Source of the DNA: Antedon bifida
Taxonomy: Eukaryota; Echinodermata; Crinoidea; Comatulida; Antedonidae
Assembly (NCBI GenBank): GCA_963402885.1
Contig: OY727094.1
Coordinates: 15,812,501-15,876,500, forward strand
Direction: 5' to 3'
DNA length: 64,000 bases
Of the stretch, positions 1 through 64,000 are shown piece after piece; the first letter of the stretch is position 1; every line of letters begins with the position of its first letter. The notes below the pieces were generated by a model. That model did not search any database. It worked only from the letters and a program-made list of their open reading frames with translations, and was not told where the DNA came from. A program made the position numbers and the translations under genes.

Positions 1-454
1 GTCAGTGAAATCAACTAGTAGCCACCTGCTAGAAAGATGTCCTATTCACGCTGCCGTGCTGTTTAAGGATATTTTATGCTGTGGGTACAATGAGTATATT
101 TGAACTGCATAGCATTCGCTGGGTTGGTGTTACCTCAGCCGCTAACGCAGGGGTTGAAGGTAGGTTGTTAAAAAGCATGACCAATGAAAGGTAAGCCACA
201 TGTTAAAGGTTTCCCAGTCGTTGGGCTTATAGTAATATTGTTATATATGCATTCAGCCATAGGTGTACTGTGAATAAAGTGTTTGTAACAAGCAATTTTA
301 CGTCTCTTGCCCGTTATTTAACATTCTTGATACGGTGCTCTACTACAAGGGAAGGGAAGTAGGACGTTTCTCTCTTAAAGGGTGGAACCGGTAAGATAAA
401 TTTAGTTTTACTAAACAATAGCACAAAAATAAAAATTTGAAATTGCATAAAAAC
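1..454. other. Unassigned sequence at left edge
   Basis: This stretch is less AT-rich than what follows. It has an AATAAA at about 273 on the plus strand but no ORF or exon that I can support. If the ankyrin gene continues to the left, this is probably intron. It may also be the end of an unrecognised repeat. Confidence 0.3.
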
Positions 455-1210
455 TCCAGAAACGTAAACGTTATATTAAACATATTTAGTCATCTGATAA
501 TATTTTTTCCCACACCGTTTATTTTTCCTTTATTGTAGCACAATAAAATAACAAATATTATGAAACATAGGGGAAATTATGGATCAATAATTATTAGAAT
601 GTACGATCAATAGAAATTTATTGTCTATTATAAGACTATTATATTGGTCCCATGACAGAATTCAGCTTGTTAAAGCCATAAAAAAGTTAATAAATGAATC
701 ACTTAATGAGGTATTGTAGTAGTAAAATAAACATTTTCTATGCATATTATTAGTTAAAAAATGAAAAAAATATTGCTAAATGTGTATGAAATTGGTCTGA
801 ATAAAATCAATAAAGGAAAACACCAGAAACGTAACCTTATATTACCTTTATTATAGTCATCTGATAATATTTTTTACAACACCGTTTTTTCCATTTTTTT
901 TTAAAGTGCCTCAAAGTTTATGTACAAAAAAATAGAGATTTTACTGTGTAATTTGAACTTTACTGTAGCACAATAAAAATCCAAATTATTCTGTGATATT
1001 ATAAAAAACAATTATGGATAGATTATTAGGATGTATGATCAATAGAAATTGTTTGCCTTTGACTATTATTATATGACAGACAGAATTTACCTTGTTAAAC
1101 CCATAACAAAGCTAATAAATGAATTGTATAATAAATAGTAGTAAAATGAACAAAATATTGCTGGATGTGTAAATGTGTATGAAATTGGTCTGAATCAAAT
1201 CAATAAAGTA
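455..1210. repeat. Diverged tandem duplication, about 370-bp unit
   Basis: Two head-to-tail copies start with CCAGAAACGTAA at 455 and about 823. They share, in order, TCATCTGATAATATTTTTT, GTAGCACAATAAAA, ATCAATAGAAATT, CTTGTTAAA, AATAAATGAAT and GTGTATGAAATTGGTCTGAAT. Copy 2 has a small insertion near 890-955. There are no terminal inverted repeats, so this looks like a local duplication inside non-coding DNA. Confidence 0.75.
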
Positions 1211-2855
1211 AGAATAATTCCATCTACAGTATTTATTCATAGGAAAATTGTCATGGAATATAGTTTTATTAAATTTAATCTTAATAGATAAATCTTAATT
1301 TACTCTGTGAACATGAATGTAAATTGAAAAGATAGGACCATATCCAACTGAAACAAGGACGAACCAAGGTTAATATTAGTTTAAAAAAGGTTGTATTGAA
1401 ATAGAATCTACAACAATGAAGAGTTTATAAACAATTGTAATACATTTATATAATGCAAAGTCATTTACATCCATTGATTAAAATACAAAGTTATGCTACA
1501 ATAACTTGGCATATATATTTTTGTTAAATAGCTTGTACTGAAATTTGAAATTTGTCTATATAAGTTCTTTTAAACCATTTAACATTAATGTTAGAAAATG
1601 TTAAACTTAAAATTATAAAAATTGAACCTTACATATAGCTACTGTATGTTTATCCTCAAAAAAGTTTTGTTTGATAAAGTTGGATGATGGAGATAAATAT
1701 GAATGAATAAAACATGATAAAAGTGCAACTGCAGACTTTGCAAAGCACTGGTGATCACCATTGTCAGTGCTCTAAAATATTTCATAATGTTAAATTTTGG
1801 ATACACTCTGAACTTGTTACAGTTGTGTAGAACATTTAAGTCTAGTTCAGCTTTCTTGTGTTTCTTGTTGTTTTTCACCTCTAATGTAGGTTTTTTAGTG
1901 TTAAACAATTTCCCTTTATTTTTTGTTTACTATAATTTACTATGTGTGTATGTATATTTAAATAAATGTTAAGAAATAAACATTTTTTTAATAGACTAAA
2001 AATATTGTAATGGATCAATCATCACCTAGTTATGCTAATGATGATTTGTTTATTTTTACATTTTGTATGACATTGTAATGGTGGTTTGATACTGTAATTA
2101 TTATGTAAGGTGATTTGTTAAAAACTAGGTACGGTAAATAACTTACAAAATTATATTTGTACCACTATTTCAGTTTTATTTATGTTTGTTAATCCGAGTA
2201 TAAAGAAAGAATAAATGTGGCAGATATACTATCTGTATCTTATATTGTATATGGAAAAAATAATTACAACCTAATAACAAAGAACTATAATTGTGGTGTG
2301 TATTAAAAGATCACTTTAGCTCTTAACCAAATTGGTGGTGATGTTGTTGAAAGGAATAAAGGAGAGTATCGCAAATGAGTATGATGATAATAATAAAATA
2401 AATGAATACAGTCTATATGTCTATCAACTAGCATCTTTGATCATTTGTACCTCTATGTGATATATAGGTAGAATCATAGTGTTTCAAAGTTATTAAACAA
2501 TTTTGTGAAAATGAACTAAAGAAATTTTGTGTAATAGAAGTGTACATAATTCCGACTTAATTATCTACACTTTGGAATAAGGATTATATTTCAATAGTAT
2601 GTTGCTGTAGCTTTCATTGTTTTATAAAGAGTTCAATGGAAATGTTTAAACATGACAAAATGTATAGTGTCATAGCAATTTTTATGACTAAATATCAAGA
2701 GAAAAAAATATATTGAAAAACTTCAAATAATGCCAATTCTAGCATCAATAAAAACATTAAATAGCATTATAACATGCAGATATTATTACTCAAAAGATCA
2801 TTATATTTAAAATACAAAATATCAAAAAATATGATTATGAAAGAATGTAACTTAC
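1211..2855. other. AT-rich intronic stretch without a gene
   Basis: Only short, stop-ridden frames are present. The stretch 2255-2700 resembles 10495-11260 in the same order (for example GGAAAAAATAATTACAA and CAACTAGCATCTTTGAT), so it is one half of a diverged intronic duplication. It lies downstream, in gene orientation, of the ankyrin exon at 2856-2954 and is therefore likely intron. Confidence 0.5.
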
Positions 2856-2954
2856 TCTGTCTTGGATATTGATGTCTAACCCTGCATCAACCAGCAGGTT
2901 ACAGCAGGCTGAGTTACCTGCCCCAGCTGCCAAATGCAAAGCTGAGCGTCCAAC
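2856..2954 (-). CDS. Ankyrin-repeat exon, one 33-residue repeat
   Basis: Read on the minus strand, the exon follows an acceptor (TTTTAG) and ends at donor AGA|GTAAGT. It is exactly 99 bp, phase 0 at both ends, and encodes one complete ankyrin repeat: VGRSALHLAAGAG at the first turn and helix, CCNLLVDAG in the second helix, and LDINIQDR as the closing beta-turn. Ankyrin repeats form protein-binding helix-loop-helix stacks; no partner can be inferred here. In gene order it follows the exon at 44129-44227 unless further exons lie between, and the gene must continue off the left edge because no stop or terminal exon is seen. The one-repeat-per-exon, phase-0 layout makes repeat gain by exon duplication easy. 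The gene family is not identified. Confidence 0.85.
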
Positions 2955-3876
2955 CTAAAATATAAAATCATACAAGTTACATCTTTTACATATTTATTGG
3001 TTAATTAATATTTTATATAATTATACATCCATTAAGTGTCAATTTTCAAATTCAATTTGTAACTTGTATTTGCTGTGTGATCATATACGCAATGCACACA
3101 AATACTATCAAATTAGCTTTTTTAAATTTTATTTCTACTTTTGTATACATTTTTATTATTATTCCAGTTTTTACGTAAAAATGTTGTTGCCTGGTATTTA
3201 AATTATTTAACTTTTTTTTAATTTAATATTGTTTAAATATTAAATTACTGGATTGGTTTGGTGTACAAACTTTTACTTTCAGGGGCATGTTTAAAACTTC
3301 AATATATTTAAATTATCCTTTGTGCGATCATAGAGCAAAGAAATAGTTCATTGCTCTATGGTGTGATGGTGGCATTAGCTAGTACAAGTTATTGTGAGTG
3401 TAGCATATCCTATTTTATCGATTGCTTTGGTACTTTCATTTCAATTGGAAGCCTTGCACATGGTTATTATTTTGTATGTAATGCAAATCTATTATTTTAT
3501 ATTATCAGAGATAATGGCCTGCACTATTCTAAAGAAAGATTTGTTAGTGTACCAACAAAACATTGTCCGTTTTAAGAGGTTTGACATACACACATTAGTC
3601 TAAATATTGATTGTAACAATATTAATGTTGAGTTTAATCTGATAAAAAAACAAGGCCATATACATCAGTCGTGTGCGCAAATTTGAGTTAGTGTTTACCG
3701 ACCGACCAACATAGTGAGCTGTAGAGTCACGTTGCACACGACTAAAATAGATAAACAAGTTAATTGTAGACATCTTTTTGAACCACATAACAGATATATG
3801 TATAAACATGTTTTCATTTTTTTAATTTGTTAGATCAAATGGACAGTTTTTAGAAATACCATGACCATTTTCATAC
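2955..3876. other. Intronic stretch between exon candidates
   Basis: AT-rich sequence with no ORF worth reporting. Overlapping short plus-strand frames at 3351-3603 lack any coding feature. The inverted repeat at 3667-3743 is the only structure. Confidence 0.45.
3667..3743. repeat. Short inverted-repeat element (hairpin or mini-MITE)
   Basis: AGTCGTGTGCGCAA at 3667-3680 is mirrored by GTTGCACACGACT at 3731-3743, enclosing a roughly 50-bp loop with ACCGACCGACC. The block is markedly more CpG-rich than its surroundings, so it is probably a small mobile repeat rather than a host element. Confidence 0.55.
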
Positions 3877-3936
3877 CTCCCTGGATAGCTCAAGCCTGTC
3901 TTTAAAATGGGTGAAGGTTTGGCTGATGCCAGAATA
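3877..3936 (-). CDS. Possible 60-bp exon of the ankyrin gene
   Basis: On the minus strand there is a good acceptor (TTCTTGGTAG) and a donor (GAG|GTATGA) exactly 60 bp apart. The frame that keeps both ends in phase 0 is open and begins YSGISQTFTHFKDRLEL. The composition looks coding, but it is not an ankyrin repeat. If used, it would put 20 residues between the repeats of exons 44129-44227 and 2856-2954. It could be an alternative exon, a linker or chance. Transcript data would decide. Confidence 0.3.
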
Positions 3937-5918
3937 CTACCAAGAACCAAACAAATCATATCAATGTAAACAATATTAAAATTTATACATTTTAATAGAT
4001 TTTATAACATCTTTATTATTTGTGTTTTATATCTATTGAATTGACTTATTAAAATGATTAAAATTTACACCAAAAAAATTGTTATATTCTTTTTATTTCA
4101 AGGATATAACAAAAACAATCACTGGAAATAAGACATTATACAGTAAATATAAAAGAAATAATAAACATTATTTATTCATATACATACTGACATTTCAAAC
4201 AAATTGAATGCAACTAACAATTATCTAATAAAAAAATATATAAATCCTATATAACTAATGGTTTTAAAACAAAAATAAATAATCTGATATTAATATATTA
4301 TTTTGATGAACATTGAAGACAAAAAGTTCAATACATTGTGTATAGGATGTGAATAATATTCACTGAGGCTAAAACTTTCATAGTAGACCATGGTCGCCAG
4401 GAGTATACCAATAAACAAACAAAGTGCTGTATGTTCCATAATCATTGCTTATCCCATCAACATTTTTTATACTTCAGTAAATAAAATAAATAAAAAAGTT
4501 AATTTTCAAAAGTAAACAATAATTTTCGCACCAGTCCTTTAGGCAGTTACATTCAAGAGAACGGAAGCATTAGGAAACATTTACCATGCAGAAGCTTATA
4601 ATAGATTACTAAGGCTGAAAAAATGGGTATTTAGAAAGACAAACTGGGCATGAGCACACCCCAAAGCACGTCTGGTAAGAAAGTCTAAATGGGAATTTGT
4701 AAACTCAAACTGGGCATGTGCACAGAGAGTCTTTGAGATATGTACAGTATGCAGACATTAGTTTGTAAGACCTATGTTCAATGACTTTGTTTTGGCTGTC
4801 AACATAGAGGCCATGTAATAATTACCGTCAGATATATCATTGAATAATGGTCAAAACGATCCTTCCTCTATGGTAAATATTTTTGGCAAATTGGGTGTAT
4901 ATAGATTACAATTGTTTTGTTTACTTTTTTGTTTGGGTTATAAGTGGGTCACTTCAACCTTAGAGGTTAATGCCTCTAACTCAGAATATGCATAGTACTA
5001 TAGTCTATAGTAATTCAAACTATATTTATGTTACACAAAATGTTTACTACTGATTTTTAAACAAAAATAATTGATAATAAATCTTTATTTCTTAAATTAT
5101 TAAATAGAATATCAATTTAAAAAATATCATTTAATGAAGAAAGAACAATAATTAAAACTGTTATCTCAGAAAGTCTTTTTTATGGTAAAAAATTGATGTT
5201 TATTTTTTTTTTTATTTGTATTCATTGTTGTCTGAATTATTGGAATTGATAAAGTTATTAGCAGCCGCAGTGTAGTGAAACAGAAAGATGTGGGCCAGTA
5301 TGTGTACCAATTTGTCTGGCCAATTTATCTATATTTTATTTTATTGTGGTTATCAACCACATGTGTATTCATACTTTATAGGGTATTTAGATAGGCAAAG
5401 AAAAAATAATGTAAAGTTTATTAATGCTTACTGTACATTACACAAATGGCACATATTATTGTTGAGTAGATAATATTTAAACATTACATTCAATCAACTG
5501 CTGGTGTGAACGATGAATTAAAGTATGACATCTCAACTTGAACAAATGAAATATTGAAAGGTTTTATGATAGTATGTCCACACTAATAGCGTGCACTATA
5601 ACATTTTGGAAAATATCAAAACATAGAGGGCACTATTAAAAAAGGAAAGATATTAATGTATATAACAGTATAAACATGGGTATTTCAAAGAACGAAAATG
5701 CGGTGGCAATGGTATAAAAAAGCAATGATGTACAAAATGTGTACAAAGAGTCTTAATTTCTTAAATGTTAGTATATACTTTATAAACTATAAGATAATAT
5801 TGAACAATTTGTGATATTATTACAGTAATTAGGCATACAACTAAAATTATTCACAGCCTACTGTGTTAATTAAATCATTAAAAATACTACATATTAAACT
5901 AATATTTTTTAGTACATA
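3937..5918. other. Non-coding stretch, probable intron
   Basis: AT-rich with no supported gene. A weak direct duplication of about 67 bp lies near 4616-4750, sharing AAACTGGGCATG and GTGCACA-like ends. The segment 5812-5870 (GTGATATTATTACAGT ... ATTCACAG) recurs in diverged form near 10215 and 11905. Confidence 0.4.
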
Positions 5919-6504
5919 TACAGTACAGATAATTAATACTGCAACCTTTGGACACGTACACTACGTTTCGTACGCATGGCAACTTCATAGGTTTCGCGTG
6001 GCGTAATCTACGCAAGCTAACATGCTACGCGTAGGCTACGCGTAGACTACGAAGCGATAGCTAGGAGGGGAAATCCCAATGTTCAGATTATTGTGTACTG
6101 TGCTGCATGCACCAAACACGGAATTTGGATACTAGTTTTCATCAAATTTAAAATGCGAGTTAATTACTGTGTGTTGTGTTAAAATGGGACATTTATTTTT
6201 ATGAAAGAAGAACAAGTGTACGTCTACAGTATCGGCCAACGTACGCTAAGGACGGCGGTCGTTGTCTGTTTGTGTGAAATGGCCTCCGACTAGGCCTAGC
6301 TAGCTAGCTAAAAAGGTAGGGTTACCTACCGACAGTTTAATTTTAAAATAAGTGGTACGCCTAGCTAGTACTTATAGGCCTAGTTAGTAGTAGTACTGTA
6401 TGATAATACATACTGTGTACAAGCGTTAAATACGATGTACATGGCGGGAAAATGTGAAATAATGTGGTATAGCCTATAGTAACAGAAGGATATTTCCTCA
6501 ATAA

Positions 6505-6808
6505 TGAGTGAGTGAGTGGCTGAGCGGTTAAGACAGTGGAACCGTAATCACGTAGCCATAACATCGGCAGGGGTTCGAGGCTCACTCACTCCATGGTTCT
6601 GGTGGTAGAACGAGTCTTCTCGGATAAGGACTATAAACCGTAGGTCCAGTGTACACAACTTGCTCGTGTGCACTTTAAAGAACCTAGTACATCTTTCGAG
6701 ACGAGTAGGGGGTTACCCCGGTGTATTAGTACATCACAGCCACTGATCACCAACTGGGCCCTCTGGGAGATCAGTCTTTGACTGAAGAGGTCACCACAAA
6801 CAAACAAA
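6505..6808 (+). mobile_element. tRNA-derived SINE
   Basis: The head carries RNA polymerase III promoter boxes: A box TGGCTGAGCGGTTAAGA near 6517 and B box GGTTCGAGGC near 6572, as in leucine- or serine-type tRNAs. A conserved-looking central part follows (TTCTCGGATAAGGAC, GTGCACTTTAAAGAACC, GGGGGTTACCCCGGTG), resembling the shared central domains of eumetazoan SINE families. The tail is CAAACAAACAAA. The orthologous position in copy 2 (about 13279-13438) lacks it and has unrelated sequence. Confidence 0.8.
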
Positions 6809-6966
6809 ATATGTCAGTTTTCGTCGTGTAGCTGCTGTTACCCACGTGTGTGTATCGCGCAGTACTACACTATGTTTGTTTACTAGGCTATATAATGAAC
6901 GATGTTTCGTTTTAAAATTGCGTTTAAATGAAATATTACGCTTATTTAGTACTATGGGATAATATG

Positions 6967-7796
6967 ATTCAAGATTCAAGATTCAAGAAATTTTATTTGT
7001 CCATAAAAATGGAAATTCACTTTGCTTGGTAGATTAAAACAACAATATTGCAACAATTTAAAACGTGCAGTATTATAACAGATTAAAAATACAAGATAAA
7101 AAGTAAAAAATACTGTTAAAAATGTAAAACTATTTAAAAATTGCATTATCGTCTTACATTAGAATTAAAAATATGAATGCTATTTACAACCAAGGATTTT
7201 CTAGTTCTACAAAGATTTGCTCTTGGAGGTCGTAGCCTAATACCTGATCTATTTAAAGATGTATTGTCCCCCAAAATCATGAAAAATAAAGATTTTTAAA
7301 ATCGGACTTTTAATAGGCCATTTTGCAGTTTTAATGAAGTTGTTCACTTCCATAAGAAAAAAAACGGGGGAAAAATTATTTCACCTATAAAAAGACAAAA
7401 TAAACAGTTAAATTACCCAAAAACTCATTGTCTTCCAGACAATTTGACCATTTTTTGCTTTAAATTACATTTTTTTCAGGTAAATAAATTTTTTTCAGAC
7501 CCAATTTTTTGTGAGAGTGAATAACTATTATGTGATATTAAAATAACATATTCAACAAAAAAATTAAAAAAAATATTTTTTTAGGGGGACAATATATCTT
7601 TAAGTTATAACAGTAATGTAACGGATGAGTGGGGTCTTTCATAATATTGTTTAATTTTTTTTAAATACTCTTTTCATAGATAAATGAACAAGGCGTTAGA
7701 TCAGCTTTAATAATACGTTGTGCAATTTTACGTGGTCTCTCAACATTTTTCTTATCATTTTCAGTAAAGTTACCAACATAGAGGCCAAGTATAATT
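6967..7796 (-). pseudogene. 5'-truncated non-LTR retrotransposon, reverse-transcriptase C-terminus and 3' UTR
   Basis: Minus-strand reading gives the end of a LINE polyprotein: GLYVGNFTENDKKNVERP, then AQRIIKADLTPCSFIYEKS, an in-frame stop, DPTHPLHYCYNL, the inserted MITE, and RSGIRLRPPRANLCRTRKS before a natural stop. A 3' UTR follows, ending in a (CTTGAAT)n tail (about 6967-6989). Copy 2 of the host transposon lacks the insert: its sequence joins GATAATATG directly to CATTGTTTAAATAC near 13608. The stop and the MITE make it inactive. The clade is not settled; the tail and C-terminus resemble CR1/L2-group elements. Confidence 0.7.
7257..7599. mobile_element. TTAA-flanked MITE, copy A
   Basis: A 343-bp element flanked by TTAA on both sides (7253-7256, 7600-7603). 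The termini are AGATGTATTGTCCCCC and its near-perfect inverse GGGGGACAATATATCT. It splits a LINE coding remnant. It is almost identical to copy B at 26470-26814 and homologous, inverted, to copy C at 10813-11142. A TTAA duplication with no coding content fits a piggyBac-type non-autonomous family. Confidence 0.85.
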
Positions 7797-8773
7797 ATTG
7801 TTTAAATACTGTAAATGTCAAAATAATAGAATACAAGTAGGTACGATATTTTTGTTCCAACGGAAATCAAGACGGATCACTCCATTCGTAATTCATTCGC
7901 CCAGTGTGTTTATATCCATGTGTTTATGATCCGCGGATGGATACTCTCTCTGAACTGTACTTGTTATGTTTTGTTTAACCTTCAATTTAGTGAAGTTGAA
8001 CTTTTAAATAAAGTCTTGCATATTTTACAATTTTAATTATAATTTATTTTTATTTATAACTAAAATAACATTTATTTAAATACTATCTAATTTATTATCT
8101 CGCATGACTAAAAATCAAAACAACAAGATCAGGCAAGCACATGTTAATTGTTATGTGTCCTCCGATCCTCCTCCTCTCTGCTGATGACATGTTCTAAACG
8201 ACCTGTAACTTGACCCTCCACCGATCCTCTGTTGCAGGTTGTTGTTACAATAGCTAACAATGGAGTTTGATGTACAGTTACGACAGTTTCAAGCCTGGAT
8301 ATTTTTTGTTTAAATGAAATATACTTCGACGTACTGTATTACTATTAATTACTTATAAAAAATTAACTTGTAATTTGAGGCCTACTACTAATACTATTAC
8401 TAGTAATAATGGAAGGTAGCCGTCATAACGGTCCGTCATCAATGAATTTTGTACAATACTGGCCGGCGATTATTTTATTTAGAAAAATTTGAATTTCAAG
8501 TATGTTTAATCATGATGATATTATTGTATTGGCAAAACAATCGTATCATTTCTATTTATTCGAACTTGTCATAGCCTGCTTAGCCGTCGACGATGTACGT
8601 GTACACAGTTACACGGTGACAGTTGAGTTTGGGGAATTCCCACACACAGTTGATCACAACGTCGTAGCCTACGCACTATGAATGCTACGCCACGCAAACA
8701 CCACGCGACCGCCACGCGTAAACTACGTTACCTACGCGTGGCAAAAGTTGCAGTAGTTTTTATCTGTACTGTA

Positions 8774-11700
8774 CTTTTAAAACAATATAAACAAGAAGTA
8801 ACTATTATTACAAAGAAACTAAAATATTCACAGACTAATAATAAGCTAAACTAATTTCTGTTGTGTATTGGTATAATAAAAACTTAAAATAATAAATTCA
8901 TTACTTTTTGGTATTTTATTTAGTATAAATATGATTATTTATAAAAGCATAATATTATTAAACAATAAACTTGTTTTGATATTAGTCAAATGATTATCCA
9001 ACATGTTTGGTATTAATAGAAAATTAAACTGTTTATATAATTAATACACAGCCATACTAGCCATAATTAAGTCTATAAAATGTAATAAACCATTTATCAT
9101 GAAAATTTAGTTTTACAACTATACTGTTTAAAACATGTATACAGCCTACAGAGGCTCTCATTTTCATTATTTTTTCATTTCTTTCAACCAAATAATCATT
9201 TTTAAATTTCAAGACCTAAAATCAGGCAAGTGATCAAAAAAACAAACGAAAAAAACATTACACTATCTATAGAAGAACCTTGTTAATTCATTTTGAGAAG
9301 AGTTTAACAAGCTAGATAAGATAGATAAGGGTTAAGATACTTCAGTTCAGTAGAATAAATAATACACCTATAAGGTTTTATCAATGATTTATAGTTCCAT
9401 GCCCTGGAAAATAAAATCAAGAACAATTAACTGATACATTCAACTGCAGATGGTGCCAACTTTAACGCAATTCACCTGATATTATGCACCAAAATGGAAA
9501 AATGTATGTAAGCTAAAAAGGCAGAAAAGCACTCAACATGTTTGGTTTATAATTAATCATTCTAGAATGTAATAGTGGCAACAGTAGAACTATATTATTG
9601 AGTAAACTTCCATAGCAATTCTGCTAAACAAACTATTTTACTAGCTATACTTTAATTATTATTTATTTTTTTACTCCATTGCCATCCCCAGATTAAATGA
9701 ACAAAATGCATTATATTTTGATATCAATTTTTAAATAAATTAAAAAAATTGTCATTGTTTGAAATTAATTAAATTTATTTTATTCAAATCACTAAATCAA
9801 ATTCCATGTGTGTTTCAGTATCGACTGTCACTCAAGCTCGACTTCGGTGATATTATAGATTGTGTTCCATATCAAATGCCCAATGAAAGGTGGGGTCTTT
9901 TTACTAGAAAATGTACTGAACCTGGATAGAAGTGGTGCTGATTGGTTTCAGAGATGGGGACCTGGTAGAGTGCATGGATGAAAATTTGAATAAACACCCT
10001 CAAACAATTTGGCTTATTCAGTCCTTTCCTATTCTATGGTGATAAGGGTTGCCAATGATAATCCCTTTGTTTTATTATCAAATCTATCAATAAGTGTTAA
10101 CAGAAAGGCATTCAAACAAAGTTTTATCTATCAGGAAAACTAAGTTGTATTTAGCCCTTAAGAAATTTTGAAATTCATCAGGATATAAATTTGATAGTAT
10201 GCATATGTTTATAGCCTGTGATATTATTACAGTTAGGCCTAATCAGGTATAAAACTAAACAAATTACCAGTATTGGTCAACTCACTTGCACTGCAACCAA
10301 AGTGTTACACCAAGTTTTATTTTTTATTTCTGTTAATTATTTTTCTTTTATAAAAAGCAAAATAATCACCGTCAAGCACTTTGGTTTTTGTTGAACAGTA
10401 CACTTGTACTGAAAGTGCAAACAAAAAATTTAAAAAATAAATAAATGATGAGTGAGGGCACTGTGTAATATAAAATGTATAGGCCCTTGTAATGTATTAT
10501 GGAAAAAATAATTACAAACTAAAAATGGGCCTAATGGGTCTATATTACATCCTTTAATATAATTGCTCTTCACTATTTAATGATGAGGAGTTGGTAGTGT
10601 GTTGACAATAAAAGAGTGTATAAAAAAAAATATAAAAAATGAATAAAACATCATACTAAAATATTCAGTACAACTAGCATCTTTGATTATTATAAAACAT
10701 AGGGATTATAGGGCATAAGCGACTTGTCTAAAAAACAATTTGTGAAAATTGCACTTTTAAAATACAAAATCATATGTAAGAACAATTGAAGGTTGTGAAG
10801 TGTTTTTGTTAAAGATGTGTTGTCCTGAAAAAAAAATTTTGTTGTTGAATGTGCCATTTTAATGTAACATAATACTAATAGTTATCCATTTTGACCAAAA
10901 ATTTGATCCTAAAAAATGTATTTACCAGAAAAAATTTTCAAATTAAATATTTTATTGAAAAAATTGGGCTGCCAGCCAATGGGTTTTTGGTTGAATTTAA
11001 CCATTTATTTTGTCATAAGTGAAAACAATTTTTTCCCCTTTTTTTTTAGGAAGTGATTAACTTTATTCAAACCTACAAAATAACATATTCAAAATCTGAT
11101 TTAATTAATCTTCATTTTTCATGATTTTGGGGACAATACACCTTTTGATTAAATACTGTTTAAAAAAATAATATTAATTTAATAAAATGGTCAAGGCACT
11201 ATTGTAAATGTTTTATAAAGTGTTTCAAATGGAAATTTATGACCATAGCGTGAAAAAACATAATGTATAGCATTATGTATTGATAATAATACACATTAAA
11301 GATTATATTTTAAATTAGAGCATATAACTGTACACTGTTGCTACAAAAAAACTGATATTGTTTGGCACACAGTAACAACTATATTTAAGCCTAATTGTCA
11401 AAGACACCAACAATCTTAAAACATAGCAAACTTCATTTTATTGTGCACAATAGATGAACTTGAATGGCGCCCTCCATAAATTTTACATTTGTGGAATTTA
11501 ATTAACCACAAATATTTTTGATCGATTAATTTGGAGGAACATTGGGTACAATTGGATTGGTACAATTGGAATGGTACACAGAAAGAGTTGGACAATCATT
11601 TTGTGGTTTATATTGTAACCACTAAACACTAATGCAAAAGAAAAGTTGATAACTTGTAAAACAGCTTAAAAGGTGTATCATCATCACTACCAGATTTTAT

Positions 11701-12654
11701 ATTGAGAGTCTAAATCACTGATAATCAGTTGGACTTTTATTAAAATAATCAACTTTAAAATTATATTCTAGAGTATCAGATTAATTATTATTATAATATT
11801 TCTTATTTATAAAAAAAAATAAAGCAGTCTCCATTTTATATTTCTTTAGTATGTTTGTATTTAATACTTTGAAAACTATATAATTAGAATAGAACAATTT
11901 GAATTCTGTGATATTATTACAGTCTGTCCTAATTAGGTATAAAACTAAACAAATTACCGGCCTATTATTCATTTATTCACAGTCAAACACAGTAAAATAT
12001 GTACATTATTTTTGTTTGTTCAAAGTTAAAAATTCACATAAAAATATAAAAATGAGTTAAAAAGGTTAAAATTTGCTAAAATACAGATAAAACACATGAT
12101 TTAAAATACAGATAAAATAAATTATTTAAAATGCAAAATACAAGCAAGATTGGTGTGTGTAAGGGTATAACATAAAATGATCAATGTATCCAAGTTTCAT
12201 TGAATTGACTCATTGCAGTAGTGAGAAACGAGTTTCTCATCCTATTGGTTTTTCATCTTGGGTAAACACTAAACACCCTGACTTACTAAAGACAAGGTAA
12301 TGGTGAGGAAGGGTGATACTCATCAGACATAATTACTTTTTACTTATGGCACTGTTAACAATATCTTTAGCGTTCTCTTTAGTTCCTATTATTCTTTAAG
12401 CTGTTTTACTGATTTCATTAAAATATTTGATTGTATAGTACTAAAAGAGGATGAAAAATCTAGAAATAAAACCCTATCACAATCAAGATGAGCAAGCAAG
12501 TTATGTATTAATGTAGTAATAGATGTTCATAAACACCAAGCTAATTAAATTCAGCTATCAAAACTAATTTTTTATTATGTATTTGAATAATAAGTACTCA
12601 TTTCAATAATAAATATTCAATTCATTTTATCTTAATTTTTTAAAACTTTAAAGC
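8774..12654. other. Intronic stretch with diverged duplications and one MITE
   Basis: No gene is supported. Homologous blocks tie it to other intronic parts of the window: 10030-10180 with 25620-25770, 10215-10275 with 11905-11965 and 5812-5870, and 10495-11260 with 2255-2700. I looked for an ankyrin exon in the place corresponding to 2856-2954 (about 11.4-11.6 kb) and found none. Confidence 0.5.
10813..11142. mobile_element. Diverged TTAA-type MITE, copy C, inverted
   Basis: The left end follows TTAA (10809-10812) as AGATGTGTTGTCC. The right end reads GGGGACAATACACC followed by TTTT, a likely mutated TTAA. The right half (TTCATTTTTCATGATTTTGGGG) is the reverse complement of the left half of copies A and B, so it is inserted in the opposite orientation. 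Many substitutions make it an older insertion than copies A and B. Confidence 0.7.
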
Positions 12655-12656
12655 TA

Positions 12657-14641
12657 CAGTACAAATAATTAATATTGCAACCTTTGGACGCGTACACTAC
12701 GTTTCGTACGCGTGGCAACTTCGTAGGTTTCGTGTGGCGTAGTCTACGCAAGCTAACATGCTACGCGTAGGTTACGCGTAGACTACGAAGCGATAGCTAG
12801 GAGGGGAAATCCCAATGTTCAGATTATTGTGTACTGTGCTGCATGCACCAAACACGGAATTTGAATACTAGTTTTCATCAAATTTAAAATGCGAGTTAAT
12901 TACTGTGAAGTAATAATAAATGTATTAATATTAGTATTAATTACTGTGTGTTGTGTTACAATGGGACATTTATTTTTATGAAAGAAGAACAAGTGTACAT
13001 CTACAGTATCGGCCAACGTACGCTAAGGACGGCGGTCGTTGTCTGTTTGTGTGAAATGGCCTCCGACTAGGCCTAGCTAGCTAGCTAAAAAGGTAGGGTT
13101 ACCTACCGACAGTTTAATTTTAAAATAAGTGGTACGCCTAGCTAGTACTTATAGGCCTAGTTAGTAGTAGTACTGTATGATAATACATTCTGTGTACAAG
13201 CGTTAAATACCATGTACATGGCGTGAAAATGTGAAATAATGTGGTATAGCCTATAGTAACAGAAGGATATTTCCTCAATAACTTATATTTTTTTGTGCAA
13301 TTATGTGTGTGTAGATAATATATTTTATTGTATATCTATTTATTATTTTACTAATAATTGTCAATCTTCAAGAAGAATTTCTGTTGTTATTTTATGATGA
13401 TGATGGACAAATAATACATTTCAGTATTCAGTATTCAATATGTAAGTTTTCGCCGTGTAGCTGCTGTTTACCCACGTGTGTGTATCGTGCAGTACTACTC
13501 TACTGTCTGAACTATGTTTGTTTACTAGGCTATATAATGAACGATGTTTCGTTTTAAAATTGCGTTTAAATGAAATATTACGCTTATTTAGTACTATGGG
13601 ATAATATGCATTGTTTAAATACTGTAAATGTCAAAATAATAGAATACAAGTAGGTACGATATTTTTGTTCCAACGGAAATCGAGACGGATCACTCCATTC
13701 GTAATTCATTCGCCCATTGTGTTTATATCCACGTGTTATGTACTTGTTATGTTTTGTTTAACCTTCAATTTAGTGAAGTTGAACTTTTAAATAAAGTCTT
13801 GCATATTTTACAATTTTAATTATAATTTATTTTTATTTATAACTAAAATAACATTTATTTAAATACTATCTAATTTATTATCTCGCATGACTAAAAAACA
13901 AAACAACAAGATCAGGCAAGCACATGTTAATTGTTATGTGTCCTCCGATCCTCCTCTTCTCTGCTGATGACATGTTCTAAACGACCTGTAACTTGACCCT
14001 CCACCGATCCTCTGCTGCAGGTTGTTGTTACAATAGCTAACAATGGAGTTTGATGTACAGTTACGACAGTTTCAAGCCTGGATATTTTTTGTTTAAATGA
14101 AATATACTTCGACGTACTGTATTACTATTAATTACTTATAAAAAATTAACTTGTAATTTTAGGCCTACTACTAATACTATTACTAGTAATAATGGAAGGT
14201 AGTCATAACGGTCCGTCATCAATGAATTTTGTACAATACTGGCTGGCGATGAATGTACAGTCAGCAGAAGGCCTAGTTAATAGACTTTTCGCGTCTAGCC
14301 TGGCTTTGAGCAGTTTTTAATTGCAATTTTCTTTAGAAAAATTTTTTTTTCAAGTATGTTTAATGATGATGATATTATTGTATTGGCAAAACAATCGTTT
14401 TATTTTTATTTATTCGAACTTGTCATAGCCTGCTTAGCCGTCGACGATGTACGTGTACACAATTACACGGTGACAGTTGAGTTTGGGGAATTCACACACA
14501 CAGTTGATTTCAACGTAGGCTACGAATGCTGCGCTACGCCACGCACTACGAATGCTACGCCACGCAACCACCACGCGACCGCCACGCGTAGACTACGTTA
14601 CCTACGCGTGGCAAAAGTTGCAGTAGTTTTTATCTGTACTG
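12657..14641. mobile_element. Non-autonomous DNA transposon, copy 2 (TA|CAGTAC ends)
   Basis: A 1985-bp copy, same orientation as copy 1, flanked by TA (12655-12656, 14642-14643). It starts CAGTACAAATAATT and ends TTATCTGTACTG. Both ends carry dense ACGCGTAG-type subterminal motifs. Relative to copy 1 it has unique sequence at 13279-13438 and about 14250-14335. A 133-codon frame at 14356-14757 runs through the subterminal repeats and out across the right end into the flank, so I do not treat it as a gene. Confidence 0.85.
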
Positions 14642-14643
14642 TA

Positions 14644-15260
14644 GCATACCAAGATACAGACACCAGCACAAGACAGAAAAACAAACAAAGTGATCACTGT
14701 GTGTGTATCATCCATGTGATACCAACATATTTTATGTTTTTATCCACTTTCAAATAATCAATAATCAGTATTTTGTTTCACATGCTTAGAATTATTTACA
14801 GGGGTGGTAGCAAGACTATCGTAAGGGGATTGCTCAAATGTCCAGGGCCTTAGCCAGGATCTGAAAAGGGAACAGGATTTAAAGCAAATTTTGTTAAATG
14901 ACACATCTAGATGGCCGGAAATTCATAATAAATTGCACCTCTAGTACGCCGGAAAAGACACTTCAAAGCATGCTAGGAAACAGAAATATGATCATAGCCT
15001 ATTTTTTCCACCGGTACAACACATGCAACTAACATTGAAACAATAGGATAACATTTTTTTTGCATTTTCAATTAACGTCAGAGGGAAGTTCCAATGAAGA
15101 TAATTCCGATACGGTAATAAATTCTAATCATTAAAATCAATTAATGCAAATCAATTAATATTATCAATTAATAATTGAAACAAGTTTTTAAAAATATGAA
15201 GCTGCTGCTATAAATATTAAGCAAAATATTAAATTTTATTATTTTGAAATAAATGCTAAA
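14644..15260. other. Unassigned spacer between two transposons
   Basis: No ORF or exon signal. The part from 14790 to 15000 (GGGCCTTAGCCAGGATCTG and neighbours) has the feel of an old repeat but I cannot assign it. The stretch from 15120 is AATTAAT-rich. Confidence 0.35.
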
Positions 15261-15512
15261 TCTATATTATAAGTGAGAGAGTTTGTACGTCTGTTTGTTT
15301 GTTTGTTTGTTCGTTATTTGTTTGTGATGTCATTTTTGCTAGGGCTCGGGGTTGTAGGCTATCGAATTGTAAAATTATACTACAAAAGTTTTACAGTATT
15401 TGAATTATCCTCACCAAGGCGTTTGGGGAAATATCGATATAGATATACATATTTTAATCATTAACCAATATGACACCTTATATTCATTTACACATTTAGC
15501 AAAGTACTTTAA

Positions 15513-16138
15513 AGCCCCCTTCCCTACGTTTTTTAGATCTAATTTAAGATCACAAACTATATTTAATGTAAAAATAATACTATATGGTCCTATTGCGATA
15601 ACTTTTTTCGTCTTTAAACGGTTAAAAATGTGAAAAATAAGTCGATTCTAATAATTATAGCGGCCCGCTATAAATCCCAAAATGCATTGCGCGCGGATTG
15701 ATATTTTTGTTTTTCACCTGTAATTCGCCCACTTTTCGATTGATCGTGAAGCCAAAACAAATGGAAGACTCCTAAATTTTCAGCGAAAATACCGGGTTTT
15801 CCCCAATTTGTATCAACGGAGTCTGGCAAAAATAGAAAGACAATTAATGCAGCAACTATAAGACGTCAGGCTAGGTATATAGCTAGCGTACGATGTTCGT
15901 ACGTTACCGATGTTTACCAGCTAGGCCTACAAAACTAAGCCTAGCTAGGCTAGGCCTAAGACCGTCCACGAGATGTCGATCACCGCGAGCTACTTAGGTA
16001 GTGCATTGTTTCTCACTTTTTATCATAATTTACCATAAAACGTACATTTAAGACAAGGAATGACATGGGTTAATGTTTTTAAAGTGATATATATGTATTA
16101 TTTTCCAAAAAACGTCCAAAATTGCAGGGAAGGGGTCT
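15513..16138. mobile_element. TTAA-flanked element inside the Helitron, with CpG-rich core
   Basis: TTAA (15509-15512 and 16139-16142) flanks termini AGCCCCCTTCCCT and AGGGAAGGGGTCT. A truncated relative at 62351-62575 shares both outer parts but lacks the CpG-rich core, about 15655-16005. That core resembles a promoter and first exon. It has a ZNF143-like motif, AGGCCTAG palindromes, and a short ATG frame at 15973 (MSITASYL) running to a possible donor TTAG|GTAGTG. Capture of a host promoter is possible but unproven. Confidence 0.7.
15675..15694 (+). promoter_or_regulatory. ZNF143/THAP11-like binding motif
   Basis: The 20-base stretch TCCCAAAATGCATTGCGCGC matches the known pattern TCCCAnnATGC followed by a YGCG tail, common in CpG-rich animal promoters. 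It lies in the CpG-rich core of a transposon, 4 kb from any other feature, so activity is speculative. Confidence 0.4.
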
Positions 16139-16498
16139 TTAACCATATCCAGCTATGTATCGGTCTCTTGGATTGTCTCATTACAGACATCCATTCCTGT
16201 GTGAACATATACACGTTCTTTACTGTTACTGTGGGAGAGTGGCGTTGGGAGATACGGTTTGGGAGTTGGGGTTCAGCGGATAGTGGGGATTTTGCTTAGG
16301 CTAGGAGTAGTGGAGATAGGGTGTTGGGGTTCAGGGGATAGTGGGGATTTTGGGGATTTTGCTTAGCCTAGGAATAGTAGGCTATCAAACTGACCAGAAT
16401 TGTGGATGGAAAATGTTACAGTATTTAATTATTTCTGGGAAACGGCTGGGATTTTGGGGTGGGGATGTAGGCCTATCACCATGACCGAAACTGGGAAT

Positions 16499-17200
16499 GT
16501 TTTAAACTACATTTGAAAACTGCCACTGAGGGATTATGGGTTGGGAGTGATGGCTAACATAATTTGTACTGGTACCGTCTTCAAAATATCACCCGGTTTC
16601 TGGGGTGTGTTGGGAGGAGGAGCGAAAATACTGGCGTAATGAAGTAGCCTAGGCCTATATGATTGAATTGTACAACGAAAATTTACTAGGCCTACATTTG
16701 AACTGTCCAGGGGAGGAGGTAAGGTTTGTTGATTGTGGCTGCGATGGTGAGAGGAGAAAGAAGGCCGGGGGACCGCATTAACAACATTACGTATTTTAAT
16801 TATCAGCCAATATGGCCCACTTTTCCCCACTTTCGATGTTTGTTTGTTATACAAATTTCTGTTTCTGCACATAACCATACATATGGGGTATCAAAATGAT
16901 CGCAATTGTACCAGGAAGGTTTTAAACTACATTTGAAAACTGCCACTGAGGGATTATGGGTTGTGAATGATGGCTAAAATAATTTGTACTGGAACCGTCT
17001 TAAACACATCACCCAGTATCTGGGGTGTGTTGGGAGGGAAGAGGAGCGGAAATACTGGCCGAATGAAGTAGCCTATATGATTGGAATTGTACTAGGGAAA
17101 GTTACTACATTTGAACTGTCCAGGGAAGGAGTTAAGGTTTGTTGATTTTGGCTATGATGGTGAGAGGAGAAAGAAGGGTGGGGGACCGCAGTATCAAAAT
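16499..17200. repeat. Tandem duplication inside the Helitron, about 420-bp period
   Basis: Two units begin TTTTAAACTACATTTGAAAACTGCC at about 16500 and 16920. Both continue through GAGGGATTATGGGTTG, ATCACCC, TGGGGTGTGTTGGGAGG and GGTGAGAGGAGAAAGAAGG. The start of each unit resembles the Helitron 3' end (ACTAATTTTGAAAGCCGCCC at about 17632), and a further trace (GAAATCCGCCCTGGG) is at 17366. Confidence 0.75.
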
Positions 17201-17672
17201 TAGATATTTTAATTATCAAACAATATGACACCTATTCATTTACACACTTACAACATACTTAAACTATAGGCATATCATAGCTATGTATACCCCTCTCATT
17301 TAGACGCTAAAGTTGAATTGAATTTGATTTGCATTGAGAAGAATAGGGAGATAAATTAATTTTGAAATCCGCCCTGGGTTAGGTTTAGGCTATCGAAGAG
17401 GTAATTCAGCGGTATCTAAATTAGATATTTTAATCATTAGCCAATATGACACCTATTCATTTACACAGTTTGTACTTAAGCCATGCCTATCAGCTGTGTA
17501 TCCCCTTCCTATTATGAAGCTAAAGTTCTTGGAAGTAATATTTGTACTGGGAAGAATTTTTAACAAATCACCCGAGTGTTGAGGTGAGTATAGGGAGTTA
17601 CTGGCGTCCAGGGGGTTATGACGGTTTTATACTAATTTTGAAAGCCGCCCTGAGGCGGGTATAATTGCTAGT

Positions 17673-19058
17673 AAGTCATAAAACCACAATTTCCAAAATT
17701 CATTTTCATTTATTCACTATTTTAAACTGTACAACAGTGTTGCTTAAATCACACTCCAAAAATCGAAAATAAGAAGATAGGAATATAAGGAAGCAAAAAG
17801 TTTTGAACGTCCATAAATACTATGAAAACATTAATTAAATCAGATTTGAACCAGCTACGGACTTTGCCATTAATATCATTTCCTACAGTAGTCTATTTAA
17901 AAGTGTAGTATAGGATCTACAGTGTTGAACATTGCTGACATGTCTAATGACTACACAAGACTCAAACTCATTAAGGATATCTGTTTGCACAGACGTTTCA
18001 GTACTATGTGCAACTTTATAGGTCGATTGTGGTTTGTTTAAATTATTATTCAGTAGTTAAACAATTTAACTACAGAACTCTCTAGAATAGAAGTAGGTAC
18101 CTTGAAACTGGCTTAAGTTTGTTGATATAAAAGGAAGGTTAATTAAAGGATTGATTGCTGTTATGTTAATTCAGATAGTATGAGCAACAAATATGAAAAT
18201 TGGACTGTGTGGTGGACCTTTGGGCGAGTACTGCCCTTGTGCTCTGATTTTAAAGTTATAAAAATTCAATATGGTTAATCGCTTTTGTAGTTCCCTTATT
18301 TGTGATTTTATTTACCATAGAGCTATATACCTCACATAATTTTTCCATTCCTTATGAGGGACATATTGGGACCACAATTAACTGGATTGACCATTGTTTC
18401 TAGCAGTGTGATTGTATTAAAATGTCTTGATTTGACGTAATGCAGCTGACATTATTACCCCTGTCTAACTACATAATTTGCTTTAAATCAAATTATATAT
18501 TAGTATAATAATTGCAATGATATTAATGCAGGATATAATTGCAATGAATTAACTGAAAATACTGGTAAGCTATTGCACGTATTGTGCTCCTTCTCTTATA
18601 GAATTGTTTAATGGAAATTATTTTAACTGAAGTATGATCATAACTTTAATAATGATCATATACACTTAATTTAAAATTACAATTTAAAATCAATTATGAA
18701 TGATTTAGCCTAAGAATATTTTTGGGTTTTTTAAAGAGAATAGCAAATCTCAATTTAACTTATTTACATTGCAGAAAGTAAGTATATCAAGTGTAAACAA
18801 ACTTAGTTATGATTTTACCGGCATTTGTAAATAAGAAAGTTTGTAATTAAGAATTCCAGTGCGTAGGTGGAAAGTTTAACTATATTATAATTATTATTTT
18901 TGACAATTATGTTTAGCTTTGATCATTTGACATTGCTGCAAAAGGGCATTTTTAAATTAAATAAAAGAAGAAAGAACAATGACAGATACATAAGCTGTAG
19001 TTATATAAATCATAGAGTAATAACATATGAAAGATAAAATCAATAAAAACAAAATGTT
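17673..19058. other. AT-rich spacer without a gene
   Basis: Nothing beyond short frames is seen. It separates the Helitron from the four-unit tandem array. Confidence 0.4.
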
Positions 19059-22000
19059 AACTAGAATTTAATTCGTCACTTTGACAAATTATAGGTGATC
19101 ATTTTTATCATTTTACTGAAATTAATTTTTTTTAAACATGCACGTACGTTAACATACGATCGGAAAATGTTGATGTATGCCATCCTATTATATGCTTATA
19201 GTGCTGAGTTGTGCCTATACGCCATATACAATATGTACATTATATACTGTATATCTATATACAGTGTAGCATAGGTGAAATTACGGGACACACATGTTCT
19301 AATTTTTTGGCATGATGACGTTATCAAACTAAACTTTAAGATGACAATTTCGAAAGATAATTAATTGAGCAAAAAAAATATAAGATTTGGAAAAAAATTT
19401 GGCACGTAGAAGCGCTGTGTGCGCTCTTTGAATTGTGTGTAACTTTGACGAAAAATATGAAAAAACTACTTTTTCACTTCAACTGGCCATATGTTAACGT
19501 CACAACATCCGATAGGCTTAATTTTTATATGAATTAATATCTACATTTCATCAGCTTTCATAATAAATTATAATCATCAAGGTAACCTTCAATTCTGAAG
19601 AGCTGTAAGATATTCAAATTTACTGCGAAGGTGAAATTACACGGCCTACGTTATTCAAGTTTTTACGCGTGATGACGTCATTAAAATGAAGATAGTGTCA
19701 ACTCATGATAAAGATAATTAATTAAGCAAGCACATACTGAAAGTTGTGCGAAATTCGAGCACACATAACCAAGATGCGCTCTGTTGAATGTGATAATCTA
19801 CACAAAAAGATAACAAATCCTAATTTTTAAATTCAAGTGGCCATTTGATGACGTCAAAACATTTTGTACGTAAAATGTGTACATGAATTCATATCTACAA
19901 CTCAATGGCTTCCAGAATAAGTTAAAAAAATCGGGGGTCATCTTGCATTCTGAAGAATTATTTTCATTTTAAAAAAGACCTATTTTTCACCATTTTCAGA
20001 ACTTTTGTAAAATTAATGTGCGCATTTTGTCATTTTTAACGTGCTCGTATAGCGTTATTTTAAGTCGGAACTGACTCAAATTTGGTGAATGTACTAAGGA
20101 TGGTGAGTAGAATGAGATTTGTAAAAAAAATTCATGTTTTTTACGCTTTTTAAGTATCGCGCGCGCAAAAACGCATTTTTGCGCAGTAATTTTTTGAAAC
20201 ATGCAAATGGCCTAATTCATGCTATAAATTGATCAAAACTTAATTTTGAGCGTTTTAAATTTTTAACGCGTGATATCACGCGCATGAACCTACGTGCGCG
20301 TGCGTTTTTATTTGCTAATATTTTTACCCTTGATCTGAAGTTTACGTGTAGTGAATTTCATTAATATGTGATAATGAATTATGGAGATATGATTGATAAT
20401 GTGATTTCGCAAAATGGCGTATAAATGTCGTCACGGATGAGTGATCACACTGGAAAGCTTATTAGGATTAAGTTATATTATTTGAAAGATATTCTGAAAT
20501 TTTTGTAATCATTGACATTAAACTTTTTGAGATAATTGTTACACAAAATAGTGTACAGAAACAATAAAAAGAAAAACTAGAATTTAATTCGTCACTTTGA
20601 CGAATTATAGGTGATCATTTTTATCATTTTACTGAAATTAATTTTTTTTAAACATGCACGTACGTTAACATACGATCGGAAAATGTTGATGTATGCCATC
20701 CTATTATACGCTTATAGTGCTGAGTTGTGCCTATATGCCATATACAATATGTACAGTATATACTGTATATCTATATACAGTGTACAAGCATAGGTGAAAT
20801 TACGGGACACACATGTTCTAATTTTTTGGCATGATGACGTTATCAAACTAAACTTTAAGATGACAATTTCGAAAGATAATTAATTGAGCAAAAAAATATA
20901 AGATTTGGAAAAAAATTTGGCACGTAGAAGCGCTGTGCGCGCTCTTTGAATTGTGTATAACTTTGACGAAAAATATGAAAAAACTACTTTTTCACTTCAA
21001 CTGGCCATATGTTAACGTCACAACATCCGATAGGCTTAATTTTTATATGAATTAATATCTACATTTCATCAGCTTTCATAATAAATTATAATCATCAAGG
21101 TAACCTTCAATTCTGAAGAGCTGTAAGATATTCAAATTTACTGCGAAGGTGAAATTACACGGCCTACGTTATTCAAGTTTTTACGCGTGATGACGTCATT
21201 AAAATGAAGATAGTGTCAACTCATGATAAAGATAATTAATTAAGCAAGCACATACTGAAAGTTGTGCGAAATTCAAGCACACATAACCAAGATGCGCTCT
21301 GTTGAATGTGATAATCTACACAAAAAGATAACAAATCCTAATTTTTAAATTCAAGTGGCCATTTGATGACGTCAAAACATTTTGTACGTAAAGTGTGTAC
21401 ATGAATTCATATCTACAACTCAATGGCTTCCAGAATAAGTTAAAAAAATCGGGGGTCATCTTGCATTCTGAAGAATTATTTTCATTTTAAAAAAGACCTA
21501 TTTTTCACCATTTTCAGAACTTTTGTAAAATTAATATGCGCATTTTGTCATTTTTAACGTGCTCGTATAGCGTTATTTTAAGTCGGAACTGACTCAAATT
21601 TGGTGAATGTACTAAGGATGGTGAGTAGAATGAGATTTGTAAAAAAAATTCATATTTTTTACGCTTTTTAAGTATCGCGCGCGCAAAAACGCATTTTTGC
21701 GCAGTAATTTTTTGAAACACGCAAATGGCCTAATTCATGCTCTAAATTGATCAAAACTTAATTTTGAGCGTTTTAAATTTTTCATGCGCGATATCACGCG
21801 CATGAACCTACGTGCGCGTGCGTTTTTATTTGCTAATATTTTTACCCTTGATCTGAAGTTTACGTGTAGTGAATTTCATTAATATGTGATAATGAATTAT
21901 GGAGATATGATTGATAATGTGATTTCGCAAAATGGCGTATAAATGTCGTCACGGATGAGTGATCACGCTGGAAAGCTTATTAGGATTAAGTTATATTATT

Positions 22001-23640
22001 TGAAAGATATTCTGAAATTTTTGTAATCATTGACATTAAACTTTTTGAGATAATTGTTACACAAAATAGTGTACAGAAACAATAAAAAGAAAAAACTAGA
22101 ATTTAATTCGTCACTTTGACGAATTATAGGTGATCATTTTTATCATTTTACTGAAATTAATTTTTTTTAAACATGCACGTACGTTAACATACGATCGGAA
22201 AATGTTGATGTATGCCATCCTATTATATGCTTATAGTGCTGAGTTGTGCCTATATGCCATATACAATATGTACAGTATATACTGTATATCTATATACAGT
22301 GTAGCATAGGTGAAATTACGGGACACACATGTTCTAATTTTTTGGCATGATGACGTTATCAAACTAAACTTTAAGATGACAATTTCGAAAGATAATTAAT
22401 TGAGCAAAAAAATATAAGATTTGGAAAAAAATTTGGCACGTAGAAGCGCTGTGCGTGCTCTTTGAATTGTGTATAACTTTGACGAAAAATATTAAAAAAC
22501 TACTTTTTCACTTCAACTGGCCATATGTTAACGTCACAACATCCGATAGGCTTAATTTTTATATGAATTAATATCTACATTTCATCAGCTTTCATAATAA
22601 ATTATAATCATCAAGGTAACCTTCAATTCTGAAGAGCTGTAAGATATTCAAATTTACTGCGAACGTGAAATTACACAGCCTACGTTATTCAAGTTTTTAC
22701 GCGTGATGACGTCATTAAAATGAAGATAGTGTCAACTCATGATAAAGATAATTAATTAAGCAAGCACATACTAAAATTTGTGCGAAAATCAGGTTCAAAT
22801 AACGGAGATGCGCTCTATTGAATGTGATAACCCACACAAAAAGATAAAAATTACTAATTTTTTAATTCAAGTGGCCATTTGATGACGTCATACCATTTTG
22901 TACGTCTAATGTGTATATACATTTATATCTACAACTTATTGGCTTCCATATTCAGTTAAAAAAATTGGGGGTCATCTTCCATTCTGAAGAGTTATATTCA
23001 TTTTAAAAAGGCCCTACTTTTTACCATTTTTAGCACTTTTGTACAATTAATGTGCGCATTTTGTCATTTTTAACGTGCTCGTATAGCGTTATTTTAAGTC
23101 GGAATGGACTCAAATTTGGTGAATGTACTAAGGAAGATGAGTAGAATGCAATTTGTTAAAAAAAATGGTATTTTTTTACGCTTTCTATGTACGCACGCGC
23201 AAAAACGTGTTTTGCGCAGTAATTTTTTAAAACACGCAAATGACCTAATTCATGCTCTAAATTGATCAAAACTTAATTTGGAGCATTTTAATTTTTTAAC
23301 GCGTAATTTCACGCGCATGACCTTGAAACGCGCAAGTTTTTATTTGCTAATATTTTTACCCTTGACCTGAAGTTTACATGTAGTGAATTTTATTGATATG
23401 TAATAAAGAGTTATGGAGATATGATTGATAGAGTGATTTCACAAAATCGCGTATTAATGACGTCACGGTTGAGTGATCACACTGAAAAGCTTATTATGGC
23501 TAAGTTAAAGTATTTAAAAGACATTGTCAAAAATTTGTGATCATTGACATTTAACTTTTTGAGATAATTGTTACACAAATTTGTACAGAGAGAAATAAAT
23601 AATAAGAAAGAGAAGAATAAAGATTTCATACAATAACAAT

Positions 23641-23670
23641 AGGTGATCATTTTATTCTAAATGATCACCT
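23641..23670. repeat. 30-nt terminal hairpin of array unit 3
   Basis: A 12-bp stem (AGGTGATCATTT / AAATGATCACCT) with a six-base loop, preceded by ATACAATAACAAT. It sits at the 3' end of unit 3, just before unit 4 begins. Confidence 0.85.
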
Positions 23671-25197
23671 AAAAAAAGAAAAATAACTAGAATTTAATTC
23701 GTCACTTTGACGAATTATAGGTGATCATTTTTATCATTTTAATGAAATTAACATTTGTTAAACATGCACGTACGTTAACATACGATCGTAAAAAGCTGAT
23801 GTACGCCATCCTATGACATGATGCATATACACTTATAGTGCTGAGTTGTACCTATTATGTACAGTATATACTGTATATCTATATACAGTGTAGCATAGGT
23901 GAAATTACTGGACCCACATCATGTTCAAATTTGTTGGTATGATGGAATTATCAAAATAAACTCGAAGATGACAATTTCGAAAGATAATGAATTGAGCAAA
24001 TAAATATAAGGATTGGAAGAGAATTTGATACGTAGAAGCGCAATGCGCGCTCATTGAAATTTGTATAACTTCGACTAAAGAAATATAAAAACTACGTTTT
24101 AACTTCAACTGGCCATATGATAACATCACAACATCCGATAGGCTTAATTTTTATATGAATTCATATCTACATTTCAACAGCTTTCATAATAAGTTATAAT
24201 CTTCAAGGTCACCTTTAATTCTGAAGAGCTATTAGATATTCAAATGTATGGTGTAGCTAAAATTACACGACCTAGGTTATTCAAATTTTTACGCGTGATG
24301 ACGTCATCGAAATAAAAATGTTGACAACTCATGAGAAAGATAATTATATGAGCAATCATATACAAAAAATTGAGCGAAAATCGGGCGCAAAATAACCGAG
24401 ATGCGCTCAGTTGAATGTGATAATCTATGACAAAAGAGAAAAAAACCTAATTTTTTAATTCAAGTGGCCATGTGATGACGTAATACCATTTTGTACGTCT
24501 AATGTGTATATACATTTATATCTACAACTCAATGGCTTCCCGAATAAGTTAAAAAATTTAGGGGTCATCGTCCATTCTGAAGAGTTATTTTCATTTAAAA
24601 AAAGACATATTTTTCACCATTTTCAGAACTTTTGTGAAATTAATGTGCGCATTTTGTCATTTTTAACATGCTCGTATAGCGTTATTTTAAGTCGGAACGA
24701 ACTCAAATTCGGTGAATGTACTAAGGATGGTGAGTAGAATGCGATTTCTACAAAAAAATCGTATTTTTACGCTTTTTAAGAATCGCGCGCTCAAAAACGC
24801 ATTTTTGCGCAGTAATTTTTTGAAACACGCAAATGGCCTAATTCATGCTCTAAATTGATTAAAACTTAATTTTGAGCTTTTTAAATTTTGAACGCGCGAT
24901 TTTACGCACATGACCCTACGTGCGCGTGCGTTTTTACTTGCTAATATTTTTACCCTTGACCTGAAGTTTACGTGTAATAAATTTCATTAATATGTGATAA
25001 TGAATTATGGAGATATGATTGATAATGTGATTTCACAAAATGGCGTATAAATGACGTCACGGATGAGTGATCACGCTGAAAAGCTTATTAGGACTAAGTT
25101 AAAGTATTTGAAAGACATTGTGAAATTTTGGTAATCATTGACATTAAACTTTTTTAGATATTTGTTACACAAAATAGTGCCCAGAAACAATAATAAC

Positions 25198-25367
25198 AAT
25201 AAAGATTTGATACAATAACAATAGGTGATCATTTTATTCTAAATGATCACCTAAAAATAAAGATTTCATACAATAACAATAGGTGATCATTTAGCATTCT
25301 AAATGATCACCTAATAAAGATTTTATACAATAACAATAGGTGATCATTTTATTCTAAATGATCACCT
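25198..25367. repeat. Three tandem hairpins closing the array
   Basis: A segment of about 57 bp (AATAAAGATTT, ATACAATAACAAT, then the hairpin) is repeated three times, with hairpins at 25223-25252, 25281-25312 and 25338-25367. The middle copy has a slightly longer loop (TAGCATTC-type). The stems are unchanged in all three. Confidence 0.85.
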
Positions 25368-26357
25368 AATTAGTTTCACATTTCCTTTATAATCAAATTT
25401 TGGAGATGGATGACTTTTTAATCTATTAGCTAACATTGTATATTTTAATGGTAATAAAAAAAATAAAAATGAAGCATTTATTACACACTCTAAGGTATGT
25501 AAACACAACTGAACTGTAACACCATCTTTCACATATTTTGTACATTTCTCAAATAAAAAATAAAAAATTCAAATCCTGAAACATAACAAAAACAAATTCT
25601 TCTTTAAAACTGTCTTTAACCATGGTGATATAAACAAGGGTTTGCAATGACATTACCTTTGTTTTACTGTCAAATTCATCAGAAAGGCATCCAAACAACT
25701 CAGACAAGTTTTATTTAGCACTCAAATTTAAAATTGATTAGGACAAATTGTTATAGTAGGACATAGAAAAATTTTAGGAACATTATTTCTTTTAAAAACT
25801 TCATGATAGTAATACACAACAAACAAATCATTATGTCAATCTTGTGTTTAGTTTTAATAAAGTTACTAAGTATGAGACTGATTAGAGGCCTCAAATTTAA
25901 TGATTTTCACATAATAGCTAAAATTAGAATATTATTTACTTATTTAAAAAATATTGGATCATTTATTGACAAAGTTGGGTACATTTTGAAAAACCTGACT
26001 TTAAAATAAATTAAGAGGCCAGCCAGTTATCAATTGCAGCCATTGAAGAAATGCATAATTGTTTTCATTAATTCATTTTAAATACTGTATTAAATATTTC
26101 TTTTTTGAAACCAGTGATCATCGACTGAATTTTCTGAAAAAATTACATATAATTATATTCAATCAACTTTCTTTTTTTTTTTTAAATAGCTATAGCTGTT
26201 GTTGAAAAACACCAAGATCCTAATTTTAAATTGAAGAATATAATAACATTGCATAAAATAAGATAATAAATGTTTTCAAATAATGGCATGCTTAGAATGT
26301 TTCACAATTACATATAAATGAAAGATAATATATAAATGAAGTCAAAGAATAAAACAA
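25368..26357. other. Intronic stretch without a gene
   Basis: AT-rich. The part 25620-25770 (ATGGTGATA, CTTTGTTTTA, CAGAAAGGCAT, GTTTTAT) matches 10030-10180 in order, marking an old intronic duplication. A 68-codon frame at 25803-26009 has no coding character. Confidence 0.4.
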
Positions 26358-26469
26358 ACTAGATTTAATTCGTCACTATCATGAATTATAGGTTATATGC
26401 ATTGATTTAAATAAAGATAATTGATTTTTAAAAGATATTTTGATTGATTGATTTTCTCAGAATCTTTAA
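26358..26469. mobile_element. Left end of a second-type element related to the 1.5-kb array units
   Basis: The sequence ACTAGATTTAATTCGTCAC ... GAATTATAGGTTATATGCAT parallels the left end of the array units, but the AGGTGATCATTT motif is replaced by AGGTTATATGCAT. Its matching right end is at 30138-30836. The element is interrupted by a MITE and a pogo-like transposon. Confidence 0.6.
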
Positions 26470-26814
26470 AGATGTATTGTCCCCCAAAATCATGAAAAAT
26501 AAAGATTTTTAAAATCGGACTTTGAATAGGCCATTTTGCAGTTTTAATGAGGTTGTTCACTTCCATAAGAAAAAAAACGGGAGAAAAAAATTATTTCACC
26601 TATAAAAAGACAAAATAAACAGTTAAATTACCCCAAAACTCATTGTCTTTCAGACAATTTGACCATTTTTTGCTTTAAATTACATTTTTCTCAGGTAAAT
26701 AAATTTTTTTCAGACCCAATTTTTTGTGAGAGTGAATGACTATTATGTGACATTAAAATAACATATTCAACAAAAAAATTAAAAAAAATATTTTTTTAGG
26801 GGGACAATATATCT
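26470..26814. mobile_element. TTAA-flanked MITE, copy B
   Basis: A 345-bp element between TTAA at 26466-26469 and 26815-26818, with the same AGATGTATTGTCCCCC termini and near-identical sequence to copy A (7257-7599). It landed a short way inside the second-type element. Confidence 0.87.
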
Positions 26815-27289
26815 TTAATTATTTATAATATATGATAGGACCTTGCTAACGCGAATACAATAGCCGGTATCACAATCCGATCAAAGATCCCTCTGCGTAT
26901 AATGTCATAAACCACATTTGTTATAATATATTATATTACATAATAATAAAGACATGTGTATATATATGTTGTTTTTTTAATGATAAGTATTTTTTATGTT
27001 CTGTTTTGTTAAATTGTTGATAAAAAATGCTGATAAAATAAAGTCGTAAATAAATGAAATGTACAATAATTTGAAAGTCGAACATTTTATTATATTGGCT
27101 GACAATGTTGCACATTGAAGAATAAAAAAAATCAGTGTGTAGGCCTATAAATCATAATTTAGGTACTGGAGACTCATTAAAAACTGATAATTAATTATAA
27201 TACAAAACCCGCCCGACATACAAAATCTGCCTGACATAATCATAAATACAAAAGATTTAAAAAAAGATGTAAATATAATTATAAATGAT

Positions 27290-28899
27290 AATCCATCAAA
27301 AAACCCTTCAAAGTCCTCGTCATCGTCTGAATCGCCAAATAACGCATACCAGTCCCCTTCAGTTACCCCATCGTCGTACGGATCAACAATATCGTCATTG
27401 TCAGAAATGTCAGCTTCAATTTCATTATCGTCATCGTCCCAAAGTATGTCATCTTCCGTCCCGTCCAATGCATTACTTATACTACATTTTTTTAAAGAGT
27501 TGATTATAATGTCTGGCTTTAAATCATTCCAGGCATCCACTACCCAAGAACACACAGTCGGCAATGATGCTGCACGCATGTTACCGGCGGCTGTGTATGA
27601 CTTTTCCCCATTCACCATCCAGTCGTTCCACATCCTCCTCATGGCATCTTTAAATGGTTTGTTAAGTGAAACGTCTAGTGGCTGTAAAATTGACGCGAGT
27701 CCACCAGGTGTTACGGCAATATCTGTGTCTTCGTCTTCTTTGAGTTTCATTTTAATACTGTCCATCAAGTGGGTCTTAAACATATCCCACACCAATAAAG
27801 ATCGGTCTCATATAGCGCGATTTGGCCTCCGTCCCCACACCAAACGTATCCACTTTTTGCAGCCTTCCTCGTCCATCCATCCCTTTTCCTGAACATGAAC
27901 AATTATTCCTCGGGGAAAAACTAGTTTGGGCATTGTTTTACGCTTGAAAATCACCATTGGCTTTAGTTTTGTGCCATCAGCCATACAGCACAATACCACG
28001 GTAAAATGTTGTTTTTCGTGGCCAGTTGTCTTCACCAACAGTCTTTTCCCCTTTCTCGTTGACTTTGGTATTTCCGACCAAATCAAAAAACATTGGTGTC
28101 TCGTCCATGTTTCCGATCTGGGATAATGCATAATCATGGCGTTTTCGTTTTTTGATTATAAATGACTGGAAGGAGGTTATTTTCTCATCTAGTTCTGCGG
28201 GCAATTTTTGCGCGATTTTCGTTTTTTGTCGGATGACCAAATTTTGTCTTTTCATGAACCGGGTACACCAACTATTTGTTGCCTTAAAGTTTTCACTGAC
28301 GTTCCGATTTCTGCCTGCCCAGCTCAGTGCCTGCAAACGGACCATTGTCCTGGTCACGATGTGCCACTGCCACTCAGAATTGTTGACAGTCAAGAAGGGA
28401 AAGCGAGAACTAAGATCTAGTCATCAGGTGCTACTGGACATTCCGAGGAGCAAACATAGTTGGGGAGATCGGACTTTCAGTGTTGCTGGACCTAGGCTCT
28501 GGAACCACCTACCCTTGAACATTAAACACACATCATCATTGAGTCACTTTAAGTCACTACTCAAAACTCACCTTTTCTGATTTTTCTACAGCGCCATGAG
28601 CAATGAATGTTGGAATGGCGCTATATAAATCGAACGATTGATTGATTGATTGACTCACTCGCTTGTCCGTCACCCATTGATATAATTCATCCTCCAATTG
28701 AGGCCACTTGCAGCTCAATCCCCTCAAAGCACATTTCTTTTTCGGCATCTTTCTTAGCGTGTCTTCTGCTTTTCTCCAGTCTCTCACCAACTTTTCCGAT
28801 ACATCAAACTGACGTGCCGCTGCACAGTTGTTAGAAAGTCTTGGCTGCCTCCACTACTTTCAACTTGAAAGCGGCTTCATATCGGTTCCTCTTAACCAT
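27290..28899 (-). pseudogene. Pogo/Tigger-type (CENP-B-like) transposase, inactivated
   Basis: Reading on the minus strand from an ATG at 28899: a psq-type helix-turn-helix (KRNRYEAAFKLKVVEAA, frameshift near 28834, CAAARQFDVSEKLVRDWRK), then the start of a CENP-B helix-turn-helix (CKWPQLEDELYQWVTDKR). A LINE tail interrupts at 28385-28655. After it come ATNSWCTRFMKRQNL and the DDE nuclease: NMDETPMFFD (first Asp), a frameshift near 28045, CCMADGTKLKPMVIF, an in-frame TGA at 27808, VWDMFKTHLMDS (second Asp) and PLDVSLNKPF (third Asp), then an acidic tail. Domain order and length (about 500 codons) fit the family, whose enzymes cut and paste at TA. Two frameshifts, one stop and an insertion make it dead. 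Confidence 0.88.
28385..28655 (+). mobile_element. LINE 3' tail inserted into the pogo-like transposase
   Basis: Plus-strand frame SSHQVLLDIPRSKHSWGDR, TFSVAGPRLWNHLPLNIK, HFKSLLKTHLF then stop is the C-terminal end of many CR1/L2-group reverse transcriptases. It is followed by GGCGCTATATAAAT and a (TTGA)n tail. It separates the transposase's CENP-B-type domain from the rest. The short repeated ACTC on both sides may be the target duplication. Confidence 0.75.
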
Positions 28900-30023
28900 G
28901 ATGATCAAGTAAATTATTATTATGGTATTTCAAAAGTGTATACAATAATGATAATAGATTTTAACGAAGTAAGAGCACAAATGCAAGTGATGACTAAACC
29001 CCAAACTATTCAGTACAATTGATATATTACACTGAAGATAGGCCTAGGCATAAATCAATTTTATCGTATTATTTTTAGTGCAATTTAATTCGGTGAAAAC
29101 TGCAGAGCGCGCAGCAGTCACGCTATAATGATTACGTACAAACAGACTTGTGTACGTGTATGGTTGCTTTTTTGCATGAAGAGTTGTACGCTTCCATTAT
29201 ATCATGGGGTAATTTATTGTGTATAATGGATAGTTATGACAGTGCAGGATAAAATAAAAATTCAAAACAGATGTACAGAACTACAAAACACTTTTTTTTT
29301 ATTAAATTCAACAAGTTAGGATATCATTAAGTGTTATTACTAATAACTATCCGTAATGTGTGTACTCCCCAGTCAAAAATGGAATACGCCAGCGTATGCG
29401 CGTACAACTGATCACGCTACAAGACCGTGCGGATGTGTGCCTACGCTATTGAATTTTACAATAACACTTGATTGTTTTTGCAATGAAATTCATGTTTTGT
29501 TTAAGTATTTGAAACAAATAAGATAATTAAGAATAAATAGTTTTCGTTTGTGTTTTATATGCTTCTTATTCACTCGCGAAAACATCGTAACACCAGGCAC
29601 AAACGAACTACGATGTCGGAATGTCCATGCAACATGCTTGTTATTGCGTGATATTTTCATCTATACACATGCGCAGTTTGTTTGTTTGTTCGTAATTAAT
29701 TCTCTTTAGTCGGGCGTGTGTACATTTACAGATAACGCGATTTACAACTACTCGCCTGTACAATATTAATAAGCCTCCTAACGGAAAACTCGTTTTAATT
29801 TATTCGAGTGACGCGAAAAACATCGCTGATGGCAAGTACCGCTACATCGCTGTCATTTATTATAGGCTGGAGAAGACGGCGTCGAAGTCGTTGTTGTTTA
29901 CATAAATAATAATAATAATAGATTGTCTAAATATTATTGATTACACTTTAATAATATAAACAAACAACCACATTTCATACATTTCTAGCCCTATTTGAAC
30001 TTTAAAGTAAGTTGTGTTATTAG
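28900..30023. other. Upstream non-coding part of the pogo-like element
   Basis: The region lies between the transposase start and the terminal motif at 30024-30136. It contains a dispersed repeat (29531-29890), which may be a later insertion or part of the element. No gene is visible. Confidence 0.45.
29531..29890. repeat. Dispersed repeat, copy A (uninterrupted)
   Basis: Homologous to 42347-43713, from AATAAATAGTTTTCGTTTGT to ATTATAGGCTGG. At about 29834 it reads GCAAGTACCGCTACATCG, where copy B holds a 982-bp foldback element. It is CpG-containing and has no ORF. Confidence 0.8.
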
Positions 30024-30136
30024 CCGATTTTGGGGGTCGACTTATATTCAGGTCATACCAAAATCAACGATATTCTAGGCCAAAGTTGCGGGTCGACTTA
30101 TACTTGGGGTCGACCTACACTCCGGAAAATATGGTA
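30024..30136. mobile_element. Probable right terminus of the pogo-like element
   Basis: Three spaced copies of GTCGACTTATA / GTCGACCTACA lead into CCGGAAAATATGGTA. This arrangement is like the ends of pogo-related elements that finish in a TTTTCCG-type motif beside TA. The mirrored left end was not found between 26819 and 27290, so the element appears truncated or diverged there. Confidence 0.45.
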
Positions 30137-30137
30137 C

Positions 30138-30836
30138 ACTTCAAGAAAATGAAATAAAAAGTAGGTGTTCCCCAGCATTCTGACGATATATATTAATTTT
30201 AAAATTTAGCATATTTTCACTATTTTGTTAACTTATACGTGCGTAGCCTGTCACTTTTGACGTGCTTGTATAACGCAATTTCAAGTTGAAAAGTGAATCA
30301 ATGATATTATTAAAGAAAGGTTGTAAAACAGAAATCGGGCAAAAAGAGTACGCAACAATGTTTAACGCGCAGTGCGCGTGCAAAATTCTGCGCACTCATG
30401 GCAATTTTTTAAACGCTTAAAATTGCCTAAAACGTACTCTAATTTTATCGAAAATAAATTTTGACAATTTTAAAATTTTTAAGCGCGCGTACGCATGCGT
30501 TATATGCGCTACGCAAGTAATTATATTGCCATATGATGAAATTTATGAGTACCAAATTTTGTTTAAAAGTGATTCATGCTTGTGAAGATATGATTACAAA
30601 CGTGATTTCATTAAATCGCGCATAGACCATGTTATTTATGATTGCGCATCGTGAAAACATAACCACATCGATTCCTGGCCATAAGGAATATACTCTGAAA
30701 AATTGACTTAGCTAGATGAAACTGATAAAGATAATTGACGGACAAAATAGTGCTAAGGAAAGAATAAATAAATAAATAAATAAATAAAGATTGTGACAGA
30801 ATCAAGAGGTTATATGCATGATAATGCATATAACCT
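30138..30836. mobile_element. Right part of the second-type element related to the array units
   Basis: Diverged but colinear with the 3' third of the 1.5-kb units (CTTTTGACGTGCTTGTATAACGC, ACGCGCAGTGCGCG, GATATGATTACAAACGTGATTTC). It ends with (AATA)n, AATAAAGATT and a 30-nt hairpin at 30807-30836: 13-bp stem AGGTTATATGCAT / ATGCATATAACCT, loop GATA. The stem equals the motif at the element's left end (26358-26469). Confidence 0.65.
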
Positions 30837-33800
30837 AATAAAATATGTATTACAGCACAACAGATGAGAAGTGAGAGAGGATTCTTGTAAAGTACTTTAC
30901 CCACATCTAGGATGTTAAAAAGGTACACTAAAGACTACCTTTTAGGTACTTGTTCATTATGTTCAAATATAAATATTATGTTTGCAAATTATTCTCTGCA
31001 TTTCTTTAAATTTAAAACAATCTAGCTATCCATTTTTTCATTTGAAGCAGGTAAATATAATATGAATTAGTATACATGGATGCATTTAACACAGACCGGG
31101 TAGTGGGATATTATACTACAAGCGATGGGGTAAAGTAGGATGATAGAGCAAAGACCAAAGCTTTCAAGGCACATTCCATAGAACGATAATACTCTTATGA
31201 GCAAATGTAATTTAAACAGGTTTTATCTACAGTAATTATATGCGGCAATTTGTTGAAATGTGCCACAATTATATTTGGCAAAACTGTCATTAAAAAAAAG
31301 AAACTAATGTATTGTATTTGTTGTATATCATCATCCATCATCATCTTTACTACTCTTTACAACATTTACATCTGATCCTGCCTCAATCAGGCACATACAT
31401 GTGCTGCTATGTAAAACAATTTGTATATTCTTTTTTTTTTTTTCAATTTTCTTGTTCATTGGATCTATATGTTCATGAAAACATCTATTTGCATAAGATT
31501 TATATTGTATTGGTTTTGTCAAAAGTTAATATTAGACAAAATTTCAACTTTTATTAAAGTTCTATGACCTTCTGACCTCTAGTGTTGTCAATAATTGTTG
31601 GATTTGCAAAATTACACTTACCACCTACCCCAAAATTTTGTGTTGCATATTTTCTGTAGGCGGTGTTATATAATCCTAAAATGACTGTACAATTGTCATT
31701 GCTATTATGGATTTCTAAAAAGTAGACATACTAAGCTTTCCAAAATGTATGGTAGCATTTGCCACCAATTTGATACCAAACATAACAATGTCTTTTTTTT
31801 TTCCAATTGTCAAATTCATCTATCAAAAATGATATCTTTGCGATGGTACAAGGGTATTTCATCTATAATATCCAAACAGAATTCCAGTCTTGGCATTGAT
31901 TTTAAATGTAATACCTTTCAAATTGGTAGCACTACGCATAATTTAACGATTTAAAAGACAAAATCAATAACCAATTTTAAATAACTCAAAAATAGGTAGA
32001 ATACTTCAGATTATTTAAAAGACAAAAATAGGAAAATATTAACCAACAATGACTATAATGAGTAGCAAGCCAATCTATATTATACAACTTAAAATTTGTT
32101 ACTCCGACTCTTCCTCAACCAGAAGACTGATACTAGCGCCTTTTGAGCTGGGGCACCGTTTGATTCCCCATTATCTATTAAGCTATGTTCGAAGAGCAAA
32201 TGTGTACAAAAATGTGTTTTTAACCAACTTCTTTGCAAGCTGCCGAATGCTGCATTCGATAATTCTTGGCCATTTTCTTGCATCACAATTCAGGTCATCG
32301 CTAGCATCACATGCACCATTTAAAACTTTAATCTCAAACGGTAAGTATGGTATTTTTGTTCATGTTTCTCTCATGCATGCCGCTCTGACAAATAAAAGCT
32401 TGAGCACCATTTTACCATTACCATACAAATGCATGTAATAACACTAGTAAGTAATTTTACCTATGATTTGCTTGTCATTGGTTAATTTAGGACATTTTCA
32501 AAACTTTGCTGTACAAAGCACAACAACCACCAAAAATATGAAATTGTTCATAATATTATCATATTAATAATATATGGACTCATGTTTTGATATATTTGCT
32601 GTAATTTTAGGTTATAAAACCCATTTTGTCAAATAATTGTCATTAAATCTTAATATATTATTTATTCATTTTATAGAGTACTGTATGCATATGTTTTGCT
32701 CGTGTACACTCTAGTATAAATTAACTTAAAATAAAAGTTTTTTTATAATTTAATAATTTTGAAATTGGCCTGTTTTATGCTATTCTGTTTTGTTTTATAT
32801 TTTAAAAAATAACAAAAAATAATTTAAAGTTGGCTTGAGATACTGTACTGTCAGCATATATATTCTTTAGCTAAACATACTAGGCCTACTGTAATTTGTA
32901 AAATAAGATTTTGGATCTGATGAAATGTAAAAATAAATCTAATGATTATCCTTCTGTAATGTATCATAAAATGGCTTCAATTCTACTGTTTATGACAAGG
33001 CTTCATCATTTAATGAACTTTTTCACTCTTTAACATTCGTGATTCACAAGCAAGGGTCGCTTGAATGTCCGCATCTGCCGGAATACAACTTAGATAGTCT
33101 TCAATTATAATATCTATCCATTAATTGTTTTAAATTTACTTGAAAGCATCAATGTTTAAAAAAGTTATAGGATACGATGAAATAAGTTTGTACTCTTAAA
33201 AACGCGTAACACAGGACCCTTAGATTGGTAGCCTAGCGTCTTAATAACCAAGCTACAAACAACTTTATTCTTAATTGTCTCAATGTTGAGAAATGCCAAT
33301 TCATGTCAATTGCTCTTTAACCCTTTAGCACCTAAAGCGATGAAACCGCCCTGCGTATTACTACCTAAACCTCCCGCAACTCCCTGGATTTTAAACACGA
33401 TGTAGCTCTCGTTCTGCAAAGCCTAGCAACAAACGAAAAACAGTGACGTAAAGCTTGGAAAATCCCCTTTTAGATATGACATTATCTTTTGTCAAAGATA
33501 GTGTAGATGGAAGATGTTACACTTCGCTCAAAAATTAGAGAACCGCTCGAGATAGGGCGCCTCTGATCATGATGAGTAAGGATAGACGAATCTGAAACAT
33601 GAGGAGCGCAATGGCAAAGCCCAACGAAAATGATGTTTTCGGCAATAAATTGTAAAAATAAGCCACAAAAAACATCAAACTTCCTTTTTGTCTTTATTAT
33701 ACAAAGTTAAAAATCTATATGATGTTTTCATACTGTTTTTGGATCTTTTTAATTGTTAATACATTTATTTTGAGTGAGTTTTGGCATGACATGACTGTAA

Positions 33801-33917
33801 AAACTGAGCTAGGATCAGGAGGAGGCTTACGCGCGCGACTGTAGACGCATTCATGAATGGATGCTGGTCATCTCGTACCCAAACCAACCCGTACCCATAA
33901 AAACTCTTACCCATCTT
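30837..33917. other. Intronic stretch; one decayed exon
   Basis: AT-rich with scattered short frames. The ankyrin-like remnant at 31361-31406 is the only coding-like signal. The segment 31985-32560 resembles 41870-42150 (shared ATGAGTAGCAAGCCAAT and CCAAAAATATGAAATTGT). The frames at 32049-32438 on both strands show no recognisable protein. The stretch from about 33300 to 33620 is GC-richer but unassigned. Confidence 0.4.
31361..31406 (-). pseudogene. Decayed ankyrin-repeat exon
   Basis: On the minus strand an acceptor (TTTACATAG) is followed by a frame reading STCMCLIEAGSDVNV, the second helix and closing turn of an ankyrin repeat, then a possible donor GTT|GTAAAG. Only half a repeat is present. 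The upstream half survives, if at all, in another frame (YIAAHVCA), as if a deletion had shifted it. It lies between the good exons at 44129-44227 and 2856-2954. A dead duplicate exon is more likely than a used one. Confidence 0.45.
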
Positions 33918-34420
33918 GGTAAACCCAGTGAGCTGTAAGTCGAAGGCTAGAGGGCGTACTCCAGACTGAAAAGTTATTCCAACAGGAGGGGGAACCAACA
34001 AGATGGTGGCCGTAAATGTGTTCAAAAACATTATTTAATATAAAAAATAATAATCTAATATAATACATTAAGACCGCATAAATTACAACACATATTCTTG
34101 CCAAAGCACAGTGAAGATTTATAAAATTAAATATTATTGTTAATCGCAATGGAATGAATAATTTCTTGGTAATCTAGCATTTTTTGTATAACGAGGATCA
34201 TATAGAATGCGTTCGCGTTTATACGCTTAACACGCTGCGTTGCCTATCGTTCTCACACAGATAGGCTCAACACAGGCGTATCAGTGCGTACAGTGTAGGG
34301 CATATCTGATTGGTCGATTGCAGCCGCCCTCTTGTTGGTTCCCTCTCCATGGAGAATCACTTTTGAACTGCGATAACATTAAGATTGCCATCCAGCCTTC
34401 GGCTATATCACTGGGTAAAC
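33918..34420. repeat. Imperfect inverted repeat with arms of about 100 bp
   Basis: The left arm 33918-34011 (GGTAAACCCAGTG, CGAAGGCT, GGGGGAACCAACAAGATGG) is matched in inverse by 34322-34420 (CCCTCTTGTTGGTTCCC, AGCCTTCGGCT, CACTGGGTAAAC). The roughly 310-bp loop has no ORF. It could be one long-armed MITE or two opposed copies of a short repeat. Confidence 0.6.
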
Positions 34421-35540
34421 CCCAGTCAAGTCTGAAGTCATAATGCAAATTTTACAGTATACAGTATTGTTGTTGGCAAACAATATATGATTTATGAATA
34501 AATGATAGCAATTCTTCTGCAATTTCAATATTTTTTATAAAGCAATTTCTATAAAACTTTAGGGGTAGAATCTGTAAATTCATTTCTATAAAAATTCAAT
34601 AAAACTAAAACCTTTTATATATAGATTCTATAGAACATTTTTTGTAAGGGTAGTATAATAAAAGGGGGTAAAGTAGGCCTCCCCACGGTTATTTTTTCCT
34701 TGATAAACCTTACCAATAATGAACTAATCAGCTTATAATTAATATTATCAATAATGTTAGGCATTACATAAATCATGGCATATAAAATTACAATGAATGC
34801 ACGAAAGTTCGGAGTGTTACAAGTTATTATTAAATTATTAAAATTAACAATAATTGGGTTTTTTTTCAGTAAAAAAACATACTCATAGTCCTAAATTCCT
34901 ATAATGTTAGGCCTTCTGGTTCCGTATTCATTGTATATGTTTCCCCTTATAGACAGATCGACTATTTGTATAATATTATTGATTACAATAAATATTGACT
35001 GATTGATTGATTACACATGCCATACTACCTATTCTCTTTTATTACCCATTTAGAAATAAACCATACGTAATCATTTATTATATAGGCATACACATTGTAG
35101 GCCTATTATTATTACCACTAGGGCTCCTAATATATTTATTCACTCTGATGAAGAAGTGTTTCTAAAGCTAGGTATTAAATTCTCTATCTCTGTCCAATGA
35201 TAAACAATTAAATGTAAATAATTTTTTAAAAGTTCAGTTGATTTGCAAATAAAAACATTAAAATAAAAGAAATAAACTAGCGGGTACTCCGAGAGTACAA
35301 ACCTCCGCCTACTGTAAAATTCCCCTACATAAAATGTCTCCGAAAAATAAACATATATTTTTTTTTTTTTTTTTTATTAGTTCTAAGTGTAAAAAGGCTA
35401 ACTGCACACTTCAAAGTTGTGGATGAGAGTTTGGTGTAATGGTTATGTATCCAGCCTCTCACAGTTGACGGGTTTTTAGTCAAAATAACGATTTAGATTT
35501 ATCTGGCAATAGTGATATCGATGTTTCACAAATAATTAGT
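34421..35540. other. Unassigned stretch
   Basis: No gene. A degenerate tRNA-like head (TTTGGTGTAATGGTTATG at about 35430, no proper B box) may be a SINE scrap. A poly(T) run lies near 35360. Confidence 0.35.
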
Positions 35541-35840
35541 ATAATAATAATAATAGTTCATTCTTATATAGCGCATATAAGCAAGCTCTCAATGCGCTGA
35601 ACATTATTACCCCAGTCATTTCCTGATCAAACACCTATGGAAACATACTCCCATATATGCAGCTAGTAATCAGCGCAAAGTTGTGTCTTGATCTAACCCA
35701 ATTATACACCTGGGTGGAGAGAGGCAAACGTAAGTAAAGTATCTTGCCTAAGGATACAAGCAATACAGCGAGAGTTCGATTCGAACCTCGGTCTAACGAT
35801 CAGTAGTCGAACGTCCAACACACAGCGCCACACGCCCTCA
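35541..35840 (-). mobile_element. tRNA-derived SINE, minus orientation
   Basis: On the minus strand the element starts with a tRNA-like head (GTGTGGCGCTGTGTGTTGG as A-box region, GAGGTTCGAATC as B box). A body follows with AGGCAAGATACTTTACTTA and CACCCAGGTGTATAATTGGG, then the tail CGCTATATAAGAATGAAC and (ATT)n. The tail resembles L2-type LINE 3' ends, which would supply mobilisation. Confidence 0.8.
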
Positions 35841-36668
35841 CTATATTATGCTATTGAAATTAGTAAATTTTAGGTCAGGTATTTTTATTTAGTCATTTGT
35901 TATAAAAAAAAATGTTTAAAAAAATATAATGGTAATCTGTTGATCAGTTGTATTTGTAGCCTAGTTATTAAGATTTAAAATTAAGAATTAAAATAAAAAT
36001 GTTAGAGCCATTACTTCAATAAGTGAGGAAAAACCAAATCGAAATGTCTCAGAAGTAACAATTATGAATTTTTAAATGCAAGTATGAAATTAATAAATTT
36101 TAATAAAATACTTGATCAATACATTTTTTGAAACATGATATTTTTACCAAAAGTTTCAAAATATTTGTTTATAATGTATTGCATACAGTTCTTAATAGTA
36201 GAAAACAAAATATTAAATTGAGGCATCAATACTTTTAACTGATATGTGAAAAACACCCCAAAACTCCTATTAAAATGTCGCGGACTGGACAATTATGAAT
36301 TTTGAAATGCATGTATTAAATTTAATAAACAAAATATGTGTTATAAAAAGCTTGACTATGTACAATAGGGACATAGAGTAACTATATCTGGCAAAAAAAT
36401 GTTTAAAAGATTCATGGTTTGTGAAATAATTAGAATTTAAATGATATGTCCCGTCCGTAACAAAAATGTCCTGTCTGTAACAATATATTTTTGAAATATG
36501 ATATTTTCATCAAAATATAAAATTTAAAAAAAATTTGTTCATAATATAATGAGATATAGTCCTCAGGAGGAAAAAATAAAATATCAAGATTTTTGCATAA
36601 TTACTTTTAAAATAAATGTAAAAAAACAACCTAAAACGTCGCGGATGGGACATTTATGAATTTGAAAT
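35841..36668. repeat. Diverged tandem repeats, roughly 230-350 bp spacing
   Basis: A module of GTCGCGGA..GGACAATTATGAATTT, GAAATGCATGTAT and AAATTAATAAA recurs at about 36050, 36275 and 36630, with CTTGATCAATAC / CTTGACTATGTAC parts between. The third copy is cut by a LINE at 36683 and resumes at 39267. Confidence 0.6.
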
Positions 36669-37220
36669 GCATGTATGAAATTTTTTTTTTTATCTTTTGT
36701 GGTTAACTACCACCTTTATTCATTCAATGTTACATAAACAACAATTACAGAATCTCATTATATTTACATTATTTTCTGCATATTTTTTGTTGTTATCTAT
36801 TACAAAATATATTGCATATTTAATAAAAAGTTGTTTACTTTATGAAACGTTTGTTAAATTATTTATCATAATTTGTGTGTCTTTTCAGTTTAAATATATA
36901 TTTGTATATATCTATAATATCAATACATTCACATGTATATATAGAAATACATACTATATATCAAATATATATACATACACACGTATATACCCATACAATA
37001 CATACACATATGCATAAAATTAACATTAAAACCAAGAACGATAAAAAAAATATACACAAATATAATACATTAGACCTATATACACTGGCATAAAAAAACC
37101 TATAAAAACTGTCAAGTAATAAAATGGAAATGTATATACACAAATTAAAAGTATAATATACGTATACATACAGACAATATACTTTATTTCCAATTAGTCG
37201 GGTCAAAATATGAAAATATA

Positions 37221-37832
37221 ACCCGAAAAAAATTGCAAGAAAATGTTTTTTGATGTATTACAATAAAATATGGTCTCAAAAAACATATATCAAAAGTTTA
37301 CTCAAATCGGACTACCGCAAAGGTTCAAAATTTGACGTTAAAAAAGATGGCCGCCAATTTTTAAAAATCTGTAACCGCTTGTAGTAGATTATTCAAAATA
37401 TATATGTTTATATTTACACTTCCAGTTTGTGACCTTTGACATATATGGCATGACGTTTATATATCTACGTAACTGCAAATCACAGAGTCTTGATATTGGT
37501 GTCAAAATGTTCAGAACATACATATTTATATTTACCCTTTTTAAACATTTTGTTGAAACATGACCGGAAATTCCATTTTGTGACCTTTGACCCATATATG
37601 GCATAAAAAAATGTTCATATCTATGTAACTAAAAATCATAGAGCCTAAATAATCGAAAACACAAGGTTTTCCCTTTGACACGATGTGTGTCCAAGTGCGT
37701 AAAAGCTGATTACAGGCTCTTTTGAACCTTTGCGGTAGTCCGATTTGAGTAAACTTTTGATATAATTATATTTTTTGAGACCATATTTTATTGTAATTCA
37801 TCAAAAAACATTTTCTTGCAATTTTTTTGGGG
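37221..37832. mobile_element. TA-flanked MITE with arms of about 110 bp, inside the LINE
   Basis: Arms 37221-37332 and 37718-37832 are near-perfect inverse copies (AAAAAAATTGCAAGAAAATG outermost; CGGACTACCGCAAAGGTTCAAAA innermost). TA flanks both sides (37219-37220, 37833-37834). The loop holds two direct subrepeats (TTTGTGACCTTTGAC ... ATATCTA.GTAACT). Confidence 0.8.
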
Positions 37833-37859
37833 TAATGAAACAGTTTGACTCGACTAAAT

Positions 37860-38693
37860 CATTGAATCAAACTTTCTCCAGGCTGGCTGAATTGTATTAC
37901 ATGCATAAAGCATATGTTTTTCGTTTTCTACTTCTATTTTACATTTTTGGCATTTATCACTATCAGCTAATTTCCATAGTTTCAATTTTTTTCTACATGC
38001 TATAATTCTGTGTAACAATTTAAAGTTGAATTGGGCAACTTTTACAATATGTTTTGGTGTTTAAAACTTTATTACACCATATTGTGTTCCAATTTAAATC
38101 GACACCAAATTCTTGTTCCCATTTCACTTGTGATCTTGGGATAGAGACTTTACTATTAATAAGATATTTATAAAACGTAGATGATTTATTTTGTTTATAG
38201 AATGTAATGTAAGCATGTCTAAGGCTTTATCTATTTCATTTTCAACATTTGGTATTTTAACAATTGTTTTCCATTGATGCGGTATGGCATTGATAACATC
38301 AAAGTATTCAATTAACCCGTTTTTTTTATTACATAACAACCTTTGATATGTTATTAGTTCATTATCAACAATTATATCATTGATTGTTTTGATACCAGAA
38401 TTTAACCAGGAGCAGAAGTACATTGATTTGCCATCCAATGTTACATACTTGTTTTCCCATAATTGTTGAGATTTAATTTCGTTTACAGTGTGTGGTTCTG
38501 TACTTAACATGTTATTTAGAATCACAACAGCTTTTAATAATTGTTGATAGAACACTGGCATATCTTTTAAAATTGTATGATTTTCAGTATTAATTTTACT
38601 AATCTTAAGTGTACATTCTATTGGGTACATACAGTATAATGTCTCGGGATAAATTTCCATTTCCCAGGATCTGGGCTTAGCAAACGTATGCAT
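37860..38693 (-). pseudogene. C-terminal remnant of an L1/Tx1-like reverse transcriptase
   Basis: A 189-codon frame (38124-38693) has the post-polymerase pattern of this group: LWENKYVTLDGKSMYFCSWL, SGIKTINDIIVDNELITYQ and DVINAIPHQWKTIVKIP. A frameshift near 38150 leads to VSIPRSQVKWEQEFGVDLNW. Further on, ADSDKCQKCKIEVENEKHML then YAC forms the C-x2-C-H-C zinc-knuckle-like end. The 5' part (endonuclease, polymerase) is absent, so it was truncated on insertion and later frameshifted. Confidence 0.8.
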
Positions 38694-39266
38694 TGTAATA
38701 TAATGTTGTTATGTTGTGAGGTACTTTGTAAGGAAGACTCTTTACTCGCTTTGCTGTCGTAACATATATTATTTATTCAGAATATACTTGATACAATAAT
38801 AATGATGCAGCTAACTAACTGACTAAGGAACAGAGGATTAGTGATGCTGGCTGTAAGGTGTGCGCTCTGTAAAGTGGCTGTAAGGTGTGTCTGGGCTCTT
38901 CTGAAACTTGGGAGTATATCGGCTTCGGTTCATTTACATATGTCACTACGTAATCTGTGAGGGTAACGATTGGTTCTAAGTTGGTCCAGGGGTGTTTAAG
39001 TGGGAGTGATTAACGGTATAATAAGGTATTTCAATGATGGATGACACTGTCAAATCTGTACTTAAATAGTGTCAATCTCTCCTGGTTTAACGATGGGATA
39101 GGTCAAATGTTAAACTAAGTGTTTTCTTTAGGGATTCTTTTATAAACTAATGGTCATTAAAAAACATCTGGACAAACTCTCCTCTGGACTTTCTGGGTCA
39201 AGTTTGTGAACTCAAATACAAATACAAAGGTTGATAGAAATTATAAAAGTATATCATTACATTACA
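38694..39266. mobile_element. Candidate solo LTR
   Basis: A 573-bp block starts TGTAATATAATG and ends CATTACATTACA, i.e. TG..CA with a 12-bp inverted terminus (one mismatch). It is flanked by GCAT (38690-38693 and 39267-39270). It has no ORF, and contains a direct GTGGCTGTAAGGTGTG repeat near 38850-38900. A solo LTR left by recombination fits best; a LINE 5' region is the alternative. Confidence 0.6.
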
Positions 39267-39280
39267 GCATGTATGAAATT

Positions 39281-42200
39281 AATAAACAACAAAATTTTAA
39301 TTAATCACTTGATTATGTATTATTGAGACATAAAGTAAATATATCTGTTGATAAAACAGTAATAAAATGCATAGTTTATGAATTAAATAAGATTTTCAAA
39401 TTTCCCGTCCGTAACGTCAAATTTTAATATTTAATATTCAATAACTTAAAAAATAAATATCAGAACAATAAAAAAAATGTTATTTAATAAACTTCAACAT
39501 TTCTACATTGAGAAATGGCCAAGAGTTACATCAAAATCAGTAAATGAAATTTTTCAACCTACGGACCAAATACTGTGGAATGCCCGTAATAGTAGTGAAC
39601 GTTTGTGGTTGTTAAAACTATAGATGGAATATGCTGTTACTAGATCCATGTTATTGGTTGTAACCCTTCACAGTTGTAGAGAATGTCATTGGTAATTGAT
39701 AAGAAACAGGAAACTTTTTAATACATACAAATATAGTGTAGTGAGTGTGTCATGTTGTTTAAAAGTGTACAAATAAAAAAACGAGTCTAGGAAAATCTGT
39801 ACTTTGTTAGGAGCGTGGAAGAGATAACTCCTTGTAAATTCCGGAGTGCATGTTATTAGTCATTTTATATGCATAGATAGAATATTGGTCAAAATCAATA
39901 TAAGGCCAAAGAAAATAAATAAAGCAAAAATATTTTGGGAAAAAAAATAGCAGACAAAAGATTTGAAAAATCTAAAATAGCAAAGATAGAATATTCATGA
40001 GTACAGTAGACATTCTTTTTTTCACTATTTAGTTTTAGTTATCTGTAATATGCCTTGAAATGTTTTGATAAGGTGCAATATAAATGGTTTATGTATGTAT
40101 ATAATATTCACAAAAAAAAAATAAAATTAATAATTGACAATAAAGAAGCAAATGAAACAAAACTAACTAACAAGGACGTTAGATCTATTTGACATTTGAA
40201 AATAATTTACATGAGACAACAATTTATCAAATTTACTTTAATGTGTGTGTGTGTTTATCTAATGAATTAATTGTCATCATGACATTGTTATTAAGAACAG
40301 TATGTAGAGGAATCATTATGAAACAAATAAATTCATTTTAATCAGAGATATTATGTACTGTGATCTGATCAATAGAACAGTTGTAGTAAGTGACACAAGC
40401 TACTCCACAGTAGTTAAATACAATGATTGCCTCTATGATCTTATGCATAGCTGTGATTCTATGATCATATAGCATTAGCTGTGATTGAATATGCAAACAA
40501 AATGAAATTAAGACTCAACAATTTGTAACTATTGATGGTTCGGTCCTCCTAATCCTATTATTAAAAAAAGGCATACATATCATACATCACATACCTTCTA
40601 CTATATATAAGTAAAAACATTACTTTATTGGAGATAATATCGATGAAAATGTACAGAATAATGGAATGCTATATGATAATAATGAAAGTTGTCTCAAAAT
40701 AAAACTTTATAAATCGTACTGAACATTTATTTAAATTAAAAATGTCCTCATTGTTTGTATATAATCCTGTTTTACTGTTTCACTATTGTTGTAATATCCT
40801 GTAATTATCACACTTTTAAATATTTGTCAAACAAATTATTAGTTACAAAGTGACAGGTTATTCCAAAGTGATACAAACTTTTCATAAAGTGCATTGTTTA
40901 TTACAAAGTGTGACAGTATACATCTTCTTTATATGATACTTCATAATTGTTTTCATCATCATTGTGTTCATTATACTATACATGCTATACCTTTTCATCT
41001 ATGTTGTCAGAGAATATGACTAAACAATCACCATCTTCAGTAAGGCTTTAAAGAGATGATACTTTGGACATTAAATCTGTTTCTTGTGTTAGATATTTTA
41101 TGTGGGCATTTTAATTCATAGAAACAATTCTGCTTTGCTATGTATCAAATTTGTATCTATTGCTTGATAACAAATTGAATGCTTGAATTATATGTAATTA
41201 GCATTGGTTATTGACAGAGTTGTACAATTGGAATCTTGCAGACAATCAATTGATTGTGCTAAGTGCTGCTTATTATCTAGCCTACTATGCACATAAACAA
41301 AAATACATAATAGATGTATGTAATTATTTGTTAATAATTCATGGGATTAAAAATAAATGAATTAATGAAAACTATATAAGAAATTGTTTTTCTTTCATTT
41401 ATAGACCAAACAATTTAGTATAATTCAAACTAATATCGAAGATTAAGGTTCACACTCACAGTAGGTGATTTAGAACTAGAGAGCAATGCATTATGTAGAA
41501 ATTTAAATGTGGCTTACATAAGAATTGTTGGCTACACTTGTGTGCACCTTTATCAATGTATTGTTAAACCAATTAATTGCTTATTAATTTCTTGATTATA
41601 ACCACAATAATGTTAGTGTTAAGATTTAATCAAAGCAATTTTTTCTCATAAACTGTTTAACACCAAAAAAAATTACACCAGAGAAAAGCCAAAAATCTGG
41701 GAGGGCAGAGGACGCTAAACAAGTTTTGTTTGTTATGTGACCTTTTAGCAATTTATAATCAGTTTTAAATAAACCAAGATTTTAGCTAGAATACTGTAGA
41801 CTGTTGAAAACCAAAAAATAGCTAGATACTGTATTTTGATTAGCCCATAAAAATTAGAATGTTGTAGATTGTTGAAAGCCCTAAAATAGCTAAATTTAAC
41901 CAAAAAATGACAAAGATATATGAGTAGCAAGCCAATAGAATTTAAAAGGCTTGAATTTGGTTCCTAAACCAAAAGATTTAAAATTATAACAATGGTTTCA
42001 ACTAACATTTAACACAAGGCTATAGGAGCAACTCAAAATAATTTTAAATATGATATTAAATATAAGATTAAATATTAAACAACTTAGGATCTTCAAAATT
42101 ATACAGAACAATATACACCAAAAATATGAAATTGTGTATAATATATTGTGTGTATTGTGTATATATAGTACTAGTGCTAAAGCTCAGTACGGTACGTGCC

Positions 42201-42346
42201 TCTGGGCCTATGTTCACTCTCTCCAATATCAGTTTTTCATTAATCGACAATTTAAAAACACATCATCGGCATCAGGCCTCTATCAATTATCAGCATATGC
42301 AGCCTGCCTGGATAAAGTTTTTTATCACAAACAATATAAAATAATA
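39281..42346. other. Intronic stretch without a gene
   Basis: AT-rich. It begins with the resumed tandem repeat (39267-39420, TTTCCCGTCCGTAAC as at 36450). A short (GT)n is near 40243. The part 41870-42150 is homologous to 31985-32560. The 156-codon frame at 42050-42520 crosses a repeat border and is not credible. Confidence 0.45.
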
Positions 42347-43713
42347 AATAGTTTTCGTTTGTGTTTTATATGCTTCTTATTCACTTGCGAAAAACATCGT
42401 AACACACACCACAAACAAACTACGACGTCGGAATGTCCATGCAGCATGTTTGTTATTGCGCGATATTTTCATCTATACACATGCGCAGTTTGTTTGTTTG
42501 TTCGTAATTACAATTACTGAGCATGTCTCTATTCATAAAAAAAATTCTCCTTAGTCGGGAGCGTGTACATTTACAGATAATACGCGATTTACAACTACTC
42601 GCCTGTAAATTAATAAGCCTCCTAACGGAAAACTCGTTTAAATTTATTCAAATGACGCGAAAAAAACGTCGCTGATGGCAAGTAAAGGCTGGTTTCCTGT
42701 CGACGTAAGAGTAGTCAGTATTTCTAACGTCAGTTACGATTGTTACGTCGTTTTTACATAAGAAACCAACATTTGACAGGAAACCGCTTACGACAATATT
42801 TTAATGAAATCGACGTAAACGCAAGAAAAATAGACGTAAAGCAACGATCGACAGGAAACCGGGATATCGAATCTCCTCTGATTGATTTATCGTGAATTTA
42901 CAGGAAACCAGGATTTTGCTTGCGATCACTTGCGTTGCGTTATTAACGATTCTTAAGCCTGGTTTCCTGTCAACGTAAGATTTGGAAATGCTAACGTTTG
43001 TTACATCTCTTCCGTTAAGTTGAACAAAAGTGAATGTCGTTTTAATCATTCTGAACCGCAGGCACACGAGCCGATAACGATCCTTTCGTAAAGTTGACTT
43101 TTTTTAACTTCAAGCGCTTATGGTCGTCTATGTCGTAAGCGCAAGATATACAATGGAATAGGATGTATAGGCCTATTTTTAATAGATACGAAAATACACA
43201 CAACAACACCACACTAAATACATTCCCTTATCATACAATACATAGGCCTAGGCTATAGCCTATCATAAAATAAAGTCACACAAAAAAAAAAGAGATTTAA
43301 TTCCAAAGCTAGCCTATAGGCCTACAGATGGTGGTCCACTTAATTGGGATAGGCCTAGTATAGTCATGTATAGCCTTTCTAAGCCTAGGCTACCTACCTG
43401 AAAAACCATTTCCTGACATGGGCAACCATCGAGCGAAGCGTAAGAAAAAAGTTCAACTTTACGTAACGATCATAGACGACTGTAAGCGCTTGAAGTTAAA
43501 AAAAGTCAACTTTACGTAAGGATCGTTATCGGCTCATGTGCCTGCGGTTCAGAACGATCAAAACGACGTTCACTTTTGTTTAACTTAACGGAAGAGATGT
43601 AACAAACGCAACAAACGTAACAAACGTTAGCATTTCCAAATCTTACGTTGACAGGAAACCAGGCTTTACGCTACATCGCTGTCACTTATTATAGGCTGGC
43701 GACGGACGAAGTT
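42347..43713. repeat. Dispersed repeat, copy B (split by a foldback element)
   Basis: The outer parts 42347-42684 and 43667-43713 align with 29531-29890. The interior 42685-43666 is a younger insertion. Confidence 0.8.
42685..43666. mobile_element. Foldback-type DNA transposon with nested termini
   Basis: Termini AAGGCTGGTTTCCTGTCGAC and GTTGACAGGAAACCAGGCTT are inverse copies, flanked by TA (42683-42684, 43667-43668). Copy A at 29.83 kb shows the empty site. A second left terminus (AAGCCTGGTTTCCTGTCAAC) at 42955 pairs with the right end over about 190 bp (42955 to about 43135 with about 43468 to 43666), making a long foldback around a 330-bp loop. The motif ACAGGAAACC also recurs at about 42777, 42854 and 42900. 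No ORF of note. Confidence 0.85.
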
Positions 43714-43762
43714 TGATTTTTTTAGGACAAACTATTATAATTTTGTGAATGATATATTTTTT

Positions 43763-43803
43763 GTTTTCGCAAATTGACAACTCCAATTGCAATTTGCGAA
43801 AAC
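43763..43803. repeat. Perfect hairpin
   Basis: GTTTTCGCAAATT (43763-43775) pairs fully with AATTTGCGAAAAC (43791-43803) across a 15-base spacer. No terminator-like or gene context; function unknown. Confidence 0.6.
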
Positions 43804-44128
43804 GCGAATGGTTAGCATGAGCATAGACTTTATGAAAAACTCCCTCTACGACAAAACTTTTTTCAAATTTTCAAAAATAGGGGCGGCGGAGAACGGCAAA
43901 CAAAAGAGTTTTTTTTTGCCTAATATACAATAGTATAATAACATGGATACTACAGTAGTGTATTGTCAACTAAATTGACCTTCCCATAGAGATATTATAT
44001 AATATCTATGATTTTCCTAAAGTCTTATAGTACTGGTAGTCATATAAATTCTAAAAACAATAGTTTAAATTTATTGATTTGTTTCACTGAAGGTTAAATT
44101 AATGTTATGAACTGTGTGTATGACTTAC

Positions 44129-44227
44129 ATTATTCTGCATATTGACATCAGCTCCACCCTCTAAGACCAGTTGGCACATGGTTGTATTACCTGCATAAGC
44201 AGCATACATTAATGCTGTCGTGCCATT
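44129..44227 (-). CDS. Ankyrin-repeat exon, one 33-residue repeat
   Basis: On the minus strand the exon runs from an acceptor (TTTTCAATAG) to donor AAT|GTAAGT. It is 99 bp, phase 0 at both ends and encodes a complete ankyrin repeat: NGTTALMYAAYAGNTTM in the first helix region, QLVLEGGADVNMQNN in the second helix and turn. It joins in frame to the preceding exon (51086-51160), whose last residues NIQNQ complete the previous repeat's turn. Known ankyrin architecture makes this a protein-interaction surface; the partner is unknown. The next certain exon in gene order is 41 kb away, so an intermediate exon may have been missed. Confidence 0.85.
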
Positions 44228-45880
44228 CTATTGAAAATATTAAATAATAAACAAAGTTACAAAACATGTACATCATATTCCTTAATATCTAACACACAAA
44301 AAATGACTAATATTAATAATCTTATAAATATCCTTAATTTAATAAAAGTTAATATTTTTTCAATGTTGAAAATAATTTTTCTAATAACAATCAATTTTAA
44401 ATGATTATTTCTATAAAGCATTGTAAAATATATTGTTTTGTGTAAACTATTCTTATGATCAAGGTATACTTGAATTCTAAACTATAAAACAGATTATACT
44501 AACTATATCATCTACAGTATAATCAATTTTATTTTGAAATAGTTGGATTGAATGCAAGCTATTGTGTAAAGAAAGGTTATCTACATGTTTTAAACAATTT
44601 TATTTATAAGGTTTTTTTTACAGTGCAATTATAATATAAAACTGGACAATTTATTTTAAATTTCAAATTGTGTTGTAGCTGTTAATAACAGGTTTTCACT
44701 ATTCAATTGTCACTACTCCAACTTGTAATAGCCGTACTTGTTGATAATCATTTAGGCCTACTGTTTATTAGTGTGTGTTTTGTGTGTAGGCATTTCTATT
44801 TTATACACAATTGTTGACAGTGTAAATCATAACCTCACATTTTATTCACAATTATTTAGTATATATTTTCTATCATATTATTTTGTCGTGTATAAAATAT
44901 ATCTAATAAAAATTTTAAATCAATAAAATTAATCAATTAAAACTTAATGTCTTTTATAAAAAACATTGTATAATACTAATTTTTAGCATTGCTTTGATAT
45001 ACATTTAGGATCTATGAAATAATAACAGACAGTATGTTATCATAATCATTGAAAGAATAACAATTATTATTGCTATTATACTATGTTATACCGACTGTAG
45101 TCAAGTACTAAGGAAAAGTTAGATAAATTAGGCCTGAACATAACATACTAATTATGTGCCAGTTAAATGAGCATTTTTTAAGCTTTTATTGTGATTATTT
45201 GTCATCATTTATACAAGTTTAATTTGTTGATTCAGTTAACTATTTATTAGTGTATATAGTGATAGTGTGTCTTAATTATATTATCACAATTATTATGAAT
45301 TGTAATGTATACCATCTACCAGTCATAACCCTAATCTATTTCATTTAAAAAAATTAAATAAGATTATTATAGTTATACACAATTTTTTTTCTTGTGAACT
45401 AGGTTTGTTTATTATCACTCTCACAGCGCTAAAATATTTATAAAATTATCTCATAAGGTTGATTATTTCTATAGTTTATTTACAATGTGCCTACTGTGTA
45501 GAGTTCACCAATAACTTTAAATATTTCCGAATCTGAAAGGGTTTCTCATATATTTTAGAACTAAATTTAAAAAACACAAGACACAAACATGCAGTACAAT
45601 AATAAATATAGAACAAAGTGATAGTAGACTAAAACAACATTATATTAAATATCATTTTTATAGAATTTTTAAAATGTTGAGAGGATTAATGTTTAATATT
45701 TTAAGATTTGAGTGTCATAAGGACTAAATATCAAACAATTTATTTGTAATTTAAATATTCTTATGTTTCCTCATCATTATTGTTTCAAATTAATTAATCA
45801 AATTTCAGCATATCACCGGGCGGTTTAAAATTCATGTTCTGTGCCTGTTACGGTTTATCTTTCTGTCCTGTTGCTCAATC
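44228..45880. other. Intron sequence
   Basis: Very AT-rich sequence between two ankyrin exons. No ORF, repeat structure or RNA gene could be recognised. Confidence 0.55.
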
Positions 45881-45883
45881 TTA

Positions 45884-46013
45884 AGCTATGTCTACACTAT
45901 CACTACATAAGTTTGACAAAAAAAGTGTGCTCTATGCCCAAATATCATCATCACCATATATGTGCACATCACATTTATTTCTCACATAAAGTTTGATAGT
46001 GGTAGACAGAGCT
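45884..46013. mobile_element. Short MITE, TTA-flanked
   Basis: AGCTATGTCTACACTATCA at the left is mirrored by TGATAGTGGTAGACAGAGCT at the right, with TTA on each side (45881-45883, 46014-46016). A three-base TTA duplication would fit a Harbinger-type element. The interior is partly palindromic (TGTGCACATCACATTTAT). Confidence 0.65.
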
Positions 46014-46048
46014 TTATAATGATCTACAGTAGTTCAAAATTTTGAAAG

Positions 46049-46420
46049 TTATGTAATATTATATAATGGGTGTGGCTTAAGTAATGGCATCATTATATTG
46101 TTCAAATTATATTTTATATAGTTCCGTGGTTTTGTACATGTCAGCTTTAATTTAATACCAAACATTCCATATTAATTTGATTTCTTAAATTTTCCCACGA
46201 AGTTATGTAATATATAATGGGTGTGGCTTTGATAACGTCATAATATTGTGAAATTATATTTTTCTCATGCTAGAGGTATTTTACATGTCATAAGCTATGA
46301 TTTGATAACAAACTTGACATATTTATGTAATTTATATTTTTTAGATATTTTTACATAATATATTATGACGTCATTAAATTGTTCAAATTTTTGGGCACCC
46401 TTCTAGAATTGTTAGTTAGG
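46049..46420. repeat. Tandem module, about 153-bp period
   Basis: GTTATGTAAT..TATAATGGGTGTGGC starts at 46049 and 46202, each followed by AAATTATATTT, TTACATGTCA-like and ATAACAAAC/ATACCAAAC parts. A third partial copy is near 46355 (TTATGACGTCATTAAATTG). CRE-like TGACGTCA occurs here, as in the array at 19-25 kb. Confidence 0.6.
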
Positions 46421-46588
46421 TCCTAAAGAAGGTTTCTGCCAAGTTTGGTGCTTTTGTCACGAAGTGCACAAAAAAAGGTGCTAAGCGCCTAAATTGTCAT
46501 CGCCTTTTTAGAAAACGCATTGACAATGGAAATTAACAATGTACTGTTCACTAATTTAATTAAAATCGCCGCCTAAAAATCCTACCTA

Positions 46589-48442
46589 CAGTACTGGTCA
46601 GAGGACTTTCGACATTCCCGCTCGTGTTTTTCTGCTGTTTTTCTAGAGTGTTTGTGGAGCGTTTCTGGAGTGTTTATCGAGGATCGAGCGATCGAGTGCT
46701 GACCTCGACCAGCGAAGCGTGAACGTTTTACAACAACAATAGAAATCAATCATACGTACATAATATTATGAGCCCTTTTTATCTTTAGATTACCGACTTT
46801 GTTTATCTTCAACAAATAATACAAAGTATATATTAATTAACATAATAAAAAAACAGTAAAATATACGTTTAAAATTCACATGAACAGCTTTAAAATCATG
46901 GTAAAATTCATATCTTCAAATTCCGAGTCAACAACAACGAGATGATAGCTAGACTACTATATCGCTCGCTCACTCCCCGCATAGACGCGCATCTACAATC
47001 TTTGTTATGTTGGTGTGGTCATCAACCCTAGATTTACGAAACTTTGGGCGATGTGACGTCACGCCGCAAGCACATGGTTTTCTCATCAGCTCTCACGCTG
47101 CGAATATGACAAAATTGTTTCTGTTGATTTTTTCCAGGGCATACAAAAACGATCGTTTTGATGCAGTTTATTTATTTTGTTTATTTATACTGTTCATTAG
47201 ATATAAATAATAATTATATCAGTGATGATTACATACAGTACATAGGCTATGCTACGGTAATTAATTGAAAATAAATGTAATTTCTTAACGTATGATTTTA
47301 TTTTTCTTTCTGCACAACGTTTAAACTAAGCCATGTGCGAGTTGCGGCACCATGGCTGCAGACAATGTGTTTACTGACTGAACTATGAGATCAATCACAT
47401 GGTTCAATTAACAGTGGAAGAGTACAGTGTAGTAAATGGGGTAATGTTTTTGTGGAAAAAACAACATCCTTAAGTATCGTTTTTTTTTTATAGATAAAAA
47501 CTGTTATAATATACTCATACTGTTATTAAAATTATTATTTTTGAAATTCTGATTTCACACGAACCTTGCCTATGTCAAATACGTGATAATAAAATATGGA
47601 CACCCCCGAAGTGGATTGTACCATTTACCAAACGTTGTTGTTTATAGTGTACATCACACGAGAGACAAATGTCGGAAAATAATTTGTTTGTACTTTGTTG
47701 GTTTCTCGTAGAATATTCAATTCAACAGCTTATTAAGTGGTCTAATAAATGAAGAATTTATAAAGCAAGTATTCAATCTAAATATGTTATGTAGAAATAT
47801 ACCAAAGCATTTTAAACATTTTGTTTACATTATGCTCTACCGTGCACTTCCTCCTCGCAGCAAGATTCGAGTCTGACATGTAAATACTAGGCCTAAGCCT
47901 AACATTATTAAATGATTTTATTATCAACATTATTATTAACATCTAAAGAGCCCCCAAAAAATGACATGGTATGCCTTTGAAATAAATAACAATAGAATCA
48001 ATTACTGACATTTCAGGCGGTATAATTTTTAATCAACGTGGTGTCCTGAAATACCATGAAAACGCTATGTTATTTTTGTTTGTTACACTCGGCTGATCAC
48101 GACTGAGCGAACGAAAATCGTCTATTATAAGCTTGGTTACAGTGTTAATCACTGACTTGTTGATTGTTGATTGACATTTGCTATTTCTAAAACAAATTAT
48201 TATCGCCGACAACGGCCTAGTTTTTCACGCTAATAACGTGGAACACGAAAGACAATGACATCGGGATAAACTGCTCGCCGGAAATCCCTGCTCGATAAAA
48301 CCGTTCATGCGTGGATTGTGACCTTAATGTATTACTCGAGGATAGCGACGCTCGTGAATATCGCTAGCAATACTCGAACAACGCTCGGTAAACACTCGTT
48401 CAAAACACGCGAGGAATGTCGAAAGTCCTCTGACCAGTACTG
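46589..48442. mobile_element. Tc1-like non-autonomous DNA transposon
   Basis: Perfect inverted termini of at least 30 bp begin CAGTACTGGTCAGAGGACTT at the left and appear inverted at the right, with TA on both sides (46587-46588, 48443-48444). Beyond them both ends are rich in CTCG and GAGCG motifs. The 1854-bp interior has only short frames (largest 67 codons at 47007), so it needs a transposase in trans. TA targets and CAGT ends point to Tc1/mariner. Confidence 0.85.
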
Positions 48443-48444
48443 TA

Positions 48445-49156
48445 GGCTAGGCCTAGTAGGAGACGACACATGTTAGTGGTTAGCCTAATTTAGCCGGACG
48501 AGACGACATCGTGCACCGAATAGACATCGGAGTGGAGTCTAGTTTCGGCGGCCTAGGCTTACGCTAAATTATTTACTCCTACCTTGGCTTAGCAAATTAT
48601 AAATACGCCGACGTAAACATAAACAAATATATGCAAAATCAATATATTCCATTTTAACATTTAACATAGGCTAGTCCTAGGCCCAATTATTACGACATGC
48701 CACTGTGTAAAGAAAATGGCCGTAGTATTCTGTAGCTAACCCCGACCATAATTAATTTTTAGTGAAAAAAACATGTGCTATGTATAGGTACTGTTAATTT
48801 GGAGAGAGAGTATCGCGTTTGATGTCATGAGACACAAAATCTAGGTAAACGATCTTCGTCGCGTTTTCCAGGCCTACCATAATATGAAAAAAAAAATTCT
48901 AGGTCTGTGCGTGATCGACGTTCCGATAACTATATTTAGAATGTTAACGTTCTTTTGTTGTCGGCATCGTTTCTGGTTCGACTGGACGTTTTATTTTTAG
49001 AAGTTTGCCTAAGCCTATTTACTACTACTAGTTCATTGTGGTTCACCGTGTGGTGCCATCATGCCTCTACCGTGGGAAATTTCAATTTATTTAAATATTC
49101 GCCATCAGTCGAGTAGATAAAAAAACATTTAAACGATTAATAATATTTATTAATAA
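48445..49156. other. CpG-containing stretch upstream of a small ORF
   Basis: GC-richer than most of the window, with AGGCCTAG motifs near 48450-48560 and 48670. A 19-codon ATG frame lies at about 49061-49120. It might be the promoter and leader of the ORF at 49157, but no clear TATA box or splice signals were found. Confidence 0.3.
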
Positions 49157-49402
49157 ATGCTTCCGAGTATTTTACAACTTGGTCCTCCGTCAGTCAAAAT
49201 TGACTCATTAATTTTGCACACCTTGTTACCTCACAAAAAACATCGTAGGGTTGTCTATGAAATGCATTTTTCCGACCTTATTATGAAATGCTTGGGTTTG
49301 GCGCTGACCACCACTCATGACATGCTTGAGCTGATAGGGTTTGATTTCAGCCTCAAGAAGCAGTGGGTAGTGCACCAACATGTTGATAACTACTACAAGT
49401 AG
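49157..49402 (+). CDS. Hypothetical 81-residue protein
   Basis: A complete ATG-to-TAG frame with an in-frame TAA directly before the ATG, so the start is fixed if it is a single-exon product. The sequence is balanced and protein-like, e.g. PPSVKIDSLILHTLL, VVYEMHFSDLIMKCLGLAL and MLELIGFDFSLKKQWVV. It has no signal peptide, no convincing membrane segment and no motif that I know. Base composition is GC-richer than the neighbouring introns. A CpG-containing stretch lies upstream and an AATAAA at 50614 lies 1.2 kb downstream on the same strand. It would sit inside an intron of the ankyrin gene on the opposite strand. It could also be the last exon of a spliced plus-strand gene, a retrocopy, or chance. 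Confidence 0.35.
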   Translation: MLPSILQLGPPSVKIDSLILHTLLPHKKHRRVVYEMHFSDLIMKCLGLALTTTHDMLELIGFDFSLKKQWVVHQHVDNYYK

Positions 49403-51085
49403 TTTGTGTCAATATCTATATTAATTTGCATGATTGGTTCATGACGTATATTTTAAATAGGGAAAATGTTAATGTTATGGTACATTTTATAAGTGGACAA
49501 TTGAATTGTTTGTTATGGGCCCACCGTTTCAAACTGCTGTGTGAAATCTGTTCTTTCATATAACAAAAATACAAAAGCCGATGAGCTAAATTACTTGCCT
49601 TAAAAAAGTAATCTATTTTCAAAAGAGAGAGAGAAAAATAGGCAATATTTGTTAATATAACCATGAATGATAATGTAGGACTTAATCATCTGAAAGATTA
49701 TATTTAAAATCAATTTAGTATAGAGTTGAATAATAGTGTGTGTCATACTATTTCACATAAACCATCATACCTATTTTCATGTTACAATCAGTGGCTGATT
49801 TTATGGAGAAAAGCGTGCAAAGCACAGCATGTGTAATATGGACATCTATGATATTCATCTTGATAATTTTGTATAATTTTACTTTTCTACTGAATGCTAC
49901 AGGGTTACCAGAACTGAATCTGTTTGTTCTTATGTCTCTTTATAAGTTTCATTCAACATTTATTTAGAAATATTTATATTCATCAAGAAAAAAAAGAAGC
50001 ATACATTTACAATAACTTAATTGGTAACATTAAATAAGAAGTCTGTGAAGTGTAAAGCTAAATCCCCTAAATTAATCATATTTTTCAAAGGATTATTCCA
50101 TTTGGAATCTACTAACGTTTTGTATCAGATCAGATTAAACTATATGTAAACTTTAGAGAGAAAAATTGTTAAATAACTTTGACCCTGACATTACATGCAC
50201 ATGGGTATTACCTTTTCCCATTGTAGGTATTATATTATTTATTATTATTTATTCAAGCAAAAGATACATTTTACAAAATATAATACAAATCAACAAATTA
50301 AACAAACACGACGCAAGAAGAAAATATAAAATCACAGTCACTAGCTGCCAGGAAAGCACAAAAGCAGCCTAAGGCATTGTCACCAATTAGATGTGTACCT
50401 CCATTATGCTTGTTGTGGCCAGGTCTTAAATGTTGCGCTTTATATATGAAACTGAAAATAGTATAATTTCAGCTATTTTTATATCTTAAATGTTTGTGTT
50501 TTTATGTTTTGTTATTTGTACAAGGGGTCCAATGTGGATAGAAGTGCTTGCCACCTGTTCATAACTTTTTTTCACTGTCTTGTGCCTTGTATTTTTCTTT
50601 CAGTGATAAAGTTTAATAAATGAAAAGTATATATTTCTACTACTCTAGTATGATGTTAATAAAAGTTTGTTTAGTTATCAGATTATTATTATAATATTAA
50701 CAGATGAATAATTATATCATCGTTCAGATTCTGAAATTAATTACAATTACAAGGGATTGGGTTACCAAGCCATTATTCAAATCCGGTATTAGCCAATCAA
50801 ATTGTCTAAGCAAATTGTACTGAAAGAAAGAGTACTCAATTATATTGACAAACCATCTAACAGACAGATAAGATAAGATATAAACACACAATATACTTTT
50901 TAAAACTAAAAACTGGAAAAGAAAGAAGTGAAACAATTATGTTGAAAAAAAAAATGCTTTTAACAACCAGTGTGAATGTTTACTGCAAATATGCAACCAG
51001 AGAACAATTATAAAAGATCTTAAAAACAAATTAGTATTGATGTACTTTAATTAGTGTCAAGTAAGGAAAACAAATTGATGTATAC
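49403..51085. other. Possible 3' UTR of the small ORF, then intron
   Basis: No further ORF is credible. An AATAAA at 50614-50619 on the plus strand could end a transcript from 49157. The remainder is AT-rich intron of the minus-strand ankyrin gene. Confidence 0.35.
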
Positions 51086-51160
51086 CTGGTTCTGGATGTT
51101 GACAGCATTGTTGCTGGCCATGAAATGACAAATTTCTTCAGCAGTTTTTTCTTCTGCAAT
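51086..51160 (-). CDS. Ankyrin gene, second recognised exon
   Basis: On the minus strand a 75-bp exon lies between acceptor TTTCATAG and donor CCAG|GTATAC, phase 0 at both ends. It encodes IAEEKTAEEICHFMASNNAV ending in NIQNQ, where NAVNIQNQ has the form of an ankyrin closing turn. With the 19 residues of the start exon it makes a first, somewhat irregular ankyrin repeat (LLRLCAFNGIQ as first helix). The intron before it is only 0.68 kb and the one after it 6.9 kb. Confidence 0.8.
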
Positions 51161-51838
51161 CTATGAAATAAAAACATATAGATCAATATGCATTCAGTTA
51201 CATTTTTCATTAAAATACATATACTATAGTAAACATAGACAACAACATACATTCCATGTTGCATTAAATTACAGCCATTATATTATAATATTATCATTAT
51301 AATAATATTAGATTGCCCAAATAAATTTGTTTTTTTCTGCTTGTCTTAAATTTTGTATTTACATTAATTTTGTAGACATATTTTTATAGAAAAATTTTGA
51401 TAACATTTTTATTTTTTTTAAAATATTTATTTTTATATGAGGGGTAGCTGGCTTATTTGATTTACAGCGATGTATTTTACTTAAGCTGCCCCTGCCCAGC
51501 ATTTTTCATCTTTAATATGTTGTATTGTATGTTTTGTATTGATATCATGCTGGTCAAATAAATAAAACAAAACAATCACATCAAATGAGCCAACAGTTTT
51601 TATAAGCACTACAGTGTTTATATTGATCCATTATGACGGCACTGTAAGTTGTTGTGACCCTATTTTATACCGCCATGTTTTGGTTTTTAATTCATTTAGT
51701 TACTTGTTTTATATAATCTCTTCAGTTTCCAGCGCATTAGCTCATAGAACAATTTATGAAGTTGCTAATGAGCTAGTATTGCTAGTTAATTGTTGCTGGT
51801 TAAATTGTATTATACTAAAGCAGTGTAAACTTGCCTAC
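51161..51838. other. Intron between the first two coding exons
   Basis: A 678-bp AT-rich intron with minus-strand borders GT..AG. The 107-codon plus-strand frame at 51614-51937 overlaps the start exon in antisense and is not supported as a gene. Confidence 0.65.
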
Positions 51839-51905
51839 CTGAATGCCATTGAATGCACAAAGACGAAGAAGGTTTTGTTTGAGGCGATGATCCATTGTAA
51901 TTCTG
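51839..51905 (-). CDS. Ankyrin gene, exon with the probable start codon
   Basis: On the minus strand, acceptor TTTCTGTTTAG opens an exon with a short leader and an ATG at 51895 in context ACAATGG. The frame reads MDHRLKQNLLRLCAFNGIQ and stops at donor CAG|GTAGGC in phase 0. An acceptor upstream means at least one non-coding 5' exon lies to the right; its position is unknown, with CpG-rich candidates near 53.8-54.2, 60.4-60.7 and 63.4-63.6 kb. LLRLCAFNG is the first helix of the first ankyrin repeat. The protein has no signal peptide, so a cytoplasmic or nuclear site is likely. Confidence 0.78.
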
Positions 51906-52726
51906 CTAAACAGAAAAAAGGCAGAAACAATGTATAATGTTTAAAATGGATTAAAATAAAAACAAGTTGTCAATTCAAAATTTGTAGGGTTTATATGAAA
52001 GCAACACACACATTAACAAATAGATGATTACGAGTTACTTGAATATTAATGGTAGATACTTAGTGATGATGGCTTATCACAACAGCAAAGGTGATGAAGC
52101 AACATATCATTAGAATCATCTATAGACTGTTGTGGCTTTAAATCACCTCTTTCCTAAATAAAAGCATCCCTCCCTCTAATTTTTAAAGTGACAAATATAA
52201 ATACACTACAAGAATTGAACATGATGTTGAAATAGAGTAAATAATTATACAATCCAATATCTCTTCTATCAACAATTTCCTCAACCAATGCCTCCTCTAT
52301 CAAATAACATTATAATATTTCTAGTCATACTATGGAATAATGCTGAAATAAAAAAATCTAAAATATATAATGCTTCTCTATCAATAGTTGAATGCAAATT
52401 GTTGTACAAAAGACCAACACTTTTATCTGATAACCAGGGCAATTCAATATATTCTGTAAAATTTACACCATATTGTTGTCTTTGTTTTATCATATAGTTG
52501 ATTAGAACTACAAACCAACGTGAATTACCATTTTAGGTAAAGCAATAAAGGTGTATCAAGGTACCTTAAGTAAAAACAATGATTGGTTAAGGTCTTGTGA
52601 AAATACAATGTATTTTTACTTGGAATTATTAAAAATACTTGAACACTGAATAAGATGAGGTTCATACAAAGTATTAATAAAATAAAGATGTTTGATTAAA
52701 ATCATGTCATTATCATACATGGCTTG
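51906..52726. other. Probable 5' UTR intron
   Basis: AT-rich stretch upstream of the start-codon exon. Two opposite 69-70-codon frames at 52281-52497 mirror each other and carry no recognisable protein. Confidence 0.4.
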
Positions 52727-53745
52727 GAAGGTATACAATCTACAACTTAACCCTTTCACTGCGGAGCATTATTCCTACCTCTGTGCGTAATATATATTTA
52801 AGAAAAACATATGATATTTTAATAAATTGCAAAAAAATACTAATTGAGATAATTGTGTAATTATTTTTGTGGTGTGTGATGGGCAAAGGGTTAGTCTACA
52901 GTTAGGTATAAAAAAAAAAAGTAATTTGCATATTGATGACGTCATGTGACGTCATTACAGGTATTTTGGATTTCTTGTTTTTTATCGAATCAATGATAAA
53001 AACTTGAATTATTTTGATTGTTTTATAAAAATTATGCACAAATCAAAGTTTTGGGGCAAAATCGTGAAAATAATGACAGTTTCCAAAAATTCACTATAGT
53101 ACAAAATCTAACTAATTGTTTCAGAATTTTTTTTTTGAATGTTGTGATAAACACGATGTTGCCCTATTGGGGCTGGTAAATTTTTGTTACTTTCAAAATT
53201 GCCGCCATTACGCTACTCAAAACAACTTTCCAAGATAGAATTACTATTATATATACTATACTATATATAATTAATTAATTAATTAACTATAGAGGGCGCA
53301 TTATTTTCAAGACGATAATACAACTATAGAGGGCCGTTTTTTTTGCTGGAAAATTTTTTTAATGATTTGCAAAAATATTCAAGTTTATCGAAAGAATATA
53401 GAGGGTGCTATATATTATAGGCAAATACGATTAAATAATTGTTTTGCCCATACCCGGTATTACCGGGTATACGTATTTCAACGACGTTTGTTTATTTACC
53501 GGGTATACGCAGAGAAGGGGTTAAGTCAAGAAATTGCATCATCAGTTTAACATTAGTTGAGTTTATCAGATTTGTTTTTATATTTTCAATAGATTGGTTT
53601 GAGATGATATTTTATCATTTTGTAGTTTAATACAGAGAAGCACTGTGAGGATCAAGGGCTAGTTTTGGCAATGATGTAAATGTAAATTAGCCCATGTAAA
53701 GGGGTTTGGAACTATGGAATCTCTATCTGTCCAGAAATTGCACTA
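52727..53745. repeat. Diverged direct duplication, left copy (carries a 770-bp TTAA element)
   Basis: Starts TTGGAAGGTATACAATCTAC and resumes after the insertion with AAGAAATTGCATCATCAG, TTTATCAGATTTG, TACAGAGAAGCACTGTG, ATCAAGGGCTAGTTTTGGCA and GGAATCTCTATCTGTCC. The right copy is 54805-55460. Confidence 0.85.
52751..53520. mobile_element. TTAA-flanked element, 770 bp
   Basis: TTAA at 52747-52750 and 53521-53524 flanks termini CCCTTTCACTGCG and CGCAGAGAAGGGG. The right duplicate reads ACTTAATTTAAGAAATT at the corresponding place (about 54823-54837) and has no insert. The interior contains GGGCAAAGGGTTA at 52884, perhaps an inner terminus giving a 143-bp sub-element, and two TACCGGGTATAC motifs near the right end. 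Confidence 0.8.
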
Positions 53746-54804
53746 TGGGTCTGTTTCTGCTGCATAACGCAATTTAACCGGTTATTTTAAAATAGAATAA
53801 AAATAGATAACAATAACAAGACCGCGTTTCTGCTCAATTTGTGCTCCGAAATAACCGGTTAAATCTATGGGTGGTCGTCGAGACCCAGACGGAAGTAGTA
53901 AGTTGGCTGTTTGTTTACATCGACGTCAGTACACACGTGTGTGATATCACCGAACATCTCAAACATGTTAACATAATAAAATGTTGTCTCCAGGTCTACA
54001 AGTTTTGTTTTTTGTAAAGCCTACTTAACATCGCTAATAAAATTAATTCTCATGGCGCCTTCAATAACGTGGGGAGGGTCGTGCAGCGCAACTGTAAAGA
54101 GTTCACATCAACTCAGCCCAACCTTGGTTGAGGATGAGTTGAGGTACTAGCCTACTAAAATGGTGACATTTTCCCCATAGGCCTATTAAAAGTAAAAGCG
54201 TCACAACAGGGCGCTTCAAGGTGCTTGTCCAGGAAAAGACACTCTCATATGTACAGTAGCATGCTACCAATGAGCAAAACGATCATACTTTTTTCCTCCA
54301 ATAAACACACATGACTAATTGCAGGACGATATAACATTTTGTTGCCGATTTCATTCACTCAGTATTTAGCTTTTATTGCGCTGCATTCAAGTTCATTGCG
54401 AACGTACATTTGGGGAAGCCCCAAAAAAACGCAAAATTTAATGCTTATAGCTCAATATTTATTTACATCAATTTGTTGAAGAAATTAAATATATAAATAT
54501 AAATAGGTATTGATACAGTTGGGTGGATGGCCTAGAAAAAAATAGGTTGCTATAATGTATACTACAGTACACAGTTACCACAGTTAGTGTACTATACTAT
54601 TATTAACATATCCTTTATGATGATGATGTCAGCTAAACAATAGGTAGGCCTAGGGGCGGTTGTATAGCGGTGTCCTTTGTATGAATCGTTACGAATGAGA
54701 TGCGGAGGGTGCGCCACTGCATTCTTACTTTGCTTGATAATAATAATAAATACACTAAGTCAGAAAACGACCTAACAAAAAATGATTCCGACGCTTAGGA
54801 GTTT
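53746..54804. other. Spacer between the duplicates, partly CpG-containing
   Basis: Holds the inverted pair TTTAACCGGTTATTTT (53773) and AAATAACCGGTTAAAT (53849), possibly a small MITE. A CpG-containing segment at 53880-54270 might be a promoter, but no exon could be placed. Confidence 0.35.
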
Positions 54805-55460
54805 TGGAAGGTATACAATCTACGACTTAATTTAAGAAATTACAACATCAGTTTTAATATTGGTTAAAGACACTTAGATCTGCAATTGTTGCCGTTTTGT
54901 AAAAATAATATATAACTTTAAAAACATTAAATGTGCATTTTATGGTTAATTATGATAAAAGAGAAAATTAATGCACTGCCTAAGTAGCTCGCTTCGAAAG
55001 TTCTAGACGTTTGATCTAGCTTAGTTGGGCTTAGTTTTGTAGGCAAGACAAGGTATTTTAACTGAAAAGTTACAGTTCTTTTATTTGTTTACCTTTTTAT
55101 GTAACCGAACATCACCTCACAATATGAAATATCAATCTGCACGCGATGCATGTTGGTATTTAAAACAGGCCGCTAAAATTATTAGAATCAATTTTTTTTG
55201 TATAGTAATAGTATTTATTTTTACAAAAAACCTAGGTCTATATATAGTGTCTTTAAGTTTATCAGATTTGTTTTTTCATTTTCAATAGACTGGTTTAAGA
55301 TATTATTTTGTAGTTTAATACAGAGAGGCACTGTGGGGATCAAGGGCTAGTTTTGGCAATGATTTACTGGAAAATGTAAATTAGCCCACATACATGGTTC
55401 AGGCTAATGCTGGAAAATTTTAGGAATTATGGAATCTCTATGTGTCTGGAAATTGCACTA
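54805..55460. repeat. Diverged direct duplication, right copy (carries a 385-bp TTAA element)
   Basis: Colinear with 52727-53745: TTGGAAGGTATACAATCTAC, AAGAAATTACAACATCAG, TTTATCAGATTTG, TACAGAGAGGCACTGTG, ATCAAGGGCTAGTTTTGGCA and GGAATCTCTATGTGTC. It lacks the 770-bp insert of the left copy and has its own insert at another place. Confidence 0.85.
54868..55252. mobile_element. TTAA-flanked MITE, 385 bp
   Basis: TTAA at 54864-54867 and 55253-55256 flanks AGACACTTAGATCT and its approximate inverse ATATATAGTGTCT. The left duplicate continues TTAGTTGAGTTTATC without an insert at about 53553-53567. It has only short frames. Confidence 0.75.
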
Positions 55461-56359
55461 TTATTCCAAACATTTTACTAGTACTGTTTTTATTCAGCTC
55501 TAGACCACCAGCCAATATCATGTAACAAGTACAGCTGAACTCTGGGATTCCCTTTAAACTGCTTACTTACTTTATAAGTCAAGAAATTGCATTACAAAAT
55601 GAATTAAATCTCGGCATTTTTTAAATAGAATCGGTTGCCGTTCAAAAAAATGTTTAACATGACAATTTTACATTTGACTCATACATTTTCGTTCAATTAT
55701 TTAGAATTTCCTTTCAAAATATAATTTCTTCGTAAATCTGTATGCATGGTGACTAGATAAAAAACAATAAAGCCTAGAGATTGCACAGATTTTAGGCTCT
55801 GACATTCCTAATTAGGGGTGAAAGCAATTGCCCCTCCTATACTCTTAAGGCCCATTTACACTAGGGCGATAACAATAAATAGATACAACAGTTTTCGTTC
55901 TAGAACTATAGGATAATCATTTATGCTGTATCTGATAAAAAAAAAGTATTTTTAAAAATCAAATGACATCATGATCAATAAAAACAATAAAATCATTGTA
56001 TTGTCCCGATATTATTGCTCTTACTATTAAATCATGACGTCATTTGATTGGACGTGTGGAAATATTATTTTCATTAGAGGCAGCATAGATGATAATCCAG
56101 TTCTAGGATGAAAACTTTTTTAAATTCTTTTCTTTTTGAAAATGAAAAATGCATATTTATCTTTTTATTGTCAATCGTTATTGCCCTTGTGTAAATGGGC
56201 CTTTAACCCCCTTCCCACAATTGTGTCATTTTTACATTTACAAAAATTGTTTGCTGCACTCAGATCCAAACAGTATTTCGGTGTTTATTTTCATTCATTT
56301 TATTTATCAGATTTGTAAATAAATTGATCTGAAAATAGTTAGGGTAGTATTTGTTGCTT
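55461..56359. other. Unassigned stretch
   Basis: No gene. It includes CATTTACACTAGGGCGATAACAA (55854) and its loose inverse TTATTGCCCTTGTGTAAATG (56180), which could be the ends of a MITE of about 350 bp. I could not fix its borders. Confidence 0.35.
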
Positions 56360-56660
56360 TAATATGAACTACAATGCAAACTTACAAATTACAGACTCAA
56401 CTTGAAATCTTGATAACTATACTGACTTTACCAATCAACTCAAAATTCAACCAATTTGTAGCACCAACTGCCTACCACTCCTTACAGTCTATTTTCATAT
56501 TTAGTGTTCATTCACATAATATGCTTATTGACTTTAGCTATGATGTCACAACAACTTTGCACGGTCTATTCACTTCTTTCTGTTGATGTACAATTCACAA
56601 TACTCTGTGGAATTTCCTTTAGAATTCCGTTATTAAATTTCTATAAAACCCCTAAAAAGT
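56360..56660. repeat. Diverged duplicate flanking the satellite, left copy
   Basis: Shares ATGCAAACTTACA, GACTTTAC/GACTTTCT, TAGCACCAACTG, CACGGTCTAT, ACAATTCACAATAC and TTTAGAATTC in order with 58830-59093. The 60-bp satellite sits between the two copies. Confidence 0.6.
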
Positions 56661-56885
56661 ACTAGAGGGAAACAGTTTTTATTAGCAAATAATTGCTATT
56701 TTAGGCAAAAAAAATAAATAGTATTTTAATTTAATTACTACACATTTTATTTATATTTCAATGTTTAGGGGCTAAACTTGATTAGTTTTAACTATTTTTT
56801 AGCCCTTCCCTTGATATAATTATTGTTATTATTTGTATGTTACAATGTTTATAATTTATATTCATGGGTAAAAATTAAATGAAAT

Positions 56886-58282
56886 TTAAAAGACCTACAG
56901 AAATCAATTGATATATACGATCTAACCTGTTACATGTTTAAAAGACTGACAGATCTACAGAAATCAATTGGTATACAAGATCTAACCTGTTACATGTTTA
57001 AAAGACTGACAGACCTACAGAAATCAATTGGTATACAAGATCTAACCTGTTACATGTTTAAAAGACTGACAGACCTACAGAAATCAATTAGTATACAAGA
57101 TCTAACCTGTTCCATGTTTAAAAGACTGACAGACCTACAGAAATCAATTGGTATATAAGATCTAACCTGTTAAATGTCTAAAAGACTGACAGATCTACAG
57201 GAATCAATTGGTATACAAGATCTAACCTGTTACATGTTTAAAAGACTGACAGACCTACAGGAATCAATTGGTATACAAGATCTAACCTGTTACATGTTTA
57301 AAAGACTGACAGACCTACAGAAATCAATTGGTATATAAGATCTAACCTGTTACATGTCTAAAAGACTGACAGACCTACAGGAATCAATTGGTATATCAGA
57401 TCTAACCTGTTAAATGTCTAAAAGACTGACAGACCTACAGAAATCAATTGGTATATAAGATCTAACCTGTTACATGTTTAAAAGACTGACAGATCTACAG
57501 GAATCAATTGGTATACAAGATCTAACCTGTTACATGTCTAAAAGACTGACAGACCTACAGAAATCAATTGGTATATAAGATCTAACCTGTTACATGTTTA
57601 AAAGACTGACAGACCTACAGAAATCAATTGGTATACAAGATCTAACCTGTTAAATGTCTAAAAGACTGACAGATCTACAGAAATCAATTGGTATATAAGA
57701 TCTAACCTGTTACATGTTTAAAAGACTGACAGACCTACAGAAATCAATTGGTATATAAGATCTAACCTGTTACATGTTTAAAAGACTGACAGACCTACAG
57801 AAATCAATTGGTATATCAGATCTAACCTGTTACATGTCTAAAAGACTGACAGACCTACAGAAATCAATTGGTATATAAGATCTAACCTGTTACATGTTTA
57901 AAAGACTGACAGATCTACAGAAATCAATTGGTATACAAGATCTAACCTGTTACATGTCTAAAAGACTGACAGATCTACAGGAATCAATTGGTATATAAGA
58001 TCTAACCTGTTACATGTTTAAAAGACTAACAGACCTACAGAAATCAATTGGTATACAAGATCTAACCTGTTACATGTCTAAAAGACTGACAGACCTACAG
58101 AAATCAATTGATATATAAGATCTAACCTGTTACATGTTTAAAAGACTGACAGACCTACAGAAATCAATTGGTATACAAGATCTAACCTGTTACATGTTTA
58201 AAAGACTGACAGACCTACAGAAATCAATTGATATATAAGATCTAACCTGTTACATGTTTAAAAGACTGACAGACCTACAGAA
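56886..58282 (+). repeat. 60-bp satellite, about 23 copies
   Basis: A perfectly regular 60-bp period containing AGAAATCAATTGGTATA, AGATCTAACCTGTTACATG and TAAAAGACTGACAGA. Copies differ at a few fixed positions (T/C before TAAAAGA, C/T in GACCTA, A/G in CAGAAATC, ACAAGA/ATAAGA/ATCAGA). One frame is open where ACAAGA is present (MFKRLTDLQKSIGIQDLTCY per unit) and closed by TAA where ATAAGA is present. Coding is therefore unlikely. Confidence 0.95.
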
Positions 58283-58414
58283 CCAACCAAGCAGCTTAAA
58301 CGATACAGTATAGGCCTAACTTTACATTGACTATTGAAGTATACAATTTTATCAGGCTATCAAACATGATATGTTAAAGGAAATAGAGTTAAACTATATT
58401 AAAGTGTTCTCCTA

Positions 58415-58506
58415 AATCTACATACTGGTGATCATTTTCTCTTTTAGGCTTTCTGTTGTTAATCTACATACTGGTGATCATTTTCTCTTTTAGGCTTTCT
58501 GTTGTT
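58415..58506. repeat. 46-bp tandem duplication
   Basis: AATCTACATACTGGTGATCA ... GGCTTTCTGTTGTT occurs twice without visible change (58415-58460, 58461-58506), so it is recent. Confidence 0.9.
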
Positions 58507-59093
58507 TTTCTATGCTGGCATTAACAACAGTTGTTTTTATTAGCTAGCACTGTCTGAATAAAATAAAATAAAACTGTCAATCATGAGCAAAACTAACACA
58601 AAATGTAAGTTTAACGTTAAATCTTTAAACATAGACATATCCTGTTGTAACAACCCATTTAATTTTCTTCTCTTGTATCCAAACATTTCAATTCTCAACC
58701 AGCTTATTTCAGCTTCCTTCTTCCTTAAAACTCTTACTCTTAATAATCAAAATTATAAAATAATAAAATCAAATTTATAAAATGTATCTATAAAACCAGC
58801 AATATACTGTATTTCTTACTGTTTACATAACATCTACATTGCAAACTTACATATTATTGGCTAAACTGGAATAATCTGGTAATTCACAATAACTGGACTG
58901 ACTTTCTAGTTGTCTGAATTCAATCAATTCATAGCACCAACTGTCTACTCTTTAAAGTGTATTTCTATTATATAGTATTCACAATGAATAGTACCTAACT
59001 TTGATATTACAAAAACGTGTCCACGGTCTATGCACTTATTAAATATAGAAGCACAATACACAAGTATTCTATTGAATTCTTTAGAATTCTATA
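58507..59093. repeat. Spacer and right copy of the satellite-flanking duplication
   Basis: The part from about 58830 aligns in diverged form with 56360-56660. The part 58507-58830 is AT-rich with a 65-codon frame of no coding character. Confidence 0.5.
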
Positions 59094-59524
59094 CAATTCA
59101 TTTACAAAACTCCTACACATGATTTCCTTTGGAATTGTAATACAAAACACAAGAAGTTGTTAAGTGTAGTATATAGACATAATATGATTCATACAAGTAG
59201 GTATCCCAATGAAAAAATGGTGTTTTTTGCAGTTAAAATTGGAAGCATTTTTAGGCAAAAAATCGAGTATTTTTTTACCACTTTAAATAACCATAACTTC
59301 AGAACGGGTAATCGGATTTCAATCATTTAAATTGCAAAATGCTAATTACATTAAGTTCTTTGTGGTTAACTGAAAGAAAAAGTAAAAAAATTAATCTAAA
59401 TTTTTTCATTGGGATACCTACTTGTATGAATCATATTATGTCTATATACTACACTTAACAACTTCTTGTGTTTTGTATTACAATTCCAAAGGAAATCATG
59501 TGTAGGAGTTTTGTAAATGAATTG
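59094..59524. repeat. Perfect inverted repeat, 125-bp arms
   Basis: Arms 59094-59218 and 59400-59524 are identical inverse copies over all 125 bases by eye. The left arm spans the flank plus the first 21 bases of the element at 59198-61213. The right arm is an inverted copy of that junction lying inside the element. The loop is 181 bp. Confidence 0.92.
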
Positions 59525-59832
59525 GTATATAAGATCTAACCTGTTACATGTTTAAAAGACTGACAGACCTACAGAAATCAATTGGTATATAAGATCTAAC
59601 CTGTTACATGTTTAAAAGACTGACAGACCTACAGAAATCAATTGGTATATCAGATCTAACCTGTTACATGTCTAAAAGACTGACAGACCTACAGAAATCA
59701 ATTGGTATATAAGATCTAACCTGTTACATGTTTAAAAGACTGACAGATCTACAGAAATCAATTGGTATACAAGATCTAACCTGTTACATGTCTAAAAGAC
59801 TGACAGATCTACAGGAATCAATTGGTATATAA
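59520..59832 (+). repeat. Displaced segment of the 60-bp satellite
   Basis: Five units whose variant order is the same, base for base by eye, as 57686-57998 of the main array. It starts at AATTG, which is also the end of the inverted-repeat arm, and ends abruptly inside a unit before AGTTAAAAACC. Confidence 0.93.
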
Positions 59833-60389
59833 AGTTAAAAACCAGTTAAAATTGGAAGCATTTTTAAAAGGTTATAACTTTTACAATAATCAGTTAAAAG
59901 TTTTGATTTTTTTTAAACCTATAGATATCACAGAGTTGTACAACTCTATTTTTTTTGGAGCCTCAACGAAACCTATTTTAAAAATTATTGGTCCGCAAAG
60001 TTGGTCCGAAAGCATTTTGCGCCCATTTTTGCTGGAATTCCCTAAAAAATGAAAAAACTGCAATTTTTCAATGATCTGTAACTTTTGAACTACTGTACTA
60101 ATTCATTTAATTTTTTTTTGTACTTGTTAGAATGTAGTGTATATTTCATTAATAAATATATTTGATATGTGTAATATGAAAAAAAAATATTTTTTTAATG
60201 GTGAAATTTCAAATTATAAAAAAAAAATGAAAAAGTATGTTAAAAACTGTGTGTACTGTTTCCTTTCTTTCACACTAATTTTAGGTAAGTATGATTATTA
60301 TATTATTTTAATATACTTTATATTCATAATTTCAATCATAAATACTAAATTATATATAACTTTTGAATACGTAAAACAGGTTTAGGCCA

Positions 60390-61000
60390 AGTAACGGCTT
60401 ACTCGCAATCAGCAGTCGCTCCCGTAAAAGTATTTCGGTCGCAGTTAATGACTTTCGACCGCCGTATACAGAGTCAAATGTAACGTTGTACATTTAAACC
60501 TAACGCATTTGCATTGTATACTTGCATAATAAATCTTCCGCACATTACACCAATTTTAAGTTGTTAAATTAATGCGTAAAACCAGATATTCTACAACGGA
60601 AAAGGACATGTCAATCTCCGACATCGCTGCTGTCACACATCTCGCGTCGAGCTGGCCGAACTCGAGCGAGGAAAACTAAACAACGTGTTCAAAATATGGA
60701 ACGTACCATTCGCTGATAGGGTGCAATAATGTATTAAACGGAAAACGTCACAACAAACTAGCGCGTATTTCACAGTACAATATTTTACTCACTACAATAT
60801 TCACCGGATTATAATGGTTGAATCTTTAAAATTCTGAACGGGATTTACGCCTCATGCACCATTTTAAAATGTAGTTCGCACAATTACCATGCACAATACG
60901 TTTGTAATCTATGTTTTATCGATTTCAATGTAGATTTAGCTATAATTTAATACCAAAATCCATAATATTTTTCCGGCTCGACGGGATTTTAGAACCGTTT
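60390..61000. promoter_or_regulatory. CpG-rich stretch, possible promoter
   Basis: Locally enriched in CpG (TCGCTCCCGTAAAAG, CGACCGCCGTATAC, TCGCGTCGAGCTGGCCG). A short minus-strand frame (MSEIDMSFSVVEYLVLR) is present without splice signals. It lies within the borders of a transposon, so it may be element sequence rather than a host promoter. Confidence 0.25.
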
Positions 61001-61220
61001 TAAAATCGCATTTATTCGGCGACTACTTCATTAATTTTAATTGTAAACACACTTATACACAGATTAAAACAAGTACTTTCAAACAATATAAATTTTGTAA
61101 GTATTAATTAAGAGTGAATACGATTTATTTACCATCAAAGTCATACTACTTATTCGAATTTTGTTAATATTTCAAAAGTGATACCCCTCTGTGCGCTTTC
61201 ATTGGGATACCTAATACAAG

Positions 61221-62350
61221 TATCATTAAAACAAGTTTCAATAGAAAATCATTGCTATACTGTAAGGCCTATAGCAAAAACATACCGTACTATGTTGTCT
61301 GACATTTCGGTGGTTGGCGCACTTTTATGAGAAGTCTTCTTCAATGCTTTGCTATTTCTGCTTTTGGTGGCAAGGTAACAACCACAAGAGGCACTGCTGC
61401 CCAGTTATGAACCTGCAAAATAAAATAGATTACAGTAATGGCAGCTGTCTATGGAAATTAATGTTATTATGGCTTGGCACTAATGCAATTTATTAGTATG
61501 CAAATAATGAATGTTTGAGTTGTGGTGAGAAATGAATCATGAATTGAAAGATTGACTATTGTTAAAATAAGGTTGAACTGAGTTAAATAGAACAGTCAGT
61601 ATTTCAACAGGAGGTTTTTTGAAAAGTTTGTTTAATCTTGAAAAACCATGATGCGGGCGAATACAAGATCAATAGAGGGCGGATACTCTACTATCAAGAC
61701 CTATTAGTTACTATGATTTAATTCTGAAAATTACTCGTATTCTGCAGTGTGTGCCTGATATATGTGTATGTGTTACATCATAGTGGATATATTTATACTT
61801 TTACATTTCTAATTTACAATATCCCTGTAGTTTTCCATAATTAATTATGATAGAAGTTAGTAATTTATTATCTTATTAATCTTTACCTTAAATGAAGTAA
61901 GTACTCGTCTAGGCTGACAACTCTCATAAATTATATGTGTCAATCGTTCCTTTAAAATGTTGTGTGTTGGGCTTGGAACAATTTGGTAAGGTAGAGAATG
62001 TGTTCATGATAAAAAATACCTCCCTGATACGAATGTAAGAAATGATGCTCTGCTAAAGGTATTAAACCAAGCTTTACAAACTTAAAAGGATGACATTGGG
62101 TAAAATGACTGGAAGAATTTTGGAGTTAAAAATAAATCTGAGAAAAAAATATTTGCAAAACCATGTATAATCTTGTTGTATAGTGGGTTATACAATGGTT
62201 TAGCTTTTACAGCAATCTAATCAACCTGGACTGTAAGACTTTTCATGGTGTAATGGTATTTTCAATGGAGTCATTCGTTTATTCGTTTATGAATACTGGT
62301 GCACATTTACCACCACTCAGGAAATACAATCATGGAGGAAGTCTGTTTAA
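61221..62350. other. Unassigned stretch
   Basis: AT-rich with a few short frames (60 codons at 61314, 62 at 62253), none with recognisable content. Confidence 0.35.
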
Positions 62351-62575
62351 AGCCCCATTCCTTATGTTTTTTAGATCTAATTTAATAAGGTCACAAATTA
62401 CATTCATCTTATCCTATTGCGATAACTTGTTTTGTCTTTAAACGGTTAAAAATGTGAAAAATAACCGATTCAAATCAATTTAGTACTGCATTGTTTTTCT
62501 TTTTTTATCGTATTACCATAGAACGTACATTTAAGACAAGGAATGACCTGGTTTCATGCTTTTAAACTTGTTAAC
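62351..62575. mobile_element. Truncated relative of the TTAA element at 15513-16138
   Basis: After TTAA (62347-62350) it reads AGCCCCATTCCTTATG, TTTTTTAGATCTAATTTAA, CCTATTGCGATAACTT, CTTTAAACGGTTAAAAATG and then GTACATTTAAGACAAGGAATG. These match 15513-15655 and 16005-16065. The CpG-rich core and the right terminus are missing. Confidence 0.7.
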
Positions 62576-63340
62576 ATCAAAACACGTAGGCAATGGGACT
62601 TTGAGGATGGGATACCTTCCATCAGTGGTTTACATCAACACAATTGCGGCACACTAGTAATAGACTAATGTATAAAATTGCTTTTAAATATCGTTTATTT
62701 ATTAAATAAAAAATATTATAACAATATAGACATGTCAGAATGAAGAAGTAATAACGAGAAATTAAAAAAATTAAATTTCATATACATTTTAGGGTAAATT
62801 CATGGAAAGTCTGTTTTTCAGCAGCTTAGGGAAGCTCATTAATATTCATGAGATACTCACAAAGTCACGTCATCAGTGGATTCCAAACTCGTATACGTTG
62901 TGTTTGTCAACTAATTTACATCTCTCTCCCCCTGTCAAACGATGACCACCCGATCATTGTGAAATACATTTTTTGTAGATTTTCTAAGCTAGGCCTAAAG
63001 TGTAATAATAACAGTAGTAGCATATATTTATTTGACATTTAATGAAATACAAAATTTAGTACAGATTACGGAGTCATAAATTATATACTATTTTTATACC
63101 TCGAATAGTACAGATCGGCTTCACGTACTAGGCTAGGCCTAGCCTAAATCATTTTTTTTTCATGGGTGAGAGCCATTCTGACTAGGGATTCTATGCCACG
63201 ATGGCTACGTTAAAACATTGGGGCCCATCATGGGCCTAGCTAGCCTACTACTAAACGATTGGCCCATAAATAACAAAACTCGGTGGATTCCAAACCCATC
63301 CTATCAACCAAACTCCTATTACAATCAAACATAAAACATA
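62576..63340. other. Unassigned stretch
   Basis: No gene. TAGGCCTA motifs become frequent from 62990 on, marking the approach to a GC-richer segment. Confidence 0.35.
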
Positions 63341-63600
63341 TCGGCTGTAAATATTGAGGTAAAACAAGGTCCGATCGCCGTCCGCACGTATGGTGTCCCG
63401 ATCGTTTAAGTAGGCCTAAAATAAGCCTAGTTTACTCTCCAAAAAAGCGGATACTGCATCAAGCAAGTATACCAGGTAGTAGGAAGGAGACCTAGCCGAT
63501 CCGGCCCGCGATTTTTTTTTCCGTACGAGAGTTCCTCCATCGGTTCGTTTCGGCCTCAATCGACTCTCTTCGGTATTCGGTAAGTCAGCTCACTGATGCG
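63341..63600. promoter_or_regulatory. CpG-rich promoter-like segment with donors on both strands
   Basis: CpG-rich (TCCGATCGCCGTCCGCACG, GATCCGGCCCGCG). On the plus strand a strong donor TTCG|GTAAGT ends a possible exon at 63579. On the minus strand a donor CCTG|GTATAC at 63473 follows a short ATG frame from 63540 (MEELSYGKKNRGPDRLGLL). Either could be a first exon: the plus one of a gene off the right edge, the minus one of the upstream leader of the ankyrin gene. No TATA box is seen. Confidence 0.35.
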
Positions 63601-64000
63601 TGACAACATAATACTGTTGAGTTTACAAACCGCGAGCTTACTTTCACAGGCTCTCACAACAGTAAACTAAAAAGAATCTACACTATACGAACTTTTATTG
63701 ACATTTATTAATAAATACTAGGCCTACTTAGTAATTACATTAAGAACCCAATAGCATTTTAAAGATATTTAGGCCTAGGTCTACGACCCAATAGTAGGCC
63801 GTATCAGATATTATTTTTTGAAGTTGAACGACCTTTTGTCACAAACGAGAGGCTCTTTTCTCTTATGGTATTGTAGCTAGCCCATGGCTAGCCAAGCTTG
63901 TGTAGGCCTATGCCATGTATTACTTTTGAATTTAAAATGATTATGTACAGTAGGAATTCCTATGCACAGTGTATGTTTTTTATACTTTTTATCGTTAACA
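63601..64000. other. Right-edge sequence
   Basis: Contains several AGGCCTA motifs but no ORF or repeat that I can define. Confidence 0.3.

Follow-up and report, generated by a model that had tools for sequence, protein, structure and literature searches.

Anatomy of the elements in the window

The window analysed here, 64,000 nucleotides of the crinoid Antedon bifida, carries a tandem array of four units of one family (M1; u1, 19061..20574; u2, 20577..22092; u3, 22096..23671; u4, 23687..25253) and a copy of a second family (M2; element 2, 26359..30836), all on the minus strand. A preliminary description had read them on the opposite strand, so that what it called the "3' hairpin" is in fact that of the 5' end, and its "5' motif" the subterminal 3' tag. 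Five left ends of the form CTAGA(A)TTTAATTCGTCAC occur in the window, four (19061, 20577, 22096 and 23687) with the motif AGGTGATCATTT and one (26359) with AGGTTATATGCAT. In each family the tag occupies three sites: at the 5' end, in the 5' hairpin's second arm and, as an inverted copy, some 32 nt short of the 3' end, where the order on the minus strand is inverted tag, 3' hairpin and then CTAG|TT. The 3' ATIRs, which read AGGTGATCATTT on the plus strand, lie at 19093..19104 (u1), 20609-20620 (u2), 22128-22139 (u3) and 23719-23730 (u4), upstream of 3' hairpins at 19070..19090, 20586-20606, 22105-22125 and 23696-23716, respectively (−8.5 kcal/mol for u2-u4, −5.2 kcal/mol for u1). Folding identified this second hairpin, AATTCGTCA-CTT-TGACGAATT, at the left ends, where the single-hairpin structure described earlier had missed it.

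At the other end, the 5' ATIR starts 0-2 nt from the 5' end (T|TAGGTG or TT|AGGTT, with the exact terminus inferred from the T-rich flanks) and folds into the 5' hairpin; the three that were folded have 13-bp stems (z-scores −5.4, −7.4 and −7.2). Hairpins with the AGGTGATCATTT-type motif are found at 23640..23671 (the 5' hairpin of u3), 25222..25253 (that of u4, of the TTTGATAC type common to singleton L023 and also seen in L026 and L027), 25280..25313 and 25337..25368. The earlier claim that array units end in a hairpin holds for u3, which has one, and for u4, which is followed by three in a row with a 57-nt period, but not for u1 and u2, neither of which has a directly attached 5' hairpin (the u1 junction reads GAAACAATAAAAAGAAAA|ACTAG). 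Scanning the full window for the whole signature (a hairpin stem of at least 11 bp, an inverted copy of its arm and CTAGT within 60 nt) returned the known end sites only, and 20 first-order Markov sequences of matching composition gave none.

The units differ in their relatedness: u2 is 97-100% identical to u1 per 130-column window, u4 is 99.5% identical to L023, and u3 matches u1 at 98-99% in its left half and at 87% in its right half, so that it looks chimeric. No coding capacity was evident in the array, where the longest frame is 92 aa and ten scanned frames gave no Pfam match above cut-off; Rfam and tRNA scans of the window, as well as scans of collections of viral and prokaryote contigs (which may leave out the Antedon genome), gave no matches.

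Element 2 had been described as a family element spanning the whole of 26358-30836, yet family sequence makes up only part of these 4.5 kb: the element is an M2 copy broken by insertions, with family sequence at about 26359-26477, 26811-26928 and 30135-30836. Its 1.5-kb relative L074 aligns in three main pieces of 744, 137 and 120 bp at 91-94% identity. The insertions include a MITE-like repeat with imperfect inverted-repeat ends (26461..26823, limits approximate; 26465-26822 is 97% identical to window positions 7252-7608) and broken transposase frames on the minus strand (27145..28853; DDE_1, HTH_Tnp_Tc5 and BrkDBD above cut-offs), which we take to be Tigger/pogo-like. The 5' hairpin with its 5' ATIR (30807..30836, AGGTTATATGCAT-type motif, 13-bp stem) and the 3' ATIR (26390..26402, AGGTTATATGCAT on the plus strand) are present, and the 3' hairpin (26367..26387) is decayed (−1.8 kcal/mol, z −0.25), reading CTATCATGAATT where most listed M2 copies have CTATGACGAATT. 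Homology of the left flank of element 2 to the array was no better than that of shuffled sequences, 19 of 100 of which scored as well.

Matching of end tags among sampled copies

The preliminary description had proposed that the motif changes together at both ends, and covariation, assessed on part of the genome's copies, holds. The Antedon genome (315.6 Mb) contains at least five tag classes. Both ends could be classed in 36 sampled copies, from the window or retrieved elsewhere in the genome, and in 35 of them the two ends belong to the same class; 20,000 permutations of these 36 pairs gave a mean of 10.6 matches and a maximum of 23. As the classes are defined by cores of 8-9 nt, smaller mismatches hide among the 35 matches, and hairpins were classed against the five known tags, such that a further class would go uncounted. 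The sample left out L001-L008 (sub-stretches of L009-L016), merged 3' ends identical over their first 300 nt, missed 3' ends off the pattern and had an unclassifiable tag in 7 of 68 rows. Its places comprise L009-L028 (mostly unclustered, from the head of the list of matches), L029-L058 (the first places among the matches listed), L059-L073 (chosen for their 3' tag, which in five looked variant) and L074, chosen for a RepHel remnant.

Matching also extends to a single nucleotide. At the A/T tag position that separates subfamilies F5 and F6, 12 of 12 directly paired copies match (among 18 hairpins on C1 below 16.81 Mb, 12 of which lie no more than 2 kb from a direct F5/F6 3' end), and the hairpin arms are complementary there in all 61 hairpins listed with their letters (of 273). 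The remaining counts cover, like this one, parts of C1 and C7 among the matches listed, with C1:13419622 dropped from the M1 list as it carries an M2 tag. An M2 3' end lies within 6 kb of an M2 hairpin in the correct orientation in 13 of 17 cases on C1 and 17 of 27 on C7, compared to 0 and 2 in the flipped-orientation control (counting the triple hairpin C7:4077677 as one and leaving out several variant tags by eye). For 50 listed M1 hairpins, the nearest 3' end is M1 in 37 and of another family in 5, which we read as nesting, and 8 have none within 2.6 kb.

Matching is lost in some single copies. The one class mismatch, L072, is a composite with stacked hairpins and a decayed hairpin of its own type inside; the tags of L034 differ by one base, as do those of L073; L070 and L071 have 3' tags too altered to class that do not match their own hairpins, and the outer hairpin of L062 is of a different class. 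No hairpin was in reach for 25 of 61 classifiable 3' ends, 13 of these being M2 loci whose end lies about 1.55 kb away. We also considered AGGTTATGCAT as a third motif and rejected it: its copies L050, L067 and L068 have no matching hairpin in reach, and L067 and L068, which share a flank, look like decayed duplicates.

Arrangement of the arrays and competing explanations

In nearly all cases looked at, the hairpins of an array balance and mirror its bodies. The window array has four bodies and four hairpins, of subtypes in keeping with independent singletons, when its two orphan hairpins are assigned by subtype: 25280..25313 (15-bp stem, TTTCATAC type) to u2, as its form is that of singleton L011, whose body is 98.7% identical to u1 and 98.9% to u2, and 25337..25368, at the 5' end of the array, to u1, as its TTTTATAC type is common among u1-like singletons. 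On C1 below about 15 Mb, four multi-unit clusters include an M1 3' end, and in all four the M1 bodies equal the M1 hairpins in number. A 12-unit cluster was parsed on its M1 and F5 hairpins, leaving out F3 and F4. At the end of the L022 array we had predicted a stack of about four hairpins and found three (F3, F5 and M1); with five bodies and four hairpins, this array breaks the strict order once. The broken junctions sit in an A-rich tract (73% A in L010, compared to 34% in the body). Together, units without a hairpin, 5' hairpins in stacks and the mirrored order of families point to insertion into the A/T tract just inside the 5' hairpin of an older copy, and we found no published description of such array evidence. 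On this reading, arrays would grow because a newcomer inserts where an older copy has, on the element strand, a T-rich tract between body and 5' hairpin. The older body would thereby lose its hairpin, which would be left as an orphan beyond the hairpin of the newcomer. Nested insertion is the better explanation of the array. Whether the elements thereby carry their own landing pad, the tract being a preferred target of related families and the orphan hairpins a last-in-first-out record, we judge an even bet.

Rolling-circle read-through or unequal crossing-over could also build arrays, and published work explains Helitron arrays by a bypassed termination signal (Thomas et al. 2014, PMC4067079). 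The 97-100% identity per window of u1, u2 and the left half of u3, along with the chimeric look of u3, fits such processes and makes some exchange between units likely. However, families are mixed within arrays, hairpin count equals body count in most arrays tested and orphan hairpins stand in the reverse order of the bodies, none of which single-element read-through yields; we hold read-through or unequal crossing-over quite improbable as the origin of the arrays.

Matched tags, for their part, might be a product of gene conversion between the two ends, or of template switching, with matching itself not under selection. Intrastrand template switching allows one hairpin arm to correct the other, each tag class could stem from one past conversion, and the hairpin form with the longer perfect stem is common to the window and L011. 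Against this stand five classes, each matched, and the loss of the match in some single copies, so conversion is not maintaining the match in old copies; we regard conversion as an unlikely explanation, with the proviso that sequence alone does not discriminate between it and selection. Least probable is that these are canonical Helitron1 elements. All five window 3' ends read CTAG then TT (5/5, in the window sequence), which agrees with a Helitron1-type CTRR before T, and the genome has RepHel genes, one of which, on inspection, has a canonical-looking end downstream; yet the window elements lack the 5' TC start, and tags at both ends, a 5' hairpin and T/T flanks characterise Helitron2/Helentrons.

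Relation to known elements and significance

With a 5' ATIR hairpin, an inverted 3' ATIR and a 3' hairpin all present, the Helentron likeness suggested earlier is borne out, and we are confident in reading these minus-strand elements as HINEs, non-autonomous members of the Helitron2/Helentron type, with a family tag at three sites, nested arrays and a RepHel presumably supplied in trans. That RepHel would act on both ends, pairing or shared recognition of the 5' and 3' tags would mark the end of replication, and only copies with matched tags would remain mobile. No autonomous Rep/helicase relative with these ends was found: profile searches of the genome gave 39 Helitron_like_N and 48 PIF1 matches, and neither of the two loci inspected ties a RepHel to these ends. 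The remnant near the M2 3' end of L074 was rejected as partner, lying about 75 bp outside the 1.5-kb element. The stretch downstream of the RepHel locus C8:19816895 has a canonical Helitron-like end as well as two copies of these families in antisense; no end to the RepHel frame itself was located.

In Helitron2 (Bao and Jurka 2013, PMC3627910), as in Antedon, a 5'-terminal ATIR lies in a 5' hairpin and a 3' ATIR precedes the 3' hairpin; compensatory changes are described there between two related families, whereas in Antedon five classes of one genome were compared on sampled copies. HINE/Helentron families (PMC4067079) are likewise defined by their subTIRs (12-15 bp), have a T-rich target, are non-autonomous and contain tandem repeats inside some copies, but the 3' tag lies 38-60 bp from the end compared to 31-32 nt in the window, and arrays are attributed to missed termination rather than, as we read them in Antedon, to nesting. 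DINE-1 (Yang and Barbash 2008, PMC2374699) shares subTIRs at both ends, central repeats, a TT target and a 3' hairpin for which compensatory changes have been inferred, and keeps its structure despite sequence change, in that case between fly species and in Antedon between families of one genome. The exchangeable motif was thus not undescribed, and end covariation is not new, since the accounts of DINE-1 and Helitron2 describe matched end repeats that vary between families or species. FoHeli of Fusarium oxysporum (PMC5148889) also has ATIRs and several 5' termini with one 3' end, for which self-insertion was proposed in 2016; in most Antedon arrays tested, by contrast, hairpin-less bodies offset the orphan hairpins, which mirror their order. 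The Replitron literature offered no relevant lead.

With several co-resident tag classes, one of which has over a thousand exact 5' hairpins, the Antedon genome is a good place to test whether and how Helitron2/Helentron ends must match. Nested arrays would provide a relative clock of family activity and an origin of tandem Helitron arrays that requires no rolling-circle read-through. If the elements do carry their own landing pad, stacked ends of other families would supply material from which chimeric elements and new end tags could form.

Anatomy of the elements

In the window (C7:15812501-15876500 of a 315.6-Mb, 27-contig assembly), the two motifs are present as the preliminary description had reported, carried by five left ends, CTAGA(A)TTTAATTCGTCAC, and by the same number of hairpins; a scan with the whole signature returned 0 hits in 20 Markov sequences. 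On the minus strand, the 5' end reads T/TAGGTGATCATTT-loop-AAATGATCACCTA and is followed by a body of ~1.5 kb; the 3' end consists of AAATGATCACCT, then the 3' hairpin AATTCGTCA-AAG-TGACGAATT, then AAATTCTAG/TT. The parts follow the order given for Helitron2 by Bao & Jurka 2013 (PMC3627910), with the 5' end tag (ATIR) at most 2 nt from the end and inside a hairpin, and the 3' ATIR upstream of the 3' hairpin; Thomas et al. (PMC4067079) describe similar features in Helentrons and HINEs.

The array of four M1-family units (u1-u4, minus strand, 19061-25253, with orphan hairpins to 25368) has no coding capacity: its longest open frame is 92 aa, and a Pfam scan of ten frames gave no match over the cut-off (best sub-threshold, DoxD, E 0.004). 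Unit u4 carries two central repeats (226/323 aligned bases identical), and central repeats are reported for DINE-1 too (PMC2374699). The second element (26359-30836, minus strand) is a copy of the M2 family, 91-94% identical in three main pieces to a 1.5-kb relative (L074), with a decayed 3' hairpin. It is interrupted by a MITE-like repeat (26465-26822) that is 97% identical to 7252-7608, a third relative at 10809-11145 being inverted and ~72-73% identical, and further by broken Tigger/pogo-like frames. A plus-strand frame inside the Tigger-like element (28134-28580) has no Pfam match; its last stretch, followed by TTGATTGATTGA, resembles a non-LTR retrotransposon 3' end.

The window also holds a second dispersed repeat in two copies (5870-8773 and 12602-14643; 86-91% identical in pieces), a long imperfect palindrome of ~660 bp (37194-37857; 66% self-complementary), another palindrome at 55884-56122, and two arrays of a common 60-bp satellite unit (56891-58282, 23 copies; 59515-59832, 5 copies; 94-96% matches).

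Matching of 5' and 3' tags

Genome-wide, sites resembling the M1-type 3' end at ≤2 mismatches number 1981, using a pattern that left out the tag itself (4 for the backwards control), and those of a sister group with stem CTCGTCAC-TNT-GACGAG number 2429. Another 3'-end group, with tags starting AGGTH, numbers 271, M2 being the majority among those listed. Exact hairpins number 1390 for M1 and 218 for M2. The 3' tags are AGGTGATCATTT (M1), AGGTTATATGCAT (M2), AGTTATCCGC (F3), GGTTATCCGC (F4 and F6, one class in the class-matching test) and GGTTTTCCGC (F5).

Among 68 distinct 3' ends from fetched loci and the window, the tag could be classed in 61; for 36 of these, a 5' hairpin that could also be classed came before the next 3' end. 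With classes defined by 8-9 nt cores and one-base mismatches (e.g. L034, L073) scored as matches, the nearest hairpin was of the same class as the 3' tag in 35/36 (M1 14, M2 12, F3 5, F4/F6 3, F5 1), versus a mean of 10.6 and a maximum of 23 in 20,000 permutations. The proposal that 5' motif and 3' hairpin change together is thus borne out in these sampled copies. The sole mismatch, L072, carries two hairpins, a decayed one of its own class on the inside and one from a different class outside it; L062 also has an outer hairpin from another class, and the 3' tags of L070 and L071 no longer match, both being single copies that look like decay.

Position checks requiring no fetched letters gave a correctly oriented M2 3' end within 6 kb of 13/17 M2 hairpins on contig C1 and 17/27 on C7, against 0 and 2, respectively, in an orientation-flipped control. 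Within 3 kb, M2 hairpins on C1 below 20.46 Mb had an M2 3' end in 7/9 cases and an M1 3' end in 0/9. F5 and F6 tags differ by one A/T. On C1 below 16.81 Mb, 12 of 18 F5/F6 hairpins have a 3' end of these families no more than 2 kb away, and this position agrees in all 12 pairs (10 T, 2 A); the remaining six are stacked or orphan. The hairpin arms are complementary at this position in all 61 hairpins listed, of 273.

The preliminary description knew of no account of such an exchangeable motif, but matched, family-specific end motifs have precedents and are therefore not new. In DINE-1, Yang & Barbash 2008 (PMC2374699) give subTIRs species by species, describe an inverted-repeat structure that is conserved while its sequence keeps changing, and infer that the 3' stem has undergone compensatory changes. 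Compensatory changes are likewise noted between Helitron-1N1_CQu and -1N2_CQu by Bao & Jurka 2013 (PMC3627910), who propose that pairing between the 5' and 3' ATIRs determines where replication stops.

Mirrored order of bodies and hairpins in arrays

In M1 singletons (L009, L010, L012, L017, L024) a plus-strand A-rich tract such as GAAACAATAAAAAGAAAAAAAAAAATAATAATAAAG separates body from hairpin; it is shorter in L023, a singleton of u4 type. A new copy may insert into this tract of an older copy, between body and hairpin, which would leave broken hairpin-less units and orphan hairpins with the tract's far side. On this model, bodies and hairpins should be equal in number, the hairpins mirroring the bodies in their order. 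Hairpin-less units are indeed broken within the tract (GAAACAATAAAAAGAAAA/ACTAG in the window, GAAACAATAAAAAG/ACTAG in the L022 array), orphan hairpins retain its far side, and the window array has four bodies and four hairpins. Its inner hairpin is of the L023 subtype (common to L026 and L027), the L023 body being 99.5% identical to u4; the middle one takes the same form as in L011 (body 98.7-98.9% identical to u1 and u2); the outermost hairpin is of the subtype common among u1-like singletons. Because u3 is a mosaic, with one half nearly identical to u1 and u2, which in turn closely match each other, exchange between units probably took place as well.

On C1 below ~15 Mb, M1 bodies equalled M1 hairpins in 4/4 multi-unit clusters that include an M1 3' end, while 37 singletons had one hairpin (25), none (10) or two (2). 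In a 12-unit cluster that also includes F3 and F4 units, the comparison covered the six M1 and F5 elements, which are in last-in-first-out order, an outcome that 1/20 label orders would give. For L022, ~4 stacked hairpins including M1 and F5 were predicted beforehand and three were found, ordered F3, F5, M1, the one order violation arising because one F5 hairpin is missing. M2 copies also carry stacked 5' hairpins at 53-58 nt spacing (three at C7:4077677-4077817, two at L074:1485-1567), so stacking is not confined to M1. Self-insertion has been proposed as the source of extra 5' ends in Fusarium Helitrons (PMC5148889), and, according to a review, TE dimers in flies have been proposed to stem from insertion preference; in the accessible portions of the literature on Helitron arrays described as tandem, nested or self-inserted, we found no report of mirrored hairpin order.

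Candidate RepHel sources and proposed mode of copying

The search for an autonomous Rep/helicase relative yielded 39 Helitron_like_N matches in the genome, 11 within open frames of at least 3000 aa (controls, 0/14 genomes), and 48 PIF1 matches (controls, 3/14 genomes, 2 over cut-off), and the two loci examined gave no RepHel that could be tied to these families. At one of them, a RepHel match falls within a 3152-aa open frame, longer to our knowledge than animal RepHel, and a canonical-looking Helitron end, AAGCCCGGAGGGCTTTAAGGCTAGT (L075:200-240, ~C8:19821500), lies downstream of this match. We infer that RepHel would be supplied in trans and that copying would proceed by rolling circle, with the 5' and 3' tags either pairing or being subject to common recognition of both ends.
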